Below the pieces are notes generated by a model, which was not told the DNA's origin, searched no databases, and was given only the letters and a program-made list of their open reading frames with translations. Made by a program: the position numbers and the translations under genes. A DNA stretch of 64,000 nt from Diprion similis (lineage: Eukaryota > Arthropoda > Insecta > Hymenoptera > Diprionidae): NCBI RefSeq assembly GCF_021155765.1, contig NC_060112.1, positions 20,212,001-20,276,000 of the forward strand, given 5' to 3'. Numbering within the stretch: position 1 is the first letter of the stretch; every line of letters begins with the position of its first letter. Of the stretch, positions 1 to 64,000 are shown piece after piece.

Positions 1-172
1 TTTCCACCCTCTACCCTCAGACGTTCGTTGTTTTTCTCCATAAATTCACCGCCCCTAGGAGCAGGGTTCGATAACTTGGCGAACCTTCGCCATACCGCGA
101 ACCATGCAGCTTCTCTCCTTGGGTTGAGAGAATCGCAAATTACTCCAATTCCGCTAAATTTTTGCAAATCAG

Positions 173-1856
173 TCCTGTTTTGAAAGGTGTGGGATGTTTT
201 ACAGATCTGACTGACGACGAACTGAGAGACACTTTGGAACAGGCCATTCAACACAATCGATATTTGCAGCTGGAGAATGACATATTTGAGAGATATCTTC
301 AGCGGCATGATCCTCAAAGTGTGCAGGGTGAGGTGGCGGAACGTTGCAATGTTTTCTGAGACCCTGTGCCAACGACCAAATCCTCCACCAATAATTTCGC
401 ACTTTGTAGTCATGACTCAGGTGTTGGATTCAGCTAAGCATGCACAACGAGTGGCATCCCAAATGATACCGATAGCGTCTGCCTTAAGCTTGACCAGTGA
501 ACGACTGGGACGTGGAACATCGATGAGTGGAAGTACTTTGACTTTCACTGGTAGTCGCAGGACCTTTACGAACCCAATGTTGCCGAGAAGGTTTCGGTAG
601 GCATTCGCGCTTTCATAGCTCATGGCTGCTTGAGAAAATTGTATGAGCTTTTTGCCCCCATAGAATCTCCATTTCGCACCGGATTGAAATGGCTGAAAAT
701 GAAATTGCGGAAATGCGGAAATCTCTCGGTGAGTTGGAAACGCTCGCGGCCAAGACGCGTGCCAATCTTAGGGCCCAAATGGAAGAAGTAGATCTAAGGA
801 TCAGGGAGACAAACGAAGCTAGGGCTGAGCTAGAGGAAAACGTTGTGAGGAATGGCATTGATCCACTGACTGGAAGAATACCTGCGGAAAAGTTTGTAAG
901 GTGCGTCTGGAGAGTTAATGATTTATATTTCCGTATAATACTGGTTTTGCATTTCAGATTCATGGAAGAATGGCTAAGGGCGGCTGATGCTATCATAGAA
1001 AAACTGCGGCTTAAGAGTGCCTCACTGAAAGCGCAAATTGGCAAAGCCAAACATCAGCTAGCCCAAAAAGAAGAACTGGGAGAAACTCTGCACCCCATTG
1101 ATTTTGAACAACTAGCAATTGAAAATCACAAGTACCAGGAAAAGATTGATAGAAAGAATCATCATCTGCTGCAAATGAAGAAAATCACAGGCAAGTATTT
1201 ACCAATCAAGCCAAATGATGTCTCGTTGTTTTTTATCGCGATTACGGTAATTGAAACACTAAAATGCGTCTCCAGGACGCTGCAGCCTGAGCTTGTCAAA
1301 CCACAAGCAAAAACTTGCCGAACAAATGGCCGTGTTAAAATCAATTGAGAAAGAAATTTCCCGCAAGCAAGCTCAGATAGAAAAGTTCAACAACGAAGAA
1401 CACAGGACGGCCATTGACTCGGAAAAAGCTGCTGATCAACTTCGTCAAATAACAGAACTAATGGACGAATATACTGTAAGCAAACGAGTTCTGAATTATT
1501 TATTGTTAGTTGATCTCTGAAACATGCAGGTATCCTTGAAAAGTAAACTGATCGTTGGGAAACTAGTATAGCAATTTAAAATTCGGTAATGTGTATTTAC
1601 TCAGTAATTATTGACAAAATTTACTATGCAATTTGTTTGAGTTACCACCAATAACAATTGTTTCAAGGTGCCCGATCTTATTGAGTTTGTAAAGATGCAA
1701 GACGAATTAACGGAAATGCAACGAACGTACAAGCGATTGCAGAGACACCATGAAGTGCAACAAAACGCCATCAAAGCTTTTAAAAATCAATCGAAAGTAG
1801 AACCCGTCATAATCCAGTCAAAGAAAATGAAAGAATCGCGAGTCAAGTATGTTTAA
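173..1856 (+). CDS. CFAP263: CFAP263 (CCDC113)-like ciliary coiled-coil protein, 5' end incomplete
   Basis: Exons that join in frame are ~173-327, 410-596, 664-900, 958-1194, 1286-1475 and 1668-1856. All introns can be read as GT-AG and are 57-192 bp. The protein is almost entirely charged coiled coil. Recognisable CCDC113 landmarks are an N-terminal ENDIFERYL stretch, a KLRLKSASLKAQ stretch, a QKEEL..LHPIDFEQLAIEN block and a final helix beginning VPDLIEFVK. In known family members the protein sits in motile cilia and flagella with CCDC96 and helps regulate axonemal beating; that role is inferred here. No ATG in the first exon is convincing, because the open frame runs in from a probable acceptor near 172. 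The N-terminus is therefore upstream or outside the window. At the 3' end translation may stop at 1856, or a donor at about 1848 may splice to 1922, where a stop follows at once; both give almost the same C-terminus. At 1191-1194 I prefer a GT donor over a nearby GC donor, because it restores a Gly-Asn pair found in the family. Confidence 0.8.
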
Positions 1857-2662
1857 AAAAAAAGCTATGCAAAGACATAAGTCTACTATTATTTGACTGA
1901 AACGTACCTTAAAATTTTCAGATAAGAGGTATAAATGTGAGATTAAAATTCCATACAGTGAAGAGAATTGTCTGCAAATTTTCAAATGGGTTCTCTTACT
2001 ACCAACAATATACCTATCGCAACAATTGGTATTTAGTAACACAGGGTTACTTTGTTTAAACAAGTTTGATATCTCGTTTATTGGTGTACATAGTTGCTCA
2101 TTAAAATATTCTAGAAAAGTGCATCATACTATGATTTTCGGTTTATAAATCATTGCTGCTATCGTGGAAATTTCTTCTGAAAGAAATTTCGAGGTCCCAG
2201 TCGGTGAGCGCGACAGCATAACTATAGACTGAACGTTCATCTGCCACCTACTGGATGCTGTGAGAGCTGGAAACGTATCGAGCAACCTCAATGCGCAGGG
2301 CAAATGCGCCGGTGGCAATGACATCTGTATGCTTTTGTGTATCGAGCACACATTCCTCGGTGTGTAAGATTGCTTTAAAGAGCGTAGTCGCCGCTTCGAG
2401 TTATCGCGGGAGGGGAGTGAGACTATTTCCACTCCGTGCATAGAGGAGATGCTGCAATGACGAAGTACTCGACATAATGAACCCACAAAGACCCTGTGGC
2501 TGTTTCGTCCCATCAAACTCGCGCGAGCAGTTTGGATGACTAGACGCTCGCGGGCGTCGCGGAATGAAGTTACAACTGAAATAAGTTATGTGATTGCGAC
2601 CTGATCGCAGTGGGTGCAGATCAGCATAATCAGAGTGAAAACCATAAGCTCGGTGTTTGACC
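1857..2662. other. intergenic: CFAP263 3' end and 5' flank/UTR of the LEV-9-like gene
   Basis: No gene is supported here. The first half is AT-rich and probably holds the CFAP263 3' UTR. The second half (about 2400-2662) is richer in GC and CpG and ends in the LEV-9-like start codon, so it is a plausible promoter and 5' UTR. Short ORFs on the minus strand in this stretch show no family features. Confidence 0.5.
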
Positions 2663-5172
2663 ATGAAACCACGTGGAATTTCTCTGCTTCTCTTGATCCT
2701 CTGCTTCCACGCTATTCTATCGGGGTCAACTAAGTACCAGCAGAATTCGGCCGACGATGAGGACGACCGGGACGAAGACGAGGACGAGGACGACAGCACC
2801 GAGGGCTACCAGAAACCCGAGGTCGACGACGACGGGCGGATATACAAGAACCCGCGAAACTCACCGTCCTCGATGTGCCCCCGGGACGAGGAACAGGCTG
2901 ATCGTCTTAACCAGAAGTGTCTGAGGAAGTGCTTGACCGACGAGGACTGCAAGAGCAAGAAGAAGAAATGCAGGTGCGACGGAGCTTGCGGTATGTCCTG
3001 CATAAAGCCGGACCGAGAGTGTCCCGAGCTCCAGGAAATCTCGTACGCGATGATGACGGTTACGGGTAGATTTTTTGGCGATACCGTGCAGTACGTTTGC
3101 GATCCAAGCTACTTCGCAGTCGGTCTTTCGGTGCGTTCCTGCAGGGCGGACGGCAAGTGGACCGGCTCAACGCCGTCCTGCAAAAAGGACAACAACACCT
3201 TTTGCGGCGAACCACCACAGGTCACGAATGCCAGGAACAACGCCCTCACGGAACAGATGACCTTTGACCTCGACAGCACTGTCCGGTACTTCTGCAACCA
3301 TGGATACGCGACCGACGGTTTTCTGGTCGCCAAGTGCCTGACCAAAAATAAGAATCCGGCCACCTGGTTTGGCCCTGATATATCCTGCAAGCCAAAGGAC
3401 TGCGGCCCGCCAACCAACATCGCCAACGGATGGCACGCTGGTAGTTTGCACTGGTACATTAGACTTAGTGCTTGTAGCTGGTTGGTAGACGAGAGCTTTG
3501 CGCTGACTCGGTGCAGATTACGATAGGTTTTCCAGCCTCGTATTTTTCTTCCGAAGGTGAATGCTACATATACAACTGTCGTGTGTCGTACCACTGTACT
3601 CAGGACTTCGAACTGGTTGGTAGAGAAGAGAAGGTCTGCACAGCCGACGGCACCTGGACACCAAAAGAGTCACCGCAGTGCGTTCAGGTAAGAATTAGTA
3701 CGTGTCTGTGTACCAAATAGAGCCACGTTCGGCCCGAGATGCTGATTTGGTCAGAGTTGGTCACGAGACATTCTTTGCGTTCTAGGTGAGCTCGGTGCAG
3801 TGTCCACCACCTCAAAATCCGCGTCACGGAAAGGCCATCTACACCTCATGCGCGTTTAATGCCATCGTATCCTACGAGTGTCAATATGGATTCGCAGTGG
3901 TTGGGGACACCACCAGAAGGTGTTTGGCCGACAAAAAATGGTCGGGTGAGCCGCCAGTCTGCGAGGAAATCAACTGCGGGGACCCAGGGACCCTGTACAA
4001 TGGATGGATCGAGAACATTGAATCAGGTAAATTGATTTCGCCATTCTTGAAGCTGGAACTGTTGATCGATTGTCGTATGAGCAGTAATTCTTTTGACTTT
4101 CTAAACCCTGGAGGTACCTTTCTTCTCACTCAAATGCTGGTTCTTCACTGCCCCAATGAACATTATCCGAGCTTTGCTGGTCGACAAGCGATCAAAAGTT
4201 CTAGATCCGGCTGCTGATGAAATATTTCCTTGGTGGTTTTCCATAGGTACGGGACTAGGTGCAACGATAATTTTCCGATGCAATCCGCACATGAAGCTGG
4301 AAGGGAACGCCTCATCAGTTTGCCAAATCGACGGACACTGGCGCTATCCGTTACCGCGTTGTCTGGCTCCCTGCATCGTTCCAAAAATACAAAAAGGCCA
4401 CGTTTCAATCGCGACTCGTGCAGACGATCGGATAAACAACGTATCAGTAGTCGAACACGGCGAGAGGTTGATAGTCGACTGTCAGACGAACTACGAGTTC
4501 CCCTCGAATAGAACACCCGTCGAATGCAACAATGGTACCTGGACAGTCATTCCACGATGCAAACCAGCCAGGTGCAAACAGATGCCAAGAACCCCTCGGA
4601 ACGGGATGGTAATCGCACCTAAAACGGAGCATGGAATGAGGGCGGTCTTCAAGTGCAAGGACGGCTTCGAGCTCATTCTCAAAGGCGACTCGCACTACGT
4701 TCAGTGCAGCTTCGGAAATTGGACGGGTGAGATTCCGTACTGTCGTGAAGTTTTTTGTCCGTTTCCGGGTTTCATACCGAACGGTAAAGTATTGCTGGTC
4801 GGAAACATGGGTGTCTACGACTTACGGCCTTATGTCAAGAAGATTGTGAACAACAAACAAATCATGTACGACTGCGACCGAGGGTACGTATTGAGTGAAG
4901 GAGCTCCTGGAGCCACCTGCATCGGTGGCCACTGGAGCCCGAAGGAGTTGCCCAAATGCGTGCTTGGTCAGCATCCTCGACTACGATGGAGCCGACGAAG
5001 GAGGTCTTTAATCGGCAAAAAGCGCAAGGCTGGCCACGATGCTTGGCCACATAACGGAATTAAGAAATTCTCTTTCAAGAAGATGAAGAAGCAATTTCGC
5101 CATTTCGAAGTCCATCCAGCGTTAAATCGACGGCGCCGTAGAAATCGAAAGTGTCGCGTTCACTCCAAATAG
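2663..5172 (+). CDS. LEV-9-like secreted protein: WAP domain plus eight sushi/CCP domains
   Basis: Four exons (2663-3440, 3527-3687, 3786-4026, 4247-5172) join in frame to 701 residues. The ATG at 2663 is chosen because a hydrophobic signal peptide (about residues 6-22) follows at once. Next come a very acidic run (31-44), an eight-cysteine WAP/four-disulfide-core domain (Cys 72, 86, 90, 96, 103, 105, 109, 113), and eight CCP modules from residue 120 to about 635. Each module has the usual four cysteines and a conserved Trp between the third and fourth. The tail of about 55 residues is strongly basic and begins after RWSRRRR (Arg 643-646). Nematode LEV-9 has one WAP and eight CCP domains, is secreted by muscle, and scaffolds acetylcholine receptors at synapses after C-terminal proteolysis. 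The identical domain order supports orthology, but the synaptic role in this species is inference. Other sushi proteins of insects, such as Hikaru genki, lack this WAP-first layout. Confidence 0.85.
2726..2800 (+). other. signal peptide junction and acidic low-complexity segment of the LEV-9-like protein
   Basis: Codons here encode a run made almost only of Asp and Glu (residues 31-44), written mostly with GAC, GAG and GAT triplets. It follows the predicted signal peptide and precedes the WAP domain. Together with the basic C-terminal tail it makes the two ends of the protein oppositely charged. Confidence 0.7.
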
Positions 5173-5592
5173 ATGGTTCAGGATGGGCAGCTAAAAGTAC
5201 AAGAAGCTGCAGAGAATGATGAGCAGACAATGTCTTTCCAAACCGGAGATGTCGATAAACTCAACTAGGAGGTCTCGCTTCAAGCATATCATGCGGTTTC
5301 TAGAAACTACAGGAGTCAAGAAGTATCTCACAAGTAGGACAAAATATTGCGCTCAAAGACGTGCGGGTAGAATTTTATTCAGTGTACATTTAATATTCAA
5401 ATGCTGACTTGCATAATTCTGTAAGAAATTTCCTATATTGTGATAACCGTTAAATTTTATGCGACAGGTTAGTGTAGTAATAAGTGAGTTCAATAGTTTC
5501 ACGTATCCAATAGGTATCACACGCATTTTAATAAATGAAACTTTTCGTAATCCAATTCGTTTTGCCCGTAAATCCAGTCCAGTTTCATTACC
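5173..5592. other. tail-to-tail intergenic spacer (3' UTRs of the LEV-9-like gene and the odorant receptor)
   Basis: The two flanking genes converge here. A 63-codon open frame at 5216-5407 (+) has no domain signature and probably lies in the LEV-9-like 3' UTR. Nothing else is supported. Confidence 0.5.
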
Positions 5593-7906
5593 TTATTTCT
5601 GCTTGACAAGCGTGTTTAGAAGAGTAAAGTACGTAGCTGCAGCACTAACAATCTGCAAAGATCGTAACATATTGATATCGAGATCACGTGAGATAGAGAC
5701 CGTAATGAAATAACAAATGTGACACAATTTTATATCACCGGTATGCTTACCGTAGTTAGCTGGGGCAAATCGACTCTGAAGAATCCATAAGCTGTAAAGC
5801 AAAATGCTCTTTGGGATCGGAGCATCAAATATTTCAATTGATTGCAAATTTCCTTTCCGAAACATAGCCACGGACAGTTGTAAGCAGCAATCGCTACTAA
5901 CTCGGTCTTGTTATGAAAATTAAAGCTATTTGTATCACTCAGTTTATTATGGCTAGGTTTAATAATACACAGGAGTTATTTCAGCTGTCTGGAAAATTCT
6001 AAATGAGGTCAATGAATAAATCATGAAAGTGAATAATGATAGCAAATAGCACTGTCATTTTTGTGACTGACAATGAGCTCACTCACCTCGTGGCTCAATA
6101 TAGTTGAACATCCACAATAAATTGCAACTTCAGACAGGAGTACGACGCCATGCGACAATGGTCCTAAGGTTTCGAAAAATTGACCAACAGCGAACATCTA
6201 GAAGAGCGAAGAGTTCAATTCAGTGTGGGCAACAGTTGAATTACATCATAATCGAGCAACTCTTTATAAAAATTCATACTCTCTAAATATGAATCAGTTA
6301 TAAGTATAATACCACTTGAAAAAACCAGTCTATGTTATATACACTGCAAATCAGTAAAAAAAAATTTTAAAAGTCACTGGATCTTCAATGTATGTGCACT
6401 GGTTTTTTAGGCGGTTTCCTTATATCTATAAATCAGTAAATTTTCTCTGATTCAAATTTATATGGATGAGAGAGAACACTTGCATTAAAACGCAATCTTT
6501 AATCTTTATGTATTGTTGATCTACCTGTTGTATCTGGTGAAGAGATACACAAATCGTGAGAGACGTTACGAGCATTGATGCGAAGAATATTGGACGAAAG
6601 ATTTTTTCTACTCTCTTACACAATCTGTAGGTATGTGGATAATAAGAAGAATATATTCTGTATTGAATGTATAGTATAAGTAAGTACTAATGCTCGAACA
6701 CAAGGATTAATAGGCTTATTACAGAGTATGCAGATAAATCCATATTCATACTCACGAGTACAATTCATTCTGACGATAGACAATCTTGGACAGCCTTACA
6801 GGTACTTGACATTTTTGTTCGTCCGAAACAGCTGTCGACGTAGTTTGTTCAATAATATATTTCAAATCGTATTGGAGAAGCTACAAATAGTTCCAAAATG
6901 TTTCAACATTTACTACCTCTTTATTATTCATTCAAGTTTTTCCTTGCGTAAGGTTTTTCAAAAAGCTGGATTTCGAATACCTTGAAATGAAGACATAGGT
7001 GAGTCAGCAGCTGGAAAAACAACGTATCCGATGATGCAAGGTAAATTAAAAAGTACACTGTTATAGTGTGTTCGACGATCATAACTGGAATGTAATTGCC
7101 AACATAATTTATGTCGAAGGGATATTTCACGGGCATAATGGTCGTGAAATTGTACGCATTATTAACTGTTTTTGATTCAAAGTACTGTTCCAACAGAATC
7201 CTGAAAGCAAAAACCCATCTCAATTTTGCAATCTACCACAATTACGAGTACAGACTGCACCTACTTGTAAGGATGCAGATGAAAAATAGCGGACATTAAC
7301 ATGCATGATAAGAAATAAAAGTGGGTCATTTGGTAGGCCTTCTTTGCCTCAGCCAGCATGACGGTTCTATTTTGTTCCACCTGATACCGATCCTCCCACA
7401 TCATCGATAAGCTTAACAAAATCTCGCGGATCTGCTTATCCTGGAAAATGAGACTGAGTCCCTGCAAGAATATTCAATACCTTAGTAAAGAATAACTAAT
7501 GACAATACTTGTGCTTGTGTTTTAACAATAAACTATGACCTTATTATATTTTATTACTTTACTCTGATATTTTACTATTCTTAATGTGTACATTTGGAAT
7601 TAGATAAATGCGAATGAAGTAAACAACTGATTTCTAAATTATTGTTAATTAATATACCTTAGTTGTTGCCAAGTATCCAGAAAATATAGAACCAATTCCA
7701 CGAATGGTAATTTCCTCGTCGACTTTGAAATGTAGAACCACTTGGTGCCATTCGCCAACAGACCAGACAGTGAGGAGAGCTAATGTCACTAACCCTAGAG
7801 GACTTCCTACTGGATATTGGTCGCCGAAACTTCCTCCAGCTTTTAGTAACAAGACGTTGAGACTAAAGAAATGATCATACTGTTTCTTTGCTTTAGAATC
7901 AATCAT
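5593..7906 (-). CDS. odorant receptor (insect 7tm_6 family), complete and intact
   Basis: Eight minus-strand exons, written 5' to 3' in transcription order: 7906-7658, 7461-7265, 7200-6981, 6880-6756, 6624-6525, 6197-6087, 5906-5751, 5652-5593. They join with consistent phases and GT-AG borders to exactly 406 codons (405 residues plus stop), the normal length for insect odorant receptors. Hydrophobic segments occur at about residues 38-60, near 75, 130-150, 175-220, 275-300, 315-340 and at the C-terminus. Family hallmarks are IVYRQNELYS before the LCKRVEKIF segment, a YCGCSTILSHE loop, AAYNCPW, LMLRSQRAF followed by an aromatic-rich stretch, and a final TYFTLLNTL helix. These receptors form odour-gated cation channels with the co-receptor Orco in antennal neuron dendrites; the ligand cannot be told. 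The ATG at 7906 opens a frame with a typical cytoplasmic N-terminus of about 35 residues. No stops or frameshifts were seen, so it is probably functional. It is a single copy here, whereas such genes often occur in tandem clusters. Confidence 0.88.
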
Positions 7907-8394
7907 GATATCTCGAACTTAGATCCTCAGACAGTAAAGTTTGAATGTCAAGTTTGAACGTACAATGCTAATTCAAACGTAAATCATATATTTCCCATTA
8001 CTTTTGCCTATGTATTTTGCTGGAACAATGATAAAGTGAACTAAGTTCGACAGGTGATTATAATGCGTACATTGCATGAATACTTAATGACAGCCAATTA
8101 TTTCGGTCAGTTGTGGTACATTACGACAAAAGACAAAGTTCAGAACCTTATGGATGCTTTGCTTAGCACCGCAAATATATGTTCAGCTTTTAAAAAACAA
8201 ATAATTCGAAAACTATGTGAGATTAAACGCATTGGTTGGTATACAGCATGAAGATATGAATTTTGGATGTACAAACATATATTTTTGGGAAAATACAATA
8301 TCTAACTGTTATTTTGAATAGACCGTTTCTTGATTTTATTCATTTTCGTGAATATGAAATAAGCCCGATTAATTGAACTGAATAAACTGCAGTA
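7907..8394. other. 5' flank of the odorant receptor gene
   Basis: AT-rich DNA upstream of the receptor start codon on the minus strand, so the promoter should lie here. I see no clear TATA or initiator arrangement. An ORF of 65 codons at 8054-8251 (+) has no recognisable feature. Confidence 0.4.
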
Positions 8395-8790
8395 CACAAA
8401 GTCACCTACATTACCATTTGAGCATTTTGTTCCTCTACATCCAGCGATTGAAATCCTCTCTCGTTAGCCTTTTTTCTGTAATCCATCACTTGATACTCGG
8501 TATACCAATATTTAGCTACTTTCGAATAGTTTACTCTACTCAATATTGATTTGGATTTTGTTGAGTTTTCTTTCGTGATGCATTGTTATCCTCTTTTTCT
8601 CGACGAACTCAATTTTACCTGTCATATCTGGATGATCATTTCGTTATTTTTTGTCAGGGTAATACTTCTACCACATGCAGTTCTTAAATTGGACCTGCGA
8701 AATATATTGGTAGATGTAGAATGGCAAGGGTGCCCCGGCCGTTGTTGAATTGGCTGCAATGTTTGAGATTCATAAAGTGACATTTTTCGA
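8395..8790 (-). other. unassigned coding-like segment, broken or unspliced
   Basis: On the minus strand an open stretch from about 8575 to 8410 encodes a lysine-, glutamate- and tyrosine-rich sequence (ending near SLDVEEQNAQM) and stops at a donor-like gtaatg. Just upstream, 8773-8609 holds a 54-codon ATG frame beginning MSLYESQ, with an acceptor-like cattgcag inside it. Neither segment matches a family I recognise, and in one frame stops separate them. It may be a small gene with short exons, a decayed pseudogene, or chance. Confidence 0.2.
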
Positions 8791-9489
8791 ATTTTAAAAA
8801 CCGCAATAACTAATTAATGCAGGGGTGAGTCAACTCAATTTTGCAAGAGAAATCGATTGCCCGCAGACCGGATACGCCGTCAGCTACTTCATCTCATTTC
8901 TTCATTTTCTCCATTTCAAGACCGTTTCTAGACTAGTTGGGACCCGAGTATTCCGAAAAAGGTATTTGGAGCATCGTGGGACCAACACGTGAGGAGATAC
9001 AAAAAAATACGGGGAAATTTATACTGGCTTCTTATTTTATTCCAGGTTACGTATAGAAAATAGTAACAATACAAAATTATATGGGTGAATCTCGTATCCT
9101 GCTGAGGTGAATTGCACCTGTACTCAGACTGGAAAGTGAGCTGCGCTTACAAACTATAATAATAACTATATCATACAAAATTTTTCATATTCTGCTTATT
9201 ACCATGTATATCACAGTACTTTTCTCTTGTATAGTAGTAAGACTTCTTATGTAATAGTCGTTCATTATATTAGGTTATTTTGTATCTTGAACTCAAATGT
9301 TGTTCCAATAATTAGTCGTGCATTAAATCTTTATAAGAGTACTTTACTAGTGTGAATTATAAGACTTATACCATTTAGCAACTTAGTACACTGACACCTG
9401 AACACTTGTAATAAAACTAAGGCACGTTGAATAAACTGAAACTGGAACTTCGTAATTATGAGTGTCTGATTTTTTTCTTTCACCTCTTT
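8791..9489. other. intergenic, AT-rich, no feature seen
   Basis: No ORF, RNA gene or tandem repeat is supported. The stretch separates the odorant receptor region from the satellite edge. Confidence 0.4.
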
Positions 9490-9740
9490 GAAATCCCAGT
9501 GCGAATTGGATGTTTTTCAGCCGTGATGGGTTTGATTCGTAGCTGGAAGCGTGTCTAGACTATGCGCAATTATTACCTCTAGCAAAATTACATCGATATT
9601 GAACATGAATTGTTCGACGTCAGCTTTTTCTGAGATCCACCAGTAATGGATGGAACCAGAGGAGTGAGCCTGGCTCAGAATCGATTGGCAAAACTCTTGT
9701 CCCACTAATTGGTCCCTCGGAAATGCGAGAAAAGACATTA
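9490..9740 (+). repeat. strongly diverged edge monomer of the 311/312 bp satellite
   Basis: Reading along the array consensus, this stretch keeps recognisable pieces in the correct order. They include a gattcgtagct/gaagcgt block matching the gatgcgttgct/gcagcgt block, a tagcaaaattac block matching tcgcaaaattac, and a ctcagaatcgattggc block matching ctcggaatcgattcgt. Substitutions and small indels are frequent between them. It is therefore an old monomer at the array margin, where homogenisation is expected to be weakest. Confidence 0.7.
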
Positions 9741-11049
9741 AAAATGATGTCAGACCAACTGCAGAGTAATTGCGAAGGAAATTTTTTGTTCTTCGGCTGT
9801 AACTTTTGATGCGTTGCTCGCAGCGTATTGGGACTGCGCTTAATCGATTTCTCTCGCAAAATTACGTCGGAATAGTGCCTCAAAGAATTAATTGCAGCAC
9901 TTTCCAGATATGTCGAAATTTTCGCCAAAAATCCAAAGGGGTAAGCCTTACTTTTTGGTCATTTTCGGAGCCCAAAATTTTTCGTCTCGGAATCAATTCG
10001 TATGACCATCTCTAGAGTAATTCGACCACTAGAAACTCAAAAAACACGTGCAAAAGAACGTCGGACCAACAGCAGAGAAATAACGCTGAAAATCTCCAGT
10101 TTTTCGACTGTAACTTTTGATGCGTTGCTCGCAGCGTATTGGGACTGCGCTCAATCGATTTCTCTCGCAAAATTACGTCGGAATAGTGCCTCAAAGAATT
10201 AATTGCAGCACTTTCCAGATTCGTCGAAATTTTCGCCAAAAATCCAAAGGGGTAAGCCTTACTTTTTTGGTCATTTTCGGGCCTGAAATTTTTTGTTTTG
10301 GAATCGATTCGTATGACCATCTCCAGAGTAATTCGACCCCCAGGAACTCAAAAAACACGTGAAAAAGAGCGTCGGACCAACAGCAGAAAAATGACGCTGG
10401 AAATCTCCAGTTTTTCGACTGTAACTTTTGATGCGTTGCTCGCAGCGTATTGGGACTGCGCTCAATCGATTTCTCTCGCAAAATTACGTCGGAATGGTGC
10501 CTCAAAGAATTAATTGCAGCACTTTCCAGATTCGTCGAAATTTTCTCCAAAAATCCAAAGGGGTAAGCCTTACTTTTTGGTCATTTTCGGAGCCGAAAAT
10601 TTTTTGTCTCGGAATCGATTCGTATGACCATCTCTAGAGTAATTCGACCCCCAGGAACTCAAAGAACACGTGAAAAAGAGCGTCGGACCAACAGCAGAGA
10701 AATGACGCTGGAAATCTCCAGTTTTTCGACTGTAACTTTTGATGCGTTGCTCGCAGCGTATTGGGACTGCGCTCAATCGATTTCTCTCGCAAAATTACGT
10801 CGGAATAGTGCCTCAAAGAATTAATTGCAGCACTTTCCAGATTCGTCGAAATTTTCGCCAAAAATCCAAAGGGGTAAGCCTTACTTTTTGGTCATTTTCG
10901 GAGCCGAAAATTTTTTGTCTCGGAATCGATTCGTATGACCATCTCTAGAGTAATTCGACCCCCAGGAACTCAAAAAACACGTGAAAAAGAGCGTCGGACC
11001 AACAGCAGAGAAATGACGCTGGAAATCTCCAGTTTTTCGACTGTAACTT

Positions 11050-12921
11050 TTGATGCGTTGCTCGCAGCGTATTGGGACTGCGCTCAATCGATTTCTCTCG
11101 CAAAATTACGTCGGAATAGTGCCTCAAAGAATTAATTGCAGCACTTTCCAGATTCGTCGAAATTTTCGCCAAAAATCCAAAGGGGTAAGCCTTACTTTTT
11201 TGGTCATTTTTGGAGCCGAAAATTTTTTGTCTCGGAAACGATTCGTATGACCATCTCTAGAGTAATTCGACCCCCAGGAACTCAAAAAACACGTGAAAAA
11301 GAGCGTCGGACCAACAGCAGAGAAATGACGCTGGAAATCTCCAGTTTTTCGACTGTAACTTTTGATGCGTTGCTCGCAGCGTATTGGGACTGCGCTCAAT
11401 CGATTTCTCTCGCAAAATTACGTCGGAATAGTGCCCCAAAGAATTAATTGCAGCACTTTCCAGATTCGTCGAAATTTTCGCCAAAAATCCAAAGGGGTAA
11501 GCCTTACTTTTTTGGTCATTTTCGAAGCCGAAAATTTTTTGTCTCGGAAACGATTCGTATGACCATCTCCAGAGTAATTCGACCCCCAGGAACTCAAAAA
11601 ACACGTGAAAAAGAGCGTCGGACCAACAGCAGAGAAATGACGCTGGAAATCTCCAATTTTTCGACTGTAACTTTTGATGCGTTGCTCGCAGCGTATTGGG
11701 ACTGCGCTCAATCGATTTCTCTCGCAAAATTACGTCGGAATAGTGCCTCAAAGAATTAATTGCAGCACTTTCCAGATTCGTCGAAATTTTCGCCAAAAAT
11801 CCAAAGGGGTAAGCCTTACTTTTTTGGTCATTTTTGGAGCCGAAAATTTTTTGTCTCGGAAACGATTCGTATGACCATCTCTAGAGTAATTCGACCCCCA
11901 GGAACTCAAAAAACACGTGAAAAAGAGCGTCGGACCAACAGCAGAGAAATGACGCTGGAAATCTCCAGTTTTTCGACTGTAACTTTTGATGCGTTGCTCG
12001 CAGCGTATTGGGACTGCGCTCAATCGATTTCTCTCGCAAAATTACGTCGGAATAGTGCCCCAAAGAATTAATTGCAGCACTTTCCAGATTCGTCGAAATT
12101 TTCGCCAAAAATCCAAAGGGGTAAGCCTTACTTTTTTGGTCATTTTCGAAGCCGAAAATTTTTTGTCTCGGAAACGATTCGTATGACCATCTCCAGAGTA
12201 ATTCGACCCCCAGGAACTCAAAAAACACGTGAAAAAGAGCGTCGGACCAACAGCAGAGAAATGACGCTGGAAATCTCCAATTTTTCGACTGTAACTTTTG
12301 ATGCGTTGCTCGCAGCGTATTGGGACTGCGCTCAATCGATTTCTCTCGCAAAATTACGTCGGAATAGTGCCTCAAAGAATTAATTGCAGCACTTTCCAGA
12401 TTCGTCGAAATTTTCGCCAAAAATCCAAAGGGGTAAGCCTTACTTTTTTGGTCATTTTTGGAGCCGAAAATTTTTTGTCTCGGAAACGATTCGTATGACC
12501 ATCTCTAGAGTAATTCGACCCCCAGGAACTCAAAAAACACGTGAAAAAGAGCGTCGGACCAACAGCAGAGAAATGACGCTGGAAATCTCCAGTTTTTCGA
12601 CTGTAACTTTTGATGCGTTGCTCGCAGCGTATTGGGACTGCGCTCAATCGATTTCTCTCGCAAAATTACGTCGGAATAGTGCCCCAAAGAATTAATTGCA
12701 GCACTTTCCAGATTCGTCGAAATTTTCGCCAAGAATCCAAAGGGGTAAGCCTTACTTTTTTGGTCATTTTCGAAGCCGAAAATTTTTTGTCTCGGAAACG
12801 ATTCGTATGACCATCTCCAGAGTAATTCGACCCCCAGGAACTCAAAAAACACGTGAAAAAGAGCGTCGGACCAACAGCAGAGAAATGACGCTGGAAATCT
12901 CCAGTTTTTCGACTGTAACTT
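11050..12921 (+). repeat. higher-order block: three tandem dimers of 624 bp (types D-C)
   Basis: Within the satellite, monomers anchored at 11050, 11362, 11674, 11986, 12298 and 12610 alternate D, C, D, C, D, C. The 624 bp period is nearly exact, including the paired ccccaaag/ctcaaag difference. The third C copy carries its own agaatcc variant. Confidence 0.85.
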
Positions 12922-13232
12922 TTGATGCGTTGCTCGCAGCGTATTGGGACTGCGCTCAATCGATTTCTCTCGCAAAATTACGTCGGAATAGTGCCTCAAA
13001 GAATTAATTGCAGCACTTTCCAGATTCGTCGAAATTTTCGCCAAAAATCCAAAGGGGTAAGCCTTACTTTTTGGTCATTTTCGGAGCCGAAAATTTTTTG
13101 TCTCGGAATCGATTCGTATGACCATCTCTAGAGTAATTCGACCCCCAGGAACTCAAAAAACACGTGAAAAAGAGCGTCGGACCAACAGCAGAGAAATGAC
13201 GCTGGAAATCTCCAGTTTTTCGACTGTAACTT

Positions 13233-15100
13233 TTGATGCGTTGCTCGCAGCGTATTGGGACTGCGCTCAATCGATTTCTCTCGCAAAATTACGTCGGAAT
13301 AGTGCCCCAAAGAATTAATTGCAGCACTTTCCAGATTCGTCGAAATTTCCGCCAAAAATCCAAAGGGGTAAGCCTTACTTTTTTGGTCATTTTCGGGCCT
13401 GAAATTTTTTGTTTTGGAATCGATTCGTATGACCATCTCCAGAGTAATTCGACCCCCAGGAACTCAAAAAACACGTGAAAAAGAGCGTCGGACCAACAGC
13501 AGAGAAATGACGCTGGAAATCTCCAGTTTTTCGACTGTAACTTTTGATGCGTTGCTCGCAGCGTATTGGGACTGCGCTCAATCGATTTCTCTCGCAAAAT
13601 TACGTCGGAATAGTGCCCCAAAGAATTAATTGCAGCACTTTCCAGATTCGTCGAAATTTCCGCCAAAAATCCAAAGGGGTAAGCCTTACTTTTTTGGTCA
13701 TTTTCGGAGCCGAAAATTTTTTGTCTCGGAATCGATTCGTATGACCATCTCTAGAGTAATTCGACCCCCAGGAACTCAAAAAACACGTGAAAAAGAGCGT
13801 CGGACCAACAGCAGAGAAATGCCGCTGGAAATCTCCAGTTTTTCGACTGTAACTTTTGATGCGTTGCTCGCAGCGTATTGGGACTGCGCTCAATCGATTT
13901 CTCTCGCAAAATTACGTCGGAATAGTGCCTCAAAGAATTAATTGCAGCACTTTCCACATTCGTCGAAATTTTCGCCAAAAATCCAAAGGGGTAAGCCTTA
14001 CTTTTTGGTCATTTTCGGAGCCGAAAATTTTTTGTCTCGGAATCGATTCGTATGACCAACTCTAGAGTAATTCGACCCCCAGGAACTCAAAAAACACGTG
14101 AAAAAGAGCGTCGGACCAACAGCAGAGAAATGACGCTGGAAATCTCCAGTTTTTCGACTGTAACTTTTGATGCGTTGCTCGCAGCGTATTGGGACTGCGC
14201 TCAATCGATTTCTCTCGCAAAATTACGTCGGAATAGTGCCCCAAAGAATTAATTGCAGCACTTTCCAGATTCGTCGAAATTTTCGCCAAAAATCCAAAGG
14301 GGTAAGCCTTACTTTTTTGGTCATTTTCGGGCCTGAAATTTTTTGTTTTGGAATCGATTCGTATGACCATCTCCAGAGTAATTCGACCCCCAGGAACTCA
14401 AAAAACACGTGAAAAAGAGCGTCGGACCAACAGCAGAGAAATGACGCTGGAAATCTCCAGTTTTTCGACTGTAACTTTTGATGCGTTGCTCGCAGCGTAT
14501 TGGGACTGCGCTCAATCGATTTCTCTCGCAAAATTACGTCGGAATAGTGCCCCAAAGAATTAATTGCAGCACTTTCCAGATTCGTCGAAATTTCCGCCAA
14601 AAATCCAAAGGGGTAAGCCTTACTTTTTTGGTCATTTTCGGAGCCGAAAATTTTTTGTCTCGGAATCGATTCGTATGACCATCTCTAGAGTAATTCGACC
14701 CCCAGGAACTCAAAAAACACGTGAAAAAGAGCGTCGGACCAACAGCAGAGAAATGCCGCTGGAAATCTCCAGTTTTTCGACTGTAACTTTTGATGCGTTG
14801 CTCGCAGCGTATTGGGACTGCGCTCAATCGATTTCTCTCGCAAAATTACGTCGGAATAGTGCCTCAAAGAATTAATTGCAGCACTTTCCACATTCGTCGA
14901 AATTTTCGCCAAAAATCCAAAGGGGTAAGCCTTACTTTTTGGTCATTTTCGGAGCCGAAAATTTTTTGTCTCGGAATCGATTCGTATGACCAACTCTAGA
15001 GTAATTCGACCCCCAGGAACTCAAAAAACACGTGAAAAAGAGCGTCGGACCAACAGCAGAGAAATGACGCTGGAAATCTCCAGTTTTTCGACTGTAACTT
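13233..15100 (+). repeat. higher-order block: two tandem trimers of 934 bp (types E-D'-A'')
   Basis: Monomers anchored at 13233, 13544 and 13856 are repeated at 14167, 14478 and 14790. The trimer carries private variants: gaaatgccgctgg in the second unit, ttccacattcg and gaccaactctag in the third. A similar E-D'-A'' trio recurs once more at 20709-21642. Confidence 0.85.
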
Positions 15101-18100
15101 TTGATGCGTTGCTCGCAGCGTATTGGGACTGCGCTCAATCGATTTCTCTCGCAAAATTACGTCGGAATAGTGCCCCAAAGAATTAATTGCAGCACTTTCC
15201 AGATTCGTCGAAATTTTCGCCAAAAATCCAAAGGGGTAAGCCTTACTTTTTTGGTCATTTTCGAAGCCGAAAATTTTTTGTCTCGGAAACGATTCGTATG
15301 ACCATCTCCAGAGTAATTCGACCCCCAGGAACTCAAAAAACACGTGAAAAAGAGCATCGGACCAACAGCAGAGAAATGACGCTGGAAATCTCCAATTTTT
15401 CGACTGTAACTTTTGATGCGTTGCTCGCAGCGTATTGGGACTGCGCTCAATCGATTTCTCTCGCAAAATTACGTCGGAATAGTGCCTCAAAGAATTAATT
15501 GCAGCACTTTCCAGATTCGTCGAAATTTTCGCCAAAAATCCAAAGGGGTAAGCCTTACTTTTTGGTCATTTTCGGAGCCGAAAATTTTTTGTCTCGGAAT
15601 CGATTCGTATGACCATCTCTAGAGTAATTCGACCCCCAGGAACTCAAAAAACACGTGAAAAAGAGCGTCGGACCAACAGCAGAGAAATGACGCTGGAAAT
15701 CTCCAGTTTTTCGACTGTAACTTTTGATGCGTTGCTCGCAGCGTATTGGGACTGCGCTCAATCGATTTCTCTCGCAAAATTACGTCGGAATAGTGCCTCA
15801 AAGAATTAATTGCAGCACTTTCCAGATTCGTCGAAATTTTCGCCAAAAATCCAAAGGGGTAAGCCTTACTTTTTGGTCATTTTCGGAGCCGAAAATTTTT
15901 TGTCTCGGAATCGATTCGTATGACCATCTCTAGAGTAATTCGACCCCCAGGAACTCAAAAAACACGTGAAAAAGAGCGTCGGACCAACAGCAGAGAAATG
16001 ACGCTGGAAATCTCCAGTTTTTCGACTGTAACTTTTGATGCGTTGCTCGCAGCGTATTGGGACTGCGCTCAATCGATTTCTCTCGCAAAATTACGTCGGA
16101 ATAGTGCCTCAAAGAATTAATTGCAGCACTTTCCAGATTCGTCGAAATTTTCGCCAAGAATCCAAAGGGGTAAGCCTTACTTTTTTGGTCATTTTTAGAG
16201 CCGAAAATTTTTTGTCTCGGAAACGATTCGTATGACCATCTCTAGAGTAATTCGACCCCCTGGAACTCAAAAAACACGTGAAAAAGAGCGTCGGACCAAC
16301 AGCAGAGAAATGACGCTGGAAATCTCCAGTTTTTCGACTGTAACTTTTGATGCGTTGCTCGCAGCGTATTGGGACTGCGCTCAATCGATTTCTCTCGCAA
16401 AATTACGTCGGAATAGTGCCTCAAAGAATTAATTGCAGCACTTTCCAGATTCGTCGAAATTTTCGCCAAAAATCCAAAGGGGTAAGCCTTACTTTTTTGG
16501 TCATTTTTGGAGCCGAAAATTTTTTGTCTCGGAAACGATTCGTATGACCATCTCTAGAGTAATTCGACCCCCAGGAACTCAAAAAACACGTGAAAAAGAG
16601 CGTCGGACCAACAGCAGAGAAATGCCGCTGGAAATCTCCAGTTTTTCGACTGTAACTTTTGATGCGTTGCTCGCAGCGTATTGGGACTGCGCTCAATCGA
16701 TTTCTCTCGCAAAATTACGTCGGAATAGTGCCCCAAAGAATTAATTGCAGCACTTTCCAGATTCGTCGAAATTTTCGCCAAAAATCCAAAGGGGTAAGCC
16801 TTACTTTTTTGGTCATTTTTAGAGCCGAAAATTTTTTGTCTCGGAAACGATTCGTATGACCATCTCTAGAGTAATTCGACCCCCTGGAACTCAAAAAACA
16901 CGTGAAAAAGAGCGTCGGACCAACAGCAGAGAAATGATGCTGGAAATCTCCAGTTTTTCGACTGTAACTTTTGATGCGTTGCTCGCAGCGTATTGGGACT
17001 GCGCTCAATCGATTTCTCTCGCAAAATTACGTCGGAATAGTGCCTCAAAGAATTAATTGCAGCACTTTCCACATTCGTCGAAATTTTCGCCAAAAATCCA
17101 AAGGGGTAAGCCTTACTTTTTGGTCATTTTCGGAGCCGAAAATTTTTTGTCTCGGAATCGATTCGTATGACCAACTCTAGAGTAATTCGACCCCCAGGAA
17201 CTCAAAAAACACGTGAAAAAGAGCGTCGGACCAACAGCAGAGAAATGACGCTGGAAATCTCCAGTTTTTCGACTGTAACTTTTGATGCGTTGCTCGCAGC
17301 GTATTGGGACTGCGCTCAATCGATTTCTCTCGCAAAATTACGTCGGAATAGTGCCCCAAAGAATTAATTGCAGCACTTTCCAGATTCGTCGAAATTTTCG
17401 CCAAAAATCCAAAGGGGTAAGCCTTACTTTTTTGGTCATTTTCGAAGCCGAAAATTTTTTGTCTCGGAAACGATTCGTATGACCATCTCCAGAGTAATTC
17501 GACCCCCAGGAACTCAAAAAACACGTGAAAAAGAGCATCGGACCAACAGCAGAGAAATGACGCTGGAAATCTCCAATTTTTCGACTGTAACTTTTGATGC
17601 GTTGCTCGCAGCGTATTGGGACTGCGCTCAATCGATTTCTCTCGCAAAATTACGTCGGAATAGTGCCTCAAAGAATTAATTGCAGCACTTTCCAGATTCG
17701 TCGAAATTTTCGCCAAAAATCCAAAGGGGTAAGCCTTACTTTTTGGTCATTTTCGGAGCCGAAAATTTTTTGTCTCGGAATCGATTCGTATGACCATCTC
17801 TAGAGTAATTCGACCCCCAGGAACTCAAAAAACACGTGAAAAAGAGCGTCGGACCAACAGCAGAGAAATGACGCTGGAAATCTCCAGTTTTTCGACTGTA
17901 ACTTTTGATGCGTTGCTCGCAGCGTATTGGGACTGCGCTCAATCGATTTCTCTCGCAAAATTACGTCGGAATAGTGCCTCAAAGAATTAATTGCAGCACT
18001 TTCCAGATTCGTCGAAATTTTCGCCAAAAATCCAAAGGGGTAAGCCTTACTTTTTGGTCATTTTCGGAGCCGAAAATTTTTTGTCTCGGAATCGATTCGT

Positions 18101-20085
18101 ATGACCATCTCTAGAGTAATTCGACCCCCAGGAACTCAAAAAACACGTGAAAAAGAGCGTCGGACCAACAGCAGAGAAATGACGCTGGAAATCTCCAGTT
18201 TTTCGACTGTAACTTTTGATGCGTTGCTCGCAGCGTATTGGGACTGCGCTCAATCGATTTCTCTCGCAAAATTACGTCGGAATAGTGCCTCAAAGAATTA
18301 ATTGCAGCACTTTCCAGATTCGTCGAAATTTTCGCCAAGAATCCAAAGGGGTAAGCCTTACTTTTTTGGTCATTTTTAGAGCCGAAAATTTTTTGTCTCG
18401 GAAACGATTCGTATGACCATCTCCAGAGTAATTCGACCCCCAGGAACTCAAAAAACACGTGAAAAAGAGCATCGGACCAACAGCAGAGAAATGACGCTGG
18501 AAATCTCCAATTTTTCGACTGTAACTTTTGATGCGTTGCTCGCAGCGTATTGGGACTGCGCTCAATCGATTTCTCTCGCAAAATTACGTCGGAATAGTGC
18601 CTCAAAGAATTAATTGCAGCACTTTCCAGATTCGTCGAAATTTTCGCCAAAAATCCAAAGGGGTAAGCCTTACTTTTTGGTCATTTTCGGAGCCGAAAAT
18701 TTTTTGTCTCGGAATCGATTCGTATGACCATCTCTAGAGTAATTCGACCCCCAGGAACTCAAAAAACACGTGAAAAAGAGCGTCGGACCAACAGCAGAGA
18801 AATGACGCTGGAAATCTCCAGTTTTTCGACTGTAACTTTTGATGCGTTGCTCGCAGCGTATTGGGACTGCGCTCAATCGATTTCTCTCGCAAAATTACGT
18901 CGGAATAGTGCCTCAAAGAATTAATTGCAGCACTTTCCAGATTCGTCGAAATTTTCGCCAAAAATCCAAAGGGGTAAGCCTTACTTTTTGGTCATTTTCG
19001 GAGCCGAAAATTTTTTGTCTCGGAATCGATTCGTATGACCATCTCTAGAGTAATTCGACCCCCAGGAACTCAAAAAACACGTGAAAAAGAGCGTCGGACC
19101 AACAGCAGAGAAATGACGCTGGAAATCTCCAGTTTTTCGACTGTAACTTTTGATGCGTTGCTCGCAGCGTATTGGGACTGCGCTCAATCGATTTCTCTCG
19201 CAAAATTACGTCGGAATAGTGCCTCAAAGAATTAATTGCAGCACTTTCCAGATTCGTCGAAATTTTCGCCAAGAATCCAAAGGGGTAAGCCTTACTTTTT
19301 TGGTCATTTTTAGAGCCGAAAATTTTTTGTCTCGGAAACGATTCGTATGACCATCTCTAGAGTAATTCGACCCCCTGGAACTCAAAAAACACGTGAAAAA
19401 GAGCGTCGGACCAACAGCAGAGAAATGACGCTGGAAATCTCCAGTTTTTCGACTGTAACTTTTGATGCGTTGCTCGCAGCGTATTGGGACTGCGCTCAAT
19501 CGATTTCTCTCGCAAAATTACGTCGGAATAGTGCCTCAAAGAATTAATTGCAGCACTTTCCAGATTCGTCGAAATTTTCGCCAAAAATCCAAAGGGGTAA
19601 GCCTTACTTTTTTGGTCATTTTTGGAGCCGAAAATTTTTTGTCTCGGAAACGATTCGTATGACCATCTCTAGAGTAATTCGACCCCCAGGAACTCAAAAA
19701 ACACGTGAAAAAGAGCGTCGGACCAACAGCAGAGAAATGCCGCTGGAAATCTCCAGTTTTTCGACTGTAACTTTTGATGCGTTGCTCGCAGCGTATTGGG
19801 ACTGCGCTCAATCGATTTCTCTCGCAAAATTACGTCGGAATAGTGCCCCAAAGAATTAATTGCAGCACTTTCCAGATTCGTCGAAATTTTCGCCAAAAAT
19901 CCAAAGGGGTAAGCCTTACTTTTTTGGTCATTTTTAGAGCCGAAAATTTTTTGTCTCGGAAACGATTCGTATGACCATCTCTAGAGTAATTCGACCCCCT
20001 GGAACTCAAAAAACACGTGAAAAAGAGCGTCGGACCAACAGCAGAGAAATGATGCTGGAAATCTCCAGTTTTTCGACTGTAACTT
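15101..20085 (+). repeat. higher-order block with 2181 bp (seven-monomer) period, partly shuffled
   Basis: The order C-A-A-B-D-B-A'' (anchors 15101 to 16971) begins again at 17282 as C-A-A-B, then jumps to A-A-B-D-B. The shared private variant gagcatcgg with ctccaattt appears at matching places in both copies. The register change after 18216 marks an exchange within the block. Confidence 0.8.
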
Positions 20086-23000
20086 TTGATGCGTTGCTCG
20101 CAGCGTATTGGGACTGCGCTCAATCGATTTCTCTCGCAAAATTACGTCGGAATAGTGCCTCAAAGAACTAATTGCAGCACTTTCCAGATTCGTCGAAATT
20201 TTCGCCAAAAATCCAAAGGGGTAAGCCTTACTTTTTTGGTCATTTTTGGAGCCGAAAATTTTTTGTCTCGGAAACGATTCGTATGACCATCTCTAGAGTA
20301 ATTCGACCCCCTGGAACTCAAAAAACACGTGAAAAAGAGCGTCGGACCAACAGCAGAGAAATGATGCTGGAAATCTCCAGTTTTTCGACTGTAACTTTTG
20401 ATGCGTTGCTCGCAGCGTATTGGGACTGCGCTCAATCGATTTCTCTCGCAAAATTACGTCGGAATAGTGCCTCAAAGAATTAATTGCAGCACTTTCCAGA
20501 TTCGTCGAAATTTTCGCCAAAAATCCAAAGGGGTAAGCCTTACTTTTTGGTCATTTTCGGAGCCGAAAATTTTTTGTCTCGGAATCGATTCGTATGACCA
20601 TCTCTAGAGTAATTCGACCCCCAGGAACTCAAAAAACACGTGAAAAAGAGCGTCGGACCAACAGCAGAGAAATGACGCTGGAAATCTCCAGTTTTTCGAC
20701 TGTAACTTTTGATGCGTTGCTCGCAGCGTATTGGGACTGCGCTCAATCGATTTCTCTCGCAAAATTACGTCGGAATAGTGCCCCAAAGAATTAATTGCAG
20801 CACTTTCCAGATTCGTCGAAATTTCCGCCAAAAATCCAAAGGGGTAAGCCTTACTTTTTTGGTCATTTTCGGGCCTGAAATTTTTTGTTTTGGAATCGAT
20901 TCGTATGACCATCTCCAGAGTAATTCGACCCCCAGGAACTCAAAAAACACGTGAAAAAGAGCGTCGGACCAACAGCAGAGAAATGACGCTGGAAATCTCC
21001 AGTTTTTCGACCGTAACTTTTGATGCGTTGCTCGCAGCGTATTGGGACTGCGCTCAATCGATTTCTCTCGCAAAATTACGTCGGAATAGTGCCTCAAAGA
21101 ATTAATTGCAGCACTTTCCAGATTCGTCGAAATTTTCGCCAAAAATCCAAAGGGGTAAGCCTTACTTTTTTGGTCATTTTCGGAGCCGAAAATTTTTTGT
21201 CTCGGAATCGATTCGTATGACCATCTCTAGAGTAATTCGACCCCCAGGAACTCAAAAAACACGTGAAAAAGAGCGTCCGACCAACAGCAGAGAAATGACG
21301 CTGGAAATCTCCAGTTTTTCGACTGTAACTTTTGATGCGTTGCTCGCAGCGTATTGGGACTGCGCTCAATCGATTTCTCTCGCAAAATTACGTCGGAATA
21401 GTGCCTCAAAGAATTAATTGCAGCACTTTCCACATTCGTCGAAATTTTCGCCAAAAATCCAAAGGGGTAAGCCTTACTTTTTAGTCATTTTCGGAGCCGA
21501 AAATTTTTTGTCTCGGAATCGATTCGTATGACCATCTCTAGAGTAATTCGACCCCCAGGAACTCAAAAAACACGTGAAAAAGAGCGTCGGACCAACAGCA
21601 GAGAAATAACGCTGGAAATCTCCAGTTTTTCGACTGTAACTTTTGATGCGTTGCTCGCAGCGTATTGGGACTGCGCTCAATCGATTTCTCTCGCAAAATT
21701 ACGTCGGAATAGTGCCCCAAAGAATTAATTGCAGCACTTTCCAGATTCGTCGAAATTTTCGCCAAAAATCCAAAGGGGTAAGCCTTACTTTTTTGGTCAT
21801 TTTCGAAGCCGAAAATTTTTTGTCTCGGAAACGATTCGTATGACCATCTCCAGAGTAATTCGACCCCCAGGAACTCAAAAAACACGTGAAAAAGAGCGTC
21901 GGACCAACAGCAGAGAAATGACGCTGGAAATCTCCAGTTTTTCGACTGTAACTTTTGATGCGTTGCTCGCAGCGTATTGGGACTGCGCTCAATCGATTTC
22001 TCTCGCAAAATTACGTCGGAATAGTGCCTCAAAGAATTAATTGCAGCACTTTCCAGATTCGTCGAAATTTTCGCCAAAAATCCAAAGGGGTAAGCCTTAC
22101 TTTTTGGTCATTTTCGGAGCCGAAAATTTTTTGTCTCGGAATCGATTCGTATGACCATCTCTAGAGTAATTCGACCCCCAGGAACTCAAAAAACACGTGA
22201 AAAAGAGCGTCGGACCAACAGCAGAGAAATGACGCTGGAAATCTCCAGTTTTTCGACTGTAACTTTTGATGCGTTGCTCGCAGCGTATTGGGACTGCGCT
22301 CAATCGATTTCTCTCGCAAAATTACGTCGGAATAGTGCCTCAAAGAATTAATTGCAGCACTTTCCAGATTCGTCGAAATTTTCGCCAAGAATCCAAAGGG
22401 GTAAGCCTTACTTTTTTGGTCATTTTTAGAGCCGAAAATTTTTTGTCTCGGAAACGATTCGTATGACCATCTCTAGAGTAATTCGACCCCCTGGAACTCA
22501 AAAAACACGTGAAAAAGAGCGTCGGACCAACAGCAGAGAAATGACGCTGGAAATCTCCAGTTTTTCGACTGTAACTTTTGATGCGTTGCTCGCAGCGTAT
22601 TGGGACTGCGCTCAATCGATTTCTCTCGCAAAATTACGTCGGAATAGTGCCCCAAAGAATTAATTGCAGCACTTTCCAGATTCGTCGAAATTTTCGCCAA
22701 AAATCCAAAGGGGTAAGCCTTACTTTTTTGGTCATTTTCGAAGCCGAAAATTTTTTGTCTCGGAAACGATTCGTATGACCATCTCCAGAGTAATTCGACC
22801 CCCAGGAACTCAAAAAACACGTGAAAAAGAGCATCGGACCAACAGCAGAGAAATGACGCTGGAAATCTCCAATTTTTCGACTGTAACTTTTGATGCGTTG
22901 CTCGCAGCGTATTGGGACTGCGCTCAATCGATTTCTCTCGCAAAATTACGTCGGAATAGTGCCTCAAAGAATTAATTGCAGCACTTTCCAGATTCGTCGA

Positions 23001-26000
23001 AATTTTCGCCAAAAATCCAAAGGGGTAAGCCTTACTTTTTGGTCATTTTCGGAGCCGAAAATTTTTTGTCTCGGAATCGATTCGTATGACCATCTCTAGA
23101 GTAATTCGACCCCCAGGAACTCAAAAAACACGTGAAAAAGAGCGTCGGACCAACAGCAGAGAAATGACGCTGGAAATCTCCAGTTTTTCGACTGTAACTT
23201 TTGATGCGTTGCTCGCAGCGTATTGGGACTGCGCTCAATCGATTTCTCTCGCAAAATTACGTCGGAATAGTGCCTCAAAGAATTAATTGCAGCACTTTCC
23301 AGATTCGTCGAAATTTTCGCCAAAAATCCAAAGGGGTAAGCCTTACTTTTTGGTCATTTTCGGAGCCGAAAATTTTTTGTCTCGGAATCGATTCGTATGA
23401 CCATCTCTAGAGTAATTCGACCCCCAGGAACTCAAAAAACACGTGAAAAAGAGCGTCGGACCAACAGCAGAGAAATGACGCTGGAAATCTCCAGTTTTTC
23501 GACTGTAACTTTTGATGCGTTGCTCGCAGCGTATTGGGACTGCGCTCAATCGATTTCTCTCGCAAAATTACGTCGGAATAGTGCCTCAAAGAATTAATTG
23601 CAGCACTTTCCAGATTCGTCGAAGTTTTCGCCAAGAATCCAAAGGGGTAAGCCTTACTTTTTTGGTCATTTTTAGAGCCGAAAATTTTTTGTCTCGGAAA
23701 CGATTCGTATGACCATCTCTAGAGTAATTCGACCCCCTGGAACTCAAAAAACACGTGAAAAAGAGCGTCGGACCAACAGCAGAGAAATGATGCTGGAAAT
23801 CTCCAGTTTTTCGACTGTAACTTTTGATGCGTTGCTCGCAGCGTATTGGGACTGCGCTCAATCGATTTCTCTCGCAAAATTACGTCGGAATAGTGCCTCA
23901 AAGAACTAATTGCAGCACTTTCCAGATTCGTCGAAATTTTCGCCAAAAATCCAAAGGGGTAAGCCTTACTTTTTTGGTCATTTTTGGAGCCGAAAATTTT
24001 TTGTCTCGGAAACGATTCGTATGACCATCTCTAGAGTAATTCGACCCCCTGGAACTCAAAAAACACGTGAAAAAGAGCGTCGGACCAACAGCAGAGAAAT
24101 GATGCTGGAAATCTCCAGTTTTTCGACTGTAACTTTTGATGCGTTGCTCGCAGCGTATTGGGACTGCGCTCAATCGATTTCTCTCGCAAAATTACGTCGG
24201 AATAGTGCCTCAAAGAATTAATTGCAGCACTTTCCAGATTCGTCGAAATTTTCGCCAAAAATCCAAAGGGGTAAGCCTTACTTTTTGGTCATTTTCGGAG
24301 CCGAAAATTTTTTGTCTCGGAATCGATTCGTATGACCATCTCTAGAGTAATTCGACCCCCAGGAACTCAAAAAACACGTGAAAAAGAGCGTCGGACCAAC
24401 AGCAGAGAAATGACGCTGGAAATCTCCAGTTTTTCGACTGTAACTTTTGATGCGTTGCTCGCAGCGTATTGGGACTGCGCTCAATCGATTTCTCTCGCAA
24501 AATTACGTCGGAATAGTGCCTCAAAGAATTAATTGCAGCACTTTCCAGATTCGTCGAAATTTTCGCCAAAAATCCAAAGGGGTAAGCCTTACTTTTTGGT
24601 CATTTTCGGAGCCGAAAATTTTTTGTCTCGGAATCGATTCGTATGACCATCTCTAGAGTAATTCGACCCCCAGGAACTCAAAAAACACGTGAAAAAGAGC
24701 GTCGGACCAACAGCAGAGAAATGACGCTGGAAATCTCCAGTTTTTCGACTGTAACTTTTGATGCGTTGCTCGCAGCGTATTGGGACTGCGCTCAATCGAT
24801 TTCTCTCGCAAAATTACGTCGGAATAGTGCCTCAAAGAATTAATTGCAGCACTTTCCAGATTCGTCGAAATTTTCGCCAAGAATCCAAAGGGGTAAGCCT
24901 TACTTTTTTGGTCATTTTTAGAGCCGAAAATTTTTTGTCTCGGAAACGATTCGTATGACCATCTCTAGAGTAATTCGACCCCCTGGAACTCAAAAAACAC
25001 GTGAAAAAGAGCGTCGGACCAACAGCAGAGAAATGACGCTGGAAATCTCCAGTTTTTCGACTGTAACTTTTGATGCGTTGCTCGCAGCGTATTGGGACTG
25101 CGCTCAATCGATTTCTCTCGCAAAATTACGTCGGAATAGTGCCTCAAAGAATTAATTGCAGCACTTTCCAGATTCGTCGAAATTTTCGCCAAAAATCCAA
25201 AGGGGTAAGCCTTACTTTTTTGGTCATTTTTGGAGCCGAAAATTTTTTGTCTCGGAAACGATTCGTATGACCATCTCTAGAGTAATTCGACCCCCAGGAA
25301 CTCAAAAAACACGTGAAAAAGAGCGTCGGACCAACAGCAGAGAAATGACGCTGGAAATCTCCAGTTTTTCGACTGTAACTTTTGATGCGTTGCTCGCAGC
25401 GTATTGGGACTGCGCTCAATCGATTTCTCTCGCAAAATTACGTCGGAATAGTGCCCCAAAGAATTAATTGCAGCACTTTCCAGATTCGTCGAAATTTTCG
25501 CCAAAAATCCAAAGGGGTAAGCCTTACTTTTTTGGTCATTTTCGAAGCCGAAAATTTTTTGTCTCGGAAACGATTCGTATGACCATCTCCAGAGTAATTC
25601 GACCCCCAGGAACTCAAAAAACACGTGAAAAAGAGCGTCGGACCAACAGCAGAGAAATGACGCTGGAAATCTCCAGTTTTTCGACTGTAACTTTTGATGC
25701 GTTGCTCGCAGCGTATTGGGACTGCGCTCAATCGATTTCTCTCGCAAAATTACGTCGGAATAGTGCCCCAAAGAATTAATTGCAGCACTTTCCAGATTCG
25801 TCGAAATTTTCGCCAAAAATCCAAAGGGGTAAGCCTTACTTTTTTGGTCATTTTCGAAGCCGAAAATTTTTTGTCTCGGAAACGATTCGTATGACCATCT
25901 CCAGAGTAATTCGACCCCCAGGAACTCAAAAAACACGTGAAAAAGAGCGTCGGACCAACAGCAGAGAAATGACGCTGGAAATCTCCAATTTTTCGACTGT

Positions 26001-26763
26001 AACTTTTGATGCGTTGCTCGCAGCGTATTGGGACTGCGCTCAATCGATTTCTCTCGCAAAATTACGTCGGAATAGTGCCTCAAAGAATTAATTGCAGCAC
26101 TTTCCAGATTCGTCGAAATTTTCGCCAAAAATCCAAAGGGGTAAGCCTTACTTTTTGGTCATTTTCGGAGCCGAAAATTTTTTGTCTCGGAATCGATTCG
26201 TATGACCATCTCTAGAGTAATTCGACCCCCAGGAACTCAAAAAACACGTGAAAAAGAGCGTCGGACCAACAGCAGAGAAATGACGCTGGAAATCTCCAGT
26301 TTTTCGACTGTAACTTTTGATGCGTTGCTCGCAGCGTATTGGGACTGCGCTCAATCGATTTCTCTCGCAAAATTACGTCGGAATAGTGCCTCAAAGAATT
26401 AATTGCAGCACTTTCCAGATTCGTCGAAATTTTCGCCAAAAATCCAAAGGGGTAAGCCTTACTTTTTTGGTCATTTTTAGAGCCGAAAATTTTTTGTCTC
26501 GGAAACGATTCGTATGACCATCTCTAGAGTAATTCGACCCCCTGGAACTCAAAAAACACGTGAAAAAGAGCGTCGGACCAACAGCAGAGAAATGACGCTG
26601 GAAATCTCCAGTTTTTCGACTGTAACTTTTGATGCGTTGCTCGCAGCGTATTGGGACTGCGCTCAATCGATTTCTCTGGCAAAATTACGTCGGAATAGTG
26701 CCTCAAAGAATTAATTGCAGCACTTTCCAGATTCGTCGAAATTTTCGCCAAAAATCTAAAGGG

Positions 26764-28076
26764 CGGCATCTTGATTATGCACGAGTGCACGATTCTGGAA
26801 TAATGAGAATAAATTAGTCTATTTTGTTACTACGAAAAAGCGATACTATTGTATTCGAATTTCTTTTTACTTTTTCGTATTCTCCATTGATCACACATCC
26901 ATTTAGAAAACCTAGATTTTTTATTTTTCAGCATAAAAACCCAACTGAGCACTACTGACGTGACCATGTAGTTTGGACTCGCATCACTTTGCTGTTGAGT
27001 CGGTACCCATTGTCAAGAGCGTCATCTTGCCGCCGACGGCGTGTCGTTGCCGCGTCAATTTGACGCCGGTGAAAATCCAACCAAAGACGCCTACTACTCG
27101 GCAAATTTTTGTTACCATTACTCGGCAGGTAATAAGAGGCTTTGTCAACGTGTCGGTAGCTTCTTTATCGATAGGCAGCGTTTATCACGCAATTCATAAG
27201 CATATAAAACGCCGTTAGAGCGAAAATAATTGTATCTGATCGTACAGTTATTGGGCAGATCGCTAAAAGATCTAATTTGCACTTTATCCGATCATTTTGA
27301 AACCATTCTGGAACTCAACCACACAATCGTTTGCATATTTTGCATAAGATAACCCTCGTTAATTCTCATTTTTCATTGTTAAATATCAAAATACATGAAT
27401 GTGGCGTAATTACCACGGTGGTAATTACCCATTCATACATTATGATTCGTATGACTGTATAGAACTACTTCGGGTGCGTTCCGAAATTAACTGCCAAGGC
27501 CAAAAACTCCCTAGGATAGAGGCAGAGCTACCGATGAACTGGGCCACGCAAAAGAGATTAAAGATCGTTGACAGCACTAAGAGCCAATATCGGAACGCAC
27601 GTTATATTAGCCTCAAAATGATGGCCCTGTGCGCTCTGCGGACCTCCCCCCGCGGCCGAATATTAGAGTCGTTTTCCAACTTTGTTTTCCGGACCTATCA
27701 CGATGAGTAAAGAGTTGTTGAATTTGAATACGTTTACTCAGGCTGCTCTATGGAATATTGAGTGAGAATTTTTATTATTATAAGTATGTATTCCACGGCT
27801 TACTTCAGAAACTCCTTAGAAGAATGAGTACGGATTCAGTCCGTGCTATGGTGTGCTACAGATGGTAGCATACAGATGCGTTTAGGAACAGTCAACACGA
27901 GCACCTTTTCGCGCGGTTTTTAGCCGAAGAGTTATCGAACAGAGTAACCTGTGCATTGTGCGGATAGCAGACTACCTATCCATTTGATGTATTTACGTTA
28001 AACATTTCGGCATTCAAGATTTCCCAAAGAACACTTACAGCATATTCGATATTGTCCCAAACTGATAGGTATCAAA
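26764..28076. other. intergenic: satellite right flank and 5' flank/UTR of MSH6
   Basis: The satellite stops sharply at about 26763 and unique sequence follows. A GC-richer patch lies at 26990-27140, and a purine/GC patch near 27600-27670. Two perfect inverted repeats are present (27052-27066 and 27406-27428). Open frames of 81 and 103 codons at 26973-27218 and 27399-27710 show no domains, and the first begins only with TTG. The MSH6 promoter and 5' UTR must lie in the last few hundred bases. Confidence 0.4.
27406..27428. repeat. perfect 23 bp palindrome
   Basis: Two 11 bp arms (gtaattaccac and its exact complement) flank a single central base. The arms contain TAAT cores, as bound by homeodomain factors, but no function can be assigned from sequence alone. 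Confidence 0.8.
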
Positions 28077-31000
28077 ATGCCGAAGGTTAACACGCTCTTT
28101 AAATACTTTACGTCACCAAAAACGGAGAAGCGACTTGTTAAAGAAACGTCCAGTCCTCAAAGAGATTCTCCCAAATCGAATGGCGATCAAAAAGGAAAAG
28201 GTACGCGTACTACGTATTTAGAATTTTTTTCCTATTATACTCATTCAATTCTGCCATAAATTAGCCTTTACACGTACACGACCCAACACCAAAGAAGCAT
28301 CGCAGTCAATTAGTATTATGGTAATAAGAATACGAAACTTTCAAGTTCCTTTGTGTAGCATCTGATTAGAAAGTATTCTGTTAGCAATAATCGATTTGAA
28401 CGAGATGGTAAACATTACATAATAAACTGATTCACTCATGACTGTGAAACGTAGCATGAAATAATATGACAAGTGTTGTGAATGTTGTCAAAAAACATGT
28501 TAGATTTGCTATATTTCAATAACCAGGAAATGACAAAGGATACCTTGGCTAGAGACCTAATGTCATATACTGAGGTGTAAGACACATTTTCTTGGATTTT
28601 GTCAATAATAATATATCATGCATTGCTAGTAGTTATCAATCCTTAATAAAATTTTGGAATGGAGGTTTCACTAATCACCATCAAACTGCCGTATCTGTTT
28701 CTGTACTACTTGCGAAGTTCATTTCTACCACTGTTAAACACTTCAATTCGTTATGTAGGTCTGAAAGCAGGTAAAGAAAATTCTAATAACGAAAACAAAA
28801 GGGGAACTCCGACCAGCAGACACAAAAACAAATCCTTAAGTGCGGCAACCAGAAAAAGATCTTCGAACAAGGAAACAGAAGACGATGAGTCCAGTCGCCC
28901 AAAGAGAAGACGATTGGTAATACCATCTGACAACAGTGATGATTCAGGAGAGGACTACAAACCTGGTATGTTTTTATTTTTTATAATATTACATTCAAAA
29001 TTTATCTCCTCATCAAGACATAAAGAATTTTTTAATATTTTATTGTTATTTTTCTAACTCTTGATTTACACAACAGCTGCAGACGATGCTAGTTCTTCCG
29101 AATATTCTGCGTCTGAGGCTGATAGTGAGTCTGAAGCTTTATCATCTGGCATCGAAAGTGATGAAGAAACTCCTAAGGTAACAGCAGGCATCACTTATTT
29201 TTTTTCTTCTATAAGAAAAAAGGTAGAATTACATTAGAATCCTTGGGATCCACAGAAAAAGGTACTCGTTGAGGTAATACATGATAAGGCAATTTTTTGT
29301 TTTATTGTATTCTCTTGATTTACAATATTCTCAATTCTATTTTATAATTCTGAATTAAATAATATTAAGAAACTACTTTTGAAATGGATGATTGTTATAT
29401 GATATCTGGCGTTCTTTGTTACAATTCAATTAATAGTTTTTCTTAGTTGGAATGTTCTACACATCTCTCATTACTGATTCCAGAAAAAAAGGAATGTTGC
29501 GCCGACAAAAGCTCCACCGAAAAAAAATGGTCGTGGAAAAACCCAGGCAAGCATTTTATTTGAATTCTAAACTACATAGTAATACATTCTAAAATTCATC
29601 AATGGCTTGCAGTTTTCAGTTAAGATATAGCCAGGTGTGGTTTATTTCGTGGAAATGCCGTAACAGTGGTGAAATTTTGTTAATCCCAAGTAATATCTTT
29701 TTTTCCAGATGAAATCTGAAGTGAAAAGCTCTGACCCACCCAGTCAAACAGCTGGTAATAGTTCAGTTAATGCCCAAGGCTGGACTCATTTGAAATATGA
29801 CTTCCTTCAGACGAATAAAATTAAGGATATACACAGAAGGCCTCCAAGTGATCCAAACTACGATCCAAGAACTCTTTACGTGCCACATGAATTCAAAATA
29901 AATCAGACTCCTGTAAATATACACATATGTAATTTATGTACTAAGAGCGAACAAAAACATCTTGACATAAGATCTAATCAGTCCATTATATTTTATAGGC
30001 TATGAAACAGTGGTGGGAAATGAAATGTAAGAATTTCGACTGTGTACTCTTTTTCAAAGTTGGAAAGTTTTATGAGTTGTATCACATGGATGCAGTTACC
30101 GGTGTTAATGAACTTGGCCTGTCATATATGCGTGTAAGTACTCCATAAATTTCAACATTGAGGAACGAAAATATTTATTTACAACAACTAAGTTATTAAC
30201 ACGGAATCCTTGAATTCTACTTATTTTTATCCAGGGGGAATTCGCACATTCCGGTTTTCCAGAAATAGCATATAGCCGATTTGCATCAAGCCTAATAGAG
30301 AAGGGATACAAAGTAGCTCGAGTTGAACAAACCGAAAATCCAGAGATGATGTCAGCTAGAGTCAGTAAGAGTAAGTGCAACTATGCGTAATCTACAGGTA
30401 GTCATGAAATGAGAAATGGTAGATACGTTACTGACTGCATCAATATGATAAACATTCATCATGCCAATTCTTGCAGTGTCTCATGTTACGAAGTTTGACA
30501 AAGTTGTGAAAAGAGAGATATGTCAAATTAGCAGTAAAGGTACGAGAGTATTCACTGCTCAGGATGGTGAAACCTCTACAGCCAGTTCAACTTACTTGCT
30601 CTCAATAGTAGAGAAATTTAATCCATCAACACCCACATCAATTTATGGTGTCTGCTTTATTGATACTTCAATTGGAGGTTTTCATCTTGGACAATTTGAA
30701 GATGATCGTCATAGTTCAAGACTGTTGACACTAGTTTCCCATTTTCCACCGTCACAGGTAAAACATTAATAGGTTTCAAAAAGTTTATTAAAACTTTTTC
30801 AGAAAACGTAAATCTAAACCATATATATATTATGTATACCGGGTATGTGTAATGAGGAGAAAATATGCACTTCTCAGGCTATCTATGAACGTGGTGGTAT
30901 ATCAGAGAGAACAAACAAAATATTGAATACCATGCTGGCTACTGCACTTAAGGAGCCACTGCAACGGGAGACGCAATTTTGGTCTGCTGCTACTACCCTC

Positions 31001-34000
31001 AAAGTGAGTTGATCGACTGGTAGAATCATTATTATCCAAAATGAAAACAAAGTATACTCTACCGTTCCAATATCTTGTAATCTGAAATTGTCATATTTTA
31101 ATCCTAGAAACTGCACGAAGGAGAATATTTCAAATCAGAGTTCAATTCCGATTTTACCTGGCCAGAAGGTTTGAAGCCATATTTAAGTGATGGTAAGTGT
31201 AAAAAAGAGTTTTCACCTATTGTGTCTGCTTATCTGTTTAAATAATATTAATGACATTATTGAAGATGAATTATTTCTCTGAAACAGGAGACAGTCTAGG
31301 ACTCACTGCTGCTGATAATATGGAGCTAGCTGTATCTGCATTGGGGGGATGTGTATTTCATTTAAAAGAATGTTTCATAGATCAGCAGTTACTTGCCCAG
31401 GGACGTTTCGAATCTTGGATCCCTCCTGATCATGAGGATCGCCAGAGTTCAGGAAAACTCGCTAATAATATGGTAAGTTTTGAACATGCTCTAGAAGTAA
31501 TTCGTGAGTTACTGCTAGTAGTTACAGTAAACATGATGTGACAAAAGTGCCTAAAGAGCCTTGACTTTAAATGATGAAATAAAAATATAAAATTACTCAT
31601 ATAAATTTGGAATTTTCTTTAACAGGTACTGGATGCCATTACAATAAATAATCTGAGAATCCTTGGAGGACCTGGTTCGCTCATATCAACGCTGGATCAT
31701 TGTTGCACCCCATTTGGCAAACGGTAAGGATATTATGAAAACAACTCATGTTTTGTACATAATCAACCAGTCCATATAACTTACAGTTTGTTACGCGAAT
31801 GGATTTGCCGGCCATCTTGCCGCAAATTTGAAATAATGCAGCGACAGCAAGCAGTTACCGAGCTAATTGATAAAATTGAAATTACCCAAAATGTTCGCGG
31901 CTCATTAGCTCCGCTCCCAGATCTTGAGAGATTACTGAGCAAGTATGTATACGACTTTCATTATCTTAAAATGCCTCTGCAATAGACATGGTGTGTAACG
32001 TATTTTCGATCTGCAGGATACATGCTCAAGGTAATTTTGCAAAGGGGCAAAGTCATCCGGATGCAAGAGCTATCATGTATGAAAGTAAGACGTATTCGAA
32101 ACGAAGAATCCTAGACTTCACAAACGCGCTTCATGGATTTGAGGAAGCTTCAAAAATTATAGATTCAATCGGTGGTATGCTCAGCTCAATGTTAGTTAAA
32201 TATTTCAGGAAAATATGATCGAATCTTCCCTAATCTGTCATTGTAATCTACTCTTACAGACGTTAAATGCGATCTACTAAAACGGTGCATTAAACACAAT
32301 CCAGAGGGTGAATTTCCTAAATTGGAAGAGATGCTAAATTACTTCAAGGTCAGTAGATCTGGATATTTATAGCTAAAATTAAAATATGTGACAGTCCCTG
32401 TAACCAGGCGCATCCGCTAGTAACAGTCAACTAGAGTCTACGTACCAGGACTGTCCAGCATTGAATTAATGTCCAGCTATCGATACGTTTATCTTATTAT
32501 TTTTATTATCAGAGTGCTTTTAATCAAGAAGAAGCAAAGAAAGAAGGGTGTATTATACCGAAACCTGGCGTCGACTCAGAGTATGATGCAGTTCTCGAAG
32601 AATTGTCAGAAATAAAACGAGACCTAGAAAAATACTTGGAAGGGCAGAGAAAACATTTTGGAGTAAAGGTGAATTATTATGGTACTGAGAAAAAACGGTT
32701 TCAAATTGAAGTTCCCGATTCCCAGTTGAGGAAAGTTACCACAGACTATGAACTTCAGTCACAGCGCAAAGGTTTCAAACGCTATTACACCACTAAAGCC
32801 AAAGTATGTATTAATCGATTGACCAATAGTTATAACTGAAAATATTGTGCTACTTTTAAAAACTGCACAGCACTAGTCTTTATTCATGGCTATCATACGT
32901 AATGTATTACATTGTCTCAGGAGCTTTTGGAAAGACAAATGATCGCAGAAACTAACAAGGATAAAGTACTTAAAGATATAAGCAGAAGGATATTTGCTAA
33001 ATTCAGCGAAAAATACGATGTATGGTGTTCGGCTGTCTACCAATTGGCTACACTAGACGTTCTCACTGCATTTGCTGAATATTCTCAAAGCGCCGAGATG
33101 TCTGTTCCTATAATAGAAGATGTTACGAGTGAAAAAAGCGTATGTACTTTATGACCTGCATCTTTAGATCAAAATGAAGTATTCACTATCGTCATAAAAG
33201 GTCTTACCTTACCTAAGTTCAAATAGTTCTGAAGGAGCATTAACGTTCAACATTAACATATATTCAAGCTATTAAGAATACTACACGAAATTCGCTTACT
33301 GTGACTAAAATCTAAATCCCTCAGGCTTTTATTGACATAAGAGATGGGAGGCATCCGTGCGTTACATCTGACGACTTTATACCAAATGACACTTTATTGG
33401 GAACAGAGGATTCCGCATCACTTGTCATTCTAACTGGGCCTAATATGGGAGGAAAATCAACTCTAATGCGTCAAGTTGGTCTCCTTACAATCATGGCCCA
33501 AATTGTAAGTCAGATATAAAATTCAATGATTCAATCTGAGTGATATCCAGCTTTTGCTCACAAATAGAGCTCAAGAATGAACTAAAATAATTATTTTGAT
33601 TCCTGTACACAGGGTTGTCATATTCCCGCAAGTTCATGCCGATTGACGTTAGTCGATCGTATTTTCACTCGTTTGGGTGCCAATGATGATATACTAACTG
33701 GACAAAGTACTTTCTTTGTGGAGTTGAGCGAAACTGCAACTATACTCCAGCACGCAACAGCAAACTCACTGGTTCTGGTGGATGAATTAGGTAACATAAT
33801 GAATCTTTATGTCATTAAACTTTCTTCTAACTCTACCACCCACTATTTCCTCTCAGTACTCTAAATTTTATTGATATGATAACAGGCCGAGGCACCTCAA
33901 CTTATGACGGAACAGCAATTGCAGCTTCGGTTGTCGGCGCTCTGAAGGAACGGACATGTCGCACCCTATTTTCAACCCACTATCATGCCTTGGTAGAAGA

Positions 34001-34417
34001 CTATAAATTGGACAAGAACGTTAGCCTGAGCCACATGGTAATCAGTTTTGCTGGCGATATTTACCTTACTCGGAAATTGATTTGGAATCAGTACCCAACT
34101 CATAGACATATAACTTTTTTCGCAGCATGCAACTTCACAAACATGTCTTTATTTTACAGGCGTGTATGGTAGAAACTGAAGAGGAAGAGGAGGTTTCACA
34201 AGAAACAGTGACGTTCCTGTACAAACTAAGCAAAGGTGCATGTCCAAAGTCTTACGGGTTCAATGCAGCTCGTTTGGCTGGAATTTCATCAAAAATCACT
34301 GTAAAAGCTCATGAGATAGCCAGCAAGTTAGAAAACGAAGTGAATCAGAGGCACTTCCTCGTTGGTCTATTTAAGGGTAAAAGTGACCTGAAAACCCTGC
34401 TCGCAGCTTTAAAGTAA
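28077..34417 (+). CDS. Msh6: MSH6, DNA mismatch repair ATPase (MutS-alpha subunit), complete
   Basis: Twenty-one exons join in frame: 28077-28200, 28771-28965 (or from 28759), 29077-29177, 29484-29546, 29709-29912, 29999-30133, 30235-30370, 30477-30757, 30878-31003, 31108-31192, 31288-31472, 31626-31723, 31787-31942, 32017-32174, 32260-32348, 32513-32803, 32921-33139, 33325-33504, 33613-33790, 33886-34037, 34160-34417. The product is about 1137 residues. An N-terminal PCNA-binding-like box (residues 4-11) is followed by a charged, low-complexity linker. The MutS mismatch-binding domain follows with the Phe-Tyr-Glu clamp motif in GKFYELYH (about 253-255), then the lever/clamp domains. The C-terminal ABC ATPase has Walker [10 protein letters not shown] (about 920-928), the [19 protein letters not shown] signature, and Walker [14 protein letters not shown] (about 995-1007). 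MSH6 pairs with MSH2 in the nucleus to recognise base mismatches and small loops. No PWWP domain is visible between linker and MutS core, unlike the vertebrate protein. The start ATG has an AAA upstream context. Confidence 0.95.
29547..29708 (+). other. GC-AG intron of MSH6
   Basis: The exon ending at 29546 (…aaaacccag) is followed by gcaagc, and no GT donor keeps the frame. The intron ends in the acceptor ttccag before 29709. GC-AG introns are a known minor class, usually with a strong match around the donor, as here. Confidence 0.75.
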
Positions 34418-36268
34418 GAGTTTGATGCTTCGTTTCAAGATATAATCAATAGTTGGCTCAACGGATTTCGCTGCTACCGTCAGTATTATATATCAAATGC
34501 CAGTACTTATTTCAAATTAACATATTTATGTTGACTACGTGCACTAAATTCCAAATAATTACTCTGTGTCACACTTCAAAAATTCTATTGCCAATATAAA
34601 TTTAATTTAAATCAAAAACACTTCACGCCTGCATCTTGTACAAATTTTCTTGCGTTATCATTGTTCCAAAATATCTTACACAAGTTGAGAGTTAGAATTA
34701 TATTCATGGTTTAAGTTACTTGAATATAATTAATAGATTCAGTCTGTAGTTTAACTGTAAAACATAGTTTAGTTTTCGTACGTTATAAGTTTAGCTTCTC
34801 ATTTTTGATATGCACATTCTCAAAGTTTGTTGATCGAACTATTTCCACGTATTATTTCGTACAAAATAGAGTATTTGTTATTTTCTATCGCATTCTACTG
34901 CGAATCTCGTTTACAAACAAAAAATTGTATGCTGAGACAGAATTCTCATTTTTCGCAATACAATTTTTGATATTTAACGTTAGAAACAAGTTTTGGATTT
35001 AAAAAAAACCAGACTATTGATCATTCAATATACCAAAAAGTCTCACACCAAGCCAAACATGACATTTACTCGAATACGTAATAGTATTATCTTCTGATAA
35101 AGTACAAAATAAGAAATCTTCGCCTTAATTTACAAGTATTACTGAATTCTGTAAGTCGTATTTCTTTTTTTTATGCAGCTTATTTGTTTCTACGATGTAT
35201 TATTTTCATAAACTTCTAATAAAAATGTGCCATTCTAACTATTTGACTCATACTTCTTTACAAGCTCATACTTATACTCTGGTATAAACCAGAAACAATC
35301 CTCACCAAACGTTTTACGTTGGTTTCTATTACATATAAAAAAGAATCATTCATGTTGTTTTTACAAAATGTTTATTTGAGGCCAAAAGTACAAAAAGGTA
35401 TTTTCATGGAAATGCTGTAGGTTACAAACTGTAGTTTTTTTTCTTTCTACTCAAAATCGAACAATCGTGTAAACACTCTACTTGTCAAAACGGGATACAA
35501 TCTCTTATAGACTGAAATAAATATAAATATTACATTGTGTAATGATAGTGATGTCGGAGCAAAAACTATGTAACTAATATCCAAGTTATCATGTTTTTAC
35601 TTCTTCCTTTACTTCAATTTTTTTCCGAGTATTTTTCTTTTTATTAGTACTTAGTAGCAATGATTTGTAACCGAATATATAGAATTATTATATGAGTATT
35701 GATAATGCGGCTTTTTAAAGCTTAAATTCGCATTACAAACATTATCGATTCTGTGATTTACGCAAAAGTGAAAAGGCACAAAATTAAGAAAGCACTTTTT
35801 TTGATATACATATAGTGTAACTTTTTATTTTCGAGAAAGAACTATCTAATATACAATTTAGGTTCGCTAAACTCAATCATAGTTTGCTAAGTATTGATTA
35901 CGCCGTTTTATTACGAACCATTTATTCATATTGTTTCTTAATGTTGATTTTTTTTTTTGTTTATATTTTTTTCGTTCTTCTATAAATTTATTTAATCATT
36001 GTGGAGATCCTAATGCTAAAGATAGCTCCATAAATGCGATTAACCTGATTGATCGAATACAAATCAAAGAATTATACTGATTCATTATTACTTCCATTGT
36101 TCATTATTTAAATACGGTTATTACGTGTGAACAATATCCTCGAATTAATAAAGTTTGATTAATAATAATAATAATAATAATAATAAAAAGTCAGTCGGTG
36201 AGGTTTTCGGATTTGGAAGTAACGACAGTATCAAAGTGCTGTTGGATATTTAAGTCCATCGACGATGT
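34418..36268. other. convergent 3' UTR/intergenic region between MSH6 and Jupiter
   Basis: Very AT-rich and without coding signal. A candidate AATAAA for MSH6 lies at 35218-35223 (+). A candidate for Jupiter lies at 35987-35992 on the minus strand (TTTATT on +), about 280 bases past its stop. An (AAT)n tract is at 36161-36186. Other weaker polyadenylation-like motifs are present, so the true ends are not fixed. Confidence 0.45.
36161..36186. repeat. (AAT)n microsatellite
   Basis: About eight uninterrupted AAT units, lying in the probable Jupiter 3' UTR. Confidence 0.9.
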
Positions 36269-39200
36269 CTACCAGAGGCCTGAAGAATAGCCTCCTGGAG
36301 GCACGCGAGTACGTGGCTGTGCTGCTGGGGCTGGTGGTGATGCGGAGCCAGTAGATGATCCGTTTACTTTCTCAGCGACATTGCCATTTCCATTTTGCAC
36401 CGGAGCGCTGTTGTTCTCTATATTTCCTGTGTATCCTGTTCCAGTTACCGGGTTGCCATCTGTAGAGAGATATCATCGAACGATTTTAGCAACATAAACT
36501 TGACCGAAAATGAGTAATCATTCAACATTCATGTCTCTTTTGCACAAATAACCCTCTGGTGCAGTACCTTTACAAACTTGAGTAAATGGCATCGAACCTT
36601 TCAACTATCATTTATTAATGAGTTTTTATAATTTCTTAATTCTACTTTCTCATAATTATAATAATATCGGTTCCCAGACATAGAGTAAACAAGTTTATTA
36701 TTTTATCGATTATATGCACCGTTCTTGACCTAGCAATACATGTTTGTGATGTTGTCAAAATTTATCACGATATCTTACCCTTGCTTGGTCTAAATGTCAA
36801 AGTAGAAAAAAAATTGCATTATTATACAAAATCAGTTCTCAATTGGAATTAATAGTGTAAGCGTCACTATAAAAATCTTGTCATTTAGATTGATATTGAG
36901 ACATGCAGATTATTCGAAATGATACAATATCAGTAGATGAAAACGTCACAAATATATATAAATGCTATATACGCATTCACAGTAAGTGCCTAGAGGCTAC
37001 TTCGTGAAATTAAAAATGACCATACATGTGTTGTATTTGAAATCTATTCAAATTCATTTTTCTGTTTTATGGCAGCAATAGAAATTAGGAAATTCAAGAA
37101 GTAATTTAAACACTGTTGTAATAATTTAGCTATTGCTAAACTACAACTAGCTACATCCAAAACATTCATTTGTATCGCATGCTCACGAAGTAAGGAAAAG
37201 AAAGTATAAGTACATTCTAGACACATTATAAACAATTTTAATCTACTTACCACTCTAATAAGATACAATGCTGAACGCTACAGTTTGACGATAAACAATT
37301 GAAATAACATCATGCTCAATTAATATTATATTATCCTTTAATATGATTTGGGTAAATGAAAAAGTATGCAGAAACGTGAGATCAAAGCTACGCTATTCAA
37401 CATGGAAAAAGACATGTAAAAAAATTAGTCAAAAACATATGGATACTTAACACGTACGGCAATTCATTTAGCGTTGTTTGCCAACGTCTAGAAGAATAAC
37501 AGAATAGGTTAAATTATCGTTCTGCAAATAAATGCCCACACATCATTTATAATGTTACAGCAGCGCAAATTTGGTATCAACATCTAAATCATTGCAACCG
37601 TTATTTGAAGAATTAATCTGCAACTGATTGCCACTACTGATTGCCGTCATGAAACAAACTGCACATGCTTATCTCTGTACGAAAAGCAGCTCAGTATTAT
37701 TGGTCGAAAGTTCAATTTCAATTTCAAACTGTTAAAATACTAGGTAAGTCACTACTTGAAATGTACTTCATGTACCATTGCACAAAGAATTTAGGTATCT
37801 ACAGCCAAATTATAAATTGTAGGTACTTTTTTGTCAAGACAATAAATTGCATTCAACTATTGAAACGAATCACAAGTACAGAGTAAGAGTAACAAAAATA
37901 AAGGGGGTAAAAAGTAGAAACAGTGATGCGTGGCATTACGTATACGAGGGAAGATTTTATTATCATAAAGTTACCTCTACTCCTACGTGCGCTGCGCCTC
38001 AGGGGCATCACGTCAACTCCATCTCCGGTAACCGGGTTGCGTGGCATGCAGGATAATCCTCCTGCAGGAACCACCGAAGACCCGCCACATACCCAACAAA
38101 GCCAAACACAAATTCACCCATGCACCACACTACATCACACCACACCCTGCCACCGAACCCTCTGTTAGTGTGTGACAACCTGCGTAGATGGACCAACTGG
38201 CGAATTGCAAACGATTGTCTTCCCATTGACAAAGGCAGAATTTTCACTTTCTAATTCTGTATCGTTTAAAATATCCTTATATGCAGATGACTTTCATATT
38301 TCTTCAGTCTTGTTGAATGAATTTCGCATTTCCCATCCGCTTAAACATTTTTCAATTACACTTTGGTCCATCTACACATGTCTAAATTAATAGAATACTA
38401 ACAATATGATGAATTCAAATTACTCGATTGGAACTATAATATGAACACTAATTTTCAAAAGTTATCAACATTCTATTTCTGTAATTGTTATTGCTCGAGT
38501 GTCGTAATAAATTCAAATTGTTCGAGGTATTTTTTTTTTTTTCATAGTTTAGTTAGACTGAATTGAAATTCCTAAAGTTACTGTCAACAACAATCAGATT
38601 CTGTAACGAAATTTATTAGTGCCAGTGTTAAAAAGGTGAAAATAAATAAATACATAAAACAAAGCTGTGTTAGTGCGATAAAACGTATGAAAAAAATTGA
38701 AGAAAAATATTTTAATTGACGTGGCTGGATGGTGAATAAAATCATATTTCATAATGGAAGCAGAATAAGCGTACAATAAACGATGATGCGAGATAAGTAA
38801 CAAAATATATAATAAGTAATAATTATTTCAACAATGGATTTACTAACTCAAAATATGTGGGCTCCTAACTTTATAATTTATCTTTTTCTAAAATCTCGCA
38901 GATAGTTTTACACATCTTTTGTATAAAACAACAATTGTATTATATCTAAATACTTGCGAGAATTTGTGAGTGATAATCTTTAGTGATCATCATTAACGAT
39001 GTCGAATATCGCTTTGTTCTGCAAGCATTATCGACAATTCAAAACTACACTAATTGCAGACGTGATGTTGTGAATTTTCGAAATTATATGAACCAATCCC
39101 TAAGGCTCTGTAAGGCTAGATCTAATCAAATAGTGAACAAAAGCAAAATCTAATTCTATGATACGTATCTTGGAAAAGACATATATAAAATGACAGATTT

Positions 39201-40320
39201 GTTGGAATTAATATCATGTTTGTCTTTCTTTCTTTTTTCAACATTTAAGAACACTACAGGGGAGTATCGGTAGTGTGATGTATCAATTTTAGCTGAATGG
39301 TTTTACTACGGACTTACGAAATCGTTTCTTTCTCCTAAAAGCTGCTTGTGAACACATTTAAGCTTAGATTAAGTAACTGTCGATTATTCCATATACGAAA
39401 AAAATAAAATAAAAATAACGAGAAGAAAAAAAACCACTAAGATAAAAAAAACAATAGAATCCTTACGACCTCAATATTTACCTTCGAGCTAAAATTGTGG
39501 ACATATAAGTCTGAGCGCGTATAATTACATTCAAATTAAACTTGGACAAATATAGAAAAAAAAATTGACCAAAATTTAGGGAAGAGATAGGAAAGACAAA
39601 ACAAATTACTTCTACCTACTGCGAAAAAAAGGATATTTATCACACTTTTAATTTGAAAACCAGCTACTCAGGTATCGTATAGAGAGTCAACCAACAAACG
39701 GACAAAATTACGCAACAGACGAAAACTCTCGACCTTTATAAATCTGTACCAATTACTTTAAATTTCGACAGTTGTTATATAAATAAAACATAAATTTTCA
39801 ATACGTATACGTAGATGTAGAGAAAGAGCTGATAACTCGCATTGAAAGGGAAAAAGAAGGAGAAACAAAAATTCACGTAAGGCTGTCACGATTTCCGAAT
39901 TCCACACCCTGAGCCCAGTAACACATATTTTAAGATAGTACTCAGTCCATTGGCCTACCTGTCTCACTGTTGTACGCATCGTTGCCATTACCATAGATAT
40001 TGCCATTCGAATTTCCGTTGCTCGAGGTGTTCGACTGGCTGGAAGTTTCGGGAACCGATTTCTCACCGCTGAGCGGTATATTGCTTCGCATGTGGTTTTT
40101 CGAGCTTGGGGTAGTTGGGGCATCGGGGGGACCAAAGAGACGCTTGTATGAGTCATTACCAGGCTTAGCGCGAGGCGTATCTGAACAGTTGCTACTATTC
40201 TCTCCGAACATCGTTGATCCCAGTTGCGAATGATTGTGATTCTTGATACGACGAGGGCTCGTCTCTTCCGGAGCTCCTCCAAAAATGTCGCTGCTTCCAC
40301 CGCCTGGGGGTTTCAACACC
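36269..40320 (-). CDS. Jupiter: Jupiter (JPT/HN1 family) microtubule-associated protein, 3' coding exons; first exon not located
   Basis: Minus-strand coding exons are 40320-39959, an optional 38061-37975, and 36459-36269 with the stop. The first begins (G)VLKPPGGGSSDIFG, the hallmark N-terminal motif of Jupiter and HN1. It continues with a Ser/Asn/Gly-rich region containing RRIKN, RLFGPP and a PSSKNHMRSNIP block. The last exon starts GNPVTGTGY and ends RVPPGGYSSGLW, matching the insect Jupiter C-terminus. Jupiter binds and stabilises microtubules in fly embryos; that function is inferred here by family. The body exon starts with the third base of a codon, so a short 5' coding exon with the start ATG is missing. 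It should lie upstream on the minus strand (above 40.3 kb), possibly beyond the window. The protein looks mostly disordered. Confidence 0.88.
37975..38061 (-). CDS. Jupiter: candidate cassette exon of Jupiter (87 bp, 29 codons)
   Basis: It is bounded by a good acceptor (tcctgcag) and a gtaact donor, is open in the required phase (phase 1 at both ends), and is a multiple of three, so skipping or including it keeps the frame. It encodes MPRNPVTGDGVDVM followed by a basic LRRSARRSR run. It shares the NPVTG motif with the start of the last exon, which supports it belonging to this gene. Confidence 0.6.
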
Positions 40321-41265
40321 CTGCAAACAAGCGAAAGAACAAGCCGTCGTTAGTCTACTGAAACCTTTTTCCTTCCCACTTCTTTTTTTTTTTTTTAATT
40401 ATTCACGTCTTTTCCTACTTCAGAAATCAAATTCACCCGACAGACGTTGAAAAAAAAAAAAAAAAATTCATCTTTCCAAAAATTTCGCGCAGGTATCCCC
40501 GATTCTCTTCCTAGATAAAATTTTCTGCAAATAGGTAAGGTGTACAGTTTTTTGCCATTAATATTGGCTTTTTTAGTACCGTGTGCAATTAAAAAGCTTG
40601 ACAAATGACCACAAAGAGTATATTTAGATACTCTAGTCCAAGTGCATTGCAGCGCTCCGTCGATTCTTTTTCTTTCCACCGTGTTTCAACGGTGTTTTCA
40701 AGTTTTAAAAACGCGCGTATTTACAGTACGGCACACCGTTCAGTGAAAATTGTCTAACGAGGTTCGCGTGCACCGTAAATCTGTACGACATCACGTCAGT
40801 GATGAGCAACATCAGTAAATAAGCACGCGGTGTGCGAAATCTATTAACGTCCGCGTTGCTGCACGTGACTGAAAAGTACGACGGTATCTAGCCGTAGGTA
40901 ATCCTTCGGATGTAATTTCATCACCAATCGGTGATTTCTTTTTCTCATAATGCAGTTTAGTTGGTGAAGGGGGAAAAAAACCAAACAGACATGTCTCTTC
41001 CGGAAGTATATCAAAGACGATAAATAATCGTAGGGTTCCACGGTGCGCAAAGCGCAGAGCGCAGAGCGCGCAGGAAATGAACGTAATTCAAAGGATAAAC
41101 ACGTAAGTGTGGGTTAGGGTAAGTTTTACGTTAGGTACATACCTAACCACGTTACACAGCTGGGGCAATAAGAAATCTATAATAAGCTACGGTGATTAGA
41201 GAGGCATAAGATGAGAGTATATAGATGTGCAGGGAATTGCTCGATGACCAGCGCAGGTTAAGCGC

Positions 41266-41289
41266 TCGTCTCGTCTCGTCTCGTCTCGG
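41266..41289. repeat. (TCTCG)n pentanucleotide tract
   Basis: Four to five tandem copies of a ctcgt pentamer. Confidence 0.85.
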
Positions 41290-41462
41290 AAAGTATGGAA
41301 ATCGATTGATTATAGATTGCAAAATTAAACAAAGGAAAGAACAAACACCGGTTTCTACCGGCCGCGCATCGAATCCCATCAAGAATGCACATCCATACAC
41401 GCCTTGTAGCCTGGCCGAAGAACCGGTACTTTTGACGATGATAGCCGCGGCTAGATAACAAT

Positions 41463-41518
41463 ATAATTAGTCGTTCGGTTCAGTTAAGTTAAGTTCAGTT
41501 CGGTTCGGTTCGGTTCGT
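41463..41518. repeat. imperfect (GGTTC)n/(AGTTC)n pentanucleotide tract
   Basis: A run of gttcg, gttca and gttaa pentamers. It is not the insect telomere repeat TTAGG. Confidence 0.8.
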
Positions 41519-44500
41519 GGGATGCGAAGTATCCTGCCTGCCTGCACTCGAGCGCACAAACAGGATGGGTGTGTCGGGTAATGTTCTGTAAATACTTAGG
41601 CTTGCACAGCGAACCAAGACGAGGATCTTTAACCGACATATAGGGTGTGGGCGGGCATTGTTCGCTACATCGATGCACTTTTTTGCGCTCCAGTATTTGT
41701 ACAACATTACCGATAATAATGATATAAATAAAAGCATGAGGGTTCGATGAGTGATTATTGTTATACGATCCTACGCGGGTGTTATTCGCAAACAGAGATG
41801 TTGAAATTAATTTGAAATCGTGGAGACAGTAATTAGTGATTAACCAATTTCAAGCCCGGCTTGATCCAAGGTTGGGTTGAGATACGAGGGGGAAAATAGA
41901 TTGAATTAAAAGAGGCCATTAAGCAATTGGCATTAGCAGTTGGGAGTCATCATAATAAAAAAAAAAAAAAAATGCGGTAAGAAAAATAAACTTCCATTAC
42001 ATATTAGACCCGAATTGGAAGGTCGAACAAAGGCTGAAGATATATTGTAGAGTACAAGGAATCGACCGTTTTTTATAAAACAGGGTTAACAAAGCGGCTG
42101 TGATATATGCCGCCTGGTTCTTATAGCGTTCATAAAATTATTCGCATACGTACGTTATAACACACCAACGACAATTATTATTCATGAGTTGAGTAAAATA
42201 GAAATAATAGATCACTCCTCCTGGTGCGAGAGACCACGAACAGTCGTAGATATGCATGCAAATCGTCTTTGGTTTAACATACCTACACAACAACGACGTT
42301 ACATTTTTATACTAAATATATTGTAGTGTGTAGAATTTTATATTCCATAGAATTTAGAGTTTGATCGATTGTCCGCTAGCCTGGAGATGACGAAAGTTTT
42401 CTACCTCATTCGTATATATTCGCGTCGGAACGACCTTCAAGAATTCAGACGTCTGCAGTCTGTGAATAGCTGATACCAGGGGTTAAAAATCGGAAAGTAC
42501 GACCCGCGTTATCGGTATTCGTAGCCGAAGAATTCCTGCGACATCTCGTCCAGGCACGAAGAGGAGGTGAATTGTGGTGATATACAAGGAACGATCGGAT
42601 CATCGGACAATCGGATTAGCGAGCGATCCAATTATTACTCGCAAGCACGAGACGTTATTACAAATGGATATACTTTTCGACGAGGATTGTATCATGCAAA
42701 CGGTTCTCTTCCTCGTTCCCCATTATCCAGAGCGTGATTCTAGAACGATTTCGTGACAACCGATTCGGGAATTTAAACATTGAGTTTCGTTTCTTCCTTG
42801 ATCGACCTCGTCAGTCAGACGAAATTATAAGAACTCTGAAACGGTAGGATTCGAATTTAATGACGACGGTTGTATGGCACAGTGACATCTGTGTAAATCG
42901 TGGGTTTTCCTTTCGAAACGAGAATAAGTGTAGAATGCATAATTAATTTTTGTATTCAACAGAGGCTAAAATTCCCAAAGTATCAGATTTAGGATCGATG
43001 ACTGCCTCCGCGAAATTGAACCAAGATAATCGTGATCCTGTTATTTTTCATCATAGTTATATTGTTTCGCTCGCGCGTGTCAAACCGGCAAATGCAGCAC
43101 AGCGCAGAGTCAGTCGACAGACAGACAAAGTCAAAACTGACCGACAAAAAAACCGGAGCGAGATTTATCTGCGGTTAGGAATCGATTATGTCTTCGTCGA
43201 CGGCGATGTTCACTTCACGGAACGACTTTTTTCCACCTGTAGGTTTGACAGAAAGGAGCGAGAGAGAGAGAGAGAAAAAAAACTCTCGAAGAAGATGGAA
43301 TAAATGGATAAAAAGATAAGAAAGAAACATCTTAAAAACCGAAGCTATCCGTGATCGAATAATCTCGAACGATTAATGTCCGCGTTTGAAAAGACGCGGA
43401 AGTCATATTGCAAGGATCGAAGTTACCCAAGGCAATTAACGAGATTACGAACGTGTATCTAAGCCGCTTCTTCACGCATGAGATGTGCTTCGAATTCGAA
43501 TTTATCCAAGACATCAGGGCTCTTAGCTAATTGTAAAACCCGGTAAACAGACTGTGTGTGTTGAACCTTGTCGTTGCAGCTGGTGCAGGGTCAACATTTT
43601 CCCATCACATAAATCCAACTCGCACGACAGTCAAGAATATCAACCTTTGCTCTGCACGTTACGACGTACCACAAATTGTTTTACAAAAAACGATCAACTT
43701 CTACTTCAATAGTGTGTTCAAGTGAAGATGGACAAATTCGGTGACCCGGTCCAATTCCGAACAAGAATATAATAAAACAATTGATCTTCATCATCGGCGC
43801 AATTAAGAGCGTAGGATTGCGACCGATTGCGAGAAGAAACGGTGAGTTCGATTTATCGCCAAGTCGGCGTTGATCGTATCGAGGAATTGCAAGAGCTGGA
43901 AGGATATGGTATCTCTTAATCGTCGAACCTTCTAAGGAGAACAGTTTGTCTGCGCCTTTAACGGACCGCGGATATTTATAAATAGACTTTATTCTATCGT
44001 CATTGGCTACAGGATAGGTTCCGGATCCGAATCCAATCGATCCAACATAAATTTAACGAGAAATTAACGAATAGATCAATTAGGTTGTAACGAAGAATAG
44101 CATCTATTTATATAAAAAAAATATCTCTAAGTAACTTCAAGGTTTCAAGCAGATCCGAATAACTTTACAATCGCATTCTTCTTCTAGACACAATATTTCT
44201 TCTCCTCATTTAAATGGTCTCCTCAATTTCATGGTCCAAAACTGTTCACCAATAAAAAATTCAGGTACACTGTATCGAGCAACCTAAATTGCACCTCATC
44301 AGTAGCAAAAGCCATACCGTATCCTGATCCACCTTGATCCACGTTGACGATAATCGATCTGCCAAACGCGTGAAGATCAAGATTTGAAGAATGTCGAGAT
44401 GAGAAGAAAAGAAAAAAAAAAAAAACAGCATTCAAAATACAGTGCGAGCTTGAAGTGATTCAGAATGTCTTGCATGGAAGCTCAATGAGTAGCACTTGAA

Positions 44501-44739
44501 GATCCATTGTTCCTTGTGCCAAAGGTACGTCATATACAAAGCTACTAATGTAAGCTACAAAGCACAGAGCCAACGTCAAGTACGCGACCGATTACACACA
44601 AGCTGTTTTGAAGGCCATTAATAAACGCGGTGTTACACGATCGGCGAGGGTCAATTCCACGAGTGATCGCGTTTCTTTCTCCCTTCTCGTGTATGCGTGT
44701 GTCTCTTCTGTGTGACTATGAACAACCCGATAAGGCCTG

Positions 44740-45130
44740 CGTCCATTTCAACACACGATCGGAGGTATACGTGACGGGTTCGTGACGTCGGTACGGCTTC
44801 CCGGTGGACGGAGACCCGCTATTCCGGAAGCCCCGACCCGGGGAAGCCCCGGCACGCGCCGAGGGTGACTAACCCCCACGATCGCCTCGACGTGTTTGCA
44901 TGTGTGTATGTGTTTATGGTTGTGATTGTGGTTGTGAGTGTTCAAACACTCGAGGAGTATAGTAACGGGGCTATCGAGTGCGATCCATGCCACTGGCTGC
45001 ACACATCCGTGCGAACGTGTCCATGCTAGAAATAAGGAGGAGGATGAGGTTCGGAGCTTACTTTGTAACGCGATATTTTTACCTGCTAGGTATGCGCCCA
45101 CGGAAGTCGCGGATCACCCGATATACACCT
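44740..45130. promoter_or_regulatory. GC-rich island, possible promoter or 5' exon
   Basis: This stretch is clearly richer in GC and CpG than its surroundings and includes CCCCG/CGGGG inverted segments near 44835-44850. On the minus strand a 117-codon ORF (45101-44748) crosses it, with a donor-like gtaaaa soon after its ATG, but that phase does not fit the Jupiter body exon. An alternative first exon or promoter is only a guess. Confidence 0.2.
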
Positions 45131-46837
45131 CGACGTCTAGACTTACCTTATACATATACCTACAGGGCATGCTGCAGGGGTGAGGGACAGTTTGCGGGTA
45201 TCTATGTCCAATACTTGCTGCCGCGAGGAAGGATCGCGATTCGGAAACAGACGGAGTGTAAGGGTTTCGAACTTGTCTCTTAGTATTTGATTATTTATTC
45301 ATTTTATTTTTTATTTTTTGCAACTATGAAATATTCCTCGATATTTATCAAATTTCCGAATTAACCGCAACGCACGGATCGTGAAGCCGGTAATAATCAA
45401 GCACACGGAGGAAAAAAAGATATCGAATTTACGTAGTTATTGCAAATGGCAATTCATCACATGGCGAGAGCGAATGTTTGGTTAATTCAAATTCAAGAAT
45501 ATGTAGTTTCACTTGATAAGACGGATTGTTGTTTAGAACACTATTTTCTTGAATTAAAACGAAAACCTTCTTTCACCATTTAAATTTTGACAAAGTCTAC
45601 AAATGTTTTTTTTTTTTTTGTTCTTTCTCTTTTTTGGATCGTACAACAATAATGCTTTTTCACTTACTGCCGTATATTGTTAAGAATTACGCCTGTGATA
45701 CAAAGATACACATCAGCCATCGTACAGATATATAAATATAAATATACATATACATATATTTTATGCATATGTAAAACGGAAAATTCATAATTTTTAGGTC
45801 AAAAAATATCGTCGCCTCATGGGATATACATATGTATATACAAACGAGTTACCACACATGTATATCAAGCTAAATCGTGACATTTAGTTCATAGCGTGAG
45901 CAATTCAATTCCTATCCGGAAATAGATGTATATATCCACACACATATATATATGTATACAGTTTGAAGTGACGCTGCTCGTTCTCGACAGAATCGTCTTA
46001 TATATAATCGTAAAATAAAAAACAAAAAATAACAGGTGAAAAAAAAAAAAATCGCAACAAAGTATGTAAATAATATATGAATATATATCAGCAATACAAA
46101 TTACTGTAACTTGAAAAGCTTTTTACCGTATTTTTGACAAATAGAATAATAAATCATTGAGGCCGAACATGCATGCAACCATGCATAATCGATATCATAC
46201 GGTAGTTCTTTTCTCCCAGTGTTACACACGGTCAATGTCATCTTGCGTTACACAGTGCAGAATTATTGCGTTTCGTTTTAATGAGACAGGTGCATCCTCG
46301 CATCGCGCTGCACGCACGAATAGAAAGCAGAAAACTATATATTTTCCTTCTATAATTATAACATCGAATGTACATGAGTGCATCATTCACATATCATTCA
46401 CTACCTAGATGTGCAATGGCTCTGGGGAACTGGATCGGACTAAAAAGTCTCTCTCTCTTTCTCTCTTTCTCTGCAGTGCAGAGTGAAGTGTGGCGTAGTC
46501 GAGACATAATGATCGCGGACTTTGCTCGACTCGCATCGCAAACGAACGAACGTAACTAAGGTAACGGTGAATTGAAAGTCTATCTGCAGGTTCCGCGCGC
46601 GGGGGAAAAGCATCGTCAAGACCGTGGCGGAACCACCGGCGATCGGATTGCACTTGACCGTAGTTCGAGAGCTGTCGTTAGGCGAGGGAAAAAAGTCGGC
46701 CCTCTTACTGTCGAAACTGGTTGAAATATGCGGTAGACGAATATCATAAAATAATATGTCAGGTGGGCAAGAAAAAACGGGACAGATTTAAAACTTGGAT
46801 AAAAACCAAACTTGTTGAGCGATTCTCAAAAGTTGAT

Positions 46838-46873
46838 TTTTTTTTTTTTTTTGTTGTTGTTGTTGTTGTCGTC
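46838..46873. repeat. T-run followed by (GTT)n
   Basis: About sixteen Ts followed by six GTT units and two GTC units. Confidence 0.85.
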
Positions 46874-48386
46874 GAAAATAGAAGAACGAATTTTTCATTC
46901 GAAAAATATTTATTCGTTGTTGAGATACACGCTCTTGAGCAACGAGTTTTGAAAACGTCGCTGGAAGATGGAAAAAAATTAATATTAAAGAACATTCGAC
47001 TCAATTTCTTTTGAAAATTGCGATTCAAAGATTAATTCTGGCGCCTTAGAAGTCCGAGATTTCATTCACATGACATGAAACGTTTCTTGTAAAATTAGTA
47101 TCAAATCCACGGCGCACTTCAAAGTTAATATTCTGTTGTCGGGAGACATTATCGAGAAAGACCAGAATCAAAAAAGTCGGCTGTAAATGATGTTGCCAAC
47201 TTGACAAAAACTGATTAAGCCAACGACCAACCACCAAAGACCAGATAGAGTTACGGCTGACTTTTTTCATACGGGCGAATTATCTAGAAGATCAGATTTT
47301 CAGTCGTGGGAGAGAATTTTTCACTGATCCACGGAACTTGACGTCACATGGCCTGATCTCTCAATCTTTGGTGCAAAAAAAAATTGCATTCTGGCGAAGG
47401 AGAGTTCTGGCAACCGTATTGAAGTCATAGTAACGTTAATACTATGTTTAAACTATACATATAATTGCTTGAATAATAATTTAAGATCAAAATTAAGTTC
47501 CAACATTCTATAATATTAATTTTATTCAGTCTCCCAGCGATTTGTTCAAATCCTAATTTTCAAGAGCGTGTATCTCAGCAGCGAATAAAGATTTTTCAGA
47601 TATTCAAAAACGACATGAAAGATACATTTTTATACTTTCAAGCAAAATAAAGTTTTCGTAAATCGATCGACGGGTTCGAATCTTATTCACGTTTTAAATC
47701 AGTCCCATTTTTTTAAAGTGTAATGTACTCGGATTTCACGATACCTTTGCAGACGAAAAAACAAGAAAAATGTAAATATAAAAAAGAAGTAAACGCTGGT
47801 CAAATTTCATGCCGATTCTTCCTCTCCTGCACGAAGGTCGTATTTCGCAAACAAACACGGGATTGCAGAGCATCGTGCATATAACGAGAAATACAGTAAA
47901 CGCGAAACTGCACCCTCGCCTCTCTACATACACTCTAGTTGATGATAAAAGCTCGAGGAACACTTGTACCTCAGAGACAACGCGAGCTTTATGCGCCATT
48001 TACGTGACTTCGAATCTTCACAAGGCTCGCATTGTTCTGCGATGTGTTCCCAAGTAAGAGGAGTAAAGGCAAGTCGCAAGTGGGATGCAATAGTCGGTTA
48101 ATGCCGGGGGCGAAGGGAGGAAACGAACCGTTCGACATTAGGAAAACACGCAGTGGTATAAACATGTAATATCTATTTATCAATACTCCTATCCATCCAC
48201 TCGAATATCTATTGCATGTGTTTGTAGTTAAAGCCGCGTCCATCGAGATGGAACGCGGAGTAAGAAACGGGCTGAACCGGAGGATCGGATCGATTAATAA
48301 AAATTAACTGCTGTTCCCGGAAGTGATTTTTTGTCGCATAATTATTGCTGGAGTTTCAAGGGGAGAAATATCGGTTACAAATTCGA

Positions 48387-48407
48387 TATATATATATATA
48401 TATATAG
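48387..48407. repeat. (AT)n microsatellite
   Basis: Ten uninterrupted AT dinucleotides. Confidence 0.9.
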
Positions 48408-51299
48408 AGAAAATATATGAAGTATTCAGTGATTTCAAGGAAGTTTCAGACTCCTTTAATCTCTCTTTTCACTAAAATGATCGTATCTATTAACGAATCA
48501 TAATTTTTGTAATCGACAATGAAAATCATTCTGACATTTCAACTCTCAGATTCTCTCCAATGATCATAAATTTCAAGCCGGTAAAATGATGAAGAAAATG
48601 GGCCGATTGAATATCTTGGGAGTTAATTTTCACGATGGAATGACGAAAAATTATCACCATAAAATAACAATTGATTACCGTGATAAAGTTTCCGGGAAAA
48701 AACAAGGCGAAAGATTTAAATCTGCAGACATCTTCCCGAGTATTGCATGGCTAGCGAATGAACAGCTGAAGCAAGAGGCTACACTTAATACATCCGCTGA
48801 AGCCAGTCACGCTTTCTAAGCTGTGCAACAGCAGCATCGACTGCATCGCGAAACGCTGCAGTAATTTTTTTTAGCAAGAATAACAAAAGAAGTTTAAAAT
48901 CCATCTAACAAAGTTCAACGGCCAAGACGAGAGCGTCAATAATTGTCATTTGATAATACAATTTTATTATTTTCTCGTCTCACTGAGAATATTGGATTGA
49001 TTGAATTCGCACGCGTTTGAAAGACGGAAATCCGATCACCACGAAATAATAATCGGTAAAAGCATATCTCCTGCAATTTGTTAAATTGCGGAATCTCGAG
49101 AGTTGAAAGAGAGACTTTCCGAGTCTTTGCCGTACTGCACACGCTTGACGGTTTGCATAGTTATGAAGGCGGTAAGAACAAACAGTCTAGAGTCTAGACT
49201 ACGTATACTCCGGAGTCTAGACGCGGGGAATCACCTTCCTCAAGCCGGCCGATACTGCAGCACGCAATCAAGGGCCATTTCCCAAGTCCGTTTATTGCAG
49301 ATACCCGGAAACCATCGATTCTGGAACGTATTTCAGGCGGACCATTTTATTTTCTGACCGTAGTAAACGAGTCGAAATTTCTCGCACGATGTCCACATTG
49401 CGATTCTCATTCAAGGTGAGACAAAAATAAATTCATCCGTATTTTTTGCAGTATATTGAAAAAATTATCAAAATCCACATCCGCAAGGGAGGAGAAAAAT
49501 AAATTATGTAAGCGCGGAAAAATTGATAAAAAAAAAACCGCACCGACGTAGCGCGTGTTTTATGTAAAATCGTACAACCGCAAGCGGAAGCAGTGCGGTT
49601 TTCGCGAAGGAAAATTCTCTGGGATTTTGCAGCGTTTTGTATCCGCGCGCATATTTTAATCCTCGAGAAAGTCAAGGTTATTCCGTAAATATGCGATAAG
49701 ACTAAACCTTATGCAATATCAAAAAAGCTTGGTGATTTAATGGAAAGAAAAATAAGATTATTATTATTATATTAAAAATAAAAGCTCGTAATAACACCGC
49801 GATTTATAATTACGGCGGGATGATCGTGTGAAAAGCAGCTCGAGGGTGTGTATATATATATATTATTATATGATAACGACTAAACCAGAGTGTCCAGTTA
49901 TTTGTGAAAACGTAATTCGCTGAGGATTCCAGGTTTCCAAGACAAGAATCATTATTTATCCAGTTTGTTCTCATGTAAACAATAAATGAAAAGTACAATG
50001 GTCATACAAACAAGAATATTTTATATTTGACTAGAGCACAGCTCATTGTGGGGTGAATTTGTAAGAATTCGTTAGCACGTACAGTTTTTAAGAAATCACG
50101 GTTTGGTTGATGACCATTGCCTGAAAGTTGAGAGAAACATTTTTTTCCCCCATTAAATGGCTAAATTTTTATGAATCTATAATGAAAATTATTATATTTC
50201 AGATACGACATGAAATTCCCTGAGATTTCCCTGATTCCATAATTTTCATGAATACTAGACACCCTTTAGTCACACGTAGGTACCTGCATTACGCTGTGCA
50301 TATACTTTGCAAAGTATTTCGCAAGTAGTTAAGGAAGTTTGCTACAATAGGATTGTTATGCAGTGAGATTTTATACACACATAGCAGCTTGTTTCGCCAC
50401 TTTGTTAATTGCATATACGCAATAGAACAGATCTGGTGATTTATAATCAGAAAGAAGATCGTTTCCCTTCGAATCGAGAAAACTTTTTTAATTCACGGCT
50501 CGTGAATGATCAGCTGATTATACAATACGTGTACTTGCATGTTTTATTTCTATCTTTCTTACACATTTATCAATTCTTTTACCTCTTCTTTCCATAGCCA
50601 ACGTTGTCCAGTTCGATGTGTCGATAGGCGGCATAAGTGGCCATGATGGTTGTTATTCGTTCGGTATTTGAATCGTAGAACTTTTTTTCTTCAAATCGTT
50701 GAAAAACAAGACCCGAAAAGAAGATTTCGGTACGACGTTGGAGTGATTTTTTTCAATCACAAACCGGAAGTAGGTACCAGAGCAAGTCTTCTCTCTGCTG
50801 CGGGAACGCGGTTGTAAAATATCCGACTTTATATGCAGATACGATCAGAGAAAAGAAAAATAAAATACAGATAAAAATCTAGATCAAATTTAATTGAATT
50901 AACAATTTTTCAGATTCACTCCGTTCTTCTGGCACTTTTTTAAATTAAAATTAAAACAAAAAAAAAGAGAGAAATTAACAAGAACAAGAGTATAAAGAAA
51001 AAGACTAGTGAGAAAAAATGTGCAATTATACGAGAAAAATGAATTAATCAACAACTTGGTAATCGATTATTCTTTAACTTTACTCGCGCGTGTCTATATT
51101 TTATATGAAATATATCAACGGAGGGGAAAAAAAAAAAATCAACAACAACAACAACAATTAAATCTTTATACTTTGGTTTTTAAGCTGTGGTTAAATATGA
51201 TGCCGGGTTTTCAGCGCCGCACAACAAAACTCTCCCGACGATTCGTCTGTAGAGCTCGCAGCAGACTGGAAACCACCGGGTATAAACTCGGTATATACC

Positions 51300-51409
51300 A
51301 TCTCGCTTTTCCCTCCCCTCTCTCCTCGCTCCCTCTCTCTCCCTCTCTCCCGATCGTTCGTCTCTCTCGGCTCCAGCCGGGTCTGTCTTCGGCGTGCTTC
51401 CACCCCCGT

Positions 51410-51450
<41 letters not shown>

Positions 51451-51490
51451 CTAGGAAGAGACGAAACTGCGACGACGACGACAACGACCA
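51300..51490. repeat. pyrimidine-rich tract with (GACGCC)n hexamer repeat in a GC-rich island
   Basis: A CT-rich segment (51300-51365) is followed by six tandem GACGCC units (51410-51447) and CGA/ACGAC triplets. Repeat-driven ORFs on both strands read poly-Val, poly-Arg or Asp-Ala runs and are not credible proteins. CT tracts next to a GC-rich patch are common at insect 5' ends, so a transcription start is possible. Confidence 0.7.
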
Positions 51491-51866
51491 CGTCTCCGTC
51501 GTCCATTCACCTCAATCAATACGCGGAGGTAAACGATGCGAAGAGCTTAGCTGACCGTGGAGGAGGGTCATCTTCGAGAATTTTTCGCGCCGCTGCAGAC
51601 ACGGCTCAAAAGTATATAAAAAATAAAAGCCGAGATTTACTCGATACGGTTCAAGGGTTACGACTTTTCAATATCGGCGGTAAATTCGAGAATCAAATGT
51701 TGGCGTGAATTCGTTCGTTTTACGCGAATAGAATAATTGGTGACGGTATCCTTTTTTTTTTTTTTTCTTTTCTTTAAATTTTTTTTTTCCATTCTTTGGA
51801 CAAATTTTAATATATAATTAGGATTAATTGGAATCTAATAATTCATTATCAAATTTCACAAGACGC

Positions 51867-51889
51867 GGGGGCGAGGGGGGGGGGGGGGG
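51867..51889. repeat. G-tract (potential G-quadruplex)
   Basis: Five Gs, a short CGA break, then fifteen Gs, in otherwise AT-rich DNA. Confidence 0.85.
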
Positions 51890-54454
51890 AGCTGTCAGTT
51901 TAAGGAAAAGAGAAGAAATAATTTTATTTTCTCATCAAGTCTCGCTGTATTAAAATATTCATTTGACATATAACTAATTGACGAGAATGTAGTTATATTT
52001 CAATAGATCGATATTCATTCATTGTGTGTTAAACAAAACTTCATTTAATATATATTTGAAATTATTGAATTATTCATTGCACGTAAGTTATACAGAAAAT
52101 AATAACTGTATCAACTGCTTATTTTACCAGCAACTGAACTCAACGGTCTGTTGAGATTTTCGATAAAAAAAAAGAAAAAAAGTAAATAAAAGTAAATAAA
52201 AGTAAATAAATAAATAAGCACAAAATAGCATTACAAGCGAAACATGTTCTCATGAATTACGCTGCTCATGTTTTCTTCCATACTGCATGAGGAAAAGAAT
52301 CTCCTCGAGACGATGGATGTAACATATATTTCTTGGTTCGTGTTCGAGGTTTGGTATACCGTTAAACGTGTAAAGTACAACTTTGCCGCATGCAAAATAT
52401 ACATAACAACCTCCTACCCAGCTTATTACACGGGAAGCTAATAAGTATTCACATATATCCTCTGTATCGGCCCTTATTAAAAACCCACTTTTCCCTTTTC
52501 GCTCCGCTGTTTGACGAGCATATAGTGAACACGTACATTAAACATGTTATACAGAATTTACAAAGTAATACGCTCCATGATGGGAGCATAAAAAAAAATA
52601 ATAATAATAACACATTCCTTTAACTATTCTAACGAAACGTTCTCTCTCTCTCTTTCTCTTTCTTACACACACACACAATCTTGTCTTGTAATTCTATAGG
52701 GAGTAAACAATAACGGGTACGAGTATCAATTACGCTTAAAATATCCTGAATTGGACATTCGTTGGAGATTTTCTTTTTATTGGAAAAAGGAAAGAAACGA
52801 CGTTGTGGAATTTTCGTTGATATGCGAAAAATCGGTTTATTTCCTCAAACGACAATAAACCCCGACATTGTTTAATATCATGTGATTTCGTGGGAATTTT
52901 CTTTCTTTTTTGCAAAATAAACGCGAATTGGTCATTTAACATGGTATAAAAAAAAGTACCAAGTAATTGAAAGACTTGAAAAAAAAAAAAAAAAAAAAAT
53001 CGTCATACTCGTACAGGTTAGATCTTTCTAGATTTATATCGTGAAAATTAAATACCAGCAGCAAAATATTTATTATGCGCATTGAAAGATACACGAACCT
53101 AGTATTTCGTCTGGGATGAAGAAATTACCTCAGTTTTTCTTCGAGATTTCAAACGAAAATGCCGCCGCCCATTTTCTCGGGATGTTCTGAATCTCCTGTA
53201 GATTAAGTTGCGAGTATAAGAAAGTGTAAAATCCTGCCGCAAATCGGTGGTAATTTTGATGGTAAACTAGTAACAATTATTCCGTGACACCATGCTCAAG
53301 ATTCGTTTAGTTTGCGTATCGACGAAGAAGCAGAAAACACGAAATTGACACTTTACGGCGATTATTTGGAAGTCAAAATTTCGACAAACGTTACTTGGAA
53401 TAACACCGTATGTAGTTTAGTTAAATTTTTGTTATACATTATAGTTTGTTTCCGTAATATTAACGTTTTTTGACGTAAACAGGCTAGACAGATTTTTTTT
53501 TTGTTCAGATTAAAACGGATGTAACAAATTTTCTTGTTTCTCTTTACGTTCTCTCTTTTTTTTTTCAAGTATATCAACGATCTAATTCTCTATGGAATTG
53601 ATTATGATCTAATTGATATGGAATTACATTTGGTGTAAAAATAAACACTTTCTTCAACGACTGTAACGTCGATTCCTTGGGTTTATATCACAAACAAAGA
53701 AGACGATAAATTGTTTATTACAACAACGAAATGAATAACCTTAAAAAAAAATAATTCCATGAAGTTGAAGGTTAAGCGATATTATAAAATAAAACAAAGA
53801 ATCGAGACAATTAATCTCTGTCGACCGCAGGCGTTGACGCCTCGTTTCAAGATAGCAGATTTCAATTTCCGCATTAAAAACCGCGATTATAACGGCTGTA
53901 TAGAATTTCCACAAGTGCAGAGTAGAAGTTGAAGAACGGTAACAAGAATCAGAAAATATTGAGACACGGATAGCCAGCTCCCAGGTACTAAAATACCGAG
54001 TTAATATTAGGCAGCGGGTTCAGCAAGCGAAGAGAAGAGACCCTTAGTCTTGTCATTGCCTCGACAGTTTGCCATGCAATCAAAAATTCAAACGTTAAAA
54101 AAATGCGAAGATTTTCTCGAACTTCATTCCGAAACGAGGATTAATTTTCGTCGAAATCCGTAACTGAGTGAGTAAATTTTATAAATATCCTTGGAGGATA
54201 TGAGTCGAGGATTTCTACAGGATAAGTTCGAAGTCGCATGATGGAAGATTGTGCGAAGCGAGTGGATAATAATTGAATAACAGGCTGACTGCTTATTAAA
54301 TGGAAGGGTAAATGCACGAGGAGTACACAAGCATCATCAGGAATTTACTGCACAATGTATATCGCATGCACATACACGCGTTACGCGCATAGTCTCATCA
54401 CATGTGCCCTAATTATACGCATCGCGTATTTTAGCACTTCCGTAGGATTTTGCC

Positions 54455-54470
54455 CTGCTGCTGCTGCTGC
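54455..54470. repeat. (CTG)n trinucleotide tract
   Basis: Five tandem CTG units followed by a GGCGGC patch. Confidence 0.85.
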
Positions 54471-55579
54471 TTTTGGCGGCGGGGGTTTCAAACACCGAAG
54501 AGTAAAGGTTTCGTTGTCTCGTCTTAAGATCTATCCCAATTATCAAGGTCCACGACGAATTTCGCAACCAAGAATTATACTGATAAAACTTTCTCTCTTT
54601 GTCGGTTGAGCTTCGCACGTTCAAAGGTCTAATTACAACGATTTACCGCCGTTTTAAACTAGCAGTATAGAATTATATATATATACATACGTGAATCAAG
54701 TTATCTGTTAATCTTGATGCGAATAAAATCCTCAACAATTTATTGCTTCAAGCTCGTGATAATTATTACCAATTTCAAAGTAAGTAGGTAAATATCGATA
54801 CAATTTTTATAGAATAATGATATTGAGTCGATGAATTGAGCAAATACGAGTAAAAATTTCCCCTCGATATCACGATTTTCTAAATTTCTTAAAATCTTAA
54901 TCAACTTTACTCGAACTTGAAACGTATGAAATATTTAAAATTGAGGAGAATAATAAAATAAGGAGAATAGAAATGAGTAACGGTTACTCCGCGGGTTACT
55001 ATATATTAAATTATAAACTATAAAGGAATCATGGTTACTTGCCGAGTCGCTACGCTCAACGCGCAACGTGACATCCTGTGTAACATAATATGACACATTT
55101 AAAAGGTGTGGGTGCGGTGTTCCAATGTACGGCACGTATGCACATAGTCGAGGAAGTGTGTATCGCACAGACCTAATTGCACATACGAGTACAATACCTA
55201 CATAGCCGGAATCATGAGGCTTCCCCCAAATCGGACGTCCCGTCGGTTAATTAACGATAAGGATTAATTGAAGCCGACGACGCGACGTTCTGTTGTACAA
55301 AAATCGAGCAGAGCGTCTTGGCGTTCGACCCCATTTTCGGTATTGCTGGCACGGGACTAACTAACGGTCGATAAATATAATAATAGGAAAAGAAAAACAA
55401 TTCAAACTTTAATTGAAATATATGATCACAGCGCGCTAATGCAATTATCTTCAATGACTCATTATGTATCTTATATTAGGTATAGGTATAGATATAGGTA
55501 TACTCTTGCCTCTTGGGAACTTTTTCTGTCTCAACAACAACTACTGAGAAATGAACGTTTAATAAGATATCTATTGTCA

Positions 55580-55603
55580 TTTTTTTTTTTTTTTTTTTTT
55601 TTT
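55580..55603. repeat. poly-T tract
   Basis: Twenty-four consecutive Ts. No target-site duplication or retroelement body is visible beside it. Confidence 0.9.
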
Positions 55604-55865
55604 CTTTATTTCAGCGATGATCGTAGGTTAGATTATTTTTAAAAAATTTCATTATATTGGATCGAATTACGTTGGTTCGGGAGAAAAAAGAAAACCTTGT
55701 TTTACGTAAAACTAAAAAAAATTTTACCAGAGCCAAGTGTAAATCAGATTAATTTTTTCAAAATTACTTATTCGTAGCAGTAAACTTCACGTATGATATT
55801 TCAAATGTTTGTTAAACACGTCGGCAATTGGAATTCCGATAATTTGAAATTCGTTGAATGAAATA

Positions 55866-56060
55866 TCAGGAGTTGAAGGAAACTCGCGAAGGTATAACAA
55901 TATATTTTAAGATAGATGCAAAGTGAACTTGGCGTTGTTTCGATCGTGGAATAAAAACTCGAAGAGGTCGGTACGGGTTGACTCCGTCCGGCGTATATAA
56001 TCCACAAACCGAGATCTCCATATTTAACAGAAGCACGAACCACAAGAATACCCTAGACAT
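55866..56060 (-). CDS. candidate small secreted peptide precursor
   Basis: A 64-codon minus-strand ORF starts MSRVFLWFVLLLNMEISVCG, which has the form of a signal peptide (basic n-region, leucine/phenylalanine core, small residues at the end). A short mature part follows, with Pro- and Arg-rich pieces (NPYRPLRVFIPRSK). A cattatatcg sequence lies about 40 bases upstream of the ATG. I recognise no family; insect proline-rich antimicrobial peptides or neuropeptides are loose analogies only. A frame this short can arise by chance, and no second exon or processing site is certain. Confidence 0.2.
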   Translation of the reverse strand: MSRVFLWFVLLLNMEISVCGLYTPDGVNPYRPLRVFIPRSKQRQVHFASILKYIVIPSRVSFNS

Positions 56061-56362
56061 TGTCTATTGACCGGTAAAAACTAGAGAACGATATAATGCA
56101 TCGTACTAGAGCAACGCGCACGAAATGCTGTCAATCTGAAAAGCGGGTGGCGCAGACTGTTACCTGAGAAAGCGTGAAAAAACTATATTAAAAATAAAAA
56201 TCGCATCGTAAGAGATGATAAATCGGCTCAAGTATGTGCAGTAAACTCTGCGTAACTTCCCAATATTCAACTTCATGACTAGTTATAATGTAATTGGGAG
56301 AGCAGGAGGTTAATCGTGGATTTCTTTTCCTTGAAACTGAAGTAAAACGGCAAAATATAAAG

Positions 56363-56387
56363 AAAAAAAAAAAAAAAAAAAAAAAAA
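56363..56387. repeat. poly-A tract
   Basis: Twenty-five consecutive As. There is no adjacent retroposed gene that I can recognise. Confidence 0.9.
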
Positions 56388-56827
56388 TAGAGAACGCATC
56401 ACACCTGGTAGAGCGAGGTACAGTCGTTGCTACGGCTTTGGTACTTTGCCAATATCGCCAAATTTTCGACCATATGTGCTTACAGACACACGGAATTGAA
56501 CAACAATCCAATTGTCAGTTTGCCGCTTTACCGTGACTCATGTTGAACGCCCGCAGAGCTGCAGCTTAAGTATACCTACCTCGACCTATAGCTAGGGGAG
56601 AGCGCCGTTGCATGCAGCATCAGCAGGGCACGTGCTGCTCTTCTGTGACAAGCCACATGCAGAAAACGTTGCCTGTACACTACAGGACGACTCAAAGTTT
56701 GTCTCAAAGTCTTTAATTGCGGGTGTTTTAAACTCGGAGTAAAAATCAAATTATTATCTATATACTAGTGCAGTTCATGTTCGCGCTGGCTGGTTGGAAC
56801 GGTGAAACAGGAAAGGCACAATGGATT

Positions 56828-57070
56828 ATGGAATAGGGTAGGAATGTGGAATACAAAAGGAATGATGGAATAATGTAGGAATATGGAACACAAATGGAAT
56901 GGTGGAATACGGCATGGAGGGCATGGAAGAGGAGAGGAATGGTGGAATAATTTAGGAATGTAGAACAGGACAGGAACGATGGAATAGGATTGAAATTCGG
57001 CACAGAGGAGAAATGAATGGAATAAGATAACAATATGGATCAGGAGAGAACCGATGGAATGGAGTAAGAT
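56828..57070. repeat. degenerate minisatellite of ~37 bp, GGAAT-rich
   Basis: About six and a half copies start near 56828. Each opens with rtggaat and has internal aggaat and ggaac/ggaat pentamers, with spacing of 36-40 bp. Copies differ at several positions, so the array is old. The minus-strand ORF through it (57033-56758) reflects the repeat and is not a gene. Confidence 0.75.
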
Positions 57071-60000
57071 AAAAAAAAAACATGGCGATAAGGATACGAA
57101 GTATTTTTAGCATTATATCGAGACCAATTAAAACTTATTCATTACCACCCTATCTATGAAAATCGACTAATATACAAAAAAAAAAAAAAAAAACACAAAA
57201 CCGTACTTGAAATTGGATTCAGTTTCGCAAGGATTTATAAGGCACAGTGTCCAGCGAAGTTTTGAAAAGGGTTGTATAAGCCTTTGGTTCAATTGTACGC
57301 GTTGAAAGCCTCTGCACAGTTTTCTCTAATGGTACAGGCTGCTGTAGCTTTATTTACAAACGGAGTCTAGACCTTTCGACGTTATACAGTTTCTCGGCTT
57401 AGAATCATGAACAAAGTACTTTGGCACGGCACTGCGTCAGCTAGGACGACTGCAGTGCTTCCAGGACTAAACAGGAAATCGCGGCGCGTGTCCCTGGCAC
57501 CCAGGTGTAAGTCAACGGATGTAAACAGACGATCTCTATTTATTTATTAAGGAAAATACTTTCGTTTCGTATCGTTTAGCAAGAAACGCACGGAGTTGAG
57601 TTTTAGATTATAAATATAGAATCGTATGGGTCAAAGGCAAGTGTGCAGTGTAAGGATGTTCAATTGAACCAATTAAAAATTGATTGGTCGAAATGGATTC
57701 ATTGAATCCTACGACTACAATTCGCCACGTTTCGCACTGCCATTTAACCCTCTTAGAAACATATTTTTCATTTGCTAAAACATAAAAATCATCGGTGAAC
57801 TATAGGTTTTAGAGATCGGTGATTACTATTCCGCAGTCAGGACTGAAAAATTTAAAATGGCGGATCAAACATGGCGGCCATATTTGTTTAAATTCATACA
57901 AATACTAAACACAGTCTGCACGACGTATATTCACTATTGCAGGTATATTTAATATTAAATTCGGATTCAGCGCGTCAAAAAACTTTGGGAAAGTATAGTC
58001 TGGCTTCAGGGTCTGACGGTATGTCTGTCGACCTGTATTGTCGAACATATATCTGACTTTTTTCAAAGAAATCAGATGATTGATAAAAAAAAAAAACATC
58101 AAGAATACTTTAGATTACAAATTTCATGTAGATTAAGGTGAAATATTTTGTTTCCTTAAAACAAATTAAGAAATTTTGAGCCTGTTGTCCGACATATTGG
58201 ATCCGCGATATTGAATTTTGATTTGTAATCAGCGACCTCAAAAACCTCAGTATATGAAATTTTACTTCAATTTAATGAAGACTATTTTCAAAACCGATTT
58301 TTTACTAAAAAAAAAAACATACAATATTGTTTTTTGCACATTGATTGTTTGTTAGGAAATTATTGTGAAATTCTTAGGTTAAAACACATAGTGTATTACA
58401 AAAGTGAGGTATATTGAAGTCTGGAAAACTTAATTGCCTGCTTATTAGTATACTAAAATGTAGCCGTACTAAATGGAATAAGAAAAGTATTCCGTATTTA
58501 TTTGAGTTAAAAATCAATGAAATCCAGTGTATCGGAGGAGTGATTTTGAATATAGGACGTTGATTAATCTTCGTTCGATAAGATGTATCTCATGATCGTG
58601 TAACCTTTACAGGTATAATGCAACGTCAGCATTAAATTGCCGGCGCGGTTTAGTTGAAGAGAGCCAAAATCAATAATACTGTATTCAGTACACAAAAGGG
58701 TGGCATAAAAAGAAGAAAATATAAAAATGCACTATAAGCAGATCGTATATAGGTATAAGTATATAACGCTGTAGGCCTACAGATACTGTGTATGAAGATT
58801 CGCAACTTCTGTTACCATATTACATAGAGTCCAATTTCCTGATCTCCAGTTTTGCGTTTTCCTTTCTTTCTTTCTTTTGATCTAGATCGTTCAGAAATCA
58901 CTTTCTTTCGTCTCTATCACTGCGCGTCGAATATATAATATATATCATTGCTGTCCAATGCAATGACAACAACAATAATAACAACAAAGACAACGATACC
59001 CAACGTAAATGAAATAAACTTTCTCTACAGTTTCTTCGATAAAATACTATTTTGCACACTTTCGCTCGCTCGCCGTCTGATTAAAATTTCGAAACGTCGG
59101 TTAATTTTCCACGGTATAAAACGGGTCACAAATCCCACAGTCGAAGGAAACGTCGGTCATGCCTTGTGCAGTTACAAACCTACCATAAACGAATTAGGTT
59201 TACAGCTTTGATTTTGATTAAACGTACTATAAATTCGCGAATGAACACAGCGATATTCGCTATTCGCGAATATTTGCCAAGAGAGGATGGAATTGGGGAT
59301 GAAAATGAAAAGGAGGGCGAGATGAATCGATGAGATTGTAAATACAACGTCGACGAATGTGCCGTCACTGCCGTCGGTGGGGCGGTGATCGAGGCATTCG
59401 TGACAACGTGCCGTTAATGGAAACTGATTGCACGGGAAATTAATGTTCTTACATTGTAAAAGCGCGAACATACAGCCGGCATTATCCATCGGGAGTGGGA
59501 ACACATCCCTTAAGTATACCTCCACGTGTGTAATACTTTCCATCGTTCCATATATAGGTATACAACAATTACCGCATGACTGTATACATATATGCATCGA
59601 TTTAACTAAAATTAGCGACGTACAATCAGAGTTTCTTTTTTTCGCCATTTAATAGGTATAAAATACGCAGATTGCAATCGTCGTAAATTTCCTCTCGCCT
59701 GAGTTTCTTCTTGTACACATAGAGTTGCCATTTTAGTATATAAGTCTCGAGTGTCACCGCGAGTTTATTGCCGATAATTGACTATATGTATACATATATA
59801 TATCAACTATATACCATGAATATGCGGAACCGCCGCCAATTTGTCGCTCGTTTAACCGACTCGCGGCCCAGCAGGAAGAAACGGATGAACGGACAGCCTT
59901 GAAAGGAAACTGGGGTGAAATTTAAAACAATAGAGTTGTCGATGCGACGACATCCGGAAGGGGCGAAATAAATAACGATCATATACCGCCATGTCTACAA

Positions 60001-60342
60001 TAATCATTGTTCGTCTCGTTTTTCATCAATTTTTCAAACCCGTTGCAATCACAGAGAAGTAAAATTTTTTCTTCCAAATTTGAAAATAAGGATAATCGAC
60101 ACAAATGATTCTAATCTTATGTTACTAAGTGCGTCGATTGCCGTTATTACGCATCACGTGATGTGATTACATATTTATTTGTTAATGGATACACGATATC
60201 GAAAGTGTGATTTTTGTGATATACTCGTGTTAGACTTTATTCTAAAATTTTTTATCACACAATTTTATTGAAACTGGTACAGAAACATGGAAACGTGATT
60301 GGAGGAACGATCGCGATTTATTTTTCCGTGCTACAATCACGC
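57071..60342. other. non-coding AT-rich region
   Basis: No gene is supported. A 158-codon ORF at 59648-59172 (-) is the longest frame here but has no domain, signal peptide or splice context that I can defend. The sequence also contains A-runs and short TA tracts. Confidence 0.4.
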
Positions 60343-60376
60343 ATCTCTCTCTCTCTCTCTCGCTCTCTCTTTCTCT
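60343..60376. repeat. (CT)n microsatellite
   Basis: An almost pure CT tract, followed by a second pyrimidine-rich patch at 60478-60515. Confidence 0.85.
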
Positions 60377-63300
60377 CTTCGTCTCTGTTTCTCCGCTGAC
60401 GTACACGATACAATGCAAACAAGAAAAGGGTGCGGGATACACCGTGCCAAAATTTTACAAGGACGCAAAAACTAGGACCTCTCCCTCTCCTCCCCCTCCT
60501 TCTCCTTCTAGCCCGACGCTCTCGTGCTCCAGATAGAGATTCTGCAGCACGCTGCGCAGCTCGCTTGTCATCCGATCAATGCTTCATTCTGAATCCGCAG
60601 TATGCTATAACGATATCGTCGATCAGGCCGACCCGGAAAATTGTTCTTTCCTGAAGAATTGGCGAATTTGAAATAAGTGTAATTGGAAGAGATGAAACTG
60701 TAGAAAACCCGCGAACAATTGTCCCCGTCGCTTCGGTAAACTCGACATAGATACTCGAGGTACATCGAATTTCATAGAGAATTACAAAAACGGGTAATGA
60801 TTGGCGTGTTGCAGGCTAGCGACAATTTTGCTCAAACAAAACCCTAAAAACAAAAATTAAAAATTCTCTCATCTTTTTCCATAAAATTTATGTAATTTTA
60901 TTTTGCGCGGTTTTTATGACCAAATGCTCCAGAAATTGTGCATCTTCGATAAATAAATTTTCATTCAGAAGCACACAGTATCGTTTCACACAAATAAGTA
61001 GAAATTAAAAAACACAATCACCAAGGATAGTTGAAGTTTGAAAAAAATATATATAAAATTACGTTTTCCCATGTGGTCCATCATAATTCCCTGACTTTTC
61101 CCGACAGGCAAAATCCCCAACAATTCTCGGTTTTCCCGGTTTTTCCGGACTGTCGTAGGTATAAAACGAAGACAATTGTGAGGGAAGAAAATTCGTTCGA
61201 GTTACGTGTATGTATAGCTAACATAAGTGAAAGAATGAGGCAGTAGCACGATATTTAAGAAGAGCCCGCTTTGCCGCAGTAATTTGGAAAGGCTAGACAC
61301 GGAGCGACGCGGTTTGCTGGCTAATTACACGCCCCCCGATTTCATAGCTATTTCCGTACTCATATATACAGGTATGTATGTAGAATTAAATGCAAGAAGC
61401 GTAACGAGAGCGTTGAAAAAGAGAGAATTAAGTAAGAAATCAGACATTTCGAGAACGCGGTTTATCTAGTTTAAATATTTCAACACCGCCTACCTGCACT
61501 GCCTCAGTTCGTGCCAACTAACTGTAATCGTATCAAAGTCATCTAGCCTGAGCGGTCATTTCCGGAAGCGATGATCTCGCGGCTAGACACAATCGCTTCC
61601 CTACATAGCTAGCTTAGAGACACACATTTTCTGGCCGAGTATACGAGTATAAAGTCTTACTTTTGAGAACAGAAAGTGGCCTAGATCACCCGTTGAATAG
61701 GACGGTAGAACACGTGTTTTCATCACTTTCGAGGAGACGATGCGCGTTTATGGTCGTACAATTTTAACGAGATTTGAAAATTAGTAAGAGCCGTGGCAAT
61801 TGGTCTATATTGAAACTGGACCGTGAAAATTTTCTAAAAATCATTTATTCATGTGTAAGGACGAAATTGTTGGTGAAATTGATCGCGTTAGGTTAATATA
61901 AGCTTGCAGTTCATACGCAGAATAAGTAGAGCTTCCTCTTTCGCGATTGCAAAACTGTGTAAAAATTACGGTAATACGCCACGCCACGCGCCTTTCGAGT
62001 AAAAAGAGTGTGTATAAGCGACCAGCAGGAATTCTGAGCTGGCAATTAGTACGTATAAAAGGATGCGGACAGCAAAAACGGGAAAAGCGACGCACGACTG
62101 ACGGCTGAAAATGTTAATAACGCAAAACACATAGGTAGACTGGTCAGGTGCGTGCGTGCGGTGCAAAGGGTGCAAGATCCGTTTGTAGGTATAGGAACTC
62201 GTCGAACATCACCATCGATATTGCGGAGTTCACCATAAATCGAGGATCTCAGACGAAATCTTAAACAACGGTGAAGAGAGAAGCGATTCGGGCTTTGGCT
62301 CGTTTTTTGATTCCATCTTTATTTATCGAGAGTGACGATTTCTCGAATTCAGGAATTACAAGTCGAAATCGAGTTCTTCCCGGTACTAAGAATAGAGATT
62401 ATTAGTCTTCTCTCCATCCGCGTTCACTCCACAGCTATTATATATATACCCGATTTGCTCTACGGTCGTTATACTTAAACACTATGCAGTGCTGTAAAAG
62501 ATAGCCAATGCATATTCTCAACAATCGCTTGTCGTAACAAGTTCAACGGTTTCGCGAAATCCTTTACCCATAAATCTATGGAAATACTGGTGATGGTGGT
62601 GGTGGTGATACGGGTTGATTAGTTAACCCGTCATCCTTCCAATGAACCGCAGCATTCTTGTACTTCACGAAGCGTCCTCGAACAGGATTTGTCTTCCCGT
62701 AAAAGTATTCCGTTCAAGAATGGTCATTACAACATTGATGAATGCACCATTGCACTTTAAACCGTGCATTAGAGAAAGAAAAAGAAAAGAAAAGATAGTC
62801 ACGCAATCAGTGAGCTTCGCAGACAACGGAGTGGAAAAGTGTGGAACGAAAAACACGAGTTAGTTACTTAACGGTAGGAGTAATTGCAAAGTATTTTTTG
62901 CCACGGTGTAAGCCAATCATAGTAGATACAAGTAATGCAACATGCGAGAGTCGAGTTTCGGTCACTGAGCACCAAGAAGCTAAGCATTCCCAGGTGGGAT
63001 ACCCAAGTGTACGTGCGAATCGACTCGCCAAAGGGCTGCTGCAGCTCGGGTAAACTGCGAAGAAGAACCACGGCGTGAGGAATGGAAAGAGGTGAGTAAA
63101 AAGACGAGATCGCGATACTCGACTACACCTCGACACCTGCAGCATCACGACCTGGCGCTCTATCTTCCTGGCTGTAAAACGCATGGTGGGTACCTACTCT
63201 TAACGCATCTGACACATTGTCCGTTAACCGAAGCGAAGGACTATTGCAAGTAGATGCCTACTTTACCGACTTGTTAACCTACGGCTGTTCACTTTTCCGC

Positions 63301-64000
63301 ATTGCAAAGCGAGTTTAAAAATCACGTGATTCATCTTACCAAGATGATGCTTTCTAAAGTACTTTAAAAGTTTTCTTTAAAATTCAATATTTTTTCAGGG
63401 TAATATCCAACCTTTCCCGAATCTTTTCCACTGACTTTTACAAGTTTCCGAATTTACTTACATACAGAGTCTGAGGATCAGATGAAACTGAAGAAATCCC
63501 AGCGGTCTTTGAAAAAATTAGGACAATGAATTGAAAACTTGATCACGAACTGCAAACTGATGTGCAGTAAAGTGCCTCCAGTCCGTTAAACGGGAAATTA
63601 AAGTCGCAGGCGGCAATAGCGGAGGTTGCACCATAGCGAATTGATCTATGGAGGTACGAGTGGAACCGAGTCCACGCCTTGAGTTAACCGAGATTGTAGA
63701 GAACAATAGGCGGGGCCGTTCGGGTCGAGAACGATCGTTGAATCGGAAGATCGCTGATCGGCGGCTATCGGTTATATCGAGGGTATCGAAATTCAAAAAC
63801 AAACAACGCGATGGATGCACGCACGCACGCAGGCACGCACGCGCGATGCGTTCCAATATAGAAACACGACGATGGACTCGACAACGGTACCTGCCGTTTC
63901 GACGACGAAAGTACCTTGTACCAAAAATACAGCCCCTTTCCTGGAACCCCGATTACATCGCGATTAAATCAAGGGGCCGGACACGCGCGTCTCCACGTAT
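60377..64000. other. non-coding region to the window end, with GC-richer patches
   Basis: No gene is supported. There is a GC-richer patch near 60470-60600, a (GGT)n tract near 62587-62608, a CGCACGCA tract at 63813-63843 and a GC-richer end from about 63600. Any of these patches could be a Jupiter promoter or a neighbouring gene's 5' end, but no start codon with a matching phase-2 donor was found. Confidence 0.35.
63813..63843. repeat. (CGCA)n tetranucleotide tract
   Basis: About seven CGCA-like units, one of them changed to GGCA. Confidence 0.85.

Follow-up and report, generated by a model that had tools for sequence, protein, structure and literature searches.

The closest known case to the locus studied here, judged by description, is Tetris/TIR-220 of Drosophila virilis, a coding-less inverted-repeat element with arrays derived from its inner repeats. 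The accessible parts of its report present it as a non-autonomous transposon without coding capacity, for which no transposase was found, and describe kb-size satellite arrays of up to 66 copies arising from its inner tandem repeats, the long ones being flanked by element ends (PMC4079207). Tandem-repeat growth inside such elements is a recognised route to satellites according to the accessible sections of a review (PMC12628747), so that, as far as these two sources go, the process is known in kind. In Crassostrea gigas, Helitron-associated satellites are highly scattered and the arrays of the main satellite consist of about six monomers on average, as stated in the accessible text (PMC8268682). 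The euchromatic satellite repeats of Tribolium castaneum lie beside genes and belong to a pericentromeric satellite, again according to the accessible text (PMC3411249, PMC5844308). For the sawfly Diprion pini, the available record of a 1996 study lists four transcribed satellite subfamilies, which would be possible relatives if the present genome is that of a sawfly.

The locus is part of a window of 64,000 bp (the whole stretch of DNA analysed), which corresponds to C8:20212001-20276000 of a 269 Mb assembly in 60 contigs. Set against Tetris as described in the accessible parts of its report, the differences concern location (amplification in beta-heterochromatin, here an array between genes), amount (0.08% of the assembled genome for flanking domain and repeat, here ~3% for the monomers), the position of the repeat (within the inverted repeats, here after the inverted repeat) and target duplications (8–10 bp, here a 3-bp signal) (PMC4079207). 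Private variants in sampled arrays are a further feature of the present family. As in the accessible account of the oyster, scattered satellite arrays are carried by mobile elements, but the arrays reach tens of kb instead of about six monomers and no Helitron ends are present (PMC8268682). As in Tribolium castaneum, satellite repeats adjoin genes, whereas the accessible text names no inverted-repeat shell for the repeats of that species (PMC3411249, PMC5844308). Among the titles and abstract openings searched, a scope outside which most subscription papers lie, no description was found of the monomer, of the element or of one shell family with unrelated arrays.

The following features were located in the window:

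8832..8916, minus strand: remnant, in inverted orientation, of the element's left subterminal region (monomer fragment and adjoining left-end sequence), found with nhmmer and by matches to other left ends
8921..9514, plus strand: left module (ML) of ~600 bp (nhmmer E 5e-166, with a model that includes the window copy; independent relatives elsewhere at 65–80%)
9492..9748, plus strand: decayed first satellite copy (nhmmer run 9492-26763; blastn 9531-9595 at 72%)
9749..26763, plus strand: satellite array of 311/312-bp units, 54.6 copies (Tandem Repeats Finder, monomer split and alignment)
26765..27082, plus strand: right module (MR), whose outer end is the right terminal inverted repeat, with the terminus GTGAAAATCCAACC at 27069-27082

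Tandem Repeats Finder assigned to the array a period of 312, 54.6 copies, 98% matches and 0% indels, and no interruption was found anywhere along it. Splitting it yields 55 units, each 311 or 312 bp long except the last, which ends at 192 bp. This bears out the first-pass annotation, which had reported about 54 monomers of 311/312 bp running head-to-tail without a gap. The 53 inner units share a mean identity of 98.1% (minimum 95.5%) after monomer split and alignment. The first unit deviates from the consensus at 25 sites, as expected at the edge of a satellite. Among the 55 units there are 26 distinct sequences, with up to eight identical copies. Being long and head-to-tail, with a homogenised unit that is abundant genome-wide, the array qualifies as satellite DNA. 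The neighbouring genes are also placed as that annotation had them. Exon pieces of a minus-strand 7tm_6 odorant receptor gene lie at 5748-7918, ~1.8 kb from the array, and the apparent start codon of MSH6, whose pieces match MutS domains I–V, is located at 28077, which is 1313 bp past the array end (given as 1.3 kb before) and 995 bp past the element end.

Open frames in the array reach 283 aa according to the ORF list and recur since the unit length of 312 is divisible by 3. No known RNA, such as a ribozyme, was found in 8300-12300 at E values up to 1 or in the whole window at gathering scores, and no tRNA was found with bacterial settings. Columns 50–124 of the monomer are invariant among the 53 inner window monomers. 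Across the consensuses of 11 arrays, low-variation stretches were observed at ~60–120 and 160–200, with p values of 0.006, 0.03, 0.05, 0.19 and 0.45 for five measures. Given this uneven support, a conserved protein-binding block in the monomer is not claimed.

Both flanks of the array have relatives elsewhere in the genome. Among the best 40 candidates scored, identities were 65–86% for the left flank (from ~8915) and 70–75% for the right flank (26765 to ~27085). MR begins one base after the last monomer, and many of its relatives end within a few bases of one sharp point, which corresponds to position 27082 of the window. A left-end model built without the window copy matches 26861-27080 in reverse (E 6e-32), and in other copies the left end and the right end were found to be inverted repeats of each other. 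The shared sharp terminus and the mutually inverted ends mark the unit as a transposon bearing long inverted repeats. Its termini read 5'-GGCTGGATTTTCAC...GTGAAAATCCAGCC-3', a pattern that matches 12 + 15 times genome-wide (reversed control 0) and that the right terminus of the window fits with no mismatch. In 10 pairs, the inverted repeats of one element are 63–84% identical, the two highest values spanning only 31 and 51 bp. The family thereby shows terminal inverted repeats and a shared sharp end, as expected of Class II elements, and the window contributes the right end only. That the window copy has no recognisable left inverted repeat counts against the transposon reading. On the left, the window contains ML, with no ORF of at least 90 aa, and the inverted remnant, in which nhmmer detected a satellite fragment on the minus strand (8832-8887) and of which 8837-8916 matches, reversed, the left ends of elements at loci L030, L032, L040 and L041.

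Nine elements with both termini were compared for target duplications. Exact 3-bp duplications (AAA, AGA, TAT and TTA) were found in four, while 1.0 is expected by shuffling (p = 0.010); there is no excess of 2-, 4- or 5-bp duplications in these pairs. The absence of a duplication in the remaining five of the nine counts against the transposon reading. Compared to the 8–10 bp of Tetris, no exact 4- or 5-bp match exists in the nine pairs, which rules out longer exact duplications in them. PIF/Harbinger elements produce 3-bp duplications, usually TWA, and encode a DDE_Tnp_4 transposase. The duplication length of the present family fits, and TTA alone among its four duplications corresponds to TWA. 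PF13359 genes are present in the genome, though seldom near these elements. Pfam comparison revealed no transposase in the ORF pieces scanned from four short elements (four sets, part of the pieces available), so the short copies look non-autonomous, like many such elements. This negative result also counts against the transposon reading. Three short elements (L043, L049 and L050) have long inner stretches in common that are 72–93% identical.

Elsewhere, the element ends bracket 2.9–48.5 kb, and the monomer content of the copies ranges from less than one unit to many kb. Four short elements of 2.9 to 6.0 kb (L043, L044, L049 and L050) hold at most about one monomer beside the inverted repeat, and the compact copy L032 combines about one monomer with a truncated left inverted repeat. 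Four long copies (L028, L030, L037 and L040) begin on the left with an inverted repeat, followed by monomer(s) and then the ~600-bp module, and are closed on the right by the other inverted repeat; at L041, no module follows the monomers in the 400 bp examined. Eight longer brackets were examined by one-kb samples from the middle. In a blind prediction test, all ten samples from seven of these (9.3–48.5 kb) consisted of 311–314-bp satellite throughout, including both samples from the longest bracket (C12:4461643-4510171). Since the satellite makes up only ~3% of the genome, this result favours the transposon model. The left ends of two brackets (C3:0.90-0.93 and C3:5.74-5.76 Mb) were set by module matches without exact termini, as were both ends of the eighth, at C6:21.49 Mb. 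This bracket of 7.4 kb contains a different array, 98% uniform and with ~23 copies:

C6:21494078-21498544 (L055 1078-4600 and L030 1-1044): 191-bp tandem array within a transposon shell of this kind

The 191-bp array matches neither the 312-bp unit nor the modules at E 0.01. Tandem structure of other kinds was observed at two further places. The element copy L049 (C4:21.67 Mb), which is without a satellite array, carries a short-period minisatellite with shifts of ~26 bp at 4014-4843, and at C10:19558756-19583794 part of the left module recurs every 2.2–2.8 kb, suggesting a longer composite tandem unit.

Array edges chosen independently of the modules gave a comparable picture. Arrays reached via satellite search alone provided 6 left and 5 right edges, and a module was present at 10 of these 11 (6/6 left, 4/5 right). 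Nine of the ten adjoin the left module, with the outer array ends lying beyond the stretches read, and one (L023) adjoins the left inverted repeat. L023 is itself part of the left-end model, but it has an independent match to the right module of L034 in reverse (79 bp, 80%, E 4e-14). At some edges, a decayed stretch of up to ~1 kb (L009) precedes the module. The right edge of the array at C8:26.48 Mb (L022) has no module within 5.6 kb, which counts against the transposon reading, as does the finding that nine edges meet the left module instead of an inverted repeat. Five further arrays (L019, L020, L021, L024 and L025) fill the stretches read, so their edges lie outside this count.

Sequence variants bear on where the monomers multiplied. 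A 97-bp stretch of the window consensus, allowing up to 3 mismatches, has 49 matches in the genome, and all 49 lie in the window array (reversed control 0). For the array at C3:3.75 Mb, 29 of 31 matches lie in the array itself and the other two, with 3 mismatches, at C10:17.75 Mb. The variant of the C13 array was counted 272 times; among 100 matches listed, the 92 with 0–1 mismatch are all on C13:151-188 kb, and 8 with 2 mismatches are on C4:20.0 Mb. The C13 variant is not private at 2–3 mismatches. Comparison of 416 monomers from 15 array loci placed the nearest relative in the own array for 412. Mean identity was 96.5% within loci and 83.0% between loci, the latter rising to 87.5% when the comparison is confined to the 11 loci that have 13 or more monomers. 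The four misses are both monomers of C12, one of 34 in C2:18.15 and one of 3 in C6. Monomers from overlapping stretches (L014/L015 and L022/L023) were counted once, and the two sampled stretches each of C1:3.55, C2:17.08, C3:11.49, C13 and C3:0.90 were taken as one array. In the window array, runs of monomer types recur 38 times, compared to 6.7 in shuffles (maximum 22), and the longest recurring block comprises 5 units, compared to at most 4 in shuffles, which indicates copying in blocks of several units. The private variant and the clustering of monomers by array indicate that the window array grew in situ from the inner repeat of the transposon. Inverted repeats of the same element that are only 63–84% alike point to old shells with young contents.

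Based on these results, we conclude that the array very probably arose by overgrowth of the inner repeat in a non-autonomous DNA transposon, one whose terminal inverted repeats are long (~240 bp); similar inner-repeat growth seems to have occurred at many other places in the genome. A copy with few monomers would have inserted in the interval that separates MSH6 from the odorant receptor gene. Loss or rearrangement of its left end would have followed, and after that multiplication of the repeat on site, several units per block. Candidate routes for this multiplication are unequal sister-chromatid exchange, copying induced by breaks, or rolling-circle products that re-insert where they arose. 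Through multiplication on site, the array would stay young and homogeneous even as the ends of the transposon decay. The vehicle is visible here as a transposon with paired ends, which bears on the old question of how satellites arrive between genes and remain uniform. Copies with about one monomer and copies of tens of kb occur in one genome, and together with the private variants this makes growth in place separable from spread. The first-pass annotation had offered a young euchromatic expansion, a seed array or proximity to a centromere as readings. The first of these holds for the array, with its variant found here only (49/49) and its site between genes. The second is unsupported, as no other place has the window variant within 3 mismatches. 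The annotation had overlooked that the array forms the interior of a transposon.

The contents of the shell family differ by copy and comprise 312-bp arrays, the 191-bp array at C6:21.49 Mb and a minisatellite, within shells that are decaying. One reading of this, which we regard as rather unlikely, is that the shell of inverted repeats in itself triggers tandem expansion of any content, separately at each insertion, perhaps through long inverted repeats that stall replication. If this were true, the transposon would act in chromosome arms as a mobile nursery of satellites.

The first-pass annotation had also suggested comparing the monomer with the whole assembly, in which it proved to be common. 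A monomer 50-mer with up to 3 mismatches gave 13,198 + 12,473 = 25,671 matches, whereas the reversed control gave 0, which rules out chance. Multiplied by 312 bp, this corresponds to ~8 Mb or ~3% of the 269 Mb assembly, with more diverged copies left out. The element or satellite was found at no fewer than 78 loci (at least 78, from top-scoring or first-listed matches, with same-locus rows dropped and merging at 60 kb) on 12 of the contigs C1–C14, some near contig ends and many mid-contig. Among the matches listed, 72 loci on nine contigs of known length were compared with the positions of PIF/Harbinger transposase genes, which they avoid: 2 loci lie within 0.5 Mb (9.0 expected, p = 0.004), 7 within 1 Mb (12.2 expected, p = 0.054) and 8 within 2 Mb (17.4 expected, p = 0.003). 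The only such gene found on C8 is 16 Mb from the window. PF13359 matches form blocks at C1 13.5-18.0, C2 0.4-3.3, C3 18.1-18.9, C4 6.0-9.8, C10 0.2-3.1 and C13 10.4-11.0 Mb, and single matches also occur outside them. These blocks are possibly pericentromeric; if they are assumed to mark heterochromatin, the satellite is a feature of the chromosome arms. TTAGG repeats were observed at the start of C1.

High copy number, homogeneity and a share of ~3% of the genome would suit a pericentromeric satellite, or one adjacent to a centromere, that extends into genes at its edge. However, genes lie within 2 kb on either side, transposon modules bound the array, and the at least 78 loci are spread over 12 of C1–C14 away from the transposase-rich blocks (2/72 within 0.5 Mb, expectation 9.0, p = 0.004). 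We therefore consider this explanation very improbable; the suggestion that the array is next to a centromere is unsupported, although not disproved. Insertion of satellite circles is a general idea for dispersed satellites, and an origin from circles of a source array that entered euchromatin with no transposon vehicle would match it. The absence of the window variant elsewhere and the modules at 10 of the 11 unselected edges speak against such an origin, which appears improbable, while circles could take part in growth on site.

The carrier might instead be a Helitron, as with the oyster satellites, inner tandem repeats being frequent in Helitrons according to the accessible text (PMC8268682). 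The ends found here are long inverted repeats that start with GGCTGGATTTTCAC and finish with GTGAAAATCCAGCC, with a 3-bp duplication signal, and this makes a Helitron exceedingly improbable. Helitrons have 5'-TC and 3'-CTRR ends, no target duplication and no long inverted repeats, a combination that the termini of the present family do not show. A single assembly stands behind the array, so a misjoin or a wrong copy number has to be weighed as well. Such an artefact is hard to reconcile with the non-identical units (26 types among 55), the variant private to the locus and the edge layout common to independent loci, both edges entering modules that flank other arrays. An artefact is accordingly most improbable, and the exact array length could be off. 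Long uniform arrays between genes need not represent centromeres or assembly errors, and caution is advised in reading them as such.

Two minor observations concern the surroundings of the element. A further dispersed repeat, ~130 bp long, occupies 27471-27610 of the window, in the interval from the element to MSH6. Among the matches listed, ~28 other loci carry it at 79–87% identity, and it is regarded as MITE-like because several of these loci are inverted pairs. On the plus strand at ~2657-5172, the ORF list shows open frames with apparent repeated complement-control (sushi) modules, as judged by eye.
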